From the NCBI GenBank assembly GCA_030536515.1, contig JAUNPV010000001.1:310001-374000 (forward strand): DNA of 64,000 nt, read 5' to 3'. The position numbers were made by a program, and so were the translations under genes. Each line of letters begins with the position of its first letter. Position 1 is the first letter of the stretch. This document shows, in pieces, positions 1-64,000 of this stretch. The stretch comes from Eubacteriales bacterium (GTDB lineage Bacteria; Bacillota; Clostridia; Oscillospirales; Oscillospiraceae). The notes below the pieces were generated by a model that was not told the DNA's origin, searched no databases, and saw only the letters and a program-made list of their open reading frames with translations.

Positions 1-529
1 TCTGCTCCAGGGTCAGGCAGATTTCCCGGCGGATGTTCTCGCCCTTGTCCTCCGGGGCCACGTCCATGTATCCGGCGTCGTCGTAGGGGATTTTGGTGGG
101 CTTGCCGTTCTGGTCCAGCTCGAACAGGTAAAATTCCTGCTCGGCCCCGAAGAAAATGCTGACCCCCGCCTCGTCGGCGGCCCGGATGGCCTGCTTGAGC
201 AGATACCGGGTGTCGCATTCATAGGGCTTGCCCGAGGGGTAGGTGACGTCGCTGTACATCCGGACCACCTTGCCGTGCTCCGGCCGCCAGGGCAGGGCCA
301 TGAGGGTGCTGCTGTCGGGCATCAGGAACAGGTCCGAATGAGTCTCGTCCCCGTAGCCCTCGATGGAGGAGGCATCAAAAGCAATGCCGTAGGCAAAGGC
401 ACGGTCCAGTTCCTCCGGCATGATGGATATATTTTTCTGCTTTCCGAACACATCGCAGAAGGCAAGGCGGATGAATTTCACGTCATCCTCCTGGACATAC
501 TGCTTTACCTCGTCAATGGAATACTTCAT
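1..529 (-). CDS. glnA: Glutamine synthetase type I, N-terminal part (cut by window edge)
   Basis: The reading frame begins at a minus-strand ATG (527-529) and runs off the left edge, giving 176 of the roughly 440+ residues expected. It opens MKYSIDEVKQYV, then has the GS-I beta-grasp region (FCDVFGKQKN), the FDASSIEGY stretch typical of GS-I, and the start of the catalytic barrel with the metal-binding GAEQEFYLFE. The enzyme makes glutamine from glutamate, ammonia and ATP in the cytoplasm. It diverges from a second, unrelated-type synthetase (glnN) across about 315 bp. A TATAAT -10 lies at 589-594 on its strand. The family is certain; allosteric class and C-terminus cannot be seen. Confidence 0.93.
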   Translation of the reverse strand, partial: MKYSIDEVKQYVQEDDVKFIRLAFCDVFGKQKNISIMPEELDRAFAYGIAFDASSIEGYGDETHSDLFLMPDSSTLMALPWRPEHGKVVRMYSDVTYPSGKPYECDTRYLLKQAIRAADEAGVSIFFGAEQEFYLFELDQNGKPTKIPYDDAGYMDVAPEDKGENIRREICLTLEQ

Positions 530-588
530 AGGCTTGCCTCTTTTCTCGTTTTTCCCGGGCCCGGCGGTGAGGGCCTTTTCAAAATCAC

Positions 589-594
589 ATTATA
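589..594 (-). promoter_or_regulatory. Putative -10 box of glnA
   Basis: TATAAT on the minus strand, about 60 bp before the glnA ATG. No good -35 is visible 16-18 bp upstream, so an activator or another sigma interaction may be needed. Confidence 0.4.
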
Positions 595-646
595 CCACAC
601 CCCCCGCCGTTTTTCTACGGGTTTCGGAAGAAAAATTCGTATGGGG

Positions 647-675
647 TTGACAAACCTGCGCCGCTGTGGTAAAAT
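647..675 (+). promoter_or_regulatory. Promoter of glnN
   Basis: TTGACA (647-652), 17-bp spacer, TAAAAT (670-675). The predicted transcript starts near 682, just before the first leader hairpin, so the RNA signal is the first thing transcribed. Confidence 0.75.
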
Positions 676-685
676 GCCCGGTATT

Positions 686-767
686 GAAGGCAAGGGCGTC
701 TTCGGGAACCATTCTCGGAGCCGCTCTATCTTTATGTAACTGCATAATAAAAGGCAAAGGCGTCTTT
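686..767 (+). promoter_or_regulatory. ANTAR-type dual-hairpin antitermination leader of glnN
   Basis: Two 6-bp hairpins with six-base loops are visible. P1: GAAGGC (686-691), loop AAGGGC, GTCTTC (698-703). P2: AAAGGC (750-755), loop AAAGGC, GTCTTT (762-767). Both loops have A at position 1 and G at position 4, and both stems share the same G-T wobble. This is the recognition pattern known for ANTAR-domain RNA-binding antiterminators (NasR, EutV and relatives). P2 occupies the upstream arm of the terminator at 756-800, so P2 and the terminator exclude each other. Inference: a nitrogen-responsive ANTAR regulator encoded elsewhere allows read-through into glnN. Confidence 0.8.
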
Positions 768-800
768 AAGTGGTATTGCACCCTTAAAGACGCCTTTTTT
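756..800 (+). terminator. Leader terminator before glnN
   Basis: A perfect 15-bp stem (756-770 with 783-797), 12-nt loop, and a T-run to 800. It lies between promoter and start codon, so it is an attenuator and not the end of a gene. Its 5' arm overlaps the second ANTAR hairpin. Confidence 0.85.
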
Positions 801-844
801 GCGTTTCCTTCGGGAAGCTGCCACAGTTGAAAGGAGCCAGGATT

Positions 845-2941
845 ATGAGTACAGTCACAGAAATTTTCGGAAGCATGGTTTTTGACGACAGAGTCATGAA
901 GGCGACCCTGCCGGCCAAGGTCTATTTCTCCCTGAAGCGGACCATCGACCAGGGGGACGATTTGGACATCGGGGTGGCCAACGCCGTTGCGGCGGCCATG
1001 AGAGATTGGGCGGTGGAGCGTGGCGCCACCCACTTCACCCACTGGTTCCAGCCCCTCACCGGCATCACGGCGGAAAAGCACGACAGCTTTATCACCCCCT
1101 CGCCCGACGGCGGCGTTATCATGGAGTTTTCCGGCAGGGAGCTTATCAAGGGCGAGCCGGATGCCTCCTCCTTCCCCTCCGGCGGCCTGCGGGCCACCTT
1201 TGAGGCCCGGGGCTACACTGCCTGGGACCCCACCTCCTATGCCTTTATCAAGGGCAGGACCCTGTGCATCCCTACGGCCTTCTGCTCCTACGGCGGCGAG
1301 GCCCTGGATAAAAAGACCCCCCTGCTGCGCTCCATGGAGGCCCTGAACCACCAGGCCCTTCGCATCATCCGCCTGTTTGGCGACACCTCCGTCAAGTGCG
1401 TGAAGCCCTCGGTGGGGCCGGAGCAGGAGTATTTCCTGGTGGACCGGCAGATGTACGACAAGCGCCAGGACCTGGTGTTCACCGGCCGGACCCTGTTCGG
1501 CGCCAAGCCCCCCAAGGGCCAGGAGATGGACGACCACTACTTCGGCGTTATCAAGCCCCGGGTGGCGGCCTACATGGAGGAGCTGAACCGGGAGCTGTGG
1601 AAGCTGGGCATCCTTGCCAAAACCGAGCACAACGAGGTGGCCCCCGCCCAGCACGAGCTGGCCCCCATCTACACCACCACCAACGTGGCCACCGACCACA
1701 ACCAGCTGACCATGGAGATTATGCAGAAGGTGGCGGCCAGGCACGGCCTGGTGTGCCTGCTCCATGAAAAGCCCTTTGCCGGTGTCAACGGCTCCGGCAA
1801 GCACAACAACTGGTCCCTCACCACCGACACCGGCGTGAACCTGCTGGCCCCGGGGAAGACTCCCTCGGAAAACGCCCAGTTCCTGCTGTTCCTCTGCGCC
1901 GTCATCAAGGCTGTGGACGATTACCAGGACCTGCTGCGCATTGCCGTGGCCACCGCCGGCAACGACCACCGGCTGGGGGCCAACGAGGCTCCGCCCGCCG
2001 TGGTTTCCATGTTCCTGGGCGACGAGCTGACCGCCATTCTGGAGTCCATCGAGGCGGGCACCCCCTACAGCGCCGCCGGAAAGCAGGTGATGAAGCTGGG
2101 GGTCAATGTGCTGCCCCAGTTCACCAAGGACACCACAGACCGCAACCGCACCTCCCCCTTCGCCTTCACCGGCAACAAGTTCGAGTTCAGAATGCTGGGC
2201 TCCTCCAACAGCATCGCCTGCGCCAACATCATGCTCAATGCGGCGGTGGCGGAGTCCCTGCGGGTCTATGCAGACCGGCTGGAGCAGGCGGAGGATTTTG
2301 AGAGTACCCTCCACGACATGATTCGCAAAACCATTGCAGACCACAAGCGGATTATTTTCAACGGCAACGGCTACGACGATGCCTGGATCCGGGAGGCCAC
2401 CGAAAAGCGGGGCCTGTGCAACTACCGGACCACGGCGGACTGCATTCCCCACCTGCTGGACAGGAAAAATGTGGAAATGCTCACCGCCCACCGGGTCTTT
2501 ACCCAGGCGGAGCTGCGCTCCCGGATGGAGATTACCCTGGAAAACTACTGCAAAACGGTGATTATCGAGGCCAATACCATGGTGAGCATGGCAAGAAGCG
2601 AGATTGCCCCGGCGGTGGAGGCCTACACCAAGGAGCTGGCCCAGACCGCCGCTCTGAAAAAATCCCTGTCCGAGGACATTCCCTGCACCTATGAAAGCGG
2701 CCTGCTGAAAAAGCTGTCCGGGCTGACCGAGAGCATCTGCCTCAGCGCCGAGGAGCTGGCAGACGCTGTTTCCCGGGTGGGGCAGTGCGACGGCGTTCTG
2801 GCCCAGTCCGCCGCCATCCGGGATGAGCTGATTGGCAAAATGGGGCAGCTGCGCATTGCCTGCGACGAGGCGGAGGTGCTGACCGCCAGAAAATACTGGC
2901 CCTTCCCCACCTACGGCGAGCTGCTCTTCGGGGTGAGATAA
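845..2941 (+). CDS. glnN: Glutamine synthetase type III
   Basis: A 698-residue protein starting [13 protein letters not shown]. An ATG 18 bases upstream is in frame, but AAGGAG at 831-836 sits 8 bases before 845, which decides this start. Length and motifs fit [15 protein letters not shown] (metal and glutamate site), [10 protein letters not shown], and [13 protein letters not shown]. The GS-III-specific C-terminal region (helical, about residues 450-690) is present. It condenses ammonia with glutamate in the cytoplasm. It pairs divergently with glnA (GS-I), and its expression is probably set by the ANTAR leader. asnB follows after 62 bp without an obvious terminator, so the two may be co-transcribed. 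Confidence 0.97.
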
Positions 2942-3003
2942 TGCGGTTTCCCGTTAAAGAATCGTAAGGCATAGCAACCAAAATCTGTGGGGAGGTTAAG
3001 AAG

Positions 3004-4584
3004 ATGTGCTCTATTATTGGCTACTGCGGCGAGCCCGCCGCATTCCAGGCGTTCCTGGAGGGCTTTGAGAAAACGGCCTCCCGGGGACCGGACGACAGCC
3101 GGATCATCGACACCGGCCGGGGCCTGCTGGGCTTTCACCGGCTGGCCATCATGGGCCTGCACCCGGAGGGAATGCAGCCGTTCTGCCTGGGCGGCAGCTA
3201 TCTGGTGTGCAACGGGGAAATCTACGGCTTCCGGCGCCTCCGGGAGGCGCTGTCCAAAAAATACACCTTCCAAAGCCAGTCCGACTGCGAAATCCTGCTT
3301 CCCATGTATCGGGAGTACGGGGTGGATATGTTCAAAAGGCTGGATGCGGAATTCGCGCTGATTCTCTACGACGGGGAAACCGGCCAGTTCATCGCCGCCC
3401 GGGACCCCATCGGCATCCGCCCGCTGTACTACGGCTATGACCGGGCCGGTACCATTCTGTTTGCCAGCGAGCCGAAAAACCTGGTGGGCCTTACGCAGCG
3501 CATTCTGCCCTTCCCGCCCGGCCACTACTACCGGGACGGGAAATTTACCTGCTACTGCGACATCACCAGGGTGGACGGATATCTGGACGACGATTTGCAG
3601 ACGGTGTGCCGGAACATCCGGCACAAGCTCATCAGCGCCGTGGAAAAGCGCCTGGTGGCCGATGCCAAGGTGGGCTTTCTCCTCTCCGGCGGCCTGGATT
3701 CCTCCCTGGTGTGCGCCATTGCCGCCAGAAAAAGCAGCCAGCCCATCCGGACCTTTGCCATCGGCATGGAGAGCGATGCCATTGACCTGAAATACGCCAG
3801 GCAGGCAGCTCAGTTCATCGGCAGCGACCACCGGGAGATTCTGATGACCAGGCAGCAGGTGCTCTCTGCCCTGGAGGAGGTGGTGTACCTGCTGGGCACC
3901 TTCGACATCACCACCATCCGGGCCAGCATGGGGATGTATCTGCTGTGCAAGGCCATCCACGAGACCTCGGATATCCGGGTGCTGCTCACCGGGGAGATTT
4001 CCGACGAGCTGTTCGGCTATAAGTACACGGACTTTGCCCCCAGTGCAGCGGCCTTCCAGGCAGAATCCCAGAAGCGGGTCCGGGAGCTGCATATGTATGA
4101 TGTGCTCCGGGCGGACCGGTGCATTTCGGTCAACTCCCTGGAGGCCCGGGTGCCCTTCGGCGATTTGGACTTTGTGAAATACGTCATGGCGGTGAACCCG
4201 GAGCTGAAGCTGAACAAATACGGCAAGGGAAAATACCTCCTGCGCCACGCCTTCGAAGGGGAGGGCTATCTGCCCGATTCCATTTTGTGGCGGGAGAAGG
4301 CGGCCTTTTCCGATGCGGTGGGCCACTCCATGGTGGACGATTTGAAGGAGTATGCGGAGCAGACCTACGACGACGAGACCTTCCGCAGAAAATGCCGGGC
4401 CTATGACCACGCCCGGCCCTTTACCAAGGAGTCGCTGCTGTACCGGGAGCTGTTTGAAAAATACTACCCCGGCCAGGGGCAGATGATTGCGGATTTCTGG
4501 ATGCCCAACCGGAGCTGGGCCGGCTGCAACGTCACCGACCCCTCCGCCCGGGTGCTGTCCAACTACGGCGACAGCGGAAAATAA
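3004..4584 (+). CDS. asnB: Asparagine synthase (glutamine-hydrolysing)
   Basis: A 526-residue protein. Met is followed by Cys2 (MCSIIGYCGE), the N-terminal nucleophile of class II glutamine amidotransferases after Met removal. The amidotransferase domain covers about residues 2-200, with RGPDDS and the RDPIGIRPLYYG segment. The synthetase domain carries the PP-loop SGGLDSS near residue 230 and LTGEISDELFGYKY. It makes asparagine from aspartate, ATP and glutamine. GGGGAGG lies upstream at good spacing. It sits just after glnN, which would supply its glutamine. The length matches AsnB of Firmicutes. Confidence 0.96.
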   Translation: MCSIIGYCGEPAAFQAFLEGFEKTASRGPDDSRIIDTGRGLLGFHRLAIMGLHPEGMQPFCLGGSYLVCNGEIYGFRRLREALSKKYTFQSQSDCEILLPMYREYGVDMFKRLDAEFALILYDGETGQFIAARDPIGIRPLYYGYDRAGTILFASEPKNLVGLTQRILPFPPGHYYRDGKFTCYCDITRVDGYLDDDLQTVCRNIRHKLISAVEKRLVADAKVGFLLSGGLDSSLVCAIAARKSSQPIRTFAIGMESDAIDLKYARQAAQFIGSDHREILMTRQQVLSALEEVVYLLGTFDITTIRASMGMYLLCKAIHETSDIRVLLTGEISDELFGYKYTDFAPSAAAFQAESQKRVRELHMYDVLRADRCISVNSLEARVPFGDLDFVKYVMAVNPELKLNKYGKGKYLLRHAFEGEGYLPDSILWREKAAFSDAVGHSMVDDLKEYAEQTYDDETFRRKCRAYDHARPFTKESLLYRELFEKYYPGQGQMIADFWMPNRSWAGCNVTDPSARVLSNYGDSGK

Positions 4585-4586
4585 AA

Positions 4587-4820
4587 ATGTGCTTATGGAC
4601 TTTACTCAGCAAGCAAATGTGGTACAGGCCAAAGGCTCCCGAAGTGTAAGGGGAGCTGTCACCGCAGGTGACTGAGGGGTTGTAAACCTTCCCAATATTG
4701 AGCAGTCGGTAACATGGTACAATGGGGAAGTGCCGAGGAACAACCCCTCCGACCCGGCTTACGCCGGGCCACCTCCCCTTACACAGGGGAGGCTTTGCTG
4801 AGTTGTCCTGATAAGCACAT
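4587..4820. repeat. MITE-like intergenic element, TIR family B (variant interior)
   Basis: Terminal inverted repeats ATGTGCTTAT (4587-4596) and ATAAGCACAT (4811-4820), with nested ACTCAGCA (4604-4611) and TGCTGAGT (4797-4804). The interior holds further hairpins (GGGGAGCTGTC region and its complement near 4780). No coding capacity. The ends match the elements at 12207-12358 and 27743-27854, but the interior differs. It fills the asnB-ilvE gap. Confidence 0.7.
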
Positions 4821-4852
4821 AATATTTTGATACAAATTTTAGGAGGCAGCAT

Positions 4853-5866
4853 ATGAAAAACAGCGCTGTGACCGGCTTTGGCTACCGAAAAATGCCCGTC
4901 CGGTTTGTGATGCACTATAAAAAAGGGAAATGGCGGCCCGGGCGGATGGTCAAAAACGACAAGGTGACCATCAGCGAAAGCGCCGGGGTTATCCAGTACG
5001 CCCAGACCGTTTTCGAGGGGCTGAAGGCCTACCGGACGGCGGACGGGCGGATTGTCTGCTTCCGGCCGGACCTGAACGCCCAGCGGCTGCGGGACTCCTG
5101 CATCCGCCTGTCCATTCCCCCCATCGAGCAGGATGTCTTTCTGGATGCCGTCGCCCGGGTGGTCCGGGCAAACGAGCCGTTCATCCCGGCCTACGGGACC
5201 GGCGGGGCGCTGTATCTGCGGCCCTGCGTGTTCGCCACCGGGCCGGTGCTGGGGGTCCATCCGGCGGATGCATATGAGTTCCGGGTGTTCGCCTCGCCGG
5301 TGGGGGCCTATTTTTCAGGCCGGGCCAGGCTGCGCATCAGCCAGCTGGACCGGGCGGCGCCCCGGGGCACCGGGAACATCAAGGCGGGGCTGAACTACGC
5401 CATGAGCCTATATAACATTGCCGATGCCCATGAAAAGGGCTATCAGGAAAACCTGTATCTGGACAGCGCCACCCACACCTTCATCGAGGAAACCGGCGGC
5501 GCCAACGTCCTGTTTGTAACCAAGGACCGCAGGCTGGTGACCCCGCTGTCGGACACCATCCTGCCCTCCATCACCCGCCGGTCTCTGGTGGAGGTGGCGG
5601 AAAGGGTCCTGGGCCTGGAGGTGGAGCAGCGGCGCATCCGTGTGGAGGAGCTGGCGGACTTCGTGGAATGCGGCCTGGCGGGCACCGCCGCCGTGATTTC
5701 TCCGGTGGCCGAAATTGACACCGGCAGCCAGGTCATCACCTATCCGCCGGTGCCGGAGAGCATTCTGGAGAGCCTCCACGACATTCTGGTGGAAATGCAG
5801 ACCGGCCGCCGGGCGGCACCGGAGGGCTGGCTCTGGGAAATCCGTGAGAAAAAGGAGCAGAAATAA
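4853..5866 (+). CDS. ilvE: Branched-chain amino acid aminotransferase
   Basis: A 337-residue fold-type IV PLP enzyme that interconverts Val, Leu and Ile with their 2-keto acids, using glutamate/2-oxoglutarate. Visible marks are FEGLKAYR, the PLP lysine in GTGNIKAGLNY (Lys177), and the EETGGANVLFV and VEECGLAGTAA-type cofactor loops (here VECGLAGTAAV). TAGGAGG precedes the ATG by 8 bases. The stop overlaps the purA start by one base, so translation is probably coupled. The class also contains D-amino acid transaminases, but length and motifs favour IlvE. Confidence 0.93.
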   Translation: MKNSAVTGFGYRKMPVRFVMHYKKGKWRPGRMVKNDKVTISESAGVIQYAQTVFEGLKAYRTADGRIVCFRPDLNAQRLRDSCIRLSIPPIEQDVFLDAVARVVRANEPFIPAYGTGGALYLRPCVFATGPVLGVHPADAYEFRVFASPVGAYFSGRARLRISQLDRAAPRGTGNIKAGLNYAMSLYNIADAHEKGYQENLYLDSATHTFIEETGGANVLFVTKDRRLVTPLSDTILPSITRRSLVEVAERVLGLEVEQRRIRVEELADFVECGLAGTAAVISPVAEIDTGSQVITYPPVPESILESLHDILVEMQTGRRAAPEGWLWEIREKKEQK

Positions 5867-7152
5867 TGGGAAACTGTGCAATTGTAGGAATCAACTGGGG
5901 CGATGAGGGCAAGGGCCGGATGGTGGACCTGCTGACGCAGGACTATGACATCGTGGTCCGGTTCCAGGGCGGCGGCAACGCCGGACATACGGTCATCAAC
6001 GACCGGGGCAAATTCGCCCTGCATCTGCTGCCCTCGGGCATTTTCAGAGACGGGGTGGTGAACATCTTGGGTAACGGCGTTGCCCTGGACCCGGAGAATC
6101 TCTGGAAGGAAATGGGCCAGGTCACCGAAAAGGGGGTGGCCATCACCCCGGAGAATCTGAAAATCAGCGACAGGGCCTCCCTGCTGCTGCCCTGGCACAG
6201 GGAGCTGGACGCCCTGGAGGAGCAGCGGCTGGCCGATAAACAGTACGGCTCCACAAGGCAGGGAATCGCTCCCTTTTATTCCGACAAATTCCAGAAGAAA
6301 ACGGTGCTGGCCGGAGAGCTGCTGTACCCCCAGGTGCTGAAGGAGCACCTGCTGGACATCATGGCCTGGAAAAACCTCACCCTGACCCGGGTGTACGGGG
6401 CAAGGCCCTGGACCGAGGCCATGCTGGATGCGTGGCTGGAGGACTACTGCGGCAAAATCAAGCCCTTCCTCTGCGACACCGGGGCCTACCTGAAGGAGGC
6501 CTCTCGGCAGGGGAAGCGGATTTTGTTCGAGGCCCAGCTGGGGTCCCTGCGGGACCTGGACTTCGGCATCCACCCCTACACCACCTCCTCCTACACCACC
6601 GCCGCCTACGCCCCCATCGGCTCCGGCTTCCCCGGGGCGAAAATTGAGCGCATTCTGGGCGTGGTGAAGGCCTACTCCACCTGCGTGGGCGAGGGGCCCT
6701 TTGTCTCGGAGATGTTCGGCCCGGAGGCGGACCGGCTCCGGGAGGCGGGGGCCGAGTACGGCGCAAAAACCGGAAGACCCCGCCGGGTGGGAGCCCTGGA
6801 CCTGGTGGCCACGGCCTACGGCGTTGAGGTCCAGGCGGCCACGGAAATTGCCGTGACCAAGCTGGATGTGCTCAGCACCATGGAGAAAATCCCCGTCTGC
6901 ACGGCCTATCTGGTGGACGGCAGGAAAACCACCCGCTTCCCCTTCCCGGCGGCCCTGGACCAGGCGGAGCCGGTGATGGAATACATGGACGGGTGGATGT
7001 GCGATATCTCCGGCGTGCGCCGGTGGGAGCAGCTGCCCCAGGCCGCCAGAGACTATGTGCTGCGCATCGAGGAAAGCGTGGGCTGCCCCGTCAGCTGTGT
7101 GTCGGTGGGCCCGGAGCGCGGCAGCATTATTTTCAGACACAAGGAGAAATAA
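5866..7152 (+). CDS. purA: Adenylosuccinate synthetase
   Basis: A 428-residue cytoplasmic enzyme that joins IMP and aspartate with GTP, the first committed step to AMP. The N-terminal P-loop-like GDEGKG (residues 12-17) and GGGNAGHTV are the family signature, and the C-terminal guanine-binding region has TKLDVLS. The ATG overlaps the ilvE stop. purB, the next step, starts 3 bases after the stop, so the two AMP enzymes form an operon. Confidence 0.97.
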   Translation: MGNCAIVGINWGDEGKGRMVDLLTQDYDIVVRFQGGGNAGHTVINDRGKFALHLLPSGIFRDGVVNILGNGVALDPENLWKEMGQVTEKGVAITPENLKISDRASLLLPWHRELDALEEQRLADKQYGSTRQGIAPFYSDKFQKKTVLAGELLYPQVLKEHLLDIMAWKNLTLTRVYGARPWTEAMLDAWLEDYCGKIKPFLCDTGAYLKEASRQGKRILFEAQLGSLRDLDFGIHPYTTSSYTTAAYAPIGSGFPGAKIERILGVVKAYSTCVGEGPFVSEMFGPEADRLREAGAEYGAKTGRPRRVGALDLVATAYGVEVQAATEIAVTKLDVLSTMEKIPVCTAYLVDGRKTTRFPFPAALDQAEPVMEYMDGWMCDISGVRRWEQLPQAARDYVLRIEESVGCPVSCVSVGPERGSIIFRHKEK

Positions 7153-7155
7153 GCT

Positions 7156-8571
<1,416 letters not shown>

Positions 8572-8581
8572 TACGATTCCA

Positions 8582-8628
8582 TTTCTAAACCATGTACATG
8601 GTTTAGAAAGCACATCCTACGGATGTGC
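8582..8628. repeat. 28-bp perfect palindrome followed by a second hairpin
   Basis: A 28-bp palindrome centred on CATGTACATG (8582-8609), immediately followed by GCACATCC-TAC-GGATGTGC (8610-8628). It lies just after the purB stop and may act as its transcript end, although there is no long T-run. Confidence 0.7.
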
Positions 8629-8662
8629 AGGGCTTTTCGCCAGCATAAAAACAAATAAATTT

Positions 8663-8865
8663 CAGCCTGTCGAAAAACCCCTGCGGGGCTTTCCGACAGA
8701 AGGGATGCAGCCTGCTGCGTGCATAATTTGTACGCCTATGGCGTACAAATTCCACACTTGCAGTCTGAGATGTATTTTCGTCCAGGTACACGCCCCGGCC
8801 GAAAATGATTTAGAATTTATTTGCCGCTGCGGCGGCAAACTCTGCGAGGCTTTTTCGACGCCCTG
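8663..8865. repeat. Palindromic mosaic repeat, family A, copy 1
   Basis: About 200 bp without coding capacity. It begins with a hairpin (CTGTCGAAAAACCCC, then GGGGCTTTCCGACAG), contains AATTTGTACGCC-TAT-GGCGTACAAATT and TTTGCCGC-TGC-GGCGGCAAA, and ends TTTTTCGA (8851-8858), complementary to TCGAAAAA near its start (8670-8677). Copies recur at 13128-13318 and 27949-28257. Confidence 0.75.
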
Positions 8866-8923
8866 AAATAAATTTGCTTTTATGCACCGAAACGTCCTCA
8901 TGGAATGTATTGACTGCATCCAC

Positions 8924-8995
8924 GATTGCCGCTGGCAATCAAACAGTGCTTTTGCACTGTTTGATAAAACCATCGATTTTGTCGATGGTTTTATC
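8924..8995. repeat. Array of three tandem hairpins before guaA
   Basis: GATTGCC-gct-GGCAATC (8924-8940), AAACAGTGC-tttt-GCACTGTTT (8941-8962) and a 14-bp perfect stem starting GATAAAACC (8963-8976 with 8982-8995). They abut one another with no gaps. The first hairpin module also appears, rearranged, inside repeat copy 3 near 28050. Confidence 0.7.
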
Positions 8996-9033
8996 GTGGA
9001 TTAGTATAATTCGGATAAAGGAAGGGAAACAGG

Positions 9034-10563
9034 ATGCAGGAAAAAATCCTTGTGCTGGACTTTGGGGGCCAGTACAATCAGCTCATTGCCCGGCGGGTGC
9101 GGGAGCACCATGTCTACGGGGAAATCAAGCCCTACAACAAGATATCCCCCCAGCAGATTGCCCGGGAGGGCTACCGGGGCATCATCTTGACCGGCGGCCC
9201 CAACAGCGTCTACGAGCCGGACGCGCCCCGCTGTGACGCCGCCCTGTTTGACCTGGGCATTCCGGTGCTGGGCATCTGCTACGGGGCCCAGCTGATGGCC
9301 TATCTCACCGGCGGCGAAATCAAAAGCGCCAAGCACGCCAGCGAGTACGGAAAGACCGCCCTTTCGGTCCGGTCCGGCCCTCTGTTTGCGGGGGTGCCCC
9401 GGGAAAGCGTCTGCTGGATGAGCCACACCGACTACATTGCGGCGGTTCCCCCCGGCTTTTCCGTGGCGGCCACAACGGACAATTGCCCCTGCGCCGCCAT
9501 GGCTGACGAGAGCCGCCGGCTCTACGGCGTTCAGTTCCACCCGGAGGTGGCCCACACGGAGTACGGCATGACGGTGCTGCATAACTTCATCATTGGCATC
9601 TGCGGCTGCCGGGGCCTTTGGACCATGGAGGACTTCATCACCCGGTCGGTTGCGAAATACCGCCGGGAGCTGGGCGGGAAAAAGGTGCTGCTGGCCCTGT
9701 CCGGCGGGGTGGATTCCTCAGTGGCGGCGGCGCTGCTGGCCAGGGCCATCGGACGGGACCTGACCTGCGTGTTCGTGGATCACGGCCTGCTTCGCAAGGG
9801 CGAGGGGGACTTCGTGGAGCAGACCTTCCGGGACCGGTTCGGCGTGAATTTCATCCGGGTCAACGCCCAGCAGCGGTTTTTGGAGAAGCTCGCCGGCGTT
9901 ACCGAGCCGGAGCGCAAGCGCAAAATTATCGGGGAGGAATTCATCCGGGTCTTTGAGGCGGAGGCCAAAAAGCTGGGCAGGGTCCAGGTGCTGGCCCAGG
10001 GAACCATCTACCCGGACGTGGTGGAAAGCGGCCGGGGGGACAGCGCCACCATCAAAAGCCACCACAACGTCGGCGGTCTGCCTGCGGTGATGGACTTTGA
10101 GCAGATTGCAGAGCCGCTGGCGGACCTGTTCAAGGACGAGGTCCGCCAGGTGGGCGCTCAGCTGGGCCTGCCCCGGGCGCTGGTGTACCGGCAGCCCTTC
10201 CCGGGCCCGGGCCTGGCGGTGCGGGTGATTGGGGAAATCACCCGGGAGAAGCTGGACCTGCTGCGGGAGGCGGATGCCATTTTCCGGGAGGAAACGGAGG
10301 CGGCCGGGGACCTGCCCAGCCAGTATTTTGCGGTGCTGACGGACCTGCGCAGCGTGGGTGTCAAGGGCGACGCCCGGACCTACGGCTACACCGTGGCCCT
10401 CCGGGCGGTGACCACCGACGATTTTATGACCGCCACCTGGACCCGGCTGCCCTACGAGGTGCTGGAGCGGGCCAGCTCCAGAATCACCAACGAGCTGGGC
10501 CAGGTCACCCGGGTTGTCTACGACATCACATCGAAGCCGCCGGCCACGGTGGAATGGGAGTGA
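9034..10563 (+). CDS. guaA: GMP synthase (glutamine-hydrolysing)
   Basis: A 509-residue two-part enzyme. Residues 1-190 are a class I amidotransferase with nucleophile Cys82 (GICYGAQ) and the His-Glu pair in [10 protein letters not shown]. The ATP-pyrophosphatase domain has the PP-loop [14 protein letters not shown], and the C-terminal dimerisation domain ends KPPATVEWE, as usual. It turns XMP into GMP using glutamine. AAGGAAGGG precedes the ATG. A TATAAT at 9005-9010 is a possible -10 with a weak -35. pyrG follows after 9 bases. Confidence 0.97.
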
Positions 10564-12183
<1,620 letters not shown>

Positions 12184-12206
12184 TACGGTTTCTGAATAAA
12201 AATCTT

Positions 12207-12358
12207 TGTGCTTATCGGTTTTTGCAGCTTGTCATTGCGAACCAGTCCGCTTTTCTGGTGTGGCAATCCGTTTCCCCCTGTTTTCCTATGGAAAACAGGG
12301 GTGGCGGCCTGGGGTCAGGCCGCCCTACAGTCTTTTCTGGGCCAACCCGATAAGCACA
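12207..12358. repeat. MITE-like intergenic element, TIR family B
   Basis: Perfect 12-bp terminal inverted repeats TGTGCTTATCGG (12207-12218) and CCGATAAGCACA (12347-12358). The core includes a GGCGGCCTG/CAGGCCGCC hairpin and a TTTCCCC...GGGG hairpin. The same core occurs in opposite orientation at 27743-27854 and 52003-52084. Confidence 0.8.
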
Positions 12359-12460
12359 GATTTCTTAGCTCAGCAAAGCCGCCCCTGTGCAAGGGGCCGG
12401 AGGGGCTGCTCCGGTAGAAATCGGTGTTTTTGTGAACAGAACATGATCTTTTTGCAAACA

Positions 12461-12487
12461 TTAGCACTCTGCTATTGACAGTGCTAA
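12461..12487 (+). promoter_or_regulatory. CIRCE operator (HrcA site)
   Basis: TTAGCACTC, 9-bp spacer, CAGTGCTAA. The consensus is TTAGCACTC-N9-GAGTGCTAA, so one base differs. It overlaps the -35 of the hsp20 promoter. HrcA repression of the small heat-shock gene is therefore likely. Confidence 0.88.
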
Positions 12488-12502
12488 AATCCGTGCTATA
12501 AT
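12475..12502 (+). promoter_or_regulatory. Promoter of hsp20
   Basis: TTGACA (12475-12480), 16-bp spacer, TATAAT (12497-12502). The -35 lies within CIRCE. It implies a leader of about 130 nt. Confidence 0.85.
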
Positions 12503-12507
12503 ACAAT

Positions 12508-12637
12508 CGAACCTTGAGAGAGGGGCCAAGGGCGCCGATTGAGAGGTTCGCAAAACCCGAAAGGGCATGGTAACTGAGTCTCGCCCACGCATGGTATTCC
12601 ACCAACGCCTACGAGAATTTGAATGGAGGAATGACTT
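12508..12637 (+). other. Structured 5' leader of hsp20 mRNA
   Basis: About 130 nt without an open frame. Visible pairings are CGAACCT (12508-12514) with AGGTTCG (12544-12550), then a CCC-GAAA-GGG tetraloop near 12556-12565. The TATTCC at 12594-12599 could pair with GGAATG over the ribosome site at 12628-12633. A thermosensor role is only a guess. Confidence 0.35.
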
Positions 12638-13081
12638 ATGTTGCCTAGCATTTTTGGTGAAAACCTGTTCGATGATTTCTTTGAAGACCCCTTTGGCATG
12701 ATGCCCGCCCTTCGCACCCGGGACGTTCTGTACGGCAAGCACGGCAAGAGCCTGATGAAGACCGATGTCCGTGAGCTGGACAACGGCTACGAGCTGGACA
12801 TGGACCTGCCCGGCTTCAAGAAGGATGAGGTCCAGGTGGACGTCCGGGACGGCTTTTTGACCGTCAGCGCCGCCAAGGGGCTGAACAAGGACGAGAAGAA
12901 GGACGGCAAGCTCATCCGCCAGGAGCGCTACACCGGCCAGTGCAGCCGCAGCTTCTATGTAGGCGAGGGCGTGGAGTCCGGGGATGTCAGCGCCCGGTTT
13001 GAGGACGGCATCCTGCGCATCTGCCTGCCCAAGAACCAGCAGAAAAAGCTGCCCGCCACCACCACCGTCACCATCGAGTAA
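12638..13081 (+). CDS. Small heat-shock protein, Hsp20/alpha-crystallin family
   Basis: A 147-residue ATP-independent holdase chaperone. The N-terminus (MLPSIFGENLFDDFFEDPF) is aromatic-rich and binds clients. The alpha-crystallin domain spans about residues 40-135, with DLPGFKKDEVQVDV and the family mark ARFEDGILRICLPK, and the tail is short. GGAGGA precedes the ATG by 8 bases. It is monocistronic: CIRCE and promoter upstream, a strong hairpin just after the stop. Regulation by HrcA is strongly suggested by the operator. Confidence 0.95.
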   Translation: MLPSIFGENLFDDFFEDPFGMMPALRTRDVLYGKHGKSLMKTDVRELDNGYELDMDLPGFKKDEVQVDVRDGFLTVSAAKGLNKDEKKDGKLIRQERYTGQCSRSFYVGEGVESGDVSARFEDGILRICLPKNQQKKLPATTTVTIE

Positions 13082-13091
13082 CAGAATCAAC

Positions 13092-13122
13092 AGCGCCCAT
13101 CCGGGGTTTCCGGATGGGCGCT
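13092..13122 (+). terminator. Hairpin after hsp20, first copy
   Basis: A 13-bp perfect stem AGCGCCCATCCGG / CCGGATGGGCGCT with a 5-nt loop. There is only a short T-tract. An almost identical 31-bp hairpin recurs at 13324-13354. Confidence 0.65.
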
Positions 13123-13127
13123 TAGAC

Positions 13128-13318
13128 TGTCAAAAATCCCCTTCGGGGCTTTTTGACAAACTTTTGCAGTCTGCTGCGTGCATAATTTGTACGCCGTTGG
13201 CGTACAAATTCCACACTTGCAGCCTGAGATGTATTTTCGTCCAGGTACACGCCCCGGCCGAAAATGATTTTGAATTTATTTGCCGCTGCGGCGGCAAACT
13301 CTGCGAGGCTTTTTGACA
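13128..13318. repeat. Palindromic mosaic repeat, family A, copy 2
   Basis: Same core as copy 1, but its ends are TGTCAAAAA (13128-13136) and TTTTTGACA (13310-13318) in place of TCGAAAAA/TTTTTCGA. Both ends have changed together, keeping them complementary. It sits between two copies of the hsp20 terminator hairpin. Confidence 0.75.
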
Positions 13319-13323
13319 CACTG

Positions 13324-13365
13324 AGCGCCCATCCGGTTTTTCCGGATGGGCGCTGTTTTTTATTA
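13324..13365. terminator. Bidirectional terminator between hsp20 and the GH1 gene
   Basis: A 13-bp stem (13324-13336 with 13342-13354), then GTTTTTTATT. It is nearly identical to the hairpin at 13092-13122. The T-run overlaps the stop codon of the convergent GH1 gene. Confidence 0.8.
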
Positions 13366-14700
13366 TAGATTCCGGCCGTTGGTGCGGATGACGTCGGCGT
13401 ACCAGTAGGCGGAGTCCTTCAGGGTCCGCTGCTGGGTTGCGTAGTCCACGTAGATGAGGCCGAAGCGGCGGCTGTAGCCGAAGGTCCACTCGTAGTTGTC
13501 AAACAGGGACCAGTAGGTGTAGCCCAGCACCCGGTAGCCCTCGTCAATGGCACGGCGAAGGCCAAGCAGATAGCGGTGGGTATAGTCGATGCGCTGGGGG
13601 TCGTGGACAGCGCCGCCCAGCATGACGAAATCGGTGTTGGCCATGCCGTTTTCGGTGATGAGCACCGGCAGACGGTAGCGCTCCTGGAGGAAGCGGACCG
13701 CCCAGTACAGGGCGTTGGGGGTGATGGGCCAGTCCATGGCGGTGATGGGGCTTCCGCAGGCGGTGTTGCCGGTGTAGGGGCTGTCCGCCAGCGGCATTCC
13801 GGCGGCCTGATAGATGTTAAAGCCAAAGAAATCCAGCTTCTGGCTCACCAGCTGCCACTGCTCCGGGGTAAACAGCTCCCCCGGGTCAATGCCCATTTGG
13901 GCAGCGGCGGCAGGATTGGCCCGGCCCAGGAAAATGGGGTCGCACCACCAGCTGACGCCGGAGGGGCCAACGCTTCCCTCAAAGGTCTCCGCCCGGGCGG
14001 CCTCCACATCTGCGGGACTTTCGCTCACAGGCTCAAAGACAGCACCGCAGGGGGCAAGGCCAATCTGAGGCGGAAGGGCTGCCAGGGAGCGAATCACCTG
14101 GACGCTGCGGCCGTGGGCCAGCAGCACGTTCCGGGTGGCAGGCAGCAGGCTGGTGGGCTCGTCCAGGAAGGGGGCGTGGACGGCGCCCTTGTAGGAGATG
14201 CCGATGAAGCACTGAGGCTCGTTAATGGTCATCCAGTACCGGACCCAGGGGGACAGGGCCTTGACCACAACGGCGGTGTATTGGGCGAACCACTCCGGGC
14301 TTTCCGGATTCAGCCAGCCGCCCTTCAGATACAGCGCATAGGGCAGGTCCCAGTGATACAGGGTCACCATGGGCTCAATGCCGGCGGCCCGCAGCTCCCG
14401 GACCAGGTCAATGTAAAAATCCAGCCCCTTCTGATTGACCTCGCCGGTGCCCTCTGGCATCACCCGGGACCAGGAAACGGAAAAGCGGTAGCTTTTCAGC
14501 CCCAGCAGCTTCATCAGCCGGATGTCCTCACGGAAGCGGTGGTAATGGTCGCAGGCCACCAGCCCCGTTTCGTCATGGGATACATGGCCCGGGGCCAGCA
14601 CATCCCAGATGCAGCTGGAACGGCCGTCCTCATCACCGGCCCCCTCGACCTGATAGGCAGCCGTGGCGGCGCCCCAGAGGAAATGTTCGGGAAATGACAT
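13363..14700 (-). CDS. Glycoside hydrolase family 1 (beta-glucosidase type)
   Basis: A 445-residue (beta/alpha)8 retaining glycosidase. It starts MSFPEHFLWGAATAAYQ, and AAAGGAG 8 bases upstream fixes this start. The acid/base is Glu161 in TINEPQ and the nucleophile is Glu350 in ITENGM. There is no signal peptide, so it works in the cytoplasm on imported di- or oligosaccharides. It is the second gene after lacI (49-bp gap, same strand), opposite the GH9-transporter operon. Beta-glucosidase is the likely activity. A 6-phospho-beta-glucosidase role is less likely because the linked transporter is ABC and not PTS. Confidence 0.93.
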   Translation of the reverse strand: MSFPEHFLWGAATAAYQVEGAGDEDGRSSCIWDVLAPGHVSHDETGLVACDHYHRFREDIRLMKLLGLKSYRFSVSWSRVMPEGTGEVNQKGLDFYIDLVRELRAAGIEPMVTLYHWDLPYALYLKGGWLNPESPEWFAQYTAVVVKALSPWVRYWMTINEPQCFIGISYKGAVHAPFLDEPTSLLPATRNVLLAHGRSVQVIRSLAALPPQIGLAPCGAVFEPVSESPADVEAARAETFEGSVGPSGVSWWCDPIFLGRANPAAAAQMGIDPGELFTPEQWQLVSQKLDFFGFNIYQAAGMPLADSPYTGNTACGSPITAMDWPITPNALYWAVRFLQERYRLPVLITENGMANTDFVMLGGAVHDPQRIDYTHRYLLGLRRAIDEGYRVLGYTYWSLFDNYEWTFGYSRRFGLIYVDYATQQRTLKDSAYWYADVIRTNGRNL

Positions 14701-14749
14701 AAATGATGCTCCTTTTTTCAAATATTGCGCTGTAAATACAGCAAAATGC

Positions 14750-15808
14750 CTATTGCACAAAAGCCCCGCCGCAGCTTTCACGGACTACCAGCTCTGGGGT
14801 GACGGCCAGGGTTACGTTTTCCTTGATGCCGCCGATGACACCCAGCAGCACATTGACGACGAACCGGCCAAACTGCTCGTTGTGCTGGTTGATGCTGGTG
14901 AGCCGGGGGACAAAATACTCCGCAGAAAAGAACTGGTCACAGCTGATGACGGACACATCCGCCGGAATCGCCAGACCGGCATCAGCCAGCGCCCGGTAGG
15001 CACCCAGGGCGACGTTGTCGTTAATGGCCAGAATGGCGGTGAATTTCGTTCCCCGGGCCAGCAGCTCCCGGGTGGCCCGGTAGCCGTCGGGGGCGTAAAA
15101 GTCAGAGGTGGCCACCAGCGCCCTGTCCTGGGACAGGCCCAGCACGCTCAGCGCATCGTAATAGGTCCGCTGCCGGGCCTCGGTGATTCCAACGCCGGTC
15201 TCACCGCCCACAAAGGCGATGCGGCTGTGGCCCAGGGAGGCAAGATAGCTCACCGCCGCAAAAATACCCCGGCCGGACTCCCGCTGGATGAAGGGACAGT
15301 CAACGCCCTCGATTTTGTTCCCCAGCACCACCACGGGGACGTTGGCGGCCAGATGCTGCAAGGCCGCCTTATATTCCGGGTTCACCGATAACAGGTCCGC
15401 CTGGCCGCCTACAATCAGGACGCCGTCCACCATCTTGTCCAGCATCATCTGGAAGTATTCCAGCTCCTTGGGCGGGCCGCTGCGCTTTTCCGCCGCACTG
15501 AAGAACGCCGTGTTGCACAGGAAAACCGAATAGTTCGCCTCGTGGGCGGCGGCCTCGAATTCCCGGAACATGGCGGAAAAATAGGGGTTCGTGATATCGG
15601 GCATGATGATGCCGATAATCATGCTCTGGCGGTTGGTCAGGCTCCGGGCAAAGGCGTTGGGGGTGTAGCGGTATTTTTGAATGGCGGCGTTGACACGCTC
15701 CCGGGTGGCCTCGGACACCGGTGCGGTCCCGTTGATGACCCGGGAAACGGTGGCGATGGAGACACCGCTCTCTTTTGCAATCTGAACAATGGTGACAGGA
15801 TGGTCCAT
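14750..15808 (-). CDS. LacI-family transcriptional regulator of the GH9/GH1 sugar locus
   Basis: A 352-residue repressor type. The N-terminal helix-turn-helix and hinge helix (TIVQIAKESGVSIATVSRVING) bind DNA. Residues about 60-340 form the periplasmic-binding-protein-like sensor (MIIGIIMPDITNPYFSAMF). AAAGGGGG precedes the ATG. It heads a two-gene unit with GH1 and diverges from the 12-gene GH9 operon. Its own -35 (15864-15869) is buried in a LacI-type operator, which suggests autoregulation. The ligand is unknown; it is presumably a product of the imported oligosaccharide. Confidence 0.93.
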   Translation of the reverse strand: MDHPVTIVQIAKESGVSIATVSRVINGTAPVSEATRERVNAAIQKYRYTPNAFARSLTNRQSMIIGIIMPDITNPYFSAMFREFEAAAHEANYSVFLCNTAFFSAAEKRSGPPKELEYFQMMLDKMVDGVLIVGGQADLLSVNPEYKAALQHLAANVPVVVLGNKIEGVDCPFIQRESGRGIFAAVSYLASLGHSRIAFVGGETGVGITEARQRTYYDALSVLGLSQDRALVATSDFYAPDGYRATRELLARGTKFTAILAINDNVALGAYRALADAGLAIPADVSVISCDQFFSAEYFVPRLTSINQHNEQFGRFVVNVLLGVIGGIKENVTLAVTPELVVRESCGGAFVQ

Positions 15809-15840
15809 TGGCGTATCCCCCTTTCAAGCTCTGTGGTTCA

Positions 15841-15869
15841 AGGATACCACAAAAAGAAAGCGTTTACAA
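15841..15869 (-). promoter_or_regulatory. Promoter of lacI-GH1 unit
   Basis: On the minus strand: TTGTAA (15864-15869), 17-bp spacer, TATCCT (15841-15846). The -35 overlaps the operator at 15855-15868. Confidence 0.6.
15855..15868. promoter_or_regulatory. LacI-type operator 1
   Basis: On the minus strand TGTAAACGCTTTCT, one mismatch from the LacI/CcpA-class pattern TGWAANCGNTNWCA. It overlaps the lacI -35. CcpA binding is an alternative. Confidence 0.6.
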
Positions 15870-15960
15870 TACCCTGCATGAAATTATCCAATATGACTTG
15901 ATTTTTTGTCTGTTTGTGAAAAATGGAGGTAAAATATTTGTGTGATATTGCCAATGGAAA

Positions 15961-15974
15961 TGTAAACGTTTTCA
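15961..15974. promoter_or_regulatory. LacI-type operator 2
   Basis: TGTAAACGTTTTCA matches TGWAANCGNTNWCA fully. It lies immediately before an AT-rich candidate -10 (TATTAT 15975-15980 or TATACT 15978-15983) of the GH9 operon. Together with operator 1 it brackets the divergent promoter region, about 106 bp centre to centre. Confidence 0.65.
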
Positions 15975-16044
15975 TATTATACTCAAATCACAAGTTAACC
16001 AAGGGCCGCCGGAGAGGCGGCAAAAAACCAGGGAGGATGTCTGC

Positions 16045-18435
16045 ATGAACAGTCGATTCCAGCAGGAGCTTCAGGACAGCCTGTATCTGCACCGGCCGCT
16101 GCCGCTGCACCGGGAGGCGTCCCTGGAAGCAGGCTTCGAAAAAAAGAAGGTGACGGCCAGCAGAGTGCTTTACAGCCAGACCGCCGCCGTCGCAAAACCC
16201 ACAGCCCCTCAGGCAGGCAGTCTGGAGGAACGGGACGGCGTCATCACCATCACCGCCCCGCTGCGAAGCAGCTGCTGGCCCGAGGGGGCGGCGCCGGACG
16301 GGGACTATTCCAATTTCGGCACCGCCAGGGTTGCCTTCTCCTTCCCCGCCCAGAGCTGGCAGGGCTACAACCGCCTGCGGCTCCAGGTTCGGCCCAGACT
16401 CCGGGGGGGCAGAATTGCCCACCTGAATGTCTCCGTCCAAAACCGGGGGGAGATCCCTCTGCCCGACCCCTACTTCCGGGAGGGGGCGACGGTGTTTGAC
16501 CTGGAAAACGGCGTGTGGAACGACTGCATCTGGGAATTTGAGGCCATGCCCCGGGACGCCATTACGGAGCTGAATCTGTATGTGTTCCTCAGCGGCCACG
16601 ATGTGGCGGCGGGGCAGACGCTGATTTACGATTACCGGGCAATCACCCTGGAGAAAATCGATACCCCGGAGCACGAGCACGGCTGGCAGCGGGCGGATGA
16701 CGCCCTGATTCTTTCCACCGTGGGCTACTGGACAGGCAGCCGCAAGACGGCCATCGGCGGCAGCGCCGACAGCTTCTGCCTTCTGGATGCCGGAACCGGC
16801 GAAGCGGTCTACCGCGCCGCCGCAAGGACGGTGCACAACAGCCGGGGCGATTTCCGGGTGCTGGATTTTTCCGAGTTCGACACCCCGGGCCTGTATCGGC
16901 TCCGGGCGGGCGATGCCGAAAGCTGCACATTTGAAATCAGCCCCAGCCTTGGCCGGGAGAGCCTGTGGTCGGTGCTGAACTTCATCTACTGCGAGCGCTG
17001 CGGAACCCCGGTCCCCGGCAAGCACGGCACCTGCCACCAGGACATCACCGCCCATCACAAGGGAGTGACCATGAGCTTTGGCGGCGGCTGGCACGATGCA
17101 GGGGATGTTTCCCAGCAGGCGGCCCAGACGGCGGAGGTGGTCCACGCCCTGTTTGAAGCCGCCAGCCGGTGTACAGAGGATAGGCTTCTGTATCTGCGGC
17201 TGATGGAGGAGGCCCAGTGGGGCCTGGACTTCATCCTGCGCACCCGCTTTGGGGACGGCTACCGGGCCACCAGCGCCGGAGCCACCCGGTTTACCGACAA
17301 CCTCATAGGAAATTTTGACGATGTGGAGGCCAGGGTCCATAACCACGCCTATGAAAACTTCCTGTTCGGCGGCGTCGAGGCCTTTGCGGCCCGGTGCCTG
17401 CGGGGCTACGACGATGCCCTGGCGGACAACGCCCTGGCAGCAGCCGAGGAGGACTATGACTTTGCCTGCCAGCGGTTCGCCGAGACCGGGGTGGAGCCGG
17501 CTATCATGTTTGAGCACACCTACAACAGCGGCCTGTCCCAGTATTACGCCGTGGCCTGCTGGACGGCCAGCTGCCTGTATGCCGCCGACAGCCGGGAGGA
17601 CCGGGCGGCGGATGCCCGGCAGTGGGCGGAAAAGCTGCTGCTCTGCCAGGAGCAGGGAGCGGCGGGCATTGCGGTGAAGGGCTTTTTCTACCGGGACGAA
17701 AGCCACCGGGCCATTGTCCACTTCAACCACCAATCCCGGGAATACCAGTTTGTTCAGGCTCTGGATGCCCTCTGCCGCACCCAGCCCCAGGCCCGGGCAC
17801 TGTCCCGGTGGGAAAGGGCCATGGAGCTGTACGGGCAGTATCTGAAGGCCATCTCCGGCAACACCGCCCCCTACGGGATGCTGCCTGCGGGCATTCACCG
17901 GCTGGACGAGGCCGGCGACGCCGAGACCTTCCGCTGGCTCCATGTGGGCTGCGATTACAATGCAGAAAAGGCCAACTACCAGGCCCAGCTGGCCCAGGGC
18001 ACCCCTGTGGCCCCCGGCTATGTGCTGCGGAATTTCCCCGTCTGGTTCTCCTTCCGGGGCAACAGCGCCGTCATGCTGGCCATGGGCAAGGCGGCGGCCA
18101 TCGTCGGCCGCTATTTCCAAGACCGGGCGCTGCTGCAGCTGGGCCAGGAGCAGCTGTACTGGATGTGGGGCAAAAACCCCTTCGGACAGTCCCTGGTCTA
18201 CGGTGTGGGCAGCAGCTACTGCCGCCAGTACGCCGTCCTCTGCGGCGAATGCGTGGGCGAGGTGCCTGTGGGCATCGAAACCAGAGACAACGAGGACGTG
18301 CCCTACTGGCCCCAAAACAACAACGCCACCTTCCGCGAGGTGTGGATTGGCGCAGCCTGCCGCTGGCTGTGGCTGTACAATGAGTATCTCGAAAGTGCCC
18401 AATATCAGATTCAACCGACTGGATCGGATGAATAA
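16045..18435 (+). CDS. Cytoplasmic glycoside hydrolase family 9 enzyme
   Basis: A 796-residue protein in three parts. Residues 1-205 are a beta-rich, possibly carbohydrate-binding region. Residues about 210-300 resemble the Ig-like CelD_N domain, with GDFRVLDFSEF. Residues about 305-785 are the GH9 (alpha/alpha)6 barrel, with FGGGWHDAGDV (Asp351 and Asp354, base and nucleophile water) and a C-terminal acid Glu in the FREVW segment. There is no signal peptide, so it cleaves imported oligosaccharides. GH9 includes cellodextrinases and exo-beta-D-glucosaminidases. The linked ROK kinase and NagB-like deaminase make the latter attractive but unproven. It is first in a 12-gene run. Confidence 0.88.
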   Translation: MNSRFQQELQDSLYLHRPLPLHREASLEAGFEKKKVTASRVLYSQTAAVAKPTAPQAGSLEERDGVITITAPLRSSCWPEGAAPDGDYSNFGTARVAFSFPAQSWQGYNRLRLQVRPRLRGGRIAHLNVSVQNRGEIPLPDPYFREGATVFDLENGVWNDCIWEFEAMPRDAITELNLYVFLSGHDVAAGQTLIYDYRAITLEKIDTPEHEHGWQRADDALILSTVGYWTGSRKTAIGGSADSFCLLDAGTGEAVYRAAARTVHNSRGDFRVLDFSEFDTPGLYRLRAGDAESCTFEISPSLGRESLWSVLNFIYCERCGTPVPGKHGTCHQDITAHHKGVTMSFGGGWHDAGDVSQQAAQTAEVVHALFEAASRCTEDRLLYLRLMEEAQWGLDFILRTRFGDGYRATSAGATRFTDNLIGNFDDVEARVHNHAYENFLFGGVEAFAARCLRGYDDALADNALAAAEEDYDFACQRFAETGVEPAIMFEHTYNSGLSQYYAVACWTASCLYAADSREDRAADARQWAEKLLLCQEQGAAGIAVKGFFYRDESHRAIVHFNHQSREYQFVQALDALCRTQPQARALSRWERAMELYGQYLKAISGNTAPYGMLPAGIHRLDEAGDAETFRWLHVGCDYNAEKANYQAQLAQGTPVAPGYVLRNFPVWFSFRGNSAVMLAMGKAAAIVGRYFQDRALLQLGQEQLYWMWGKNPFGQSLVYGVGSSYCRQYAVLCGECVGEVPVGIETRDNEDVPYWPQNNNATFREVWIGAACRWLWLYNEYLESAQYQIQPTGSDE

Positions 18436-18454
18436 ATAACAGGAGGTTTCCAAA

Positions 18455-19741
18455 ATGAAAAAATTGATCGCAGTTCTCTTAGTCCTTGCCATGATGCTGA
18501 CCATGGCCGCTTGCGGCGGGAAGGCAGCTTCCGACGAGGCCCAGGCAAACAACGCTCCCGGCGCAGCAGGGGAGGAAATCACCCTCTCCTTCTGGACACT
18601 GGCACTGACCCCCACCTTTACCGACTACATTCAGGGCCTGATTGACGCTTACGAGGCAGAGCATCCCAACATCACCATCGAGTGGCAGGACCTGCCCTGG
18701 GACGGCATTCAGGACAAGTTCCTCACCCAGACCGCCGGCGGCAATCCTCCGGACGTGGTCAACATCTGGAGCCAGCTGGCTCTGACCTATGGCAGCAAGG
18801 GCGCCCTGCTGGACCTGGAGGCCAACGCCACCCAGGAGCAGAAGGATATCTACCTGGAATCTGCCTACAATTCCGCCCGTCTGGGTGAGAAGGTCTATGC
18901 CTTCCCCTGGTACGCCACGCCCAACATCTGCGTTTACAACAAGGAGCTCCTGGCCCAGGGCGGCATCACCGAGGTGCCCACCACCTTTGATGAGCTGTGC
19001 GAGAAGGCTGTGGACTTCCACAACAAGACCGGCGCATACCTGTTCACCCCCGCTTCCATGTTCCATATGTTCTACGCCTACGGCGTTGAGATGCTGGATG
19101 AGACCAAGACCAAGGCCGTGTTTGACAACCCCGAGGCACTGGCGCTGCTGGAGAAGCTGAAGGCTCTGGGCGATGCAGGCGCAATCATCACCGACCCCGG
19201 CTCCTGGGATGCCTGGGACAACGACCGTCAGCTCTATGCCAACGGCAAGCTCGCAATGGTCCTGGGCGGACCCCAGACCGTTTCCCGCCTGCGTGATGAG
19301 GCAAGCGAGGAGATTATGAACGTCACCGCCGTTTCCTCCACCATTCTGGGACCTGCCGAGGTCAGCGGCGAGGCCATTATGAATCTGGTCGTAGCTGCCA
19401 AGAGCAAGCACCCCCAGGAGGCCATTGACTTTGCCAACTTCGTCACCAACGATGCCAACCAGCTGGCCTTCTGCCACGAGGTCTCCATCTTCCCCACCAC
19501 CAAGGTTGCAGCTGCCGATGAGTTCTTCAAGAGCGACCTGGAATCCCTGGAGGGCCAGGCAAACTACTACTCCTCCATCTCCGCTCAGAACGCCACGGAT
19601 ATGACCCTGGGCATTGAGAAGGACGATGATGTGAAGCGCGAAATCGACAACATCATGGATATGATTTTTGCCAGCGAGATGTCTCCGGAAGAGGCTCTGG
19701 CCGCAGCCCAGGAATCTGTCAATGCCATTCTGGCAGGCTGA
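18455..19741 (+). CDS. ABC sugar transporter, substrate-binding lipoprotein (CUT1)
   Basis: A 428-residue family 1 solute-binding protein. The signal peptide has a lipobox (MLTMAACGG), so Cys20 or so is lipidated and the protein sits on the outer face of the membrane. The mature part shows the usual pattern: EEITLSFWTLALTPTFTDYI near the start, and PPDVVNIWSQLALTYGSKGALLDL. AGGAGG precedes the ATG. It follows GH9 by 19 bp and precedes two permease genes. The hairpin after it (19771-19800) may stabilise its mRNA for extra binding protein. No ATPase gene is in the operon, so a shared MsmX/MsiK-like ATPase is implied. Confidence 0.94.
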   Translation: MKKLIAVLLVLAMMLTMAACGGKAASDEAQANNAPGAAGEEITLSFWTLALTPTFTDYIQGLIDAYEAEHPNITIEWQDLPWDGIQDKFLTQTAGGNPPDVVNIWSQLALTYGSKGALLDLEANATQEQKDIYLESAYNSARLGEKVYAFPWYATPNICVYNKELLAQGGITEVPTTFDELCEKAVDFHNKTGAYLFTPASMFHMFYAYGVEMLDETKTKAVFDNPEALALLEKLKALGDAGAIITDPGSWDAWDNDRQLYANGKLAMVLGGPQTVSRLRDEASEEIMNVTAVSSTILGPAEVSGEAIMNLVVAAKSKHPQEAIDFANFVTNDANQLAFCHEVSIFPTTKVAAADEFFKSDLESLEGQANYYSSISAQNATDMTLGIEKDDDVKREIDNIMDMIFASEMSPEEALAAAQESVNAILAG

Positions 19742-19770
19742 TGCCGAACTGCGATAACGCCGTCTGCAAA

Positions 19771-19800
19771 CGGGGAAACGGCGGCGACGCTGTTTCCCCG
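19771..19800 (+). other. Hairpin between binding protein and permease genes
   Basis: CGGGGAAAC (19771-19779) and GTTTCCCCG (19792-19800), 12-nt loop, and no immediate T-run. It is probably a processing or partial-termination stem giving more binding protein than permease. Confidence 0.55.
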
Positions 19801-19828
19801 CATTCTGTTTTGGGAGGAAAATAACGCA

Positions 19829-20773
19829 ATGAACATCCCGACAAAAAAACCGGGCCGGTCCGCAGCCACGGCGCTGCCGCTGGGCCTAAGCCGGAGAAAG
19901 CTCCGCCAAACCATGATTGCATGGGCCTTTATGCTGCCCGCCATGGTGATTTTGGCCCTGTTCGTTTTTTACCCGATTATCTACAGCGTGCCGCTGGCCT
20001 TTACAGACTACTCCGTGTTCTCTGAGACCAAGTTCATCGGCCTTCGGAACTTCCAGAGGCTGATAAAGGACCATGACTTCTGGGTCGCCCTGCAAAACTC
20101 TCTGATGTTTGTCATCGTGGTCCCCATTTTGCAGATTTTGTCCATTGCGCTGGCCGTGCTGATGAACAAAAAGCTCCGGGGCACCACCACCTTCCGGGTG
20201 CTGACCTATCTGCCTGTGGTGACCTCCATGGTGGCGGTGGCCATTATCTGGAAGTTTATCTTCGATTCCAACGGCCTTGTCAATGTGTTTTTGATGGAAA
20301 AGGGCCTCATCAGCGAGCCCATCCGATTCCTGTCCAGCGCAAAGCTCGCCCTTCCCACCATGATGGCCATTACCATCTGGCAGGGCCTGGGCTATTATAT
20401 GATGATCTACCTCTCCGCCCTCCAGCATTTCCCGGAGGAGCTGGTGGAGGCGGCCATTCTGGACGGCGCCAGCGGCTGGAAGATTTTCTGGCGCATCCGC
20501 ATTCCGCTGCTCCAGCCTCAGATTTGGTTCTGCTCCATGGTCTCGGCCATTGCGGCGCTGGGCGTGTTTGACGTGGTGTTCACCATGACCAACGGCGCAG
20601 GCGGCCCCAATAAGTCCACCTATGTTCTGGGGCTGTATTCCTACATTCAGGCCTTCAGCAAATTTGATTTTGGCTATTCGGCTGCCATCGGCCTGGTTCT
20701 GGCTGTGATTACGGCAGTTTTCAGCATTGTTTTGGAGATATACAACCGAAAGGCAGGGGATATTTATGACTAA
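19829..20773 (+). CDS. ABC sugar transporter permease, MalF/UgpA type
   Basis: A 314-residue membrane protein. About six hydrophobic segments are visible, starting MIAWAFMLPAMVILALFVFY. The EAA loop near the C-terminus, which contacts the ATPase, reads EAAILDGASGWKIFWRIRIP. GGGAGG precedes the ATG. The stop overlaps the next permease gene by 8 bases. It forms a heterodimer with that product for CUT1-type import of oligosaccharides. Confidence 0.94.
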   Translation: MNIPTKKPGRSAATALPLGLSRRKLRQTMIAWAFMLPAMVILALFVFYPIIYSVPLAFTDYSVFSETKFIGLRNFQRLIKDHDFWVALQNSLMFVIVVPILQILSIALAVLMNKKLRGTTTFRVLTYLPVVTSMVAVAIIWKFIFDSNGLVNVFLMEKGLISEPIRFLSSAKLALPTMMAITIWQGLGYYMMIYLSALQHFPEELVEAAILDGASGWKIFWRIRIPLLQPQIWFCSMVSAIAALGVFDVVFTMTNGAGGPNKSTYVLGLYSYIQAFSKFDFGYSAAIGLVLAVITAVFSIVLEIYNRKAGDIYD

Positions 20774-21611
20774 GCAGCAGAATCTGAAGCTCCGGCGGCA
20801 GGCCCGGAAGGGCGCAGGCATAACCGGAAGCTATCTCGTGCTGATTCTGGTGGCGCTGCTGTGCGCCGGCCCCTTCCTGTGGCTGCTGAGCACCTCCTTC
20901 AAGTCCAACGAAAACATCTACGCCCTGAATTTCCTGCCCCAGCACCCCAGCCTGGCTGCCTATGCCAATGTGTTCAAGCTGCTGAACATCGGAAGAATGC
21001 TCTGGAACTCCGTGATTATTGCCGGCGGCGGCGTGCTGGGAAATTTGATTCTGGCGACGCTCTGCGCCTATCCTCTGGCAAAAATGGATTTCTATGGCAA
21101 AAAGCTGGTGAACAATGCGCTGCTGGCCACCATGATTATCCCCGCCGCCGCAGGACTGATTGTCAACTATGTGACCATTCAGAAGCTGCAGCTGGGCGGC
21201 AGTTTCTGGGGCGTGATTCTGCCCAATTCCGTCAATGTGTTCAGCATCATCATGCTGCGTCAGGCCTACCTGGCAGTGCCCAAGGAGCTGCTGGATTCCG
21301 CCCGGATTGACGGTGCCGGTGAGCTGAAGGTGTGGTGGAGCATTCTGCTGCCCCAGATACGGCCCTCTATGCTGACGGTGGTCATCATGGATTTCGTCAA
21401 CAAGTGGAATATGTTCCTGTGGCCCCTGCTGGTGCTGGACGTGGAGCAGTATCCGGTGGCAACGGGAATGCAGTATATCAGCCAGTCCTTTGAGTACAAG
21501 TTCATCAATGTGGCCGCCGGCACGGTGCTGTCGGTGCTGCCTGTGCTGATCCTGTTTGTCATTTTCCAGAAGCAGTATATCAACAACACCGGCGGTGCCG
21601 TCAAGGGATGA
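20766..21611 (+). CDS. ABC sugar transporter permease, MalG/UgpE type
   Basis: A 281-residue permease with about six membrane spans. An ATG 39 bases upstream lies inside the previous gene; the start at 20766 (MTKQQNLKLRRQ) overlaps its stop, as in coupled permease pairs, and GGCAGGGG precedes it. The EAA motif DSARIDGAGELKVWWSILLP is present. Together with the gene upstream it forms the channel of the transporter. Its stop is followed 24 bp later by a VOC gene in the same direction. Confidence 0.93.
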   Translation: MTKQQNLKLRRQARKGAGITGSYLVLILVALLCAGPFLWLLSTSFKSNENIYALNFLPQHPSLAAYANVFKLLNIGRMLWNSVIIAGGGVLGNLILATLCAYPLAKMDFYGKKLVNNALLATMIIPAAAGLIVNYVTIQKLQLGGSFWGVILPNSVNVFSIIMLRQAYLAVPKELLDSARIDGAGELKVWWSILLPQIRPSMLTVVIMDFVNKWNMFLWPLLVLDVEQYPVATGMQYISQSFEYKFINVAAGTVLSVLPVLILFVIFQKQYINNTGGAVKG

Positions 21612-21635
21612 GTTCCGCCCGGAAAGGAGCTTGCT

Positions 21636-22472
21636 ATGCAACTGATACAAGGCATTGATCATGTGGACATCCTCGTTCCGGATGTGGATGCGGCTGTCAA
21701 ATTCTACTGTGAAGGCCTGGGACTGACGCTGAAGCGGCGGGACGACTACAACGGCATTGTCGTCACCCCCGACGGCGTAATCCTGGAGATATCCCCCCGG
21801 GGAAGCAGCCGGACGGATGCCTCCGGCATCACCCATGTGTGCTACAATACCTACGATGTGGACGAGACATTTGCCCGGGCCCTGGCCTGGGGAGCCGTTC
21901 CCAGCCGGGAATCGGACCCGGTGCCCTATACCTACCGGGATTTGCGCATGGCCTTTGTCCGGGCCCCCTCCGGCGAGGAAATCGAGTTCTGGTCCGTGAT
22001 GAAGCCGGACCGAACCTTTGGCGAGGTGCGGCCGGGCCGGTGCTGGGTGAAAAATTTTGTTCATGTGGCCCTGACCGTGCCGGATATGGAAGGCTGCGTC
22101 AGGTTCTACGAAGGGCTGGGCGCAAAACGGAAGGTGGACTGGGGATGGGGCTGCTCCATGACCCTGCCGGACGGCCGGGAATTCGAGCTGTTCACCGGCG
22201 GCCAGCCGGTCTGCAAGCCCCAGTGCTACACCCATATGTGCCTGCTGACCGGGGACGTGGATGCGGCCCTGGAAAGGGTCACCGCACTGGGCGGGCGCAT
22301 TGCCCACCAGCCCTACGACTGGTCCAACCTGCGCATTGCCTTTGCCCAGGGCCTGGCCGGAGAGACCATTGAGTTTTTCTCCATGTACCGCGACGGAAGA
22401 CCGGCCGATGTCTTTGACGCCCCGCCCCAGCCGCTGCCGGACCTGTTTGCCAATGTGCCGAAGGAGGAATGA
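21636..22472 (+). CDS. Two-domain VOC (glyoxalase/dioxygenase superfamily) protein
   Basis: A 278-residue protein of two vicinal-oxygen-chelate halves: IQGIDHVDILVPDVDAAVKFY (about residues 5-125) and NFVHVALTVPDMEGCVRFYEGL (about 140-260). His and Glu metal-ligand positions are kept (GIDHV, EIEFWS; FVHVA, EFELF). The superfamily covers isomerases, epimerases, lyases and dioxygenases, so the reaction cannot be named. Position straight after the permeases and before the sugar kinase points to a sugar-derived substrate. AAAGGAG precedes the ATG. A second, single-domain VOC gene closes the same operon. Confidence 0.88.
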   Translation: MQLIQGIDHVDILVPDVDAAVKFYCEGLGLTLKRRDDYNGIVVTPDGVILEISPRGSSRTDASGITHVCYNTYDVDETFARALAWGAVPSRESDPVPYTYRDLRMAFVRAPSGEEIEFWSVMKPDRTFGEVRPGRCWVKNFVHVALTVPDMEGCVRFYEGLGAKRKVDWGWGCSMTLPDGREFELFTGGQPVCKPQCYTHMCLLTGDVDAALERVTALGGRIAHQPYDWSNLRIAFAQGLAGETIEFFSMYRDGRPADVFDAPPQPLPDLFANVPKEE

Positions 22473-22474
22473 CT

Positions 22475-22702
22475 ATGAACCGACTGGACTATTCCCAGCT
22501 GCTGGCGGAGATTGAGCAGGAGCTGACCATGCCCGGCGGCAATTTTGACGCCCTGTTCGGCCACGACCCCAAGACCCTGGAGCAGGCCCGCTTTGCGGCG
22601 GCGGTTGCCCTGACTGCGGCGGACCGGCTCTACTCCCGCCTGACGCTGCAGGACTTTAAGCTGCGGGAGCGGGATGAGCACCCGGGCCAAAACGGTAAAT
22701 GA
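22475..22702 (+). CDS. Unknown 75-residue protein in sugar operon
   Basis: I do not recognise it. It starts MNRLDYSQLLAEIEQEL. An ATG at 22469 overlaps the previous stop, but AAGGAGG at 22461-22467 is correctly spaced only for 22475. The sequence looks mostly alpha-helical, is acidic in the first half and charged in the tail (LRERDEHPGQNGK), and has no signal peptide or membrane span. The ribosome site, coupling to the upstream gene and operon position support translation. The gap to the ROK gene is 82 bp with no promoter I can support. It could be a small binding partner of a neighbouring enzyme; no function is claimed. Confidence 0.7.
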   Translation: MNRLDYSQLLAEIEQELTMPGGNFDALFGHDPKTLEQARFAAAVALTAADRLYSRLTLQDFKLRERDEHPGQNGK

Positions 22703-22784
22703 TACTATTTCTTCATAAAGATATTTAACAAGATTTTTATGATTCAGCCTGACGGCTTTTAATAATTCGTATGAGGTGAAGGAT

Positions 22785-23771
22785 TTGCCACTGAATAACA
22801 AGGAAATTACGTATCTCGGCGTGGACCTGGGGGGTACCAAGATGCTGGTGGGGGAGATGACCCCAGAGGGGAAGCTGCTTCGCTGGAAAAAATATCCCAC
22901 CGGCCCGCTGGGCCAGCGCCAGTCCCTGGAGCTGATTCAGCGGTGCGTGGAGGACTACCTGGAAACCGCCCGCCCCCAGGACGCTCCCCCGCCTGTGGCC
23001 ATGGGCGTGGGCCTGGTGGGGCGCATCGACTCGGAACGGGGCCTTTGGATGGAAATTGACCCGGGCCGGAGCACCCAGCTCCCCGTTGGGGCAATTTTGT
23101 CGGAGAAATTCAAAATGCCCTGCTTCATTGCCAACGACGTTCACAGCGCAACAAAGGCGGAAATGCTGTTCGGCGAGGGCCGGAAAAGCAAAAATCTCAT
23201 CTACATCAACGTGGGAACGGGCATTGCCGCCGGTATTGTGGTGAACGGCCAGCTCATCAGCGGCGGCCACTGCAACGCCGGCGAGGTGGGTCACACCGCC
23301 TCGGGCATCGAGCTGCACGTGCCCTGCGTCTGCGGCCGGCAGGACTGCGTGGAGCCGGTGGCCTCCGGGCTGGGCTTTGACAAATGTGCCCGGCTGCTGG
23401 AGCCCTCCTATCCCGACACCCTGCTGCCCATTCCCCGGGACGGCAGCCGGGTCCAGGTGGCGCAGGTGTTCACCCTGTATGGCAGGGACGCCCTGTGCAC
23501 CCGCCTGACCGACAACGCCGCCCAGGCCATTGCCAATCTGGTGATGAACCTGGTGCGCACCACCGACCCGGACACTGTGATTTTGGGCGGCGGTGTCATG
23601 TCCGATGAGTTCCTGTTCCCCCGGGTCCTGGAAAAAATCGACCCTTACACCACCCGCTTTGTGACAAACGGCATTGTGCTGACCAGCCTGGCTCCCGCCA
23701 GCATCGGCCTCATGGGCGCTTGCAGCAATGCCATTTTGGGCATGGGACACACCCCGCCCAGGAAAGGATGA
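22785..23771 (+). CDS. ROK-family sugar kinase
   Basis: A 328-residue cytoplasmic kinase. A TTG start at 22785 is chosen because the preceding GAGGTGAAG is placed exactly as at 25400-25408 before the ThuA-like gene; GTG at 22776 is possible but lies inside this site. Motifs are DLGGTK (ATP phosphate loop), NDVHSATKAE (catalytic Asp), EVGHTASG, and the ROK zinc knot CVCGRQDCVE. ROK kinases act on glucose, GlcNAc, ManNAc, glucosamine or fructose. The NagB-like gene directly downstream favours an amino sugar. There is no HTH domain, so it is an enzyme and not a ROK repressor. Confidence 0.92.
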   Translation: MPLNNKEITYLGVDLGGTKMLVGEMTPEGKLLRWKKYPTGPLGQRQSLELIQRCVEDYLETARPQDAPPPVAMGVGLVGRIDSERGLWMEIDPGRSTQLPVGAILSEKFKMPCFIANDVHSATKAEMLFGEGRKSKNLIYINVGTGIAAGIVVNGQLISGGHCNAGEVGHTASGIELHVPCVCGRQDCVEPVASGLGFDKCARLLEPSYPDTLLPIPRDGSRVQVAQVFTLYGRDALCTRLTDNAAQAIANLVMNLVRTTDPDTVILGGGVMSDEFLFPRVLEKIDPYTTRFVTNGIVLTSLAPASIGLMGACSNAILGMGHTPPRKG

Positions 23772-23777
23772 GACACA

Positions 23778-24515
23778 TTGAAAATTACCATTGCAAGGGA
23801 CGAGCACGAGTTTGACGTTATGGCAGCCTGGCGGATTATCGGCCAGATGCTGAAAAAGCCCGATTCCGTCATCGGCCTCTCCACCGGCCAGACCACCAAA
23901 AATATGCACGCCATCGTCAGCGATATCTACCGGCAGTACCCCTTTGACACCAGCCGTGTCACCCTGTTTAACGTTGACGAGCTGACCAACCTGCCCCGCA
24001 GCTACGCCGGCTGCTGCTACACCATGATTGCAGAGCAGATAGCCCGGCCTCTGCATATCCCGGACCAGCGCTTCATCATGCCCCAGACCATTTCGGATAA
24101 TTACGAGGGCGAGTGCCGCAGATTCCAGCAGGCCCTGGAGGACCGGGGCGGCATTGACCTGCAAATGCTGGGCCTGGGTATGAACGGCCACGTGGGCATC
24201 AACCAGCCCGGCACCCCCTTCGGCAGCGAGACCTGGGTGTCCCCCATGGACCCGATTTTCGAGGCCCGGGTCCGTCGGGAAACCGGCGTTCCCCCGGAGC
24301 ATCAGCTGGGCGGCCTGACCCTGGGCATCCGGACTATCATGCACGCCCGCCGCATCGTGCTGATTGCCAAGGGAGAGCACAAGGCGGACATGGTCCGACA
24401 GATGCTGAAGGGCCCCGTGACCGAGGATATTCCCGCCTCTGTGCTGCAGCTGCACCCCAACTGCGAATTCCTGCTGGATGCCGCCGCCGCCAGGTACGTG
24501 ACTGACATGGTCTAA
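23778..24515 (+). CDS. Glucosamine-6-phosphate deaminase-like protein (NagB/SugB family)
   Basis: A 245-residue protein with TTG as likely start (23778), six bases after the ROK stop. Family marks are LSTGQTTKNMHAIV (phosphate site), FNVDELTNLP (catalytic Asp region) and GLGMNGHVGINQPG (catalytic His region). NagB turns glucosamine-6-P into fructose-6-P and ammonia. It is about 20 residues shorter than E. coli NagB, and the active-site loops differ (NQPG for NEPA), so a related 6-phosphosugar isomerase activity is possible. Following a ROK kinase, it would complete phosphorylation plus deamination of an amino sugar. Confidence 0.87.
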   Translation: MKITIARDEHEFDVMAAWRIIGQMLKKPDSVIGLSTGQTTKNMHAIVSDIYRQYPFDTSRVTLFNVDELTNLPRSYAGCCYTMIAEQIARPLHIPDQRFIMPQTISDNYEGECRRFQQALEDRGGIDLQMLGLGMNGHVGINQPGTPFGSETWVSPMDPIFEARVRRETGVPPEHQLGGLTLGIRTIMHARRIVLIAKGEHKADMVRQMLKGPVTEDIPASVLQLHPNCEFLLDAAAARYVTDMV

Positions 24516-24531
24516 GCAAGGAGACCGAGAA

Positions 24532-25395
24532 ATGCTGAAAATTGGTTTTGCAGATTACTACCTTGACAACTGGCACGCCAACAACTATCCAACCTTCCTG
24601 CGGGAGGCCATTGCGGCGCTGGGCTGTGACGCAGAGGTGACCCACGCCTACGGAATGCACACCAGTCCCGACGGTGTTACCACGGAGCAGTGGTGCGCCC
24701 GGCAGAAGGTCACCCCGGCATCCAGTATGCAGGAGCTGGTGGACAGCGTGGATGCCATTATGGTGATTGCGGCGGACAGCTCTCTGTGGCATGAGGAGGT
24801 CTGCCAGCTGCCCCTGAGAAGCGGAAAGCCGGTTTTTGTGGACAAGACCTTTGCCCCCAATGTGGCGGCGGCCAAGCGGATGTTCGCCCTGGCCGATGCC
24901 CACGGCACGCCGGTGTTTTCCTCCTCCGCCCAGCGCTACTGTCAGGACATTCTCAACTGGCAGGCAGAGCACCGGGAAAGACCGAGATTTGTCTCCACCG
25001 TCGGCCCCCATTCCCTGGAAAATTACGCCGTCCACCAGCTGGAGCCTATTGTGGCGCTGATGGGCGTGGGTGTCAAACGGCTGAAGGCCTTCAGTGTGGG
25101 CACGGCGGTGACGCAGCTGATTCTGGACTACGGCGACGGCCGGATGGCCAGCTTCATGCAGAGCCCCCAGCCCTGGGCGGAGTTCAACTTCATGGTCTCC
25201 GACGGCGAGACCGGCAAGCGGCTGGTCAGCGACGACCGGAACTTCTATCACAACCTGGCAAAGGCCATTCTGGACTTTTTTGTCAACGGCAATATGCCGG
25301 TGCAGCGGGAGCAAACGCTGGAAATCGTCGCCATCATCGAAACGGCGTTCGCTGCCCGGCAGAACCCCGACACCTGGTATCCCATCCGCTATTAG
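24532..25395 (+). CDS. Gfo/Idh/MocA-like sugar oxidoreductase
   Basis: A 287-residue protein. The N-terminal Rossmann half has MLKIGFADYYLDNWHAN, VDAIMVIAADSSLW and GKPVFVDKTFAP, where DKT replaces the family's EKP but keeps the lysine. The C-terminal alpha/beta half follows. It is shorter than the usual 330-380 residues. These enzymes oxidise or reduce sugars, inositols and keto-sugars with a bound or free NAD(P). It is followed by a ThuA-like gene, the pairing seen in trehalose/3-keto-sugar loci. GGAGA lies before the ATG. Substrate unknown. Confidence 0.85.
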   Translation: MLKIGFADYYLDNWHANNYPTFLREAIAALGCDAEVTHAYGMHTSPDGVTTEQWCARQKVTPASSMQELVDSVDAIMVIAADSSLWHEEVCQLPLRSGKPVFVDKTFAPNVAAAKRMFALADAHGTPVFSSSAQRYCQDILNWQAEHRERPRFVSTVGPHSLENYAVHQLEPIVALMGVGVKRLKAFSVGTAVTQLILDYGDGRMASFMQSPQPWAEFNFMVSDGETGKRLVSDDRNFYHNLAKAILDFFVNGNMPVQREQTLEIVAIIETAFAARQNPDTWYPIRY

Positions 25396-25410
25396 TATGA
25401 GGTGAAGCCA

Positions 25411-26226
25411 ATGAATCAGATTAAACTGCACTACCTGGTAGGGGACGTGCACCAGGGTGGGCACGATGTCTACCGTGTGGCCCTGAACAACCGCATCCTG
25501 CTGGATGCAGCCGGAGCCTTTCAGCTGACTGTGGTTTCCGATGACAGGCGGCTGAGGGATGTGGACTTTGACACGTGGTTTGCCGGCGGCATGATTGAGG
25601 ACTGCGATGCCGTGATTTTCAACTGCGGCAACTACCGCTTCAACACCCGGGCAGAGCAGCAGGTGCTGGAAAATGGGGTGGCAGGGGGCAAGGGCTTTGT
25701 GTTCCTCCACGGCGACCACCCCTGCTACTGGGTGGAGGCCGGCATGGAGCCCTGGCCGGAGGTGGAGAAAATGGCCATGCTCATGTGGCGGGAGCCCACC
25801 TCCCACGGAGATTACGGAAACCACCACATCACCATCCGCTCGCACACCCACCCCATCACCCGGGGGCTTGCCGACTTTGACACCAGAGATGAGGTGTTCT
25901 GCACCATGAAGAACATCCACAACGTGCCCTTCACCACCCTGGCCACCGCCTATTCTGACCCCGCCGTAATATCCAGACACGCCATGCCTGGCACCGGCTG
26001 CGATGAGCCCATTGCCCTGGTGGGCCGCTATGGCCTGGGGCGCACCTACAACCAGGTGCTGGGCCACGTCTGGCCCTACTACACCGGCCACGGCCTGGGG
26101 GAAAACACCATGGCCAGCTTTTCACCCCGCCCGTTCCGCCAGATGTTTGTCCGGGGCTGTGAATGGGCCGCCACCGGACGGGTGGAGCTGACGGCAGACT
26201 TTGACGGCGAGGCAATTCTGGTGTAG
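25411..26226 (+). CDS. ThuA-like (class I amidotransferase fold) protein
   Basis: A 271-residue protein (MNQIKLHYLVGDVHQGGHD). ATG 25411 follows GAGGTGAAG, the same ribosome site as the ROK gene. The fold pattern of ThuA domains is visible: IEDCDAVIFNCGNYRFN, GKGFVFLHGDHPCYW, and YGLGRTYNQVLGHVWPY near the C-terminus. ThuA proteins accompany sugar oxidation (trehalose to 3-ketotrehalose) or sugar hydrolysis. Here it sits between an Idh-like and a zinc-type dehydrogenase. No signal peptide. Reaction unknown; the family assignment is good. Confidence 0.85.
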   Translation: MNQIKLHYLVGDVHQGGHDVYRVALNNRILLDAAGAFQLTVVSDDRRLRDVDFDTWFAGGMIEDCDAVIFNCGNYRFNTRAEQQVLENGVAGGKGFVFLHGDHPCYWVEAGMEPWPEVEKMAMLMWREPTSHGDYGNHHITIRSHTHPITRGLADFDTRDEVFCTMKNIHNVPFTTLATAYSDPAVISRHAMPGTGCDEPIALVGRYGLGRTYNQVLGHVWPYYTGHGLGENTMASFSPRPFRQMFVRGCEWAATGRVELTADFDGEAILV

Positions 26227-26296
26227 CACTGTGTGAAGCGATTTGCATAAAAGTATGAAAAATCAGTATGACCATCAACAAGAAAAGAGGCTTCTT

Positions 26297-27292
26297 ATGA
26301 CCGATTACCGTGTTACCTTCACCGGCCAGTGCCGGGCGGAGCTAATCGCCCACGCCTTTGACCCCACCCCTGGCCCCGGCGAGCTGGTGGGGGAAAACCT
26401 GTTCTCCCTGATTTCCACCGGCTCTGAGCGGGGCGGCTATACCCAGAAGTTCCCCGATGACAGCTACCCCATGGAAACGGGCTCGTCCTCCATGGCCCGT
26501 GTGCTGGCAGTGGGGGAGGGGGTCACCGGCTTTCGGCCCGGCGACCTGTTTTACCACAGCGAGCACCACACCCGCTATGTCCGCCTGAATGCAGGCGACG
26601 CCATTGCCGCACCGGCGGGAGCGCCTCCTGAAAAGGTGCTGTTTGGCCGATATGCTGCGGTGTCCATGACCTCTGTCTATCAGATGAAGGCAAAGCCTGC
26701 CGATACCGTGGCGGTGACCGGCCAGGGCATGGTGGGGGCTATGTGCGCCGCCGTGCTGCAGGCCTTCGGCTTCCGGGTCTATGCGGTGGACCCCTCTGCC
26801 ATGCGTCAGGCTGTTTCCAGAGAAATGGGCATTCAAAACGTGGGCGCTTCTCTGGAGGAGCTCAATGTGCAGCAGCAGAGCTGCGCCGCCCTGCTGGAAT
26901 GCAGCGGCAATGAAAATGCCCTCCGCATGGCGCTGCCCTATCTGCGCCACGGGGCGGATGTTTACCAGATCGGCGTGCCCTGGCACAAAGCCTCCGACTG
27001 GTCTGCCCATGAGCTGCTGTACCAGATTTTCTACGGCTTTCTGAGCGTCCATGGAGGCTGGGAGTGGAGCATCCCCCGGAAAAATGACGAGTTCCATTCC
27101 CACAGCTCCTTCTCCCACATTGCCTCGGCAATGGAGATGATTGCACAGGGAAAAATCAAAATCCCCGACAGTATGTACGAGCTGCGGGACCCCCGGGACT
27201 GCGGCAGCATCTATCAGGAGATCACCGCCCCCAGAATGAGCCCCACCAGCATAATTTTTGACTGGAGCCGCTTCCGGGAGGCGGAACAATGA
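26297..27292 (+). CDS. Zinc-type medium-chain dehydrogenase-like protein
   Basis: A 331-residue protein. Start chosen at MTDYRVTFTG (26297) because AAAAGAGG lies 6-8 bases upstream; a longer frame to 26243 has no ribosome site. It has the GroES-like N-terminal fold (PGPGELVGENLFSLISTGSERGGY) and a nucleotide-binding loop (VAVTGQGMVGAMCAAVLQAFG). The usual catalytic Cys and His of the zinc site are not obvious (STGSERG is typical of the bi-domain oxidoreductase group), so it may act on a sugar without classic zinc catalysis. The stop overlaps the next ATG. Confidence 0.85.
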   Translation: MTDYRVTFTGQCRAELIAHAFDPTPGPGELVGENLFSLISTGSERGGYTQKFPDDSYPMETGSSSMARVLAVGEGVTGFRPGDLFYHSEHHTRYVRLNAGDAIAAPAGAPPEKVLFGRYAAVSMTSVYQMKAKPADTVAVTGQGMVGAMCAAVLQAFGFRVYAVDPSAMRQAVSREMGIQNVGASLEELNVQQQSCAALLECSGNENALRMALPYLRHGADVYQIGVPWHKASDWSAHELLYQIFYGFLSVHGGWEWSIPRKNDEFHSHSSFSHIASAMEMIAQGKIKIPDSMYELRDPRDCGSIYQEITAPRMSPTSIIFDWSRFREAEQ

Positions 27293-27738
27293 AAGGCGCG
27301 GGGATTCACCACATCGGCATCACCTCCGGCCATTTTGCCGAGACAGTCCGGCTTTATCAGGAGGGCCTGGGCTTCTCTGTGCAGCACATCTGGGGCCACG
27401 GGAAGAAGGTCTACATGATGCAGACCGGCGACGGCACCTGCGTGGAGGTGTTCGAAGGCGACAGCGCCCCCGCCGGTGACCACAGCACCCACGGAAACGG
27501 GGAGTGGATGCACCTGGCCCTGCGGACCCAGGACATTGAGAAAAGCTATGCCCAGGCCCTGCGGGCCGGTGCGAAGGCAAAACTTCCCCCCACCTATGCA
27601 GACATCCTGGAGGCACAGCCGGAGCCGGTCTATCTGTATTTCGCCTACGTCACCGGATATGACGGCGAGGAAATAGAGTTCATCCAGGAGCTGGATGCGC
27701 CAAAAAACGGGCAGAACAGCCGTCAGACCGGATCATAA
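27289..27738 (+). CDS. Single-domain VOC (glyoxalase superfamily) protein
   Basis: A 149-residue protein, last gene of the operon; its ATG overlaps the previous stop (ATGA). GAGIHHIGITSGHFAETVRLYQEGLG is the first VOC beta-alpha unit, and EWMHLALRTQDIEKSYAQAL is the second. His residues (HHIGI, WMHLA) and the final Glu (GEEIEFIQEL) are candidate metal ligands. Activity is unknown; lactoylglutathione-lyase annotation would be over-reading. The operon presumably ends in the repeat region that follows. Confidence 0.87.
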   Translation: MKGAGIHHIGITSGHFAETVRLYQEGLGFSVQHIWGHGKKVYMMQTGDGTCVEVFEGDSAPAGDHSTHGNGEWMHLALRTQDIEKSYAQALRAGAKAKLPPTYADILEAQPEPVYLYFAYVTGYDGEEIEFIQELDAPKNGQNSRQTGS

Positions 27739-27742
27739 AAAT

Positions 27743-27854
27743 TGTTCTTATCGGTTTCACTCAGCAAAGGCTGTAGGGCGGCCTGACCTCAGGCCGCCAC
27801 ACCAGAAAATCGGACTGGTTTGCGATGAAAAGCTGAGCTAACCCGATAAGCACA
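27743..27854. repeat. MITE-like intergenic element, TIR family B
   Basis: TGTTCTTATCGG (27743-27754) and CCGATAAGCACA (27843-27854), 11 of 12 paired. The core CTGTAGGGCGGCCTG...CAGGCCGCC matches 52003-52084 and, reversed, 12207-12358. Confidence 0.8.
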
Positions 27855-27918
27855 AAGGTTTTTAAGAAATAGCATAATGACCCGCCGGCGCAAGATATGC
27901 GAGGCGTTTGAAGCACAC

Positions 27919-27948
27919 GAGCCAGCAGCCCTTTTGGGCTGCTGGCTC
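27919..27948. repeat. 13-bp perfect stem hairpin
   Basis: GAGCCAGCAGCCC, loop TTTT, GGGCTGCTGGCTC. It directly abuts the family A repeat and may work as a terminator for the sugar operon, although no T-run follows. Confidence 0.6.
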
Positions 27949-28257
27949 AGCCTGTCGAAAAACCCCTTCGGGGCTTTCCGACAGAAGGGATGCAGCCTGC
28001 TGCGTGCATAATTTGTACGCCTATGGCGTACAAATTCCAAAAATTATTGTATGATTGCCACCGGCAATCATGTTTGATTTGGATTCGCTGCGCGACGCAC
28101 CGCACTTGCAGTCTGAGAAGTATTTTCGTCCAGGTACAGAAGGTGAATTGCCCCGAAGGGGCAAGAGAGGCCACCCTGGGGTGCGCCCCGGCCGAAAATG
28201 ATTTAGAATTTATTTGCCGCTGCGGCGGCAAACTCTGCGAGGCTTTTTCGATGCCCT
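27949..28257. repeat. Palindromic mosaic repeat, family A, copy 3 (with insertions)
   Basis: Same borders as copy 1 (CTGTCGAAAAA at the start, TTTTTCGA at 28244-28251), but about 100 bp longer. One extra block (near 28040-28105) contains ATGATTGCC-acc-GGCAATCAT. Another (near 28140-28185) contains TTGCCCC-gaa-GGGGCAA and CACCC-tgg-GGGTG. The added blocks are themselves palindromic. Confidence 0.75.
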
Positions 28258-28349
28258 GAGGCCTTTAGGTCGGTGGCTTTTTATCCGGGCTGTCGCTGCC
28301 CAGCCAACCGCAGGGCAGCTAAGATTTGACAAAGAGGCGGGGGGATGGG

Positions 28350-28378
28350 TTGAAGGGGGGCGCGGCATCGGGTATAAT
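28350..28378 (+). promoter_or_regulatory. Promoter of decarboxylase subunit operon
   Basis: TTGAAG (28350-28355), 17-bp spacer, TATAAT (28373-28378). An upstream TTGACA at 28326-28331 is too far away (41 bp). Confidence 0.6.
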
Positions 28379-28434
28379 GGCAGGGACTTAACGCAGGGAA
28401 GCTGCGTTGATTTTTTTGATTTGGAGGAATGTTC

Positions 28435-28743
28435 ATGATACTGGCAGCTGAAATGCAGGCGCAGCCTGATTATGTTGCTTTGGCTATGGTGGCGGTGATG
28501 CTGCTGTTTGTGATTGGGGCGGTGCTTCGCAAGCGCTTTGCCGATTCCGGGGCCCAGCCCGCCGTCCAGACGGCACCGGCGGTGAAGCCTCAGCTTTCCA
28601 CCGCACCGGGCAGCGCCGGGGCGGTGAAGCTCCATGATGTGGAGCCGAAGGTTGCGGCCATGCTGATGGCCATTGTGGCGGACAAAACGGGGAAGCCCTT
28701 GAATGAGCTGCGCTTTCTATCAATCAGGGAGGTTAAGGAATGA
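28435..28743 (+). CDS. Sodium-pumping decarboxylase gamma subunit (OadG-like)
   Basis: A 102-residue protein with one N-terminal membrane span (about residues 13-31, [19 protein letters not shown]), then a Pro/Ala-rich stretch and a small soluble tail. TTGGAGGA is well spaced for 28435, less so for the ATG six bases earlier. Gamma subunits anchor the carboxyltransferase to the beta channel and stabilise the complex. It is followed, with overlapping start, by a biotin carrier and then the beta subunit. Sequence similarity among gamma subunits is low, so the call rests on topology and context. Confidence 0.78.
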
Positions 28744-29114
28744 AGTACGAAATTGCATTGAACGGACGAAGCTATGAGGTGGAGGTGGAGGTGAGCCGCC
28801 CCATGGCCATGGCGGAATTCGCCGCCTATCAACCGGCGGCTCCCGCTGAGCCTGCCGTACCGGCTCCCGCTGCCCCTGCGGCCCCGGCGTTTACCGGCGA
28901 CGGGGAGGCAATCGAAGCGCCTATGCCCGGGACGATTCTCAAAACCCTTGTCAGCACCGGCGACACGGTCAAGTCCGGGGATGTGCTGGTGATTTTGGAG
29001 GCCATGAAAATGGAAAACGAGATTATGGCCCCCAGAGCCGGCAGGGTGACCCAGCTGGCTGTTTCCAAGGGCTCCACCGTGGACACCGGCGATCTGCTGC
29101 TGGTATTGGCATAA
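28740..29114 (+). CDS. Biotin carrier protein of a sodium-pumping decarboxylase
   Basis: A 124-residue protein. The N-terminal 25 residues ([18 protein letters not shown]) are typical of methylmalonyl-CoA/glutaconyl-CoA decarboxylase carriers. An Ala/Pro-rich flexible linker follows (about 30-52), then the biotinyl domain with EAMKMENE, where Lys90 would carry biotin. It shuttles CO2 from the carboxyltransferase to the beta subunit. The ATG overlaps the OadG-like stop. The carboxyltransferase alpha subunit is not in the window. Confidence 0.93.
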
Positions 29115-29124
29115 GGAGGGCACC

Positions 29125-30216
29125 ATGGACATTCTGTATCAAAATCTGCTGGCCTTTACCCGGTATGATCTGATTATGATTATCATTGGGTGCGTGCTCA
29201 TCTACCTTGCCATTGGCAGGCAGATGGAGCCGTCGCTGCTGCTGCCCATGGGCTTCGGCACGATTCTGGTGAACATCCCCTTTTCCGATGCCCTGGCCGG
29301 GCCCATTATGGAGCTGTATCAGGCGGGTATCGCCAACGAGCTGTTCCCGCTGCTGCTGTTTATCGGCATCGGCGCCATGATTGATTTCGGCCCTCTGCTG
29401 AGCAACCCCAAGCTGATGCTGTTCGGGGCGGCGGCCCAGTTCGGCATTTTCTTTACCCTGTGCATGGCGAGTATGTTCTTCCCCCAGATTGACGCCGCCT
29501 CCATCGCCATCATCGGCGCGGCGGACGGCCCTACCTCCATTGCGGTGGCCAATACTCTGGGCTCTAAGTATGTGGGGGCCATCACCGTGGCGGCCTATTC
29601 TTACATGGCCCTGGTGCCCATCATCCAGCCGCCGGTGATTAAGCTGCTGACCAGCAAAAAGGAGCGGATGATTCGGATGCCCTACGAGCAGAAGGCCGTT
29701 TCCAGGAAAACCCGGATTCTGTTCCCCATCATCATCACCGTGGTGGCCTCGGCCATTGTCCCCCAGGCCACGGCGCTGATTGGCTTTTTGATGTTCGGCA
29801 ATCTGATTCGGGAGTGCGGGGTGCTGGAATCCCTGTCTGGCACGGCCCAGAATGTGCTGGCAAACCTCATCACCATTTTCCTGGGCATTTCCGTGGCCTT
29901 CAACATGACCGCCGACCAGTTCCTGAAGCTGGACACCCTGCTGATTCTGGGTCTGGGCCTCGTCGCCTTTGTGGTGGACACCGCCGGCGGCGTGCTGTTT
30001 GCCAAGCTGCTGAATCTGTTCTCAAAGAAGAAGGTCAACCCCATGATTGGCGCAGCGGGCATTTCCGCCTTCCCCATGTCCGGCCGCATCGTGCACAAAA
30101 TGGCCCAGGAGGAGGACCCCCAGAACTTCCTGCTGATGCACTCCATCGGCGTCAATGTTTCCGGTCAGATTGCCTCCGTCATTGCCGGCGGCATCATTCT
30201 GAACCTGTTTTCCTGA
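29125..30216 (+). CDS. Sodium-pumping decarboxylase beta subunit
   Basis: A 363-residue integral membrane protein with about 9-11 hydrophobic segments. It couples decarboxylation of carboxybiotin to export of Na+. Conserved regions are PLLLFIGIGAMIDFGPLL, IIGAADGPTSIAVANTLG (the functional Asp and Ser region) and SAFPMSGRIVHKMAQEEDP near the C-terminus. The substrate decarboxylated (oxaloacetate, methylmalonyl-CoA, glutaconyl-CoA or malonate) cannot be told from beta alone. It lies in the order gamma, biotin carrier, beta, then a tiny membrane protein. Confidence 0.95.
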   Translation: MDILYQNLLAFTRYDLIMIIIGCVLIYLAIGRQMEPSLLLPMGFGTILVNIPFSDALAGPIMELYQAGIANELFPLLLFIGIGAMIDFGPLLSNPKLMLFGAAAQFGIFFTLCMASMFFPQIDAASIAIIGAADGPTSIAVANTLGSKYVGAITVAAYSYMALVPIIQPPVIKLLTSKKERMIRMPYEQKAVSRKTRILFPIIITVVASAIVPQATALIGFLMFGNLIRECGVLESLSGTAQNVLANLITIFLGISVAFNMTADQFLKLDTLLILGLGLVAFVVDTAGGVLFAKLLNLFSKKKVNPMIGAAGISAFPMSGRIVHKMAQEEDPQNFLLMHSIGVNVSGQIASVIAGGIILNLFS

Positions 30217-30228
30217 GGAGGTAGCGCT

Positions 30229-30402
30229 ATGCTGACAATGTTAACGGCCGCAGCGCCGGAGCTGTTCTTCGAGCCGGCCAATTTTATTCAGAATCTTCGG
30301 TACATGGGAATCGGAATGCTGGTGATTTTTGTGATCATCGGCGTGATTATTCTGGCAACCGGCCTGGTGGGGTATCTGTTTTCCGACAAGCCCGTTTCCT
30401 GA
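30229..30402 (+). CDS. 57-residue single-span membrane protein after the beta subunit
   Basis: It is too short for many gene callers but well supported: GAGGAGG lies 6-8 bases before the ATG, 12 bp after the beta-subunit stop. It has an amphipathic N-terminus (about 25 residues), one strong membrane segment (about residues 27-50, IGMLVIFVIIGVIILATGL) and a short tail ending SDKPVS. I infer an accessory subunit of the sodium pump, perhaps an additional delta/epsilon-like stabiliser. I do not recognise a named family. Confidence 0.75.
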   Translation: MLTMLTAAAPELFFEPANFIQNLRYMGIGMLVIFVIIGVIILATGLVGYLFSDKPVS

Positions 30403-30477
30403 TAAAAATTCAGAAAGACATTCCGGAGAAAATGTGCTATTATAAAAAGGTACTTTCAAAGAACCGGAGGTCACATC

Positions 30478-31539
30478 ATGCGCATGACGAAGAAAACAGC
30501 TTCCGACGGGGGCTTTACCGTGGTGGTATTGGCGGCGGCCTTTTTTCTCAACCTGCTGCTGGACCGCTGGTTTGAAACCATCGCCTTGGTCCCCATGATT
30601 TTTGTTCTGGGCGTTTTTCTGATTTCCCTGAAAACCCAGCACCTGTTCTGGGGCATTTTCGGCTCCTTTGTCAGTGTGCTGCTGGTCAACTATGCGTTTA
30701 CCTACCCCTATTTTGGGATAGACCTGGTGTCGCCGGAGTGCATTGTGTCGGCTCTGGTGATGCTGGTGGTGGCGGTGATGACCGGTACGCTTACCATGCA
30801 GATTCGCAAAACCCTGCAAATGAAGGCGGAGATTGAGAAGGAGAGTATGCGGGCCAATCTGCTGCGGGCGGTTTCCCACGACCTGCGCACCCCTCTGACC
30901 ACGGTGTACGGCTCCTGCTCGGCCATTATTGACAACTTCGATTCCCTGGACAAGGCCGAGCAGATTAAGCTGCTGCGGGGCATCCAGCAGGACGCCCAGT
31001 GGCTCATCCGGATGGTTGAGAACCTGCTGTCCGTCACCCGCATTGACGCAGAGGGGGTGCAGCTGAAAAAGACCCCCACGGTTTTGGAGGAATTCATCGA
31101 TACGGTCCTTCTGAAATTCAAAAAGCGCTGCCCGGGAACGGCTGTGATTGCGGACATTCCGGACACCTTCGTCAGCATTCCCATGGACGCCGTGCTTATG
31201 GAGCAGGTGCTGATGAACCTGCTGGAAAACGCCGTGTACCACGCCAGGGGCATGACGGAGCTCAGGCTGTGCGTGACGCTGAAGGGCAGCAGAGCCTGGT
31301 TTTCCGTCAGCGACAATGGCTGCGGCATCGAGGAAAGCATCCTGCCCCATCTGTTCACCGGCTGCCTGGACCGCCACACGGAAACCTCGGACAGCTGCCG
31401 CAGCAACATGGGCATCGGCCTTTCCGTGTGCGCCGCCATTGTCAGGGCCCACGGAAGCACGATTACGGCGGCCAATCAGAAAACCGGCGGCGCAGTCTTC
31501 CGGTTTTCCCTGGAAACGGAGGCAGAGGATGAAGCATAA
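30478..31539 (+). CDS. Sensor histidine kinase with KdpD-like DUF4118 membrane domain
   Basis: A 353-residue kinase. Residues about 12-105 form three to four membrane spans like the C-terminal sensor of KdpD, but the N-terminal KdpD/USP cytoplasmic part is missing. The dimerisation and phosphoacceptor helix has SHDLRTPLTT (His134). The ATPase domain has NLLENAVYHA (N box), DNGCGI (G1) and GIGLSVCAAI (G2). GGAGGT at 30465-30470 fixes the ATG. It overlaps the response regulator gene by 11 bases. The signal could be K+ or ionic state, but no kdpFABC genes are visible. Confidence 0.92.
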   Translation: MRMTKKTASDGGFTVVVLAAAFFLNLLLDRWFETIALVPMIFVLGVFLISLKTQHLFWGIFGSFVSVLLVNYAFTYPYFGIDLVSPECIVSALVMLVVAVMTGTLTMQIRKTLQMKAEIEKESMRANLLRAVSHDLRTPLTTVYGSCSAIIDNFDSLDKAEQIKLLRGIQQDAQWLIRMVENLLSVTRIDAEGVQLKKTPTVLEEFIDTVLLKFKKRCPGTAVIADIPDTFVSIPMDAVLMEQVLMNLLENAVYHARGMTELRLCVTLKGSRAWFSVSDNGCGIEESILPHLFTGCLDRHTETSDSCRSNMGIGLSVCAAIVRAHGSTITAANQKTGGAVFRFSLETEAEDEA

Positions 31540-32230
31540 CCGGTATAAGGTCCTGCTGATTGAGGACGAGAGCAATATCCGCAGTATGGTGAAGGCCATT
31601 TTGTATGCCAACGGCTACCAGGTGATTTTGGCGGACTCCTGCCAGTCGGGGATGATGCTGTTCAGCTCCCATCTGCCGGATTTGGTGATTCTGGACCTGG
31701 GCCTGCCGGACCGGGACGGCCTGGAATTCATCCGCCACATCCGGAAAACGGATGTGACCCCGGTGCTGGTGCTGTCCGCCCGGACCACGGAGGAGGATAA
31801 GATTCAGGCCCTGGACCTGGGGGCCAATGACTATGTGACAAAGCCCTTTGGCACGGGAGAGCTGCTGGCCCGGGTGCGGGCGGCCCTGCGCAGCTGCCGC
31901 ATCAGCCGGGACGCGGCCCTTCCGGCGGGGAAATTCCAGCTGCTGGATTTGACCATCGACTATAACCGACGCCTGGTGACGGTGGGCGGCGGGGAGGTGA
32001 GCCTGACCCAGACGGAGTACAATATCCTGGACTTTCTGTCCCAGAACTCGGGAAAGGTCCTGACCTACTCGGCCATCATCCGGCAGGTCTGGGGCTATGA
32101 CGACCCGGGCAGCGTCAAAAAGCTCCAGGTCAACATGGCCAACCTGCGAAAAAAGCTGGGCGCAAAGCCCGGCGCAGAGAACTATATCGTCAACGAGCTG
32201 GGCGTGGGCTACCGCATGAACGACACATAG
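31529..32230 (+). CDS. OmpR/KdpE-family response regulator
   Basis: A 233-residue regulator. A longer frame upstream lies inside the kinase gene. The start at 31529 (MKHNRYKVLLIEDE) has CAGAGGA just before it and overlaps the kinase stop. The receiver domain has acidic residues IEDE, phosphorylation Asp56 in LVILDLGLP, and Lys in VTKPF. The winged helix at the C-terminus (about 130-230) has WGYDDPGSVKKLQVNMANLRKKL, close to KdpE. Targets are unknown; the nearest upstream operon is the sodium-pump gene set. Confidence 0.94.
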   Translation: MKHNRYKVLLIEDESNIRSMVKAILYANGYQVILADSCQSGMMLFSSHLPDLVILDLGLPDRDGLEFIRHIRKTDVTPVLVLSARTTEEDKIQALDLGANDYVTKPFGTGELLARVRAALRSCRISRDAALPAGKFQLLDLTIDYNRRLVTVGGGEVSLTQTEYNILDFLSQNSGKVLTYSAIIRQVWGYDDPGSVKKLQVNMANLRKKLGAKPGAENYIVNELGVGYRMNDT

Positions 32231-32233
32231 GCT

Positions 32234-33010
32234 TCATTCGATTCTGCTGCGCTGCATCTGGCTGTGCAGGTGGCCGATGGGGTCGGGGGAGAGGCTGACG
32301 GCGGTGTTTCTGCCATACCAGCCCCACAGACAGAGGGGGACCGCCTGTCCCTTGAACAGAAAGGACTCTCCGTTGTGGGCAAGGACGGCATCCACCAGAC
32401 GCTGGGCCTGCTCCGCCCGGCGGAAGGGGGTCACCAGGGCGAACTCGTCGCCGCCGATGCGGAACAGCCGCATGGACCCGGTTTTGTGCGCGTGAATCAG
32501 CTCCGCCGCCCGGACCAGGGCCTGGTCGCCGGCCTCCCAGGACAGGGCGTTGAGCTGCTTCATCCCGGCAATGTCAAAGCAGATGACAAAGCAGTCCTCC
32601 AGCTCCCGCATGGCCTGCAGAAGGGCGGGGGCCTCCCAGCTGACCCCTTCCTCGCTGAGGGTGGGCGGGCTGAAGGCTGACTGTGCGCCGTGCCCTCTGC
32701 GGTAGTCGGAAGGAAGGCAGCAGTTGACCTTCCGGAAGGCCCGGCTGAAGGCCTCGGTGGAGCTGTAGCCGTATTTTGCCGCCAGCTCTGCCACGGAGGC
32801 GGAGCCGGACAGCAGCTCTTCCCCGGCGAGAGTCATTTTCCGCTTGGTGATGTGCTCGCCCACGCTGTGGTTGAACACATACCGAAACAGCTTTTGCAGG
32901 GAGGAAAGGGAGACACAGGCGGCGCGTGCAATCTCCTCCTGGGTGCAGCTGTCCAGAATATGCTGCTCGATGTATTCCAGAGCGCATTTCAGCTCAAAAT
33001 ATTTTTCCAT
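32234..33010 (-). CDS. AraC-type HTH protein fused to a GGDEF domain
   Basis: A 258-residue protein. The start MEKYFELKCALEYIE (33008-33010) is preceded by AAAGGGGG; a frame to 33169 overlaps the next promoter and is unlikely. Residues about 5-105 are a double HTH of AraC type (CTQEEIARAACVSLSSLQKLF and YGYSSTEAFSRAFRKV). Residues about 130-245 resemble a diguanylate cyclase domain, with DIAGMKQLN and an intact RIGGDEFAL. The second Asp of the usual DxD and the GH pair are lost, so catalysis is doubtful. The stop is 4 bases from the convergent response regulator stop. Confidence 0.85.
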   Translation of the reverse strand: MEKYFELKCALEYIEQHILDSCTQEEIARAACVSLSSLQKLFRYVFNHSVGEHITKRKMTLAGEELLSGSASVAELAAKYGYSSTEAFSRAFRKVNCCLPSDYRRGHGAQSAFSPPTLSEEGVSWEAPALLQAMRELEDCFVICFDIAGMKQLNALSWEAGDQALVRAAELIHAHKTGSMRLFRIGGDEFALVTPFRRAEQAQRLVDAVLAHNGESFLFKGQAVPLCLWGWYGRNTAVSLSPDPIGHLHSQMQRSRIE

Positions 33011-33092
33011 GGCGGCAAACCCCCTTTTTTCCAGTATATCACAGATTTTGGCGCTGCGAATTGATAATTTGAGCATAAATCCACGAAAACCA

Positions 33093-33121
33093 TTGACGAA
33101 TCCCCCTATCCGGGCTATGAT
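33093..33121 (+). promoter_or_regulatory. Promoter of riboswitch-CDF transcript
   Basis: TTGACG (33093-33098), 17-bp spacer, TATGAT (33116-33121). The transcript would start near 33128, about 48 nt before the aptamer. Confidence 0.7.
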
Positions 33122-33175
33122 AAAGCCACTCTTTGCACTGCATGACACCCCGAACCCGGGATGCCGCATCTACAG

Positions 33176-33273
33176 TACAAACTGAGCAGGCGATGGCTTC
33201 CTCCGGAAGCTGTGGGGCTGGGCCGCCGAAGGGCGGCAGCAGATGAGATTTACACATCTGTGGGACAGTTGTA
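33176..33273 (+). promoter_or_regulatory. NiCo (czcD) riboswitch aptamer
   Basis: P1 is formed by TACAAACTG (33176-33184) and CAGTTGTA (33266-33273) with one bulged A. Conserved elements follow in order: GAGCAGGC, a hairpin GGCTTCC...GGAAGC, the GGGCCGCC-GAA-GGGCGGCA arm, and CAGATGA...ACATCTGTGGGACAGT. These match my recollection of the NiCo riboswitch, which binds Co2+/Ni2+ (and Fe2+). The downstream CDF metal exporter fits. The 3' part of the aptamer overlaps the terminator arm, so metal binding should turn expression on. Confidence 0.88.
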
Positions 33274-33305
33274 TGTTCCACAGGTGTGTTTTTTTGTTTT
33301 TTCAA
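33252..33305 (+). terminator. Riboswitch-controlled terminator
   Basis: A 12-bp stem (33252-33263 with 33278-33289, one G-T pair) followed by T7 and further Ts. Its 5' arm is shared with the aptamer's last helix, giving mutually exclusive folds. Confidence 0.85.
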
Positions 33306-33332
33306 GTTCCAGGTACGAGAGGGGAATACAAT

Positions 33333-33500
33333 GTGAAGAAGAATCCAAGGCACCGGACCCTCCGGGCGCTGGCTGCGACCCTGGCAGCCATAGCGGTGGG
33401 AGCTGCGGCAGACACCCTGCTGTGCAGCCGCCAGCTCCATGTGGGCAGCATCACAGCGGCAACGCTGCTGCTGGTGTTCATTCTCAGGGAAAATGCTTAA
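33333..33500 (+). CDS. Small (55-residue) two-span membrane protein under the NiCo riboswitch
   Basis: A GTG start at 33333 with GAGAGGGG 6-8 bases before it. The product starts with a basic stretch (KKNPRHRTLR), then has two hydrophobic segments (ALAATLAAIAVGAAADTLL and SITAATLLLVFIL) and ends RENA. I do not recognise a family. It lies between the riboswitch terminator and the CDF gene (25-bp gap), so metal would control both. A role as a small partner of the exporter is inference. The frame could be spurious, but its ribosome site and topology argue for expression. Confidence 0.6.
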   Translation: MKKNPRHRTLRALAATLAAIAVGAAADTLLCSRQLHVGSITAATLLLVFILRENA

Positions 33501-33525
33501 AAAAATATTGGAGGACAATACATTT

Positions 33526-34449
33526 ATGCGTCAAAATCAAACTGAAACGACTGCGAAAAAGCCCCTGGACGAAAACCGCATCATCAGGCAGGTTTCCTCT
33601 GTCGGCATTTTCGGCAACATCATCCTCACCGCCTTTAAGCTGTTTGCCGGTATTTACGGCAACTCCGGGGCCATGGTGTCCGATGCCGTCCACTCTCTGT
33701 CCGATGTGTTCGCCACCTTTATTGCCTTTCTGGGCGTTAAAATTTCCAAGCGGTCCGCCGACAAAATGCACCCCTACGGCCACGAGCGGCTGGAGTGCGT
33801 GGCATCGGTGATTCTGGGCCTCATCCTGCTGGTTACGGGCCTGGGCATCGGCAAGGCGGGCCTTGCCAACATCTTCTCCGGCGACTACGCCAGCCTGACC
33901 ATCCCCGGGGCCATTGCCCTGGTGGCCGCCGTGGTGTCCATTGTGGTGAAGGAATCCATGTACTGGTACACCCGGCACTACGCCAAAATCCTCAACTCCC
34001 CGGCCTTCCTGGCCGATGCCTGGCACCACCGGTCCGACGCCTTTTCCTCCATCGGCTCGCTTATCGGCATTGCCGGGGCCATGCTGGGCTTCCCGGTGCT
34101 GGACAGCGTGGCCAGCGTGGTCATCTGCCTGTTTATATTGAAGGTGGCCTATGACATTCTGAAAACCGCCGTGTCCAATATGCTGGATACCTCCTGCGGC
34201 GAGGAATTTGACGAACGGCTGGGGGCCTTCGTGGCCGCCCAGGCAGGGGTGGCCGGTGTGGATGCGCTCCACAGTCGGGCCTTCGGCAACAGGGTCTATG
34301 TGGACCTGGAAATTTCCGTGGACCCGGAGCTGAAGCTGCGGGAGGCCCACGACATCTCCGAGCAGGTCCACAGCAGCGTCGAGCACAGCTTCCCGGAAAT
34401 CAAGCACATTATGATTCACGTAAACCCGGCAGAAGCCGCTGGGGTTTGA
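33526..34449 (+). CDS. Cation diffusion facilitator (CDF) metal exporter
   Basis: A 307-residue membrane protein. The start at MRQNQTETTAKK is chosen from GGAGGA at 33510-33515; an earlier ATG at 33493 overlaps the small upstream gene but precedes that site. Six membrane spans carry metal-binding HxxxD motifs in DAVHSLSD (TM2) and DAWHHRSD (TM5). A cytoplasmic C-terminal domain (about 215-305) follows. It exports divalent cations by proton exchange. The NiCo riboswitch upstream implies Co2+/Ni2+ or Fe2+ as physiological substrates. Confidence 0.95.
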   Translation: MRQNQTETTAKKPLDENRIIRQVSSVGIFGNIILTAFKLFAGIYGNSGAMVSDAVHSLSDVFATFIAFLGVKISKRSADKMHPYGHERLECVASVILGLILLVTGLGIGKAGLANIFSGDYASLTIPGAIALVAAVVSIVVKESMYWYTRHYAKILNSPAFLADAWHHRSDAFSSIGSLIGIAGAMLGFPVLDSVASVVICLFILKVAYDILKTAVSNMLDTSCGEEFDERLGAFVAAQAGVAGVDALHSRAFGNRVYVDLEISVDPELKLREAHDISEQVHSSVEHSFPEIKHIMIHVNPAEAAGV

Positions 34450-34465
34450 TGCAATTTTTATAAAG

Positions 34466-34507
34466 CAAGCTCTATGGTTCCCATGGTCCCATAGAGCTTG
34501 TTTTCTT
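34466..34507. terminator. Terminator between CDF and RpiR genes
   Basis: A 12-bp perfect stem CAAGCTCTATGG / CCATAGAGCTTG (34466-34477 with 34489-34500), then TTTTCTTATT. It ends the CDF transcript and lies right at the stop of the convergent regulator. Confidence 0.88.
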
Positions 34508-35348
34508 ATTTGACCTTTTTCAGCTGGTTTCGTTCCAGGCAGGGGATGGATTGGGCGTAGTTGCGGCTGATGTAGGCGGTGAAGAGAATGTCAATCATAT
34601 TCAGCTGGGAGATGCGGGAGGACATGGCGCCGCTGCGGAAGGCCTCCTCCATGGCCACCACGTGGAGGTTGCAGTCGGCCAGCTGGGACAGCGGGGAGCT
34701 GTCAAAGCGGGTGATGGCGATGATGGGCGTGCCCCGGCGCTTCAGCTCCCGGGCGCAGCGGAGAATTTCCTCGGTGTGGCCGGAGTAGCTGATGATGATG
34801 GCGGCATCCTCCGGCCGTGCGTTTTTGGCGTGGAGGTACTGGGAGTGAATGTCCTCGGACAGGGCGCAGGGCTTGTCCGCCCGGAGAAATTTCAAATAGG
34901 CATCCTGGGCCACCAGAAAGGAGGCCCCGATTCCGAACAGCAGCACCGTTGCGCTGCCGCAGATGAGCTCCACGCTTCTGCGCAGAACCGCCTCCTCCAC
35001 CAGCCGCCGGGAGTTTTCCAGAGAGGTGATGTTGCGCAGGGTGACCCGGTCCACAATATCGGAAAGGGCGGTGTCCTGCTCGATGGGCTCGGTCTGGATA
35101 CCGGTCTCCTGCCGCCGGACGGCCATCTCATACAGCAGGGATTTCTGCATATCCCGGTAGCCCTCGAAGCCCAGCTTCCGGCACAGCCGCACAACGGTGG
35201 AGGGGGAGGAAAAGGCCTGCTGGGCCAGCTGGTGGATGCTGGACTGGGCAGCCTGCTGGGGATTTTCCAGGACAAAGCCCAGCACGCCCTGCTCGGCCAT
35301 GCTGGCCTGGGCCTGATACTGGGTCATCCGGACCAAAACGCTTTTCAT
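34506..35348 (-). CDS. RpiR/MurR-family regulator of the MurNAc locus
   Basis: A 280-residue regulator. MKSVLVRMTQYQ is chosen as start: GAGGAG lies about 10 bases upstream and a longer frame would run through the promoter. The N-terminal HTH_6 domain (about 1-80) has SSPSTVVRLCRKLGFEGYRDMQ. The C-terminal SIS domain (about 120-265) binds a phosphosugar, with LLFGIGAS and ISYSGHTEEILRC. It diverges from a ten-gene wall-sugar operon with murQ, so MurNAc-6-phosphate is the expected effector, as for E. coli MurR. Two similar GAAACRAARTTYC sequences in the intergenic region are candidate operators. Confidence 0.92.
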   Translation of the reverse strand: MKSVLVRMTQYQAQASMAEQGVLGFVLENPQQAAQSSIHQLAQQAFSSPSTVVRLCRKLGFEGYRDMQKSLLYEMAVRRQETGIQTEPIEQDTALSDIVDRVTLRNITSLENSRRLVEEAVLRRSVELICGSATVLLFGIGASFLVAQDAYLKFLRADKPCALSEDIHSQYLHAKNARPEDAAIIISYSGHTEEILRCARELKRRGTPIIAITRFDSSPLSQLADCNLHVVAMEEAFRSGAMSSRISQLNMIDILFTAYISRNYAQSIPCLERNQLKKVK

Positions 35349-35368
35349 CTTCTCTACGCTCCTCAAGT

Positions 35369-35381
35369 GAAATTTCGTTTC
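35369..35381 (-). promoter_or_regulatory. Candidate RpiR operator, site 1
   Basis: On the minus strand GAAACGAAATTTC, between the rpiR promoter and its ATG. It resembles site 2 at 35558-35570. Confidence 0.35.
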
Positions 35382-35414
35382 GCTGCGGTAAATGCCGGCG
35401 TTCCGCCTGCCTTT

Positions 35415-35443
35415 AGTATACCCCAGGCCGGGCCGGGACGCAA
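35415..35443 (-). promoter_or_regulatory. Candidate promoter of rpiR
   Basis: On the minus strand TTGCGT (35438-35443), 17-bp spacer, TATACT (35415-35420). Confidence 0.5.
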
Positions 35444-35557
35444 GGACTTTTTTGTTAGCTCCCACAAATAGAGAAATGGGGTTTTGGCTAATCGTACAAA
35501 TATGATTTTGATTTCCCCGGGGGAGATGAGGAAACTGTACAAGGATTTTCCGGGTGT

Positions 35558-35570
35558 GAAACAAAGTTCC
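35558..35570 (+). promoter_or_regulatory. Candidate RpiR operator, site 2
   Basis: GAAACAAAGTTCC, 17 bp before the -35 of the MurNAc operon. It shares GAAACRAARTTYC with site 1, about 190 bp away. Confidence 0.35.
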
Positions 35571-35587
35571 TTTTTATGCAGCTTTCA

Positions 35588-35616
35588 TTGACAAAAACAT
35601 TTCTCTGTGCTACCAT
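35588..35616 (+). promoter_or_regulatory. Promoter of MurNAc operon
   Basis: TTGACA (35588-35593), 17-bp spacer, TACCAT (35611-35616). Confidence 0.7.
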
Positions 35617-35686
35617 GAACCTATGCCTGCCGGAACGCTCCGATGCTGGCAAAATCGTTTCAGACGAACTATTGAAGGAGGATAAA

Positions 35687-37123
35687 ATGAAAAAGTTAAC
35701 TGCACTGCTGCTGGTGCTGGCCATGGTCCTTGCCATGTTTGCCGCCTGCGGCTCCAACGAGGCCCCCAAGACCACCGAGGCTCCCAAGGCTGCCGAGGAG
35801 CAGCCCACTGAGGCCCAGCCCACCGAGGAAAAGGCACCCGAGGAGGACACCATCACCGTCCTGATGCCCCCCGTCACCGGCGACTATATTGAGCTGCTGG
35901 ACGGCTGGATTGCCGACTTCCAGAAGGACTACCCCCACATCCAGGTGGAGGTCATCGCCACCTCCTGGGACGACCACTTCAACAAGCTGTCCACCATGGC
36001 CCTGGCCGGTGAGGCTCCGGACATTGCCGAAATTCCCGCCAAGAACGTGGGCGTGTATGTGGACATGGGCGTTGCCGTCAACATCGCCGACTACCTGCCT
36101 GCCGAGCGCCTGGCCGACTATGACCAGAACGCCCTGGACTACATGACCCTGGACAACACCGTCTACGGCCTGCCGCTGTATCTGACCATCCAGTCCCTGG
36201 GCGGCAACAAGGCCATGCTGGAAAACGCCGGTGTGAAGGTGGAGGAGGTTCAGAAGAACGGCTGGACCTACGAGCAGTTCCTGAAGGCCATTGAGGCCGG
36301 CACCACCGCCGATACCTTCGGCTTCGTGTTCGCCAACGCCGGTGTCTGCACCTCCGACATGGTGGACGTGTTCGGCTCCATCTCCGGTATCACCAGCAAC
36401 TTCACCGACGATCTGAAGTATGCCTACACCTCCGAGAATATGCTCAACCTGCTCAAGGCCGTGGAGACCATGGTTTCCTCCGGCTTCATGCCCGACTACA
36501 CCGTGGAGGCCGGCCAGCGTCTGGTCATGCTGCAGACCGGCAAGACCATGATTACCGGCAAGGCCATGCCTCTGTTCGAGAACAACGTGAAGAAGAACGT
36601 GGCCGCTATGGCTGACGGCTCCGCTGTGGAAGGCTCCATCGACATGGAGTATGTGTTCCTGCCCGTTCCCACCATGGAGGGTGTCACTGAGCACTGCTAC
36701 GGCCAGGTGGACGGCCTGATTGCCATGCGCAACAAGAACACCACCGACGAGCACCTGAAAAACGTGTGCCTGTTCCTGGATTATCTGACCTCCGGCGAGC
36801 GTGTCGCCAACACCGTCAACCAGCTGCTGCTGGCCTGCGTGTGCGAGTCCGGCCGCCAGGCCCAGGCCGGTGCTGATCTGGGCCAGTCCCCCAACAATGC
36901 CGCCGCCACCACCAGATGCATCGGCCTGGTCAAGGCACCTCCTGTGGGTGTCACCAGCGAGCAGGCTGCCAATGCCATGACCGTGATGAACGAGGTCATC
37001 GAGCCTAAGTTCCAGGCCCTGCTGGCCGGTGAGCTGACCGCTGAGAAGATGTACGACGAGGTCTGCTCCGCTGCCTTCGAACTGTTCGGCGAGGACGGCT
37101 GCGAGACCGGCTTCATTGGTTAA
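35687..37123 (+). CDS. ABC transporter substrate-binding lipoprotein of the MurNAc locus
   Basis: A 478-residue family 1 solute-binding protein. The start at MKKLTALLLVLAM follows GAAGGAGG; the longer upstream frame crosses the promoter. The lipobox is LAMFAACGS, followed by an acidic Pro/Glu/Thr linker (about residues 25-55), then the binding domains (DDTIT-VLMPPVTGDYIELL, GEAPDIAEIPAKN). It would capture wall-derived saccharides at the cell surface. A 14-bp hairpin after the gene (37144-37176) separates it from the permeases. Ligand specificity is inferred only from the downstream murQ, anmK, namZ and nagZ genes. Confidence 0.93.
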   Translation: MKKLTALLLVLAMVLAMFAACGSNEAPKTTEAPKAAEEQPTEAQPTEEKAPEEDTITVLMPPVTGDYIELLDGWIADFQKDYPHIQVEVIATSWDDHFNKLSTMALAGEAPDIAEIPAKNVGVYVDMGVAVNIADYLPAERLADYDQNALDYMTLDNTVYGLPLYLTIQSLGGNKAMLENAGVKVEEVQKNGWTYEQFLKAIEAGTTADTFGFVFANAGVCTSDMVDVFGSISGITSNFTDDLKYAYTSENMLNLLKAVETMVSSGFMPDYTVEAGQRLVMLQTGKTMITGKAMPLFENNVKKNVAAMADGSAVEGSIDMEYVFLPVPTMEGVTEHCYGQVDGLIAMRNKNTTDEHLKNVCLFLDYLTSGERVANTVNQLLLACVCESGRQAQAGADLGQSPNNAAATTRCIGLVKAPPVGVTSEQAANAMTVMNEVIEPKFQALLAGELTAEKMYDEVCSAAFELFGEDGCETGFIG

Positions 37124-37143
37124 TTGCACCGCTGAAATTTTCC

Positions 37144-37176
37144 GCAAGGACCTGCCTCCCGCAGGCAGGTCCTTGC
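37144..37176 (+). other. Hairpin between binding protein and permease genes
   Basis: A 14-bp perfect stem GCAAGGACCTGCCT / AGGCAGGTCCTTGC with a 5-nt loop and no T-run. Its position matches hairpins in the two other ABC operons of the window; probably mRNA stabilisation or partial termination. Confidence 0.65.
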
Positions 37177-37216
37177 CATGCTTATTGTATTACAAAAACA
37201 GGAGGAATGGTAAAAG

Positions 37217-38128
37217 ATGAAAAACCCCAAAGCCGCCACAATCAAAAAACGGCGCTTCTTCTTGACGAGTGAGGACCTGAACGGATACCTGTTTATTCTG
37301 GTGGCGCTGATCATTTTTTCGATTTTTACGATTTATCCTGTGATCTCCGCCATTATCACCAGCTTCCAGGATTACAAGCCCTTCGGCTCAGAGTGGGTCC
37401 GGCTTGAGAACTACGAAAAGGCCCTGTCCAGCAAGCTGTTCTGGAAGGCCATTAAAAACACCGCCGTCTACACCGCCGTGACGGTGCCCGGCTCTCTGGC
37501 CATTGCCTTTACCGTGGCCGTGATGATTATGCCCTTTTCCAGAAAGTCCCAGGCCCTGTTTAAGTCCCTGTACTATATTCCGGCGGTGGCCTCCGGCGTT
37601 GCGCTGAGCGTGGTCTGGCTGTGGCTGTACGATGCCTCGCCCTCGGGCCTGTTCAATCAGATTCTGACCTTTTTCCACATCCCCACCCAGAACTGGCTGG
37701 GCTCCAGCAAGACCGCCATGCTGTCCATGATTCTCATGTCCCTTTTGTCCGGCCAGGGCAGCAGCATCATCATTTACATTGCGGCCCTGCTGGGCATTGA
37801 CAATTCCTACTTTGAGGCCGCCGAGCTGGACGGCGCAACGTTTATGCAGAAGGTGGCCTATATCGTCCTGCCCCTGTGCAAGCCCACCACTCTGTTTCTG
37901 CTGGTCACCGGCATCATCAACTCCTTCCAGGTGTTTATGAACGCCTACATGATGACCGGCGGCGGCCCCGACAACAACACCACCATGATTGGACTTCTGA
38001 TTTTCAACAACGCATTTGAATACGGCAAATACGGCCTGGCCTGCGCCCAGGCGATTATGCTGGCCATTGTCATCGCTGCCCTGACTGCCATTCAGTTCAA
38101 GGTGGCCGGTGAAAACGTGGAATATTAA
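37217..38128 (+). CDS. ABC transporter permease, MalF type, MurNAc locus
   Basis: A 303-residue permease with six predicted spans, the first within LFILVALIIFSIFTIYPVIS. The EAA loop reads EAAELDGATFMQKVAYIVLP. GGAGG lies before the ATG. It pairs with the next product. Like the transporter at 18.4-21.6 kb, the operon lacks an ATPase gene. Confidence 0.94.
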   Translation: MKNPKAATIKKRRFFLTSEDLNGYLFILVALIIFSIFTIYPVISAIITSFQDYKPFGSEWVRLENYEKALSSKLFWKAIKNTAVYTAVTVPGSLAIAFTVAVMIMPFSRKSQALFKSLYYIPAVASGVALSVVWLWLYDASPSGLFNQILTFFHIPTQNWLGSSKTAMLSMILMSLLSGQGSSIIIYIAALLGIDNSYFEAAELDGATFMQKVAYIVLPLCKPTTLFLLVTGIINSFQVFMNAYMMTGGGPDNNTTMIGLLIFNNAFEYGKYGLACAQAIMLAIVIAALTAIQFKVAGENVEY

Positions 38129-38145
38129 GGAAGGGGGCGCTGACA

Positions 38146-39009
38146 ATGACAGGTTTATATTCCCAGCATCTGAAAAACCCGAAGCTGCGGTATCTGCGCA
38201 ACGGCATCATGGGCGTGGTTCTGTTCTTCTTTGCAGTGGTCGTGCTGTTCCCCCTGGTGTATATGCTGGCCTGGTCCTTTGGCCCCGCCAGAGAGATGGC
38301 GGCCAGCTCCTTCAGCATTTTCCCCAAGACCTGGTCCCTGGACTCCTATCGGTATTTCTTCAACTTCAGCCCCTACTCCGTCCGCTGGCTGTGGAACAGC
38401 TTTGTTGTGGCGGCGGCGACGGTGCTGGGCAATGTGGTGTTCGCCAGCATGGCAGGCTATGCCTTTGCCAAAATCCGGTTTAAGGGCAGGAGCTTCCTGT
38501 TTTTCCTGATTCTCATGGCCATGATGATTCCCTACCAGGTGACCCAGGTGCCGCTGTACATTCTGTTTGTCAACAAGTTCAAAATGACGGACACCTACGC
38601 CGCCCTGATTCTGCCCGGGTTCTGCACGGCCTACAACATTTTCCTGTCCAAGCAGTTTTTCTCCGGCATTCCCACCTCCCTCATCGAAAACGCCAAGGTG
38701 GAGGGAGCCGGGCAGCTGCGGATTTTTGGCAGCATCATTCTGCCGCTGTCCAAAACCGTGCTGGCGGTTATGGCCATCAATACCTTTATGGGCAGCTGGA
38801 ACACCTTCTTCTGGCCCTTCCTGGTGACCTCGGACCGGGCCATGTACACCATTCAGGTGGGCCTGAAAACCTTTAAGTTTGCCAACGGGACCATGCTCTC
38901 GCCGATGATGGCAGGTGCGGTGATTTCGGCGCTTCCCATGTTTGTGCTGTTCTTCTCTCTGCAAAAGTATTTCCTGGAGGGCGTCACCATTGGCGCAGTG
39001 AAGGGGTAA
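38146..39009 (+). CDS. ABC transporter permease, MalG type, MurNAc locus
   Basis: A 287-residue permease, six spans, starting MTGLYSQHLKNPKLRYL, with EAA motif ENAKVEGAGQLRIFGSIILP. It has a GAAGGGGG ribosome site and follows its partner by 17 bp. It precedes a GNAT gene by 4 bp, so transporter and enzymes are one transcript. Confidence 0.94.
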   Translation: MTGLYSQHLKNPKLRYLRNGIMGVVLFFFAVVVLFPLVYMLAWSFGPAREMAASSFSIFPKTWSLDSYRYFFNFSPYSVRWLWNSFVVAAATVLGNVVFASMAGYAFAKIRFKGRSFLFFLILMAMMIPYQVTQVPLYILFVNKFKMTDTYAALILPGFCTAYNIFLSKQFFSGIPTSLIENAKVEGAGQLRIFGSIILPLSKTVLAVMAINTFMGSWNTFFWPFLVTSDRAMYTIQVGLKTFKFANGTMLSPMMAGAVISALPMFVLFFSLQKYFLEGVTIGAVKG

Positions 39010-39013
39010 GCCC

Positions 39014-39976
39014 ATGATTCGACACTATGAACCAAGAGACTTTTCCGCCCTGCACCGGCTGTGGAACACCGCCGGTGTCCGCCAGGGGTATGTACCGGCC
39101 ACAGAGCCGGAGCTCGAAGCGCTTCTGACCGGCCACATCTGGTTTTCACAGCGGTTTGCCTTCGTGCTGGAGCAGGCGGGGGCCCTGGCGGGCTTTGTCT
39201 GCGGCTGCGCAGGTGACGAGCTGCCCCAGGGGCAGCGGCGGGGGTATTTCACGTGCCTTCTGCTGGACGAGCGGTGGGAGACCGAGGACAATGCCCGCCT
39301 GCTGCTGACGGCCCTGGAGGATGCCTTCCGCCGAGAAGGGAAAACCCAGCTTGCCTCCACCTTCTTTAACCCCATCCACCTGCCCTGGGTCATTCCCGGG
39401 ACCCAGGGCCACCAGCACAACAACTGCCCCGGCGTGGCCCGGGACCTGCCGCTGCACGGCTGGATGGTGGCCATGGGCTATCAGGTCTGTGCCGGGGAAT
39501 GCGCCATGTACCTGGATTTGAAGAACTTCCGCCTGCCCCGGTCCTATGAGGAAAAGCGCCTGCGGGCCGGGCAGGAGGGCTACAGCATTGCATGGTATGA
39601 CGACCGCCTCCACACCGGCCTGGATGACATGGTCCACGCCATGGGCAATCCCATGTGGAGCCAGGAGATTCCCGTGGCGGCCCGGACCGTCAATATGCTG
39701 GTGGCCCTTTACGGAAACCGGGTGGCGGGCTTTACCGGCCCCGTCTACCCGGAGCCTACGGGCCGGGGGTACTTTGCGGGAATCGCCGTGGCGAAGGAGC
39801 ATGAAAAGCACGGCCTGGGCACCCTGCTGTTTTGCCGCCTCTGTCAGGCGGAGCAGGAGGCCGGAAGCCGGTATATGTCCCTGTTCACCGGCGAGGACAA
39901 CCACGCCCAGAAAATCTATCTCAGCGCCGGATTTACAGTGCGGCGGATATTCTCAGTGATGACAAAGGAGCTGTGA
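39014..39976 (+). CDS. GNAT-family N-acetyltransferase
   Basis: A 320-residue protein with two GNAT-like halves. The N-terminal half starts MIRHYEPRDFSALHRLW. The C-terminal half has GYFAGIAVAKEHEKHGLGTLLFCRLCQ, where HGLGTLL is the acetyl-CoA pyrophosphate loop. About 4 bp separate it from the permease. Substrate unknown. In this setting it might acetylate glucosamine or a peptide stem after deacetylation by the next gene product; that is inference only. Confidence 0.88.
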   Translation: MIRHYEPRDFSALHRLWNTAGVRQGYVPATEPELEALLTGHIWFSQRFAFVLEQAGALAGFVCGCAGDELPQGQRRGYFTCLLLDERWETEDNARLLLTALEDAFRREGKTQLASTFFNPIHLPWVIPGTQGHQHNNCPGVARDLPLHGWMVAMGYQVCAGECAMYLDLKNFRLPRSYEEKRLRAGQEGYSIAWYDDRLHTGLDDMVHAMGNPMWSQEIPVAARTVNMLVALYGNRVAGFTGPVYPEPTGRGYFAGIAVAKEHEKHGLGTLLFCRLCQAEQEAGSRYMSLFTGEDNHAQKIYLSAGFTVRRIFSVMTKEL

Positions 39977-39982
39977 CCCACC

Positions 39983-40675
39983 ATGAAATACAATCGGATT
40001 TTAGCCATCGGCGGCCATATCGGCGATATGGAGCTTACCTGCGGCGGCGTGCTGGCCACCTGTGCGGCGGCGGGGGGACACATTGCGACGCTGGCCCTCA
40101 CCGGCGGCGAGAAGGGCAACCCGCCCGACCAGACTCCGGAGCAGTACCGGGTGCAGAAGGTCCAGGAGGCGGAGCGCTTTGCGCAAATGCTGGGCGGCGC
40201 CGCCTACGTGCTTCCCTACGCCGACGGCCTGCTGCCGGACGACGACACGGTCCGCTTCCAGGTCTGCGACATCATCCGCCGGGAAAAGCCGGACCTGATT
40301 GTGACCCATCACGGAAAAAGTATGCACAAGGACCATGCTGCCTGCCACCGGATTGTGAAGGACGCCTGGTTCTATGCAGCCATCGGCGGCTTCCGGCGGG
40401 AGCTTCCGCCCCACTTTGGCCAGCTGCGCTTTGCGGAAAACTGGGAGGATGCCCAGGATTTCCGGCCCTATCAGTATCTGGAGGTGTCCCAGGAGGGCTT
40501 CCGGCTGTGGCAGGAGGCAGTCCAGACCCACTGGTTCGTAACGGGCAGCAAGAGCTTCCCCTATTTTGAGTATTATTCCCATCTGAAGCGCCTGCGGGGC
40601 ATTGAGGCGAGAAAGACCTATGCGGAGGCGTTTATGACCCTGCCGGAGGATGTCCGGCTGGTGGAATCCCTGTGA
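39983..40675 (+). CDS. PIG-L/LmbE-family deacetylase
   Basis: A 230-residue zinc-dependent N-deacetylase type. The metal site pattern is visible as GGHIGDMELTCGG (His and Asp; the usual PHPDD varies) and HKDHAACHRIV (HxxH). The family removes acetyl groups from GlcNAc-type sugars. In the MurNAc locus it could deacetylate GlcNAc or MurNAc derivatives, and could compensate for the absence of a nagA gene nearby. AAAGGAG precedes the ATG, and it follows the GNAT gene by 6 bp. Confidence 0.9.
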   Translation: MKYNRILAIGGHIGDMELTCGGVLATCAAAGGHIATLALTGGEKGNPPDQTPEQYRVQKVQEAERFAQMLGGAAYVLPYADGLLPDDDTVRFQVCDIIRREKPDLIVTHHGKSMHKDHAACHRIVKDAWFYAAIGGFRRELPPHFGQLRFAENWEDAQDFRPYQYLEVSQEGFRLWQEAVQTHWFVTGSKSFPYFEYYSHLKRLRGIEARKTYAEAFMTLPEDVRLVESL

Positions 40676-40705
40676 GCTTATGCCGCCGGATTTGGAGGAA
40701 GTATC

Positions 40706-41599
40706 ATGGAATTGAACGCAATTAAAACGGAGGAGCGCAACCAGCGCTCTGCCCACATTGATGAGCTGTCCACCCTGGACATGGTTCGCCTGATCAACGA
40801 GGAGGATAAGCTGGTGGCTCTGGCGGTGGAGCGGGAGCTGCCGCAGATTGCCAGGGCTGTGGATGTCATTGCCGGGCAGCTGAAGGCCGGCGGACGGCTG
40901 ATTTATGCCGGCTGCGGCACCTCGGGCCGGTTAGGCGTGCTGGATGCTGTGGAGTGTCCGCCCACCTATTCCACCGACCCGGAGCAGGTGGTGGGCCTGA
41001 TTGCCGGCGGCTACGATGCCATGTTCCGGGCCGTGGAGGGTGCCGAGGACGATGAGCACCTGGGCCGGGCCGATTTGGAAAGCATCGGCTTTTGCGAAAA
41101 GGACGTGCTGGTGGGCATCGCCGCCTCCGGAAGGACCCCCTATGTGCTGGGGGCCATGGCCTATGCCAGAGGGCTCCATGCCCACGTCATTTCCGTCTGC
41201 TGCAGCCCCGATTCTCCCGTTCAGCGGGGCGCGGATATCGCCATCGTCCCCCAGCCCGGCCCTGAGGTGGTCACCGGCTCCACCCGGATGAAAAGCGGAA
41301 CCGCCCAGAAAATGGTGCTCAATATGCTCTCCACCGGTGCCATGATTCGCCTGGGCAAGGTCTACGGAAACCTGATGGTGGATGTGAAGCCCTCCAACGA
41401 AAAGCTGATTCAGCGGTGCATCCGCATTGTCTGCACCGTCACCGGCGCAGACCGGGAAGGGGCAGTGGCGGCCCTGGAGGCCTGCGGCTACCGGCCCAAG
41501 GTGGCAATCGTCATGCTGACCCGCCAGGTGGACGCAGAAAAGGCAAGGGAGCTTTTGGAGCAGGCGGACGACCGGGTGGCCGCCGCCATTGGAGGTTAA
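40706..41599 (+). CDS. murQ: N-acetylmuramic acid 6-phosphate etherase
   Basis: A 297-residue SIS-domain lyase. It removes D-lactate from MurNAc-6-P, giving GlcNAc-6-P. The family signature AGCGTSGRLGVLDAVECPPTY is visible near residues 70-90, with catalytic acids in VEGAEDDEHLG and a conserved VTGSTRMKSGTAQKM. Length matches E. coli MurQ (298). GGAGGA precedes the ATG. It is the key enzyme that fixes the function of the locus as MurNAc catabolism. Confidence 0.97.
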   Translation: MELNAIKTEERNQRSAHIDELSTLDMVRLINEEDKLVALAVERELPQIARAVDVIAGQLKAGGRLIYAGCGTSGRLGVLDAVECPPTYSTDPEQVVGLIAGGYDAMFRAVEGAEDDEHLGRADLESIGFCEKDVLVGIAASGRTPYVLGAMAYARGLHAHVISVCCSPDSPVQRGADIAIVPQPGPEVVTGSTRMKSGTAQKMVLNMLSTGAMIRLGKVYGNLMVDVKPSNEKLIQRCIRIVCTVTGADREGAVAALEACGYRPKVAIVMLTRQVDAEKARELLEQADDRVAAAIGG

Positions 41600-41601
41600 A
41601 G

Positions 41602-42345
41602 ATGGCTTATCTGCACTGTGAAATTTTCTCCCGGACCCTGGACATGGCCACCGCCTTCGTGGCCATATTGCCCGAGGAGGGGAGCCTTAAAGAGTGCCCG
41701 GTGGTGTATCTGCTCCACGGGCTGTCAGACAACTGCACCGGCTGGAGCCGCTATACGGCGGTGGAGCGCATCGCCCGGGAAAAGGGGGCGGCGGTGATTA
41801 TGCCGGAGGTCCAGCGGAGCTTTTATACGGATATGGCCCTGGGCCTTCCCTATTTTTCCTACATCACCCAGGAGCTGCCCCAGCTGTGCAGCCGGATGTT
41901 CGGACTTTCCGGGAAAAAAGAGGACAGCTTCATCATGGGGCTGTCCATGGGCGGCTATGGGGCCCTGAAATGCGCCTTGTCGTCGCCGGAGCGCTACGCC
42001 GGGTGCGCCAGCTTCTCCGCCGTGACGGACATTGCCGCACGGGTCAGAGGAAGCCAGGGAATGCGCCGCAGGGAGTTCCAGGCGATTTTCGGCCCGGCGC
42101 TGGAGGTCCCCGAAGGTGCCAGGCTGGATGCCCTGCTGCGCTGCCAGCAGGGCCGGGCCCTGCCCCGAATTCTGATGACCTGCGGAGAGCAGGACAGCCT
42201 GTTTGCGGAAAACCTCCGCTTTGCCGCAGAGCTTCAGGCCGCCGGTGCACAGCCGTCCTTCCACAGCTGGCCGGGCGACCACAACTGGGCCTTCTGGGAC
42301 CGGTCCGTCCAGCTGGCGTTTGACTTTTTTCTGGGGAAGCTCTAA
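41602..42345 (+). CDS. Alpha/beta-hydrolase esterase (EstA / D-esterase family)
   Basis: A 247-residue cytoplasmic esterase. The start at MAYLHCEIFSRTLDM is fixed by GGAGG overlapping the murQ stop. The nucleophile elbow is GLSMGGYGA, an oxyanion region is YLLHGLSDN, and the catalytic His is in PGDHNWAFWD. It resembles tributyrin esterase and S-formylglutathione hydrolase. In this operon a plausible job is removing O-acetyl groups from imported MurNAc (peptidoglycan is often O-acetylated), but nothing in the sequence proves it. Confidence 0.88.
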   Translation: MAYLHCEIFSRTLDMATAFVAILPEEGSLKECPVVYLLHGLSDNCTGWSRYTAVERIAREKGAAVIMPEVQRSFYTDMALGLPYFSYITQELPQLCSRMFGLSGKKEDSFIMGLSMGGYGALKCALSSPERYAGCASFSAVTDIAARVRGSQGMRRREFQAIFGPALEVPEGARLDALLRCQQGRALPRILMTCGEQDSLFAENLRFAAELQAAGAQPSFHSWPGDHNWAFWDRSVQLAFDFFLGKL

Positions 42346-42436
42346 GTCAATGGTCTGCGGCCGGACAGCGGGGTTTGCCAATTTCACCAGAGCGTCCCTA
42401 AAGCGGCCACAGTCCAGCCGAAAGGAGAATTTTGCC

Positions 42437-43615
42437 ATGAATCGTTGCAGTGAACCGGCGCAAAGCCGCCTGGTCATCGGGCTGATGTCCGGGACCTCTG
42501 CCGACGGAATCGATGCGGCTCTGACCCGGATTACCGGCTGCGGCCTGGAAACCCGGGTGGAGCAGCTGGATTTTTTGTTCACCCCCTTCCCGGAGGACCT
42601 GCGCAGCGCCATTTTGCGGATTGCCGGAGGCGGCCAGACCACCGCCGGGGAGCTGTGCAGGCTGAAAACCCTGCTGGGCATTCGCTATGCCGATGCCTGC
42701 GTGGCGCTGTGCCGCCATGCCGGGGTGCGTCCGGACCAGATTGGTCTGGTGGGCTGCCACGGCCAGACCCTCTGGCACATCCCCCGGCCCGAGGCGTATT
42801 TGGGCACAGAGCTGACCGGCACCCTCCAAATCGGCGAGGATGCCTGCATTGCCCAGCGCATGGGCTGCCCGGTGGTGGGGGACTTCCGGGTCCGGGACAT
42901 GGCCGCCGGCGGCCAGGGAGCGCCGCTGGTGCCCTACAGCGAATTTTTGATTTACCGCCGGCCGGATGAGACCGTGGCTCTGCAGAACATCGGCGGGATT
43001 GGCAATCTCACCATCCTGCCGGCAGGCGGGACCCTGGCGGATGTGGTGGCCTTTGACACCGGGCCGGGGAATATGGTCATGGATGCGCTGACCTGGAAAT
43101 TCACGGACGGCGCACAGCGCTACGACCGGGGCGGGGCTCTGGCTGCCTCGGCTCAGGTTTCCCAGAGGCTTCTTGACTGGATGCTGGACGACCCCTATCT
43201 GCAAAGGCGACCCCCAAAAACCACCGGAAGGGAGCGCTACGGGCCGGACTATGTCCGCACCCTGCTGGAGCAGGCCCAGGCCCTGGGGGTCAGTCCGGTG
43301 GATACCCTGGCCACCGCCACCTGCTTTACGGCCCGGACCATCGCCCTGGCCCTCCGGCAAAGCTGCCGCCAGCTGCCCCAGCGGCTGATTGTCGGCGGCG
43401 GCGGAGCCTGGAATGACACCCTGATGAGCCACCTGCGGGAGCTGCTGCCCGGCTGCCGGGTGATGACCAACGAGGCGCTGGGATACAGCAGCGATGCCAA
43501 GGAGGCGGTGGCCTTTGCGGTGCTGGCCAATGAGGCCTATGAGGGAATGTGCAACAACGTTCCCTCCGCCACCGGCGCAGAGCAGCCGGTGGTGATGGGA
43601 AAGCTCTCTCGATAA
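42437..43615 (+). CDS. anmK: Anhydro-N-acetylmuramic acid kinase
   Basis: A 392-residue ASKHA-fold kinase. It opens and phosphorylates 1,6-anhydroMurNAc to MurNAc-6-P, the MurQ substrate. Marks are GLMSGTSADGIDAAL (ATP loop, near residue 15), GLVGCHGQTLWH, NIGGIGNLT and DTGPGNMVMDA. AAAGGAG 9 bases before 42437 fixes the start; the preceding 90 bp hold nothing recognised. AnhydroMurNAc is made by lytic transglycosylases, so the kinase points to salvage of anhydro-muropeptides, own or foreign. Confidence 0.96.
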   Translation: MNRCSEPAQSRLVIGLMSGTSADGIDAALTRITGCGLETRVEQLDFLFTPFPEDLRSAILRIAGGGQTTAGELCRLKTLLGIRYADACVALCRHAGVRPDQIGLVGCHGQTLWHIPRPEAYLGTELTGTLQIGEDACIAQRMGCPVVGDFRVRDMAAGGQGAPLVPYSEFLIYRRPDETVALQNIGGIGNLTILPAGGTLADVVAFDTGPGNMVMDALTWKFTDGAQRYDRGGALAASAQVSQRLLDWMLDDPYLQRRPPKTTGRERYGPDYVRTLLEQAQALGVSPVDTLATATCFTARTIALALRQSCRQLPQRLIVGGGGAWNDTLMSHLRELLPGCRVMTNEALGYSSDAKEAVAFAVLANEAYEGMCNNVPSATGAEQPVVMGKLSR

Positions 43616-43630
43616 CGGAGGAATGTTGCC

Positions 43631-44779
43631 ATGATTTTTGGAGTGGATCAGGTGGAATCCAGCGGCCCACTGCTGGACGGCGGCCGGGTGGCGCTGCTGA
43701 CCTCCATCACAGGAAGAAGCAGCCGGAACGAATCCACCATTTCTGTTTTGCAGCGGCTGTGTAACCTAACGTGCCTGCTGGCCCCGGAGCACGGCGTTCG
43801 GGGCGACCGGGGTCCCGGCGTCGGGATGGAGGACTCGGTGGACCCCGCCACCGGCCTGCCGGTGTACAGCCTGTATACAAAAGACAGCAAGCATCTGTCC
43901 CAGCGGGTGCTGGATACCTTTGACATCCTCGTTTACGACATTCAGGATGTGGGCCTGCGGTTTTACACCTTTATTTCCAGCCTCTACAATGTGATGCAGG
44001 ACTGCGCCGCTTCGGGGAAGCGGCTGGTGGTGCTGGACCGGCCCAACCCCCTGGGCGGCGTGAAGGTGGAGGGAGGCCTGCTTCAGCGGCAGTTCAGGAG
44101 CTTCGTGGGCTGCTGTGAAATCCCCGTCCGGTACGGCCTGTCCATCGGCGAATTTGCGGGGATGGTCAACAGCCGGGAAAACCTGGGCTGCGACCTTCAA
44201 ATTGTCCCCTGCACCGGCTGGCACCGGGAGTCCTTCCCCCACTGGGGCAGAATCTGGCAGATGCCCAGCATGGCGCTGGCGACCTATCAGCAGACGCTGC
44301 TGTACGCCGGAACCTGCCTGTTTGAGGGCACGGCCCTGTCGGAGGGACGGGGGACCAGCGCTCCCTTCCGGATTATCGGCGGGCCGGAGGTGGATGGGGA
44401 GCGCATCAGCGGGGCGTTCAACCGCCTGGAGCTGCCGGGCGTCGCCGCCACCCCGGTGTACTTTAACCCCACCTGCTCCAAGCACTGCGGGACCCTCTGC
44501 GGCGGGCTGATGCTCCATGTGACCGATGAGCAGAGCCTTCAGCCGGTGCGCCTGGGGGTGGAGCTGCTGGATTTGTTCCAGAGGCTCTATCCGGACCAGT
44601 CCCGGTTCCTGCCTCCGGCGGACCCGGAGAAGCGGCCCTTTATCTCCCTGCTCACCGGCTGCGGCGATTTTGCGCCGGGCTGGGACAAGGAGGAGATTCT
44701 TGCCCGCTATGCGGCGGAAAGCCGGGCCTTTGCGGCGGAAAAGAAGGACTATCACCTGTATCAGGAGGACACACCATGA
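43631..44779 (+). CDS. namZ: Exo-beta-N-acetylmuramidase (DUF1343, NamZ type)
   Basis: A 382-residue protein. Hallmarks of the family are LLAPEHGVRGDRGPG, VYDIQDVGLRFYTF, LDRPNPLGG and the FEGTALSEGRGTSAPF segment. NamZ (family GH171) removes non-reducing-end MurNAc from MurNAc-GlcNAc disaccharides. The B. subtilis enzyme is secreted, but this copy has no signal peptide, so it should act inside the cell. GGAGG precedes the ATG. The stop overlaps the nagZ start by 4 bases. Confidence 0.93.
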   Translation: MIFGVDQVESSGPLLDGGRVALLTSITGRSSRNESTISVLQRLCNLTCLLAPEHGVRGDRGPGVGMEDSVDPATGLPVYSLYTKDSKHLSQRVLDTFDILVYDIQDVGLRFYTFISSLYNVMQDCAASGKRLVVLDRPNPLGGVKVEGGLLQRQFRSFVGCCEIPVRYGLSIGEFAGMVNSRENLGCDLQIVPCTGWHRESFPHWGRIWQMPSMALATYQQTLLYAGTCLFEGTALSEGRGTSAPFRIIGGPEVDGERISGAFNRLELPGVAATPVYFNPTCSKHCGTLCGGLMLHVTDEQSLQPVRLGVELLDLFQRLYPDQSRFLPPADPEKRPFISLLTGCGDFAPGWDKEEILARYAAESRAFAAEKKDYHLYQEDTP

Positions 44780-46314
44780 CATTGCGTGAAAAAATCGGCC
44801 AGCGGCTGGTAGGCGGCTTCCCGGGAAAGACCATGAGCCCGGAATTTATCCGCATGGTCCGGCAGTACAAAATTGCCAATGTGATATTGTTCCAGCACAA
44901 TGTGGAAAGCTGCTCCCAGCTGAAAAGACTCTGCGACGACATCCACCGGCTGGTGCGGCAGGAAACGGGCCACGGGGCCTTCATCACCATTGACCAGGAG
45001 GGCGGCGGCGTGACCCGGCTGCCGGGCGATGCGGTGAATGTGGCCGGGGCCATGGCCCTGGCAGCCACGGGAAAGCCGGAAAATGCCTATACCGCCGCCC
45101 GCATCACCGCAGGCGAGCTGCGGGCCCTGGGCATCAACTTCAACCTGGCGCCGGTGGCGGATGTGAACAGCAACCCCGACAATCCCATCATCGGCCTGCG
45201 AAGCTACGGCGATACCCCCCAGCAGGTGGAAGCCTACGCCCTGGAGGCCCTGCGGGGCTACCTGGACGGCGGGGTGCTGGCCTCGGCCAAGCACTTTCCC
45301 GGCCATGGGGACACGGCGCTGGACACCCATGTGAGCCTGCCGGTGATTGACAAATCCCTGGCGGAGCTGGAGCAGCTGGAGCTGCGGCCCTTCCGGGCGC
45401 TGATTGAGGCCGGATGTCCCGCCGTGATGACCACCCATATCCTGTTCCCCCAGCTGGAGCCGGACGGCGTGCCGGGCACCATGTCCCGCCGGATTATCAC
45501 CGGGCTTCTCAGGCAGCGGCTGGGCTTTGGGGGACTGGTGGTCAGCGATGATATGGAAATGGATGCCATCGGGAAGTATTTCGGCACCGCCCGGGGGGTG
45601 GCCGCCGCCATTGCCGCCGGGGTGGATTTGGTGTTTGTCAGCCACAGCGTGGAAAGATTAGAGGAATCCTTCCTGGAGGTGGAGAAAAGGGTGCTGGACG
45701 GCACCATTTCCATGGAGGAAATGGACGAGTCCGTGGCGCGGATTCTCCGCTTCCGGCAGCGCTGCTGCCTGCCGCCGGAGGGAACCGCCGGAAGCCCCCA
45801 GAGCTTCCGGCAGTCCAGAAAGCTCCGGACGGACTCCATCTGCCTGGTCCGGGGCCGGGTGCCGGCCATGGGCGAACGGCCTTTGTTCATCGGCTGCGCC
45901 GATTACCGGGCAGGGCTGGTTTCCAGCCGGGAGACCAACAGCACCACCTTTGCAGGCTTTATGAAGGCCCGCTTCGGGGGAGATGCCCTGGTGACGGCAA
46001 AGGACCCCACCGGGGAGGAGGTGGCCGCTGCGGCTGCCATGGCCGAAGGCCACAGCTCCATTTTTCTGAACACCTACAACGGTCATCTGTTCCCAGGCCA
46101 GCTGGCCCTGATGAAAGCCCTGGCGCAGCTGCACATTCCCATGGCCGTGACGGCCCTGCGAAATCCCTATGACCTGCGGTCCCTGCCCGAGGGCGTGTGC
46201 GGCCTGGCGGCCTGGGACTATTCCATGGAGACTTTGGAGTGCCTTCTTCCCATTCTGGCGGGAGAGGCGGAGGCCAGAGGACATCTTCCGGTGAGCTTAG
46301 GAGGCGGCGTGTGA
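44776..46314 (+). CDS. nagZ: Beta-N-acetylglucosaminidase, GH3 (NagZ type)
   Basis: A 512-residue GH3 enzyme that removes GlcNAc from GlcNAc-MurNAc. The (beta/alpha)8 domain covers about residues 1-330, with the signature KHFPGHGDTALDTH (catalytic His-Asp dyad) and the nucleophile Asp in VVSDDMEMDAIG. A second C-terminal domain (about 345-510) gives the two-domain form seen in Firmicutes. There is no signal peptide, unlike Bacillus NagZ, so it is cytoplasmic. Its ATG overlaps namZ, and its stop overlaps the GTG of the next kinase: three enzymes tightly coupled. Confidence 0.95.
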   Translation: MTLREKIGQRLVGGFPGKTMSPEFIRMVRQYKIANVILFQHNVESCSQLKRLCDDIHRLVRQETGHGAFITIDQEGGGVTRLPGDAVNVAGAMALAATGKPENAYTAARITAGELRALGINFNLAPVADVNSNPDNPIIGLRSYGDTPQQVEAYALEALRGYLDGGVLASAKHFPGHGDTALDTHVSLPVIDKSLAELEQLELRPFRALIEAGCPAVMTTHILFPQLEPDGVPGTMSRRIITGLLRQRLGFGGLVVSDDMEMDAIGKYFGTARGVAAAIAAGVDLVFVSHSVERLEESFLEVEKRVLDGTISMEEMDESVARILRFRQRCCLPPEGTAGSPQSFRQSRKLRTDSICLVRGRVPAMGERPLFIGCADYRAGLVSSRETNSTTFAGFMKARFGGDALVTAKDPTGEEVAAAAAMAEGHSSIFLNTYNGHLFPGQLALMKALAQLHIPMAVTALRNPYDLRSLPEGVCGLAAWDYSMETLECLLPILAGEAEARGHLPVSLGGGV

Positions 46315-47207
46315 AATTTGCAGCAGGAATTGACGGCGGCGGCACCAAAACCACGGTGGAGCTGCGAAATTTGGACGGCCAGGTCCTGGACCGCATCCAG
46401 CTTGGCCCCTTTAACCTCAACAGCATCGGGCCGGAGAGCTTTGCGGGGCTGCTGGGGACCATCACCGGCTGCCTGCGGGAGCACGGGACCTGCGTCAGCC
46501 TCTGCATCGGCGCCGCCGGGTCCAGCAATGCCCTGATGGGGCAGCTGGTGGAAAAGGCCATGCAGGAGGCAGGCCTTGACAAGTGGATGCTGGTTGGCGA
46601 CCAGGAGATTGCCCTGTGGGGAGCTTTGGAGGGGCGGCCGGGCTGCGCCCTTATCGCCGGCACCGGCTCCATCTGCTTTGGCCGGAACCGGGCGGGGGAG
46701 ACGGCCCGGGCCGGAGGCTGGGGGCACCTGATTGACGACGGCGGCAGCGGCTATGCCCTGGGGGCCGACGGTCTCCGGGCACTGGTTCGTGCCTGGGACG
46801 GAAGGGCGGAGGACACCCTGCTGACCCGGCTGGTGTTTGAACGGCTGAACCTCCACACGCCCCAGGCGCTGATTTCCTATGTCTACGGCGGAGATAAAAG
46901 CCGGGTGGCGGCCCTTGCGCCGCTGGTGGAGCAGGCCGCCGGAGCCGGGGACAGGGCAGCTGCCGAAATTCTCCGGAAAAATGCCCGGGAGCTGGCAGAG
47001 CTGGCGCTGGCCGTCACCGGCCGGCTGGGGCTGGAGCAGGGAGAGGTCGCTTTGCTGGGGGGCCTTCTCACCCACGACACCATCCTGCGCCGTGAGACCG
47101 TCGAAGCCTTGAAGCGCCTCTGCCCCGGCCTGACCCCGGTGCCCCCCAGCCGGGACGCCGCATCCGGCGCAGCTATGATGGCCCTGAGACAGGCCCGTGA
47201 CAATTAA
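46311..47207 (+). CDS. BadF/BcrA-type amino-sugar kinase (GlcNAc/MurNAc kinase candidate)
   Basis: A 298-residue ASKHA kinase with GTG start at 46311, overlapping the nagZ stop; GGAGG lies just upstream. It has GIDGGGTKTTVELRN (phosphate-1 loop), AGTGSICFGRN (phosphate-2/adenosine) and GGWGHLIDDGGSGYALG. This family includes N-acetylglucosamine kinase and MurK of Clostridium, which phosphorylates both MurNAc and GlcNAc. As the last gene of the locus it would trap the sugars released by NamZ and NagZ. A terminator hairpin follows directly. Confidence 0.9.
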   Translation: MKFAAGIDGGGTKTTVELRNLDGQVLDRIQLGPFNLNSIGPESFAGLLGTITGCLREHGTCVSLCIGAAGSSNALMGQLVEKAMQEAGLDKWMLVGDQEIALWGALEGRPGCALIAGTGSICFGRNRAGETARAGGWGHLIDDGGSGYALGADGLRALVRAWDGRAEDTLLTRLVFERLNLHTPQALISYVYGGDKSRVAALAPLVEQAAGAGDRAAAEILRKNARELAELALAVTGRLGLEQGEVALLGGLLTHDTILRRETVEALKRLCPGLTPVPPSRDAASGAAMMALRQARDN

Positions 47208-47215
47208 AGTTTTGC

Positions 47216-47262
47216 ATCAGGACTGCCGGTTTCACTGGCAGTCCTGATTTGTCGTTCTTTTC
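47216..47262. terminator. Convergent terminator of MurNAc operon and surface-protein gene
   Basis: A 12-bp stem ATCAGGACTGCC / GGCAGTCCTGAT (47216-47227 with 47237-47248), followed by TTGTCGTTCTTTTC. The stop codon of the minus-strand surface gene lies at 47232-47234, inside the loop, so its last codons are in the stem. Confidence 0.75.
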
Positions 47263-50072
47263 TTCCAGGCAATCCCCGTCAGGCTGATAGCGGTAACGGC
47301 CAGGGTTATGGTCCAGAGGTGGATGTTGGAGGAGTCGGCGGTGCGGGCGTTGGTGGGGTCTTTGCGTTTCCAGCAGGCGTAAAGGTGGGTGTCCTCCCCG
47401 ATTTTCGTGGATTTCGTTACCTTTTGGCCCGTTCCGCTTTCTCCGGTGTACCAGCCGCGGAAGCTGTAGCCCGGGCGGGTGGGGGCGGCGGGGAAGCGGT
47501 CGCCGGGCTTGGTGTTCTGCTCCAGGGTGAGGGAAAAGCTGCCCTCAAAGGGGTCGTGGAAGGTCACCGTCACGTACTGGATTTCCTCCCACTGGGCCCA
47601 GACGGTCAGGTCCTCCCGGAGGACCGTGGAGCGGTAGAGCTTTGAGCCGGTGCCGTCCTCCCGGGTGTTCCAGCCCAGGAAGCGGAAGCCGGGACGGGTG
47701 GGGTCCGGGGGCAGGTTGTCTCCCAGCTTTGCCCCCAGGTCCAGGGTGATTTCCCGGGGCTCGCCTTCGCCGTCCAGGAAGGTGACGGTCCCACGGGTGA
47801 TTTTCTCCCAGGCGGCGCAGAGGGTCATATCCTGGGTCACAGACGTTTCAGCACCCAGCAGAGTCCCGTTTTCGTCCTGCCAGCCCAGGAACAGGTAGCC
47901 CCTCCGGACCAGGGCGGTGGGGAGCTGGTCCGCCGGGGCCGCTCCCGCCTCCAGCGTAAACCAGTCCACCGCCTGGCCCCGGTCCAGGAAGGTGAGGGTC
48001 ACCGTGGGAATTTTTGCCCAGCAGGCGTAGACCGTGGTGTCCGATTCAACCACGGAGTCTGCCGTCAGGGCCTCGCCGGACCCGTCCCGGCTGGTGTTCC
48101 AGCCCAGGAAGTCGTATCCAGGTCGGGCTGGGGCCTCCGCCATGGCCCCGCCGGGGCACTGGCCGGACACCAGGCTCAGCCGGGCGGCCACGGTTTCCCG
48201 GTCCAGAAACACCACCGTCACCAGCACCAGGTCCCGTTTCCACAGAGCATACAGGGTCAAATCCCCATCGGCCCGACAGGGGTCGCCGCCGTGGAGCTGG
48301 GGAAGAGGCCCGTCCGGACTTGTGGCCCAGCCCAAAAAGACCCACCCGGGCCGGGTGGGAACCTGGTGGGAAAGGGTGAACATAGCATCCTCCCCGGCCT
48401 CTATCTGCTGCTGCGGCGGCGGGTTTTCTCCGCCGCAGGGGTCATAGGTCAGGGTGAAAAGCCGCACCCAGCGGGCGTAAAGAAGGGTGCTTTTTAAGAT
48501 TGGAAGGCTTTCGTCAAACTTTTCTCCGCCATCTTTGGCGGTGTACCACCCCTCAAACCGGAAGCCATCCCGGGTGGGGGTTGGCAGCTTGGGGCAGGTC
48601 TGGCCTTCCAGCACCTCCACCGGCGGATCGCCGGTGTCGAAGGTGATTTGAAGCGTCTCCCGCCGGTCACAGGTGAAGGAGAACACCGCCCCATTGACAG
48701 CGGTCCCGGGCCTGGGGGACCATTGGCCGGTGGGCTTGTGAAGCTCATCGGGGACCGGGGTGGGAAGCAGCCCTTCCAGCGCCCCGCCCTCGTCCAGGGT
48801 CACCGTGCAGCTGCCCAGACCGTTTTCCGCCCAGACGCCGCCCTCGATTTCAAACCGCACCTCCGCCTGGGGAACCCACAGGGGGCGAAGGGTGAGGCTC
48901 TCGGTGACGGGAGTATCCAGGGCAAAGGGCTGGCCGTCCTCTGTGGACCAGCCGCCGAAGCGGAAAAGAGCGCCGTCTATGACCCGGCAGCCGTTTTCGT
49001 CCAGGGGCAGAGCCGGGAATCCGTCCGCCGGGAGGGAATCGCCCCAGAGGCAGGCCCGGCTTTCGCCGGTTTCACCAAAGGTCACCTGGCAGGTACTTCG
49101 CTGCCAGAGGGCGTAGAGGGTGGCAGGACTTTGCGCACTGTCCACGGTGTAGAGACTGCCAGCAGCCACCGTTTCCCCGCTGCCGTCGGGCTGGGTGTTC
49201 CAGCCAAGCAGGGTATGGCCGGGCCGTTCCAGGCTAGGGACGGTAAAGTCATGGGCGGAAATCCCGCTGTTTTCCGCTGTAAATGCAAGCGTTTCCCCGG
49301 AAATCTCGCTGTTTCCGTCAAAATACAAAATAAAAATACGCCTCCACTGGGCGTAAGCAGTTGTATGTTCCTGTAGCTCCATCCCGGCCTCCAGGTCCGT
49401 GCCGGTGCCGTCGGGTGCTGTGTTCCAGCGGTGGAATTCGTAGCCCTCCCGGGGCGGCGGCTCCGGCAGGTCCTCCACAAGGCCCCCCGACAGTTCCATC
49501 TCCGGCAGCTCGCCAGAACCTCCGTTCAGATGAAAACTCAGCCGGCAGTTTTCCTTCCACCGGGCGTAAAGGGCGAGGCTATCCTCAATTTCTTCGTCCT
49601 CGCCGGTGGGGCTGCCATAGCCATAGGGACTCTGACACCAGTCCAGGAACCTGTATCCCGCCCGGACCGGGTCCTCCGGCCAGTCTTCGCAAACCGTCCC
49701 CGACAAAACCTGAACCGTCCGGCTTGTCTCACCTGCATCCCACTGGCCGCCGTTGGCATCAAAGGTCAGATTCAACAGCTTCTGATAGACGAAGCGGTAG
49801 ATGGTTCCATCCGAAGGAACATCCCCCAGTGGGTCCACCTCCCAGCAGCCGCCGCCATATCCGTCATTGGGAGACATATCGTCCGGAATGTCCTCCACTG
49901 ACAAAACGTGCCCCGCCTCGAAGGTGCGCTCTTGATAATAATCGTCATTCGACCAGACCCCGTTAGCGAGCTGAAAGCCCACCGTCACAACCTCAGCCCC
50001 CAGCACCCGCAAAGGCACCACCCCCGCCGCCAGGAACACCGCCAGCAAAACCGCAAACAGCTTCTTTTTCAT
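47232..50072 (-). CDS. Listeria-Bacteroides repeat surface protein, copy 1
   Basis: A 946-residue secreted protein. It has an N-terminal signal peptide (MKKKLFAVLLAVFLAAGVVP), then about eleven repeats of roughly 70 residues of the InlB B-repeat type (typical unit: VTFLD..., PTRPGYxFxGWNT, DGTG, then AxW). It ends with a linker, SNIHLW and a membrane segment plus KKR tail. The sequence before the span, NARTADSSN, looks like a decayed NPxTGD-type sorting signal. It probably forms a stalk on the cell surface, perhaps an adhesin. It is about 90% identical to copy 2 (52221-55043) in opposite orientation. Promoter and leader are identical. Confidence 0.93.
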   Translation of the reverse strand: MKKKLFAVLLAVFLAAGVVPLRVLGAEVVTVGFQLANGVWSNDDYYQERTFEAGHVLSVEDIPDDMSPNDGYGGGCWEVDPLGDVPSDGTIYRFVYQKLLNLTFDANGGQWDAGETSRTVQVLSGTVCEDWPEDPVRAGYRFLDWCQSPYGYGSPTGEDEEIEDSLALYARWKENCRLSFHLNGGSGELPEMELSGGLVEDLPEPPPREGYEFHRWNTAPDGTGTDLEAGMELQEHTTAYAQWRRIFILYFDGNSEISGETLAFTAENSGISAHDFTVPSLERPGHTLLGWNTQPDGSGETVAAGSLYTVDSAQSPATLYALWQRSTCQVTFGETGESRACLWGDSLPADGFPALPLDENGCRVIDGALFRFGGWSTEDGQPFALDTPVTESLTLRPLWVPQAEVRFEIEGGVWAENGLGSCTVTLDEGGALEGLLPTPVPDELHKPTGQWSPRPGTAVNGAVFSFTCDRRETLQITFDTGDPPVEVLEGQTCPKLPTPTRDGFRFEGWYTAKDGGEKFDESLPILKSTLLYARWVRLFTLTYDPCGGENPPPQQQIEAGEDAMFTLSHQVPTRPGWVFLGWATSPDGPLPQLHGGDPCRADGDLTLYALWKRDLVLVTVVFLDRETVAARLSLVSGQCPGGAMAEAPARPGYDFLGWNTSRDGSGEALTADSVVESDTTVYACWAKIPTVTLTFLDRGQAVDWFTLEAGAAPADQLPTALVRRGYLFLGWQDENGTLLGAETSVTQDMTLCAAWEKITRGTVTFLDGEGEPREITLDLGAKLGDNLPPDPTRPGFRFLGWNTREDGTGSKLYRSTVLREDLTVWAQWEEIQYVTVTFHDPFEGSFSLTLEQNTKPGDRFPAAPTRPGYSFRGWYTGESGTGQKVTKSTKIGEDTHLYACWKRKDPTNARTADSSNIHLWTITLAVTAISLTGIAWKKRTTNQDCQ

Positions 50073-50204
50073 CCAAATTCCTTCTTTCTATAAAATTCAA
50101 AGCGTGAAAGGGCACACCTTCCACGCTTCTATATGGAAATAGTAAACGAAAAAATTCAGGCTGTCAAGCACTGATTTGTATAATTCGTTCAAGCGGATTA
50201 TCAC
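47265..50204. repeat. Left arm of large inverted repeat
   Basis: It covers copy 1 and its upstream region to the GTGATAATCCG segment. It is matched in inverted orientation by 52088-55037. Homology includes promoter, leader hairpin and nearly the whole coding sequence; it breaks after the WKKR codons. Confidence 0.85.
50139..50167 (-). promoter_or_regulatory. Promoter of surface protein copy 1
   Basis: On the minus strand TTGACA (50162-50167), 17-bp spacer, TACTAT (50139-50144). Spacing and sequence match copy 2. A 12-bp leader hairpin (AAGCGTGGAAGG arm) follows at the expected transcript start. Confidence 0.8.
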
Positions 50205-50238
50205 TCGATCGCCTGTAAGGAGCTGCTTTTCCAGTGCC

Positions 50239-50856
50239 TTATGAAAGCGGCTGGAAAACAGGCCTCAAACACCGGTCAATCAGCAGGGCCGTTCCGGAAA
50301 AGCCCACCGGGACCAGGATAAACAGGATGCTCAGCACCCGGCTGGGCAAAAGCCAAACCAGGACGAGGGGCATCAGATTCAGAGCGATGACGGCCAGGGT
50401 CCTGGGAAAATGGGCCAGCGCCAGCAGCAGGGCGTTCTCCGCCAGCTTCCAGGCGGGGATTTCAAACCGGGCCAGCAGCGGAAAGGCGTAGGCCGCCGTC
50501 ATCAGCCATAAAAGGGCGGGCACGCAGAAAAACATAATCCCCGCCGTCCGGAGCCACCCGCCCCAGAAGGACACAATCCGAAAGCAAATCAGAAGAAACA
50601 CGGCGGCAACCAGCAGGACCAGCCACAGCGCCGTGGCGGTTTTGAATTCCCGCCGGAAGGACCGGAAAAACCGGGAAAGGGCCCCCTCTTCGGCATCGGG
50701 CTGAGGGCGCAGTCCAAAGTGCAGAGCAGTGGTGGCCGCACCGGCGGTGACCACCGGCAGGCAGCACAGGACCCAAACCAGATTCAGCCCAATCAGCTCC
50801 AGCAGCCGCTGCACAAACCGCCCGAGGGGCGAGTCGTTATCAATGAAATTTACCAT
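50239..50856 (-). CDS. YesL-like (DUF624) membrane protein
   Basis: A 205-residue integral membrane protein with about five spans (for example LIGLNLVWVLCCLPVVTAG and LWLVLLVAAVFLLICF). It starts MVNFIDNDSPLGRFVQRLLELI; the N-terminal pattern 'G...L..N..W.....P......A' is typical of the YesL family, usually found beside CUT1 sugar transporters, function not established. Its own promoter is at 50895-50924 and GGAGGA lies before the ATG. Here it stands alone inside the inverted repeat, away from any transporter operon. Confidence 0.87.
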   Translation of the reverse strand: MVNFIDNDSPLGRFVQRLLELIGLNLVWVLCCLPVVTAGAATTALHFGLRPQPDAEEGALSRFFRSFRREFKTATALWLVLLVAAVFLLICFRIVSFWGGWLRTAGIMFFCVPALLWLMTAAYAFPLLARFEIPAWKLAENALLLALAHFPRTLAVIALNLMPLVLVWLLPSRVLSILFILVPVGFSGTALLIDRCLRPVFQPLS

Positions 50857-50894
50857 GGGATATTCCTCCAGTGCTTTCTCCGGTTCTTTTTATC

Positions 50895-50924
50895 ATTATA
50901 GCACAAAACCGTCCGCCTTGGCAA
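50895..50924 (-). promoter_or_regulatory. Promoter of YesL-like gene
   Basis: On the minus strand TTGCCA (50919-50924), 18-bp spacer, TATAAT (50895-50900), with an extended -10 (TGC before TATAAT). Confidence 0.72.
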
Positions 50925-50999
50925 ACCCCTTTTTCCGCCCGCTCAGACGGCCATGGGAGAAATTTTCCGGAGGAACTGGAAATTCCGAACCGGCTGTGC

Positions 51000-51005
51000 T
51001 ATACT
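51000..51005 (+). promoter_or_regulatory. Extended -10 of AEC transporter gene
   Basis: TGC then TATACT; the -35 is weak. The ATG follows at 51034, so the leader is short. Confidence 0.5.
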
Positions 51006-51033
51006 GAAAAAAACCGTACGAAAGGAACCCACA

Positions 51034-52002
51034 ATGGAAAATTTTGTTTTTGCGTTAAACTCCACCGTCCCGGTGTTTCTGGTGATTCTGCTGGGCTGGT
51101 TTCTCCGGCGAATCGGGATGCTGGACGAGGGCTTTCAAAAAACCGCAAACGCCTATGTCTTCAAATGCGCCCTGCCTGCGAATCTGTTTCTCTCCATTTC
51201 CGGCATGAATCTCTACGGGGAGTTCGATTTGCTGTTCTGCCTGTTCTGCATAGCAGCGACGACGGTCATGTTCTTTGGCGTTTGGGCCGGTGCCTGGCTG
51301 CTGCTCCGGGATAAGAGGCTGGTGGGGGCCTTTGCCCAGGCATCGGCCCGTGCCAATGCGGCCATGCTGGGGGTGGCCTTTGTGGTGGCCATTTACGGAA
51401 GTGCCGGCATGGTGCCTATGATGATTATGTGCTCTGTGCCGCTGTTCAATGTCCTGTCGGTGCTGATTCTCACCTTTTCGCCCCAGGTGGACGAGGCGGG
51501 CGCACTGCTGCCCCGGCAGGGCGGCACCGCTGCGCTCCGCAGCGCCTGTCGGCGCATTCTGAAAAATCCCCTGATTCTGGGCATCGCCGCCGGAATCCCC
51601 TTTGCGCTGCTGGGGCTGCAAATTCCCCAGATGCTCCGGGGCGCAGTGAAATACGTGGGGGACACGGCGACGCCTGTGGCATTGCTGATGATAGGTGCCT
51701 CCTTCACAGGCAGCGAGGCCATGACCCGGTGGAAAAGCGCCGCCTGGGCCTCCTTTGTCAAGCTGCTGCTCCTGCCTGCCATCTTCATTCCTGCGGCGGT
51801 CTGGCTGGGCTTCCGGGAAAGCGAGCTGGTGGCAATCCTGATTATGGTGGGCTCCCCCACAGCGGTGACCAGCTTCGTCATGGCAAAGAGTATGCGGGCG
51901 GACAGCGCACTGACCTCCAATACCATCGTCCTGTCCACAATCCTCTCGGCGGGCACCATCACCTTCTGGCTGTATCTGCTGCGCAGCCTGGGCTTGATTT
52001 AA
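51034..52002 (+). CDS. AEC-family (auxin efflux carrier-like) transporter
   Basis: A 322-residue membrane protein with about ten spans in two inverted halves. It starts MENFVFALNSTVPVFLVILLG, with the family's RIGMLDEGFQKTANAYVFKCALPANLF near the N-terminus, and ends VMAKSMRADSALTSNTIVLSTILS. AAAGGAAC lies before the ATG. Bacterial members export or import malate, malonate, aspartate/alanine or similar carboxylates; the substrate is not predictable. It lies between the two inverted surface-protein genes and diverges from the YesL-like gene. Confidence 0.93.
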   Translation: MENFVFALNSTVPVFLVILLGWFLRRIGMLDEGFQKTANAYVFKCALPANLFLSISGMNLYGEFDLLFCLFCIAATTVMFFGVWAGAWLLLRDKRLVGAFAQASARANAAMLGVAFVVAIYGSAGMVPMMIMCSVPLFNVLSVLILTFSPQVDEAGALLPRQGGTAALRSACRRILKNPLILGIAAGIPFALLGLQIPQMLRGAVKYVGDTATPVALLMIGASFTGSEAMTRWKSAAWASFVKLLLLPAIFIPAAVWLGFRESELVAILIMVGSPTAVTSFVMAKSMRADSALTSNTIVLSTILSAGTITFWLYLLRSLGLI

Positions 52003-52084
52003 TCAGCAAAGACTGTAGGGCGGCCTGACCTCAGGCCGCCGCTCCTGTTTCCACACCAGAAAAGCGAACTGGCTCGCCATGGCA
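52003..52084. repeat. Partial family B intergenic element (no TIR)
   Basis: It shares the core AGGGCGGCCTG...CAGGCCGCC and the ACACCAGAAAA...ACTGG block with 27743-27854, but lacks the TGTGCTTATCGG ends. It borders the right arm of the large inverted repeat. Confidence 0.65.
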
Positions 52085-52087
52085 ACG

Positions 52088-55037
52088 GGTGATAATCCGG
52101 TTGAACGATTTATACAAATTAGTGCTTGACAGCCAAAATTTTTTCGTTTACTATTTCCATATAGAAGCGTGGAAGGTGTGCCCTTTCACGCTTTGAATTT
52201 TATAGAAAGAAGGAATTTGGATGAAAAAGAAGCTGTTTGCGGTTTTGCTGGCGGTGTTCCTGGCGGCGGGGGTGGTGCCTTTGCGGGTGCTGGGGGCTGA
52301 GGTTGTGACGGTGGGCTTTCAGCTCGCTAACGGGGTCTGGTCGAATGACGATTATTATCAAGAGCGCACCTTCGAGGCGGGGCACGTTTTGTCGGTGGAG
52401 GACATTCCATGCGATATGTCTCCCAATGACGGATATGGCGGCGGATATTGGAAGGATGACCCACTGGGGGATGTTCCTTCGGATGGAACCGTCTACCGCT
52501 TCGTCTATCAGCGGCTGCTGGAGCTGACCTTTGATGCCAACGGCGGCCAGTGGGGCGAGGGCGAGACAGACCGGACGGTTCAGGTCCTGTCGGGGACGGT
52601 CTGCGGGGAATGGCCGGAGGACCCGGTTCGGGCGGGCTACAGGTTTCTGGACTGGTGCCAGAATCCCTACGGCTATGGCAGTCCCGCCGACGAGGACTAC
52701 ACCATTGAGGAAAATCTTATTCTTTACGCCCGGTGGAAGGAAAACTGTCGGCTGACTTTCCAGCTGAACGGAGGTTCTGGCGAGCTACCGGCGATGGAGC
52801 TGTCGGGGGGTCTGGTGGAGGACCTGCCGGAGCCGCCGCCCCGGGAGGGCTACGAATTCCACAGCTGGAACACAGCGCCCGATGGCACCGGCACGGACCT
52901 GGAGACCGGGATGGAGCTACAGGAACATACAACTGCTTACGCCCAGTGGAGGCGTATTTTTATTTTGTATTTTGACGGAAACAGCGAGATTTCCGGGGAA
53001 ACGCTTGCATTTACAGCGGAAAACAGCGGGATTTCCGCCCATGACTTTACCGTCCCTAGCCTGGAACGGCCCGGCCATACCCTGCTTGGCTGGAACACCC
53101 AGCCCGACGGCAGCGGGGAAACGGTGGCTGCTGGCAGTCTCTACACCGTGGACAGCTCCAACAGCCCTGCCACCCTCTACGCCATCTGGCAGCGAGACTC
53201 CTGCCATGTGACCTTTGGCGAAACCGCTGAAATCCGGGCCTGCCTCTGGGGCGACTCCCTCCCGGCGGATGGATTTCCGGCCCTTTCTCTGGACGAAACC
53301 GGCTGCCGGGTTATAGACGGTGCTCTTTTCCGCTTCGGCGGCTGGCTGACGGAGGACGGCCAGGTTTTCACGGCGGACACCCCCGTCACCGAAAGCATCA
53401 CCCTTCACCCCCTGTGGATTCCCCAGGCGGAGGTGTTGTTCGAAATCGAGGGCGGCGTCTGGGCGGAAAACGGTCTGAGCAGCTGCACGGTGACCCTGGA
53501 CGAGGGCGGGGCGCTGGAAGGGCTGCTTCCCACTCCGGTGACCGATGAGCGTCACAAGCCCACCGGCCAATGGTCCCCCAGGCCTGGGACCGCCGCCAAC
53601 GGGGCGGTGTTCACCTTCACCTGCGACCGGCGGGAGGCACTTCAAATCACCTTCGACACCGGAGAGCCGCCGGTGGAGGTGCTGGAGGGCCAGACCTGCC
53701 CCAAGCTGCCCACCCCCGCCCGGGAGGGCTTCCGGTTTGACGGGTGGTACACCGCCAAAACCGGCGGGGAAAAGTTTGACGAAAGCCTTCCAATTCTGAA
53801 AAACACCCCTCTTTACGCCCGCTGGGTGCAGCTTTTCACCCTGACCTATGACCCCACCGGCGGCGAAAGCCCGCCGCCGCCACAGCAGGTGGAGGCCGGG
53901 GAGGACGCCATGTTCACCCTTTCCCACCAGGTCCCAACCAGGCCCGGGTGGGTCTTTTTAGGCTGGGCAGAAAGCCCGGATGGGCCCCTTCCCCAGCTTC
54001 ACGGCGGCGACTCCTGCCGGGCCGATGGGGATTTGACCCTGTACGCTCTGTGGAAAAGGGACCTGGTGCTGGTGACGGTGGTGTTCCTGGACCGGGAGGC
54101 TGAGGCCGCCCGGCTGAGCCTGGTGTCCGGCCAGTGTCCCGGCGGGGCCATGGCGGAGGCCCCGGCCCGACCGGGGTACGACTTCCTGGGCTGGAACACC
54201 AGCCGGGACGGGACCGGCGAGGCCCTGACGGCGGACTCCGTGGTTGAATCGGACACCACGGTCTACGCCTGCTGGGCGAAAATTCCAACGGTGACCCTCA
54301 CCTTCCTGGACCGGGGACAGGCGGTGGACTGGTTCATCCTGGCTGTTGGCGAATCCCCGGCGGACCAGCTCCCCGCCGCCCCGGTCCGGAAGGGCTACCT
54401 GTTTCTGGGCTGGCAGGACGAAAACGGGGTCCTGCTGGCCGCTGAAACGTCTGTGACCCAGGATATGACCCTCTGCGCCGCCTGGGAGAAAATCACCCGT
54501 GGGACCGTCACCTTCCTGGACGGCGAAGGCGAGCCCCGGGAAATCACCCTGGACCTGGGGGCAAAGCTGGGAGACAACCTGCCCCCGGACCCCACCCGTC
54601 CCGGCTTCCGCTTCCTGGGCTGGAACACCCGGGAGGACGGCACCGGCTCAAAGCTCACCCGGTCCACAGTCCTCCGGGAGGACATGACCGTTTGGGCCCA
54701 GTGGGAGGAAATCCAGTACGTGACCCTAACCTTCCACGACCCCTTTGAGGGCAGCTTCGCCCTGACCCTGGAGCAAAACACCAAGCCCGGCGACATCTTC
54801 CCGCCCAACCCCACCCATCCGGGCTACAGCTTCCGCGGCTGGTACACCGGAGAAAACGGAACCGGCCAAAAGGTGACGAAATCCACAAAAATCGGGGAAG
54901 ACACTAACCTTTACGCCTGCTGGAAGCGCAAAGACCCCACCAACGCCCGCACCGGCGACCTCTCCAACATCCACCTCTGGACCATAACCCTGGCCGTGAC
55001 AGCCATGAGCCTGACGGGGATTGTCTGGAAAAAGCGA
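52088..55037. repeat. Right arm of large inverted repeat
   Basis: Inverted counterpart of 47265-50204; homology begins at GTGATAATCCG. The spacer between the arms is about 1.9 kb and holds the YesL-like and AEC genes. Confidence 0.85.
52126..52154 (+). promoter_or_regulatory. Promoter of surface protein copy 2
   Basis: TTGACA (52126-52131), 17-bp spacer, TACTAT (52149-52154). A 12-bp hairpin (about 52164-52192, one G-T pair) begins at the predicted transcript start and may stabilise the mRNA 5' end. Confidence 0.8.
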
Positions 55038-55043
55038 AGATAG
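52221..55043 (+). CDS. Listeria-Bacteroides repeat surface protein, copy 2
   Basis: A 940-residue paralogue of the protein at 47232-50072. The signal peptide is identical, with the same series of about eleven InlB B-type repeats (GYxFLGWNT... YACW) and the same terminal membrane anchor. Its pre-anchor sequence is NARTGDLSN, closer to an NPxTGD-type sorting signal than copy 1, and it ends WKKRR. Substitutions are scattered, many in repeats 1, 4 and 6. GAAAGAAGGAAT provides the ribosome site. Likely a wall- or membrane-attached surface stalk. Relative orientation to copy 1 allows recombination that inverts the genes between. Confidence 0.93.
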   Translation: MKKKLFAVLLAVFLAAGVVPLRVLGAEVVTVGFQLANGVWSNDDYYQERTFEAGHVLSVEDIPCDMSPNDGYGGGYWKDDPLGDVPSDGTVYRFVYQRLLELTFDANGGQWGEGETDRTVQVLSGTVCGEWPEDPVRAGYRFLDWCQNPYGYGSPADEDYTIEENLILYARWKENCRLTFQLNGGSGELPAMELSGGLVEDLPEPPPREGYEFHSWNTAPDGTGTDLETGMELQEHTTAYAQWRRIFILYFDGNSEISGETLAFTAENSGISAHDFTVPSLERPGHTLLGWNTQPDGSGETVAAGSLYTVDSSNSPATLYAIWQRDSCHVTFGETAEIRACLWGDSLPADGFPALSLDETGCRVIDGALFRFGGWLTEDGQVFTADTPVTESITLHPLWIPQAEVLFEIEGGVWAENGLSSCTVTLDEGGALEGLLPTPVTDERHKPTGQWSPRPGTAANGAVFTFTCDRREALQITFDTGEPPVEVLEGQTCPKLPTPAREGFRFDGWYTAKTGGEKFDESLPILKNTPLYARWVQLFTLTYDPTGGESPPPPQQVEAGEDAMFTLSHQVPTRPGWVFLGWAESPDGPLPQLHGGDSCRADGDLTLYALWKRDLVLVTVVFLDREAEAARLSLVSGQCPGGAMAEAPARPGYDFLGWNTSRDGTGEALTADSVVESDTTVYACWAKIPTVTLTFLDRGQAVDWFILAVGESPADQLPAAPVRKGYLFLGWQDENGVLLAAETSVTQDMTLCAAWEKITRGTVTFLDGEGEPREITLDLGAKLGDNLPPDPTRPGFRFLGWNTREDGTGSKLTRSTVLREDMTVWAQWEEIQYVTLTFHDPFEGSFALTLEQNTKPGDIFPPNPTHPGYSFRGWYTGENGTGQKVTKSTKIGEDTNLYACWKRKDPTNARTGDLSNIHLWTITLAVTAMSLTGIVWKKRR

Positions 55044-55184
55044 GCGCAACACTGTCATGCAGCCGGGACGGATGGGTTCGGGTCCGCTGACAGTAGCGGC
55101 ATCAAGCCAGACGAGTGAATCTGAGATTCCCTGGAAATACCTGCATGGCAGGTGAATAAAGCGGTCTATGACTGCATACCTTAT

Positions 55185-55208
55185 ACTTAGGACGCATACG
55201 CCCTAAGT
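55185..55208. promoter_or_regulatory. Inverted repeat 1 before the ATPase gene
   Basis: ACTTAGG (55185-55191), 10-bp centre, CCTAAGT (55202-55208). It shares CTTAGGACG with repeat 2 and lies upstream of the -35. Candidate operator. Confidence 0.5.
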
Positions 55209-55231
55209 AATAGATAAAGTGGCTGTGTTCC

Positions 55232-55260
55232 TTGACAAAACAGCTTTGATAGGTTATACT
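55232..55260 (+). promoter_or_regulatory. Promoter of the DUF4143-type ATPase gene
   Basis: TTGACA (55232-55237), 17-bp spacer, TATACT (55255-55260). Confidence 0.78.
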
Positions 55261-55268
55261 TATCGAAA

Positions 55269-55287
55269 ACTTAGGACGTAAACGTCC
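55269..55287. promoter_or_regulatory. Inverted repeat 2 at the predicted transcript start
   Basis: ACTTAGGACG begins the site; it contains the palindrome GGACGT-AA-ACGTCC (55274-55287). Together with repeat 1 it flanks the promoter, as expected for a two-site repressor. Confidence 0.5.
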
Positions 55288-55305
55288 AAAGAACGAGGTG
55301 AGAGT

Positions 55306-56580
55306 ATGATTGCACGGACACATTATCTGAACCGCCTGGTTCGCAATATGTGGAATGGTGAGATCAAAGTCATTACCGGTCTGCGTCGCTCTGGTAAATC
55401 GGTACTCTTGTTTGACTTATTTTATGAGCATCTGCTTAACAGCGGTGTCAGTGAAGAACAGATTATCAAGCTGGAGCTGGATCAGCGCAGATATTACAAG
55501 TATCGCAATCCCATTCTTCTCTGCGAATATGTAGAGAGTATTGTAACCGCCAATAAGGACAAACAGTATTATCTGTTTATTGATGAAGTCCAGTTCACAA
55601 TAAAGGTCGTGGACAAGGAAAATGGCGGCATCGAAGTAACCATCTACGATATGCTGAACGAACTCAAGGCATATAAAAATCTGGATGTCTATGTCACAGG
55701 CAGCAACTCCAAAATGCTGTCCAAGGATATTGCCACAGAGTTTCGTGGACGGGCCACGCAGATTCATGTCTACCCCCTTGCTTTTGAAGAATTCTATTCC
55801 TATGTCGGCGGTGACAAGCGAACTGCTTTAGATCAGTATATGCTGTATGGCGGTATGCCCCGTGTGGTTGCGCTTGCAGATGAAACCGAGAAGAAAGCAT
55901 ATCTTTCCAGGCTCTACGAAGAGCTTTATGTGAAGGACATCGTGGAAAGAAACGCTCTGGAGCGTGAGGACATTCTAAATGCCATTTTGGATTTCATTGC
56001 ATCACAGATTGGCTCCCTGACAAACCCCACGAATATAGCAAACGCCCTGACATCCATGCGTCAGGAAAGAGTAAACTCCGCAATGGTATCTTCCTATCTC
56101 ACCCACACGATGGATGCCTTCCTGATAGACATGGCCAAACGATATGATGTCAAGGGCAAGACCTATTTCAACTATCCCAACAAATACTATTACACGGATG
56201 TGGGCCTGCGCAATGCCCGACTGAATTACCGACAGTTCGATCCCGGCCATATCATGGAAAACATCATCTACAACGAACTGATTCGGCGTGGCTACTGCGT
56301 GGATGTGGGTGTCGTTGTAGAGCGCAAGAAGAATGAGAAGATTCAGCGTGAAATTGATTTCGTGGTAAATGATGGCGACCGCCGCATCTATATCCAGTCG
56401 GCTTATCAGATGGAAACCGAACAAAAGGAAAATACAGAGCTTCAGTCTCTGAAGCTGACGGGCGATTTCTTTAAGAAAATCGTCATCAGGATGGATATTC
56501 CCCATAATTTCTACGATGACAATGGATTCTTCCATTGCAATCTGATTGATTTTCTTCTTGAAAATGTAGAAATTTTCTAA
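55306..56580 (+). CDS. AAA-type ATPase with DUF4143 C-terminal region
   Basis: A 424-residue protein. Walker A is GLRRSGKS (residues 25-32), Walker B is YYLFIDEVQF (acidic pair about 93-94), and a sensor segment reads DVYVTGSNSKML. The second half (about 200-424) has the DUF4143 pattern, ending in a PD-(D/E)XK-like stretch ENIIYNELIRRGYCVDVG and REIDFVV. The function of this family is unsettled; members are common on accessory DNA. Base composition is clearly lower in GC than the neighbours, which suggests transfer. GAGGTGAGAG precedes the ATG. It has a consensus promoter with two inverted repeats. Confidence 0.9.
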   Translation: MIARTHYLNRLVRNMWNGEIKVITGLRRSGKSVLLFDLFYEHLLNSGVSEEQIIKLELDQRRYYKYRNPILLCEYVESIVTANKDKQYYLFIDEVQFTIKVVDKENGGIEVTIYDMLNELKAYKNLDVYVTGSNSKMLSKDIATEFRGRATQIHVYPLAFEEFYSYVGGDKRTALDQYMLYGGMPRVVALADETEKKAYLSRLYEELYVKDIVERNALEREDILNAILDFIASQIGSLTNPTNIANALTSMRQERVNSAMVSSYLTHTMDAFLIDMAKRYDVKGKTYFNYPNKYYYTDVGLRNARLNYRQFDPGHIMENIIYNELIRRGYCVDVGVVVERKKNEKIQREIDFVVNDGDRRIYIQSAYQMETEQKENTELQSLKLTGDFFKKIVIRMDIPHNFYDDNGFFHCNLIDFLLENVEIF

Positions 56581-56625
56581 TGCCATTTTCTAAAAAACTC
56601 CAACAGGATTTTGCAGACCCAGCCT

Positions 56626-56670
56626 GGCAGCCACCAGTTCAAAACCTGGTGGCTGCCATACATTTTTCTC
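56626..56670 (+). terminator. Terminator-like hairpin after the ATPase gene
   Basis: A 12-bp stem GGCAGCCACCAG / CTGGTGGCTGCC (56626-56637 with 56646-56657), then ATACATTTTTCTC. Confidence 0.65.
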
Positions 56671-56739
56671 CGAAGATGAAAGACGGCAATCGAGTCTGCT
56701 GCGCCGTCGGATGCTGTGCTTTTTTGCGCAGACCTTCCC

Positions 56740-56788
56740 AAAAATCATCCGCACCGGCCTTCCCTCATGGATAAGCCGGTGCGGATGA
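56740..56788 (-). terminator. Terminator of the minus-strand unknown gene
   Basis: A 14-bp perfect stem TCATCCGCACCGGC / GCCGGTGCGGATGA (56745-56758 with 56775-56788). On the minus strand it is followed by TTTTTGG. Confidence 0.75.
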
Positions 56789-56792
56789 TGGC

Positions 56793-57323
56793 TTATAGTG
56801 TTGTGTGAATTGAGCCGTTTCTCTTGGCGGTCCTGTAAATATCCTTTAGCTCCTCCACCATATTGCGGCCAAAGGCAGCAGCGTAGGGCATAACAAGCCC
56901 GTCGGTAATCAGGCTGTCTTTGAAGGGAATCAGGGTTGCATCCATAGCCAACGGGATGGGAGCACCCCGGAGCATTTCCCGCCAGCTTTCCACAAGCCCC
57001 TTTACCAGGTAGACCTGCTGATTGTCCATGGAAATAAAAATCGAGCCTTTTTGCAGGTGGCGTTCCAGAACAAACGAGCCTCGGATTCTGCGCTTCCAGC
57101 CGCGAACAATTTCAATGTGCGAGGGCTCCAGCTCCTCAGCGCAATCCTCCAGAAATTCATCGATGATTGAAACGTCCTCCCAGATAACATCGGCGATTGC
57201 CATGAAATCCAACAATTCCAGGTGCCTTTTTCCGGGCAAAATCTGGCGTTTGCAGTTGGCGTAATCCAGCAGCTGAAACCAGAGAAAGTAAAACAGTTGA
57301 ACATCATCAGGCGAAAGTGTCAT
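56793..57323 (-). CDS. Unknown protein, 176 residues
   Basis: I do not recognise it with certainty. The start MTLSPDDVQLFYFLW is chosen at 57321-57323, where AAGGGAGG lies upstream; a frame to 57407 has no ribosome site. It looks like an alpha/beta cytoplasmic protein, with a helical first half and DNQQVYLVKGLVESW and ATLIPFKDSLITDGLVMPY in the second, the latter resembling proteins linked to SEC-C/YecA-type domains (weak impression). No signal peptide or membrane span. It has its own terminator, and codon use is closer to the accessory patch than to the core genes. Confidence 0.65.
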   Translation of the reverse strand: MTLSPDDVQLFYFLWFQLLDYANCKRQILPGKRHLELLDFMAIADVIWEDVSIIDEFLEDCAEELEPSHIEIVRGWKRRIRGSFVLERHLQKGSIFISMDNQQVYLVKGLVESWREMLRGAPIPLAMDATLIPFKDSLITDGLVMPYAAAFGRNMVEELKDIYRTAKRNGSIHTTL

Positions 57324-57445
57324 ACAGCAGCCTCCCTTTTCTCTATGATGGTGACAGTATATCAAATAGCACGGAAAGTTACAATAGAAAACTGAAAGAT
57401 TTCTCAATCACACAGAGGGCATCGCTTGATACTGCCATATAAACT

Positions 57446-58010
57446 ATGGCTGGAATAGGATACCCCTCTACCTGGACGGATGTCCTGGATGCTGCCGGCA
57501 GCAAAATTCCCAAAAGAGACAAAAAGGGGGATATCATTAAGGAAAAGGACGGTTCCATCCGCTATCAGCAGAAACCCGGCAAGCAAGGAATCGTAGACTG
57601 GATCGAGAATCAGAAATCCTGGCTGGAGCAGCAGATGCTGGAGCGTTACGGCTGGCAGCGAGAGTACAAGGGGAGTCACCCCAGAGGTCATTTGGAGACA
57701 CCGCAGTATAAAGCCGCCTGCGCACAGGAGCAACTCAAGGCGGCGGAAGACCGTATGGAAGGACTGAGCCGGGATTGTGCGGAGCGAATTGATGGCTTGA
57801 TTGAAAAACTGGATCAGAGTGTTGACAGCTTCTTTTCCGGCACAACGAATCTGGAGATGATTCGACGCTACCTGGAACTTTGCCCCGATGCAGAATTTGA
57901 TGAAATCCAGCAAAAAGCCTTTGACTTTTTGGACAGTCTGCCATGCCGGGAGCAGCAAGCGGCAAAAAAGAGCCTGCAAGAGATTATTTCCAATGCGCAA
58001 GCGACCAAGA
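57446..58010 (+). pseudogene. Fragment of a plasmid mobilisation (MobV/Pre) relaxase
   Basis: About 188 codons in one frame: PSTWTDVLDAAGSKIPKRDKKG, then WLEQQMLERYGWQREYKGSHPRGHLETPQYK and a coiled-coil-like helical stretch. The order WL..Q...RYG...REYKG...RGHLETP..Y is typical of the C-terminal half of Mob/Pre recombination enzymes of Clostridia. The N-terminal relaxase domain with its HUH site is missing, no ribosome site precedes the first ATG, and the frame passes into unrelated sequence after about 58010. I read it as a dead remnant of a mobile element. Confidence 0.6.
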
Positions 58011-58167
58011 TATTTGCAACCGCGACATTATCGAAGGCGAGTTTGGCGTCGATAAGACGATCCGGGGGTACAAACCCGGTTATGCTTTTGGGCCCACATC
58101 TGTGTCATCCCTTCCTAAAATTGTCAAATTAGTATCACATCGCATGATACAAGCTGTGGAAGTTTAA
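58009..58167 (+). pseudogene. Possible C-terminal fragment of an IS transposase
   Basis: A frame reading CNRDIIEGEFGVDKTIRGYKP with TSVSSLPKIVKLV resembles the 'NR..IEG.FG..K' end of IS1182/IS5-type DDE transposases. Only about 45 codons are recognisable, fused to the mobilisation remnant in another frame. No start, no full domain. Confidence 0.35.
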
Positions 58168-58240
58168 CAGTGTGCCGGGAATGTCAAGGCTGCTGCGCAC
58201 CGCTTCACGGCTACGGCCTTGACATTCCCGTCCCACTGTT
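58166..58240. repeat. Long inverted repeat in mobile-element debris
   Basis: AACAGTG (58166-58172) and CACTGTT (58234-58240) enclose a perfect 15-bp pair CGGGAATGTCAAGGC / GCCTTGACATTCCCG (58176-58190 with 58216-58230), with a 25-nt centre. It could be the end structure of a small element or an IS-derived stem-loop. Confidence 0.65.
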
Positions 58241-58808
58241 ATGCGGGGAAGGCAGGGGCTGCAAAGCAGCCATAGTCTTACACCAGAAGGCATCTTGCAG
58301 GAGTTCTGATTCTTCAAGGTTCGAGTGAATTACGCATCGACTTTGTTGGCACGATTTGTGATCCACGCTTTAAGACGGCAGCACTCTCGGCGGACCATTG
58401 ACCTGCGGTATCCAATCCGCGTGTATCACAGTGGCCAATGCCGAGAACTGATACCAGGACTCTTTCCAGATGCCTTTTGGATGATTTTATACTGTGGTGA
58501 TCTCTGTTTCGGACATTTTGCCTCTTGACAAAGGTCATTACATATCAGCCAATAAGCACATTTTATTATTATGAAAAGGCAGACACAATCGAAGCGTGGG
58601 AAAATTGCCATACCACGAACAATAACGGATGACGAAGAGACTGCTAGATTGGATAAACAACGATATGGATTTTCTGTACGACAATTATGGCGACAGAATT
58701 ATGCCGGGGCACCAAGATGCTGCTTTGAAGATGCACAAAATGAAATGGTCGAAACTATGTAAGATTCACAAAAAAGCAAAATATCAACGGAAAGAAATCT
58801 ATGCAATA
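58241..58808. other. Non-coding stretch with no recognised gene
   Basis: About 570 bp of lower-GC sequence before the lacI promoter. Short open frames exist (for example 58325-58528), but none has a ribosome site or a recognisable domain. CAATAAGCACATTTT at 58548-58562 resembles one end of the family B repeats without a partner. I read it as decayed accessory DNA. Confidence 0.5.
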
Positions 58809-58837
58809 TTGACAGGCTGCAAAGAGCGTGCTATAAT
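58809..58837 (+). promoter_or_regulatory. Promoter of lacI-CUT2 operon
   Basis: Perfect consensus: TTGACA (58809-58814), 17-bp spacer, TATAAT (58832-58837). Confidence 0.85.
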
Positions 58838-58915
58838 AATTTTAAAACTGAGAGGGCTGCTGAGAGGCGGCTGGAATTGTAGGAGAGGGTTTGCTCCTTT
58901 TTATTTTGATTACAA

Positions 58916-58929
58916 TGTAATCGTTTACA
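58916..58929. promoter_or_regulatory. LacI-type operator before the second lacI gene
   Basis: TGTAATCGTTTACA, full match to TGWAANCGNTNWCA, about 70 nt after the predicted transcript start and 14 bp before the ATG. Suggests autorepression by roadblock; CcpA is an alternative. Confidence 0.65.
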
Positions 58930-58943
58930 AGGGAGGGAACGCC

Positions 58944-59951
58944 ATGCGCAAGTCCACCATTTCTCAGGTCGCCAAGCGGGCGGGGGTTTCCGTGGCCACC
59001 GTGTCCCGGGTCATCAACCAGACCAGCTCTGTCACCCGGGAAACGGCCCAAAGGGTGCTGAGCGCTATTGAGGAGCTGGGGTATCAGCCCAATGTGTGGG
59101 GCCAGAACCTGCGGCGGGGCGAGAGCCGGGTAATCCTGGTGCTGGTGCCCAATGTGAGCAACCCCTTTTATGCCCCCATCATCAGCGGTGCCGAGGATGC
59201 CCTGGGCAGAGCCGGGTACAGCATGATGCTGGGCGTCACCAATGTGGATGCGGAGCGCCGCAACGGTTTCCTGGATTTCATGGGCAGCGGTCGGGCCGAC
59301 GGGGCCATTTTGATGGATACCGTGGTGGACGACCACCAGCTTCCCGCCTATGCCCGGGAATTTCCCATGGTTCAGTGCTGCGAGTACGATTTCCATGAAA
59401 GCCTCAGCCATATTTCCATCGATAACTTTTCCGCCGCCAGGGAGGCGGTGCTCCGGCTCATGGAGCTGGGCCACCGTAACATCGGCTTTGTAGGCGCGGA
59501 CAACCGGTTTGTCTCCACCAAACGCCGACTGGAGGGCTTCAGGGCGGCGCTGGCGGAGGGGGGACTTCCCATCCGGCCGGAAAATGAGGCCTATGCCAGC
59601 GGGGATTACAGCTTTTCCACCGGCGTTACGGCCGCAGGAAGGCTGCTTGACCAGCATGACCGGCCCACGGCGCTGTTCTGCATTTCCGATGTGCTGGCGC
59701 TGGGCGCCCTCCAGGCTGCCCGGGATCGGAAAATCCCGGTGCCCCAGGCCCTTTCCGTGGTGGGCTTCGATGATGTGCAGTACGCTGCCATGTTTCAGCC
59801 CCAGCTGACCACCGTGCGCCAGCCCTGCTACCGGCTGGGATATGAGGCCGCTGAGCTGCTGCTGCGGAAGATTCGGGGAGAATCGGGGGAGCAGGCCTGC
59901 TTTCTGCGCCACCAGCTGATTGAACGGGATTCTACGGCAAAATGCCGTTGA
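58944..59951 (+). CDS. LacI-family regulator of the CUT2 transporter operon
   Basis: A 335-residue regulator. The HTH and hinge (TISQVAKRAGVSVATVSRVINQTSS) are N-terminal; the sensor domain begins ILVLVPNVSNPFYAPIISG and has the usual DGAILMD, GHRNIGFVGA and SVVGFDDVQYA segments. GGGAGGG precedes the ATG; a longer frame upstream crosses promoter and operator. It lies directly upstream, on the same strand, of a ribose-type ABC transporter, so it most likely senses that transporter's sugar or polyol. GC content returns to the core level here. Confidence 0.95.
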   Translation: MRKSTISQVAKRAGVSVATVSRVINQTSSVTRETAQRVLSAIEELGYQPNVWGQNLRRGESRVILVLVPNVSNPFYAPIISGAEDALGRAGYSMMLGVTNVDAERRNGFLDFMGSGRADGAILMDTVVDDHQLPAYAREFPMVQCCEYDFHESLSHISIDNFSAAREAVLRLMELGHRNIGFVGADNRFVSTKRRLEGFRAALAEGGLPIRPENEAYASGDYSFSTGVTAAGRLLDQHDRPTALFCISDVLALGALQAARDRKIPVPQALSVVGFDDVQYAAMFQPQLTTVRQPCYRLGYEAAELLLRKIRGESGEQACFLRHQLIERDSTAKCR

Positions 59952-59980
59952 ATTATATATCTAAAGAGGAGGAAACAATA

Positions 59981-61024
59981 ATGAACTTCAAGAAACTGGC
60001 TGCTCTGGTTCTCGCCGGAGTGATGACCCTGTCCCTGGCTGCCTGCGGCGCACCTGCACCTGAGGCACCTGCCACCCAGGCCCCTGCTGCCACCGAGGCT
60101 CCCGCTGTGGAGGCTCCTGCCACCGAGGCCCCCGCTACCGAGGCCCCTGCCGCTGAAAAGTACAAAATCGGCATTCTGGCTCCCGCTGTTACCCATGGCT
60201 GGGTGGCCGCTGTGGCCTACAACGCCGAGGTCCGCTGCAAGGAGCTGGCTGACACTGTCGAGTACAAGGTCGTCACCAGCAACAACGCCGAGGAAATGAC
60301 CACCCAGCTGGACGAGCTGAAGACCTGGGGCGCTGACGCCGTGGTCGCATTCCCCCAGTGGGAAGGCATGGAAGTGCCCATCCAGCAGTGCATTGACGAC
60401 GGCATCCCCGTTGTGAACTTTGACATCGAGATTGCTGCCGAGGGCGTGTACCGTGTCTCCGGCGACAACTACGACATGGGCTACCAGGGCGCACAGTACG
60501 TGGTTGACAAGATCGGCACCGAGGGCACCGTGGTCATCCTGGACGTGCCCACCTCCGGCTCCGTTGCCGAGCTGCGCAAGCAGGGCTTCCTGGAGCACCT
60601 GGCTGAGCTGGCTCCCAATATGAAGACCGTTGAGTATGCTACCCTGTTCACCCGTGAGGCCGGCCTGACCGATATGTCCGACATCCTGACTGCCAACCCC
60701 CAGATTGACGCTGTCTACTCCATGGATGACGAGACCTCCATCGGCGCTATCCAGGCCATCCGTGATGCCGGCCGTACCGACATCAAGGTCATCACCGGCG
60801 GCGGCGGCTGCCAGGAGTACTTCAACATGATGCTGGCCGAGGAGAACCAGGACCTGTGGATTGAGTCCGCCCTGTACTCCCCCGCCATGGTTCAGGATGC
60901 CGTTGACATGGCTATCGAGATTCTGAGCGGCAACGCTCCCGCCGAGCCTGTCAAGATCATCCCCACCACCATCGTTGACCGTGAGAACGTCGAGGGCTTC
61001 CTGGACGCCAACACTCCCTACTAA
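59981..61024 (+). CDS. CUT2 ABC transporter sugar-binding lipoprotein
   Basis: A 347-residue family 4 (RbsB-like) binding protein. The signal peptide ends with lipobox LSLAACGA; a low-complexity Ala/Pro/Glu/Thr tether (about residues 23-58) follows, then the two-lobed domain from YKIGILAPAVTHGWVAAVAY. GAGGAGG fixes the start. Such proteins bind ribose, galactose, xylose, inositol or similar. A terminator-like hairpin after the gene (61038-61068) should reduce read-through into the ATPase gene. Confidence 0.94.
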   Translation: MNFKKLAALVLAGVMTLSLAACGAPAPEAPATQAPAATEAPAVEAPATEAPATEAPAAEKYKIGILAPAVTHGWVAAVAYNAEVRCKELADTVEYKVVTSNNAEEMTTQLDELKTWGADAVVAFPQWEGMEVPIQQCIDDGIPVVNFDIEIAAEGVYRVSGDNYDMGYQGAQYVVDKIGTEGTVVILDVPTSGSVAELRKQGFLEHLAELAPNMKTVEYATLFTREAGLTDMSDILTANPQIDAVYSMDDETSIGAIQAIRDAGRTDIKVITGGGGCQEYFNMMLAEENQDLWIESALYSPAMVQDAVDMAIEILSGNAPAEPVKIIPTTIVDRENVEGFLDANTPY

Positions 61025-61037
61025 TCTGCATGGACCC

Positions 61038-61072
61038 AAAGGGGCTATGGTTCGGCCATAGCCCCTTTCTTA
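61038..61072 (+). terminator. Partial terminator between binding protein and ATPase genes
   Basis: A 13-bp stem AAAGGGGCTATGG / CCATAGCCCCTTT with loop TTCGG, then CTT. The T-run is short, so leaky termination is expected, giving an excess of binding protein. Confidence 0.7.
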
Positions 61073-61201
61073 AAAATAGAAGGCGTTTTATTTTCTGCGG
61101 CGCAGCGGCGGATGCTGCCGAGAAAATCAGAGCTTCCTGAAAGGGGCCATTGTGCCCAGCGACCACAAACAACGATCCCGATTAGAAATGGATGTGATCC
61201 C

Positions 61202-62704
61202 ATGATATTGGAAATGCAGGGCATCTGTAAATCCTTTGGTGCCAACGAGGTCCTCAAACAGGTGGACTTTCGTGTCCAGGGCGGCGAAATCTGCGCGCTT
61301 CTGGGCGAAAACGGAGCCGGCAAATCGACCTTGATGAATATTTTGGGCGGCGTTCTGCCTGCCGATGCCGGCGTGATTCAAATTGACGCAAATGCAGTTC
61401 AGTTCCACAAGCCCTCTGACTCCCTGAAGGCGGGCGTGGCCTTTATCCACCAGGAGCTGAGTCTGATCAATGACCTGGCCATTTTTGAGAATATGTTCAT
61501 CGGCCGGGAGCTGAAGAAAAAAAGCGGCCTGCTGGATGTTGCCCGGATGGTGGAGAAAACCAAGGAGGTCTTCGACCGGCTGGAGCTGCGTCTGGACCCC
61601 CAAACCATGGTGCGGGACCTGGATGCCTCCTACAAGCAGATTGTGGAAATCGCCCGGGCCATGATGATGGATGCCTCCATTATCATCATGGACGAGCCCA
61701 CCACTGCGCTGACCGACCCCGAGATTCAGCGGGTATTTGATATGATGCGGATGCTGCGCCAGCAGGGCGTGGGTATCATCTTTATCTCCCACAAGCTCCG
61801 GGAGGTGATGGAGGTGTGCGACCGCTACACCGTCCTGCGGGACGGCAACATGGTAGCCAGCGGCCCTGTGGCCCAGGTCACCACCCATGATTTGGCCCGG
61901 TTTATGGTGGGCCACGATGTGCGCACGGAATCCCTGCGCCAGAGCAACGAGGCAGGCGCCGAGGTGCTCCGGGGCGAAGGCCTCAGTGACGGCGTCAACT
62001 TTAAGGACGTGACCTTCTCCGTCCACGCCGGTGAGGTGCTGGGGGTCACGGGCCTGCTGGGCGACGGCCGCAGCGAGCTGTTCCAGGCCATTTTTGGCGC
62101 AGCGCCCTATTCCGGTCAGGTGTATGTGGACGGAAAGAATGTCAAGATTCACACCACCCCCCAGGCCATTGACCTTGGCATCGGCTATGTCCCCCGGAAC
62201 CGGAAGGAAAACGGCATCATCAAGGATATGACCATTCTGGAAAATGGCTCCATCGTCACCTGGCCGAGAATTTCCAAATTCGGCTGGATTGACCGGCTGA
62301 AGCAGAGGAAGGACTTTGAGGCCCAGGCGGCGGGGCTGCACATCAAGTATGGCCGCCAGTCCGACCTGATTACCAGCCTCTCCGGCGGCAACCAGCAGAA
62401 GGTGGTGCTGGCCAAGTGGCTCACCGCAGGCCCCAAGGTGCTGATTTTGGACAACCCCACCCAGGGCGTGGACGTGGGGGCCAAGGAGGAGATTTACGAC
62501 ATCATCCTCAGGCTTGCCGGGGAGGGCGTGGCTGTGGTGGTGCTCTCCAGCGAGGCCCAGGAGATTATCCGCCTGTGCGACCGGACCCTGGTCATGTACC
62601 ACGGCAGCATCCAGGGGGAGCTGGTGGGCGACGCCATGAATGAGCAGACTATCATGCATATGGCCACCGGCGGCGCAGAGGCCCCCGTGGCAGCGGAGGA
62701 ATAA
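61202..62704 (+). CDS. CUT2 ABC transporter ATPase (RbsA/MglA type)
   Basis: A 500-residue protein with two fused nucleotide-binding domains. The first has Walker A GENGAGKST and Walker B IIIMDEPTTAL, with an unusual signature (LDASYKQIVEIARAM in place of LSxxxQQ). The second has the degenerate Walker A GLLGDGRSE typical of the family, the signature LSGGNQQKVVLAKWL and LILDNPTQGVDVG. The start at 61202 (MILEMQGICKSFG) matches the family N-terminus, though the ribosome site is weak. The permease follows after 3 bases. Confidence 0.95.
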   Translation: MILEMQGICKSFGANEVLKQVDFRVQGGEICALLGENGAGKSTLMNILGGVLPADAGVIQIDANAVQFHKPSDSLKAGVAFIHQELSLINDLAIFENMFIGRELKKKSGLLDVARMVEKTKEVFDRLELRLDPQTMVRDLDASYKQIVEIARAMMMDASIIIMDEPTTALTDPEIQRVFDMMRMLRQQGVGIIFISHKLREVMEVCDRYTVLRDGNMVASGPVAQVTTHDLARFMVGHDVRTESLRQSNEAGAEVLRGEGLSDGVNFKDVTFSVHAGEVLGVTGLLGDGRSELFQAIFGAAPYSGQVYVDGKNVKIHTTPQAIDLGIGYVPRNRKENGIIKDMTILENGSIVTWPRISKFGWIDRLKQRKDFEAQAAGLHIKYGRQSDLITSLSGGNQQKVVLAKWLTAGPKVLILDNPTQGVDVGAKEEIYDIILRLAGEGVAVVVLSSEAQEIIRLCDRTLVMYHGSIQGELVGDAMNEQTIMHMATGGAEAPVAAEE

Positions 62705-62707
62705 CCC

Positions 62708-63751
62708 ATGGAAAACAAGACGTTACAAAAAGACAATCTGGCCCGGCGGTTTGCAACCCAGTGGAAGCAGAATCCGCTAATCAGCACCGCCCTGGTCCTG
62801 GTGCTGATGGTCATTATCCAGACCGCCGTCATGGTGGCCAAGGCCGACCCCGGCACCAGCCTGGGCCTGTCCATTTTCAACAACTGGCTGAACATTCTGC
62901 GCAACAACGCCCCGGTGGGCATCATCGCCCTGGGCATGACCTTCGTCATTATCTCCGGCGGCATTGACCTGGGCGTGGGCTCCACCCTGGTGGCGGTTGG
63001 CGCCATGGTGATGGTGCTCATTGACGGCGCACCCACCGGCGTGCTGACCAAAATGGGCATCACCGGGGTGCCTGCCTATCTCATCGGCATTGCGGGCGGC
63101 GTCCTCTTCGGCGCTGTTCTGGGCGAGCTGACCGGTATGCTCATTGCCCACGGCAAGCTGCCTCCCTTCATTGCGACCCTGGGCACCATGAAGATTTTCC
63201 GCTCCGTGACCCAGCAGCTGATGCAGCACGCCAACCCCTCTGTGCCGAAGGGCTTCCTGAATATTGCAAACTACCGCATCGGCGGCTTCTCTGTGCTGCC
63301 TATTTTCTACTGGCTGATTCTGGCCGCCGTGCTGTATCTGGTGTCCAAGCGCACCACCTTCGGCCGCCACGTGTTTGCCATCGGCTCCAATGTCAAAACC
63401 GCCAAGCTCTCCGGAATCAACGTCAATAAGGTCAAGCGCCGCATCTACGCCCTGATGGGCGTGCTGGTGTCCGTCGCTGCCATCATCCAGGTGTCCCGGA
63501 TTGGCTCCATGGACTACGCCAGCGCCGGCAGCGGCAACGAGATGGATGCCATTGCGGCTGTCATCGTCGGCGGCACCAGCATGGCCGGCGGCAAGGGCTC
63601 CATTGTGGGCACGGTTCTGGGTATGCTCATCATCGGCGTTATGAACAACCTGCTGACCCTGTTCGGCGTGCCCCCCTTCCTGCGGGAGGCCTTCAAGGGC
63701 ATCATTGTCATTGTGGCCGTCCTTCTGCAGAAAAAAGAGGCTGACGCATAA
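62708..63751 (+). CDS. CUT2 ABC transporter permease (RbsC type)
   Basis: A 347-residue membrane protein of the BPD_transp_2 family with 8-10 spans. Family marks are NAPVGIIALGMTFVIISGGIDLGVG and VGGTSMAGGKGSIVGTVLG, and FGRHVFAIGSNVKTAKLSGI sits on the cytoplasmic loop. GGAGG precedes the ATG inside the end of the ATPase gene. It probably works as a homodimer with the double ATPase. Confidence 0.95.
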   Translation: MENKTLQKDNLARRFATQWKQNPLISTALVLVLMVIIQTAVMVAKADPGTSLGLSIFNNWLNILRNNAPVGIIALGMTFVIISGGIDLGVGSTLVAVGAMVMVLIDGAPTGVLTKMGITGVPAYLIGIAGGVLFGAVLGELTGMLIAHGKLPPFIATLGTMKIFRSVTQQLMQHANPSVPKGFLNIANYRIGGFSVLPIFYWLILAAVLYLVSKRTTFGRHVFAIGSNVKTAKLSGINVNKVKRRIYALMGVLVSVAAIIQVSRIGSMDYASAGSGNEMDAIAAVIVGGTSMAGGKGSIVGTVLGMLIIGVMNNLLTLFGVPPFLREAFKGIIVIVAVLLQKKEADA

Positions 63752-63780
63752 TTCAATCTATCAAAACGAGGTGTAATACT

Positions 63781-64000
63781 ATGTTTAACATCGGAATCAT
63801 CGGCTGCGGCAAGATTGCCCAGGTTCGGCACATTCCCGAGTATACGGCCCATCCCGAGGCCAAGCTGGCAGGCTATTTCGACCTGAACCAGGCCCGGGCC
63901 CGGGAGCTGGCTGACCGCTTTGGCGGCAGGGCCTATGCCTCCTGGCAGGAAATGCTGGAAGACCCTGCCATCGACGCCGTCAGCGTCTGCGTTGCCAACA
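63781..64000 (+). CDS. Gfo/Idh/MocA-family oxidoreductase, N-terminal part (cut by window edge)
   Basis: 73 codons are visible. The Rossmann start IGIIGCGKIAQVRHIPEY has the GxGxxA dinucleotide loop, followed by AKLAGYFDLNQARARELADRFG and DAVSVCVAN, as in sugar and inositol dehydrogenases. GAGGTG precedes the ATG. It follows the transporter operon by 29 bp, so it probably oxidises the imported sugar or polyol. The C-terminal half is outside the window. Confidence 0.9.
   Translation, partial: MFNIGIIGCGKIAQVRHIPEYTAHPEAKLAGYFDLNQARARELADRFGGRAYASWQEMLEDPAIDAVSVCVAN

Follow-up and report, generated by a model that had tools for sequence, protein, structure and literature searches.

The gene set at 34506..47207 of the window, the whole 64,000-nucleotide stretch analyzed here, raises the question of how peptidoglycan glycan fragments could be consumed by a cell that encodes an ABC importer beside sugar hydrolases without signal peptides. 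The operon is predicted, with a probability of roughly three in four, to be an RpiR-controlled catabolic set for such fragments in which disaccharides would be imported unphosphorylated and cleaved in the cytosol, the ligand and the enzyme substrates being predictions. If this is right, it represents a further Gram-positive route for eating wall glycan, beside PTS import and secreted hydrolases, with ABC import coupled to kinases and cleavage taking place inside the cell. The pathway is testable by simple growth and accumulation assays.

Organization of the Locus

The gene set is confirmed as real. A first-pass annotation described it as a ten-gene MurNAc salvage operon; the named genes and their families are borne out, but the locus comprises eleven structural genes and a divergent RpiR gene. 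The structural genes encode a CUT1 binding lipoprotein, two permeases, a tandem GNAT, a PIG-L protein, MurQ, an esterase, AnmK, NamZ, NagZ, and a MurK-type kinase, with intergenic spacing ranging from a 4-bp overlap up to 93 bp. The divergent regulator belongs to the MurR/RpiR family (34506..35348, minus strand; HTH_6 E 6e-16, SIS E 3e-26), and its start, chosen by eye, is probably at 35348. One operon is framed by a promoter-like site, TTGACA-17-TACCAT (35588..35616, plus strand; a consensus match only), a 14-pair stem-loop in the interval between the binding-protein and permease A genes (37144..37176, plus strand), and a terminator-like 15-pair stem-loop at the operon end (47216..47248, plus strand). 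Chance matches are not rare for either type of signal, with 7 promoter-like sites found against 2.8 expected by chance and 15 terminator-like sites against 11.7. No palindrome that could represent the RpiR operator is common to the window, L077, and L199. Base composition was considered as a sign of foreign origin and set aside, since a G+C content of 0.624 in the operon compared with 0.598 in the window is not telling.

The Importer and Its Probable ATPase

The binding protein (35687..37123, plus strand; SBP_bac_1 E 5e-17) has a lipoprotein-like N terminus and is followed on the same strand by permease A (37217..38128; BPD_transp_1 E 1e-11, UgpA-like but under cut-off) and permease B (38146..39009; BPD_transp_1 E 9e-19). 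A binding protein with two permeases is the composition of a CUT1 importer, and the CUT1 class, as opposed to other sugar ABC classes, is assigned from UgpA/GlcT/MalF-type matches that all lie under their cut-offs. Among solved structures the binding protein is nearest to YesO, with an E value of 8e-13 across some 125 residues. The binding-protein sequence is divergent among module loci, with 68% identity in L077 and 21-58% in 14 other aligned loci.

The operon contains no ATPase gene, in agreement with the first-pass annotation, and an OB_MalK search of the genome finds a single MalK-type ATPase, of the UgpC subfamily and over its cut-off, located elsewhere. We infer that this ATPase serves the operon importer. 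A further gene family occurs in 10 of 48 CUT1 loci, Paenibacillus being the name given for 8 of the 10, and the one member tested, placed between permease B and NamZ in L080, is a MalK-type ATPase. The MurP EIIBC of the murQP divergon was not found in the genome, which is 98% complete; the sole PTS EIIC found there (PF02378) is GlcNAc-type, scoring 537 bits compared with a cut-off of 553.

Hydrolases, Kinases, MurQ, and Esterase

All of the remaining genes lie on the plus strand. MurQ, the MurNAc-6-phosphate etherase (40706..41599), and AnmK, the anhydroMurNAc kinase (42437..43615; PF03702 E 3e-106), both match at equivalog level, with 399 bits for TIGR00274 (cut-off 302) and 463 bits for NF007148 (cut-off 387), respectively. 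The predicted exo-N-acetylmuramidase NamZ (GH171; 43631..44779) contains both of its domains, NamZ_N (PF07075, E 3e-68) and NamZ_C (PF20732, E 8e-40). The adjoining GH3 protein (44776..46314) is a predicted N-acetylglucosaminidase of the NagZ type that passes PF00933 (E 8e-79), matches 6k5j (E 4e-100), and scores 194.6 bits with the NCBIfam NagZ model, just below the cut-off of 207. The last gene (46311..47207; PF01869 E 3e-33) encodes a predicted MurK-type MurNAc/GlcNAc kinase whose nearest solved relative is the MurNAc/GlcNAc kinase 8zo3 (E 5e-49, residues 1-292 of 298). NagA and NagB are encoded elsewhere in the genome (C26 and C16).

Neither NamZ nor NagZ has a signal peptide, and the same holds for the other operon enzymes, as had been claimed. 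Secretion was called heuristically from the best 10-residue hydrophobicity near the N terminus with a threshold of 2.2; the binding protein reaches 3.29 and the eight operon enzymes at most 2.03, so that export is not indicated.

The esterase (41602..42345; PF00756 E 2e-24, nearest solved relative the 4rgy esterase, E 3e-52) is possibly a sugar O-acetyl esterase. It was rejected as a constant part of the module, being absent from L077 and having weak relatives among 80 named loci only in L222 (125 bits) and L263 (43 bits). It also cross-matches Peptidase_S9, which touches on whether the importer takes peptide-bearing muropeptides whose peptides are cut off inside. Muropeptides are normal turnover products, and a gene family whose tested member (in L080) is of the beta-lactamase family is found near 5 of 48 CUT1 loci. 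However, amidase and peptidase families are never the top-scoring assignment for a gene in the window operon, and the Peptidase_S9 score of 25.8 bits (cut-off 22.6) compares with an Esterase score of 87.5 bits; muropeptide import is highly improbable.

The GNAT and PIG-L Proteins

The tandem GNAT (39014..39976, plus strand; Acetyltransf_1) finds no solved relative at E 0.01 in a single-sequence search. Its 14-row profile (A4), compared with 5kf1 and 5kga, aligns residues 8-297 to 5kf1 residues 6-292 with E 6e-21, indicating full-length tandem homology. Structure 5KF1 is named GlmA in the excerpted text of PMC10936415. The window GNAT is thus a GlmA homologue predicted to acetylate glucosamine or glucosaminides, and the earlier label, which placed it correctly in the acetyltransferase family, understated it.

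The PIG-L-fold protein (39983..40675, plus strand; PF02585 E 3e-22) carries the motif HIGD and lacks the canonical base aspartate. Residues His-12, Asp-15, and His-118, which we take to be metal ligands, are kept in 18 of 18 sequences. The Asp of the HxDD motif is presumably the general base, and in its position 30 module members (near-duplicates included) have Gly (26), Ala (2), Ser (1), or Val (1), and none has Asp. By comparison, 17 of the 19 weaker PIG-L matches from the same search are HPDD, and all 17 controls, a set itself selected by HPDD, have the base Asp. Because the canonical base is missing, deacetylase activity is not to be assumed, and the first-pass label of deacetylase was an overstatement. 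That the protein is an ordinary N-deacetylase acting on GlcNAc or MurNAc is doubtful but a real possibility: the fold, the retained ligands, and the relationship to chitobiose and BshB deacetylases speak for it, whereas the substituted base position and the accompanying acetyltransferase speak against it, since the two activities on one sugar would make a futile cycle.

One of the operon enzymes looks like an unstudied type. A speculative and decidedly improbable proposal is that the PIG-L/GNAT pair performs an undescribed N-acyl editing of a muramoyl C2 nitrogen that is not plain N-acetyl, the PIG-L protein opening the amide and the GNAT acetylating the freed amine. Candidate substrates would then be spore-cortex muramic-delta-lactam or N-glycolyl-muramate, and odd wall sugars would be brought into the MurK-MurQ path. 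Sporulation was tried as a clue to PIG-L function and rejected: SpoIVA is present in all 15 PIG-L-bearing genomes (of 80 tested), but the phylum background is high (190/219) and the PIG-L/GNAT pair is likewise present in two records with the title Spirochaetales (L234, L241) and one with the title Chloroflexi (L276), which makes sporulation uninformative. The conserved pair offers a concrete target for how modified wall sugars are handled.

Recurrence of the Module

The first-pass annotation knew of no pathway of this composition, which overstates its uniqueness, as the module recurs widely. Near-identical operons are found in a family relative, Pseudoflavonifractor, Paenibacillus (once on a plasmid), Ruminiclostridium, and Velocimicrobium. 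The Paenibacillus guangzhouensis plasmid carries the operon minus NagZ and the esterase, and its nagA and nagB lie at a distance of some 7 kb. Its module genes are annotated piecemeal as DUF1343, BadF, PIG-L, and GNAT, so the route is easily missed. No account of this gene set is found among the open-access literature matches listed, which does not of itself prove absence in print. A contig scan with a single NamZ protein as query gave no match.

The survey comprises 155 deduplicated NamZ loci, 103 with cytosolic and 52 with secreted NamZ by the N-terminal heuristic. CUT1 permeases, counted as a same-strand pair within 8 kb, adjoin 48 of 103 cytosolic NamZ compared with 5 of 52 secreted NamZ. 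A MurK gene is present within 10.5 kb for 30 of the 48 cytosolic NamZ with CUT1, for 10 of the 55 without, and for 0 of the 52 secreted. The contrast is weaker in the subset from genomes without an organism name, where 16 of the 58 cytosolic NamZ and 5 of the 34 secreted NamZ have CUT1 permeases beside them. In a tree-aware test on a FastTree NamZ tree with 12 location changes, the link between NamZ location and CUT1 is not significant; nor are those of NamZ location with MurK, CUT1 with MurK, or CUT1 with PIG-L, the differing pairs being too few in all of these comparisons. The combination of ABC import with cytosolic NamZ, NagZ, MurK, and AnmK put forward earlier is supported by anatomy and comparison, but the tree test gives no significant sign that the pattern is independent of ancestry. 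The secreted NamZ that adjoin CUT1 permeases and the 55 cytosolic NamZ without a CUT1 pair were counted against the pathway, as were binding-protein divergence, YesO as the nearest solved relative, the weaker contrast in genomes without an organism name, and the non-significant NamZ-tree link.

The survey also bears on what is imported. The importer might take only the monosaccharides MurNAc, anhydroMurNAc, and GlcNAc, the cytosolic NamZ and NagZ serving minor or self-made fragments, as the 5 loci that pair CUT1 permeases with a signal-peptide NamZ would suggest, this enzyme freeing MurNAc outside. Monosaccharide-only import is nevertheless improbable, for cytosolic exo-glycosidases would be nearly purposeless unless disaccharides enter, and at all 24 of the cytosolic, CUT1-linked loci with a NagZ gene, the same heuristic gives that enzyme no signal peptide.

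A further consideration is whose wall is consumed. Germination releases wall fragments, and SpoIVA, a spore-former marker, is present in 78 of 80 carriers tested, as expected for recycling of the cell's own wall; given the phylum background of 190/219, this count cannot tell the two cases apart. Within its family the operon is rare, only 2 of 200 genomes having a NamZ with at least 67% identity, as expected for an optional catabolic set, and own-wall recycling in place of feeding on the walls of other cells appears rather unlikely.

Proposed Pathway

Gene content, predicted location, and recurrent linkage are the observed part of the case for disaccharide import and cytosolic cleavage. The lipoprotein and two permeases, probably energized by the shared MalK/MsmX-type ATPase, would import disaccharides without phosphorylation. 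Candidate ligands are MurNAc-GlcNAc, the product of endo-glucosaminidases, and GlcNAc-MurNAc or GlcNAc-anhydroMurNAc, the products of muramidases and lytic transglycosylases. NamZ would then free non-reducing MurNAc in the cytosol, and NagZ non-reducing GlcNAc. ABC import yields unphosphorylated sugar and a kinase is therefore needed, a part that MurK could play by phosphorylating both MurNAc and GlcNAc, while AnmK would convert anhydroMurNAc to MurNAc-6P. MurQ would then take off the lactate to give GlcNAc-6P, which would pass through NagA and NagB to glycolysis. The GlmA-like GNAT may re-acetylate free-amine sugars, making them acceptable to the hydrolases and kinases. The esterase may strip 6-O-acetyl groups, whose presence would keep MurK from phosphorylating the 6-OH, and the PIG-L protein may work before the GNAT, with the C2 nitrogen in a modified sugar as its target.

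Comparison with Known Systems

The idea that wall disaccharides are imported intact, already raised in the first-pass annotation, is in line with the comparison, but it understated the precedent of Staphylococcus aureus MurP/MupG, in which MurNAc-GlcNAc is imported intact by a PTS (excerpted text of PMC6262408). The S. aureus MupG-MurQ-MurP-MurR system resembles the window in intact import, internal cleavage, and MurQ as the end; it differs in that the PTS phosphorylates the sugar during import and MupG cleaves the 6-phosphate, and the operon as described in that excerpt is without an ABC importer, MurK, NamZ, or NagZ (PMC6262408). The Bacillaceae nagZ-namZ pairs surveyed here also differ, both enzymes mostly having signal peptides with no MurK near. 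We take namZ/ybbC to be placed with the murQRP-amiE-nagZ cluster of Bacillus subtilis. As excerpted, that cluster is like the window in grouping MurQ, an RpiR-type regulator, and NagZ, and unlike it in using the MurP PTS (PMC5061867).

Clostridium acetobutylicum shares with the window a MurNAc/GlcNAc kinase, MurK, and a tandem-GNAT glucosamine N-acetyltransferase, GlmA, according to citing papers. We know of no NamZ, PIG-L, or CUT1 partners for these two proteins, and to our knowledge the YejBEF-YepA importer of Agrobacterium tumefaciens is not CUT1. YejBEF-YepA likewise recycles peptidoglycan via an ABC transporter, but as a different importer that substitutes for AmpG in Rhizobiales (excerpted text of PMC9790009). 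The Escherichia coli AmpG-NagZ-AnmK-MurQ pathway has cytosolic NagZ, AnmK, and MurQ in common with the window and, as described in the excerpt, relies on the AmpG permease or the MurP PTS and is without NamZ, MurK, and a GlmA-like GNAT (PMC5061867). The proposed ABC-fed cytosolic route is a variation on known systems, the parts themselves being already known.

Organization of the Operon and Its Genome

Eleven structural genes occupy the + strand from 35687 to 47207, with a MurR/RpiR gene (34506-35348, likeliest start) divergent from them; the first-pass annotation had described a ten-gene operon, and the operon stands with its count amended to eleven plus the regulator. Family searches confirm its gene calls, with the operon encoding a binding lipoprotein, two permeases, GNAT, PIG-L, MurQ, an esterase, AnmK, NamZ, NagZ, and a kinase. 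The genes are spaced by at most 93 bp with 4-bp overlaps in two pairs. A promoter-like site precedes the operon and a terminator-like stem-loop follows it, matches of both kinds being common by chance. The binding protein alone looks exported, as judged from N-terminal hydrophobicity rather than a SignalP prediction, bearing out the earlier statement that the enzymes have no signal peptide. Two large Listeria-Bacteroides (InlB-type) repeat proteins are encoded near the downstream side at 47232-50072 (-) and 52221-55043 (+).

The genome encodes both NagA and NagB and one MalK-type ATPase distant from the operon, which could thus have its importer energized from elsewhere and feed its products into glycolysis. 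A second NagB-like protein at 23781-24494 (+) scores 139 bits, below the NagB cut-off of 237. The single PTS EIIC of PF02378 is GlcNAc-type, and the assembly, which is 98% complete, yielded no MurP.

Distribution and Synteny of the Module

NamZ matches occur in 84 of 398 phylum genomes, 27 of 295 order genomes, and 6 of 200 family genomes, the only close ones in the family being the window's own and that of genome G184 (67%); NamZ was found in none of three sampled genomes of the same genus. Around the listed NamZ places 120 stretches were retrieved, excluding the family matches G089, G112, G160, and G165, short fragments, weak matches, and G673:C32, G618, G667, G717, two of G691, G223, and G344; the stretch end cuts the NamZ gene of G289 and one NamZ of G508. 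Long open frames of 1271, 1347, and 3047 amino acids in genomes G160, G089, and G112 (L007-L009, L011-L018) contain at least two NamZ-like stretches of roughly 27-47% identity and are multi-domain NamZ-like proteins. A contig search with a 14-row NamZ profile, every row from a CUT1- or murQ-linked locus, gave at least 584 confirmed of at least 590 candidates, and the best 80 of these were taken as loci, a set skewed toward the module.

Recurrent synteny across carriers establishes the operon as a recurrent module. The G184 locus has the window's gene order with the esterase missing. Further carriers are Pseudoflavonifractor sp. MSJ-30 (L199), Paenibacillus spp. (L200, L201, L203, L205-L207), Ruminiclostridium cellobioparum subsp. 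termitidis (L204), and Velocimicrobium porci (L208), which have in common MurQ, CUT1 genes, GNAT, PIG-L, NamZ, and MurK, with AnmK (reversed in L199) and NagZ in some. RpiR joins the module in all of these except L207, where it was not found and the contig starts at that place. A second layout, seen in eight Paenibacillus loci (L211, L213, L215-L217, L223, L224, L256) and in L080, is mostly without PIG-L and GNAT, both of which occur in L213. It includes an extra gene family, and the only member tested, that of L080, proved to be a MalK-type ATPase. A gene family common to CUT1 loci L203, L204, L208, and L220 is a GH4 glycosidase in its tested member (L208).

The 44.7-kb plasmid of P. guangzhouensis carries the operon with nagA and nagB ~7 kb off, annotated piecemeal as murQ, sugar ABC, anhydroMurNAc kinase, GNAT, PIG-L, DUF1343, and BadF; this plasmid copy, together with the rarity of the module in the window's family, suggests that genomes have exchanged it. 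The plasmid operon is also flanked by a gene annotated 6-phospho-beta-glucosidase. A Subdoligranulum variabile plasmid record (L333, about 2930-13000) has CUT1-type permeases, MurQ, RpiR, AnmK, NamZ, NagZ, and MurK, and PIG-L was not found in this set. In L226 (4.5-12 kb), assigned to Bacillus subtilis by its record title alone (DE0224), a NamZ that is cytosolic, unlike the secreted type, lies with GNAT, PIG-L, RpiR, and ABC permeases. Haloarchaeal plasmids of Halorussus halophilus (L331, 6772-14763) and Haladaptatus pallidirubidus (L332, 3358-13137) carry NamZ and NagZ genes, with AnmK on one and a CUT1 importer and UgpC ATPase nearby on the opposite strand on the other; archaea may possibly scavenge bacterial walls.

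Neighbors of Cytosolic and Secreted NamZ

Dropping those at least 97% identical reduced 203 NamZ genes to 196, and 155 loci (window's included) were kept, each having either a CUT1 pair or 5 kb or more of sequence on both sides. CUT1 linkage denotes two paired permease genes on the same strand no more than 8 kb from NamZ; other neighbors were counted within 10.5 kb on either strand. A CUT1 pair lies beside 48/103 NamZ called cytosolic versus 5/52 called secreted (Fisher 2e-6, uncorrected for kinship). For cytosolic NamZ with CUT1, cytosolic NamZ without it, and secreted NamZ, in that order, the neighbors are MurK in 30/48, 10/55, and 0/52; AnmK in 25/48, 5/55, and 0/52; PIG-L in 22/48, 5/55, and 0/52; MurQ in 36/48, 14/55, and 8/52; and NagZ in 24/48, 14/55, and 23/52, this NagZ being called cytosolic in 24/24, 10/14, and 5/23. 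Outside the 80 profile-search loci, CUT1 lies beside 16/58 cytosolic and 5/34 secreted NamZ, and MurK is present in 6/16, 8/42, and 0/34. The location caller errs, calling four Bacillaceae-type NamZ (L221, L240, L259, L271) cytosolic beside secreted NagZ; an earlier, laxer caller gave somewhat different counts, with a Fisher value of 0.16 for the loci outside the profile-search set alone. The pattern of location, CUT1, and MurK is present in the data, but ancestry could account for it, as a FastTree of the 155 NamZ has 12 changes in location and 21 in CUT1 linkage, and independent pairs on this tree did not reach significance.

GNAT and PIG-L Proteins

A profile built from 14 GNATs of the module gives a nearly full-length match to 5kf1/5kga/5kgh (E 6e-21); the window GNAT sequence alone found no solved relative. 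In 4zm6 this profile hits the acetyltransferase part (E 3e-7), while the GH3 part of that chain is hit by the window NagZ (E 2e-79). We take 4zm6 to be the R. miehei fusion protein, and GlmA of 5KF1 is presumably the C. acetobutylicum enzyme. In an excerpt of PMC10936415, 5KF1 is the glucosamine N-acetyltransferase GlmA; an excerpt of PMC4680927 credits C. acetobutylicum with such an enzyme and describes the R. miehei fusion as cutting deacetylated chitobiose only after acetylation. GNAT would thus most likely re-acetylate amino sugars ahead of NagZ.

The first-pass annotation treated the PIG-L protein as a deacetylase; the family match holds and the putative metal ligands His, Asp, and His are retained, but the Asp two residues after the first His is present in 0/30 module members, near-duplicates included (Gly 26, Ala 2, Ser 1, Val 1). 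The phylum search gave 11 strong matches (>260 bits) outside the window's genome in 10 genomes, all 10 of which also have NamZ; in the 10 of 11 retrieved that Asp is missing throughout and GNAT adjoins 8. Among 19 weaker matches retrieved the motif is HPDD in 17, the remaining two having HAMD and HSLD. Compared with the 17 HPDD controls, the module proteins have a new invariant residue, Glu (E155), and carry Ser instead of Asp at position 113. GNAT is present in all 27 PIG-L loci among the 155, and without PIG-L in three; 26 of the 30 PIG-L genes are no more than 300 bp from it. Deacetylases are among the nearest solved relatives, as is the hydratase 5cgz, whose motif HSAD likewise lacks that Asp; as no more than an analogy, this likeness motivates a reading beyond a plain deacetylase.

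Probable Import and Cytosolic Cleavage

PTS import yields sugar phosphates, and ABC import leaves the sugar unphosphorylated; a kinase near cytosolic NamZ and near none of the 52 secreted ones fits the latter. With NamZ and NagZ both cytosolic, their substrates, disaccharides whose non-reducing sugar is MurNAc or GlcNAc, would have to be present inside the cell. AnmK points to anhydro ends, the products of lytic transglycosylases. Import of disaccharides followed by cytosolic cleavage, as proposed in the first-pass annotation, is the best reading, at a probability of about 0.75. No account of this combination of parts with CUT1 was found in the open-access literature searched, of partial coverage; the parts themselves are already known, and one enzyme activity is possibly new. 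According to an excerpt of PMC6262408, MurNAc-GlcNAc is a natural uptake substrate in S. aureus, which differs in taking it up by a PTS.
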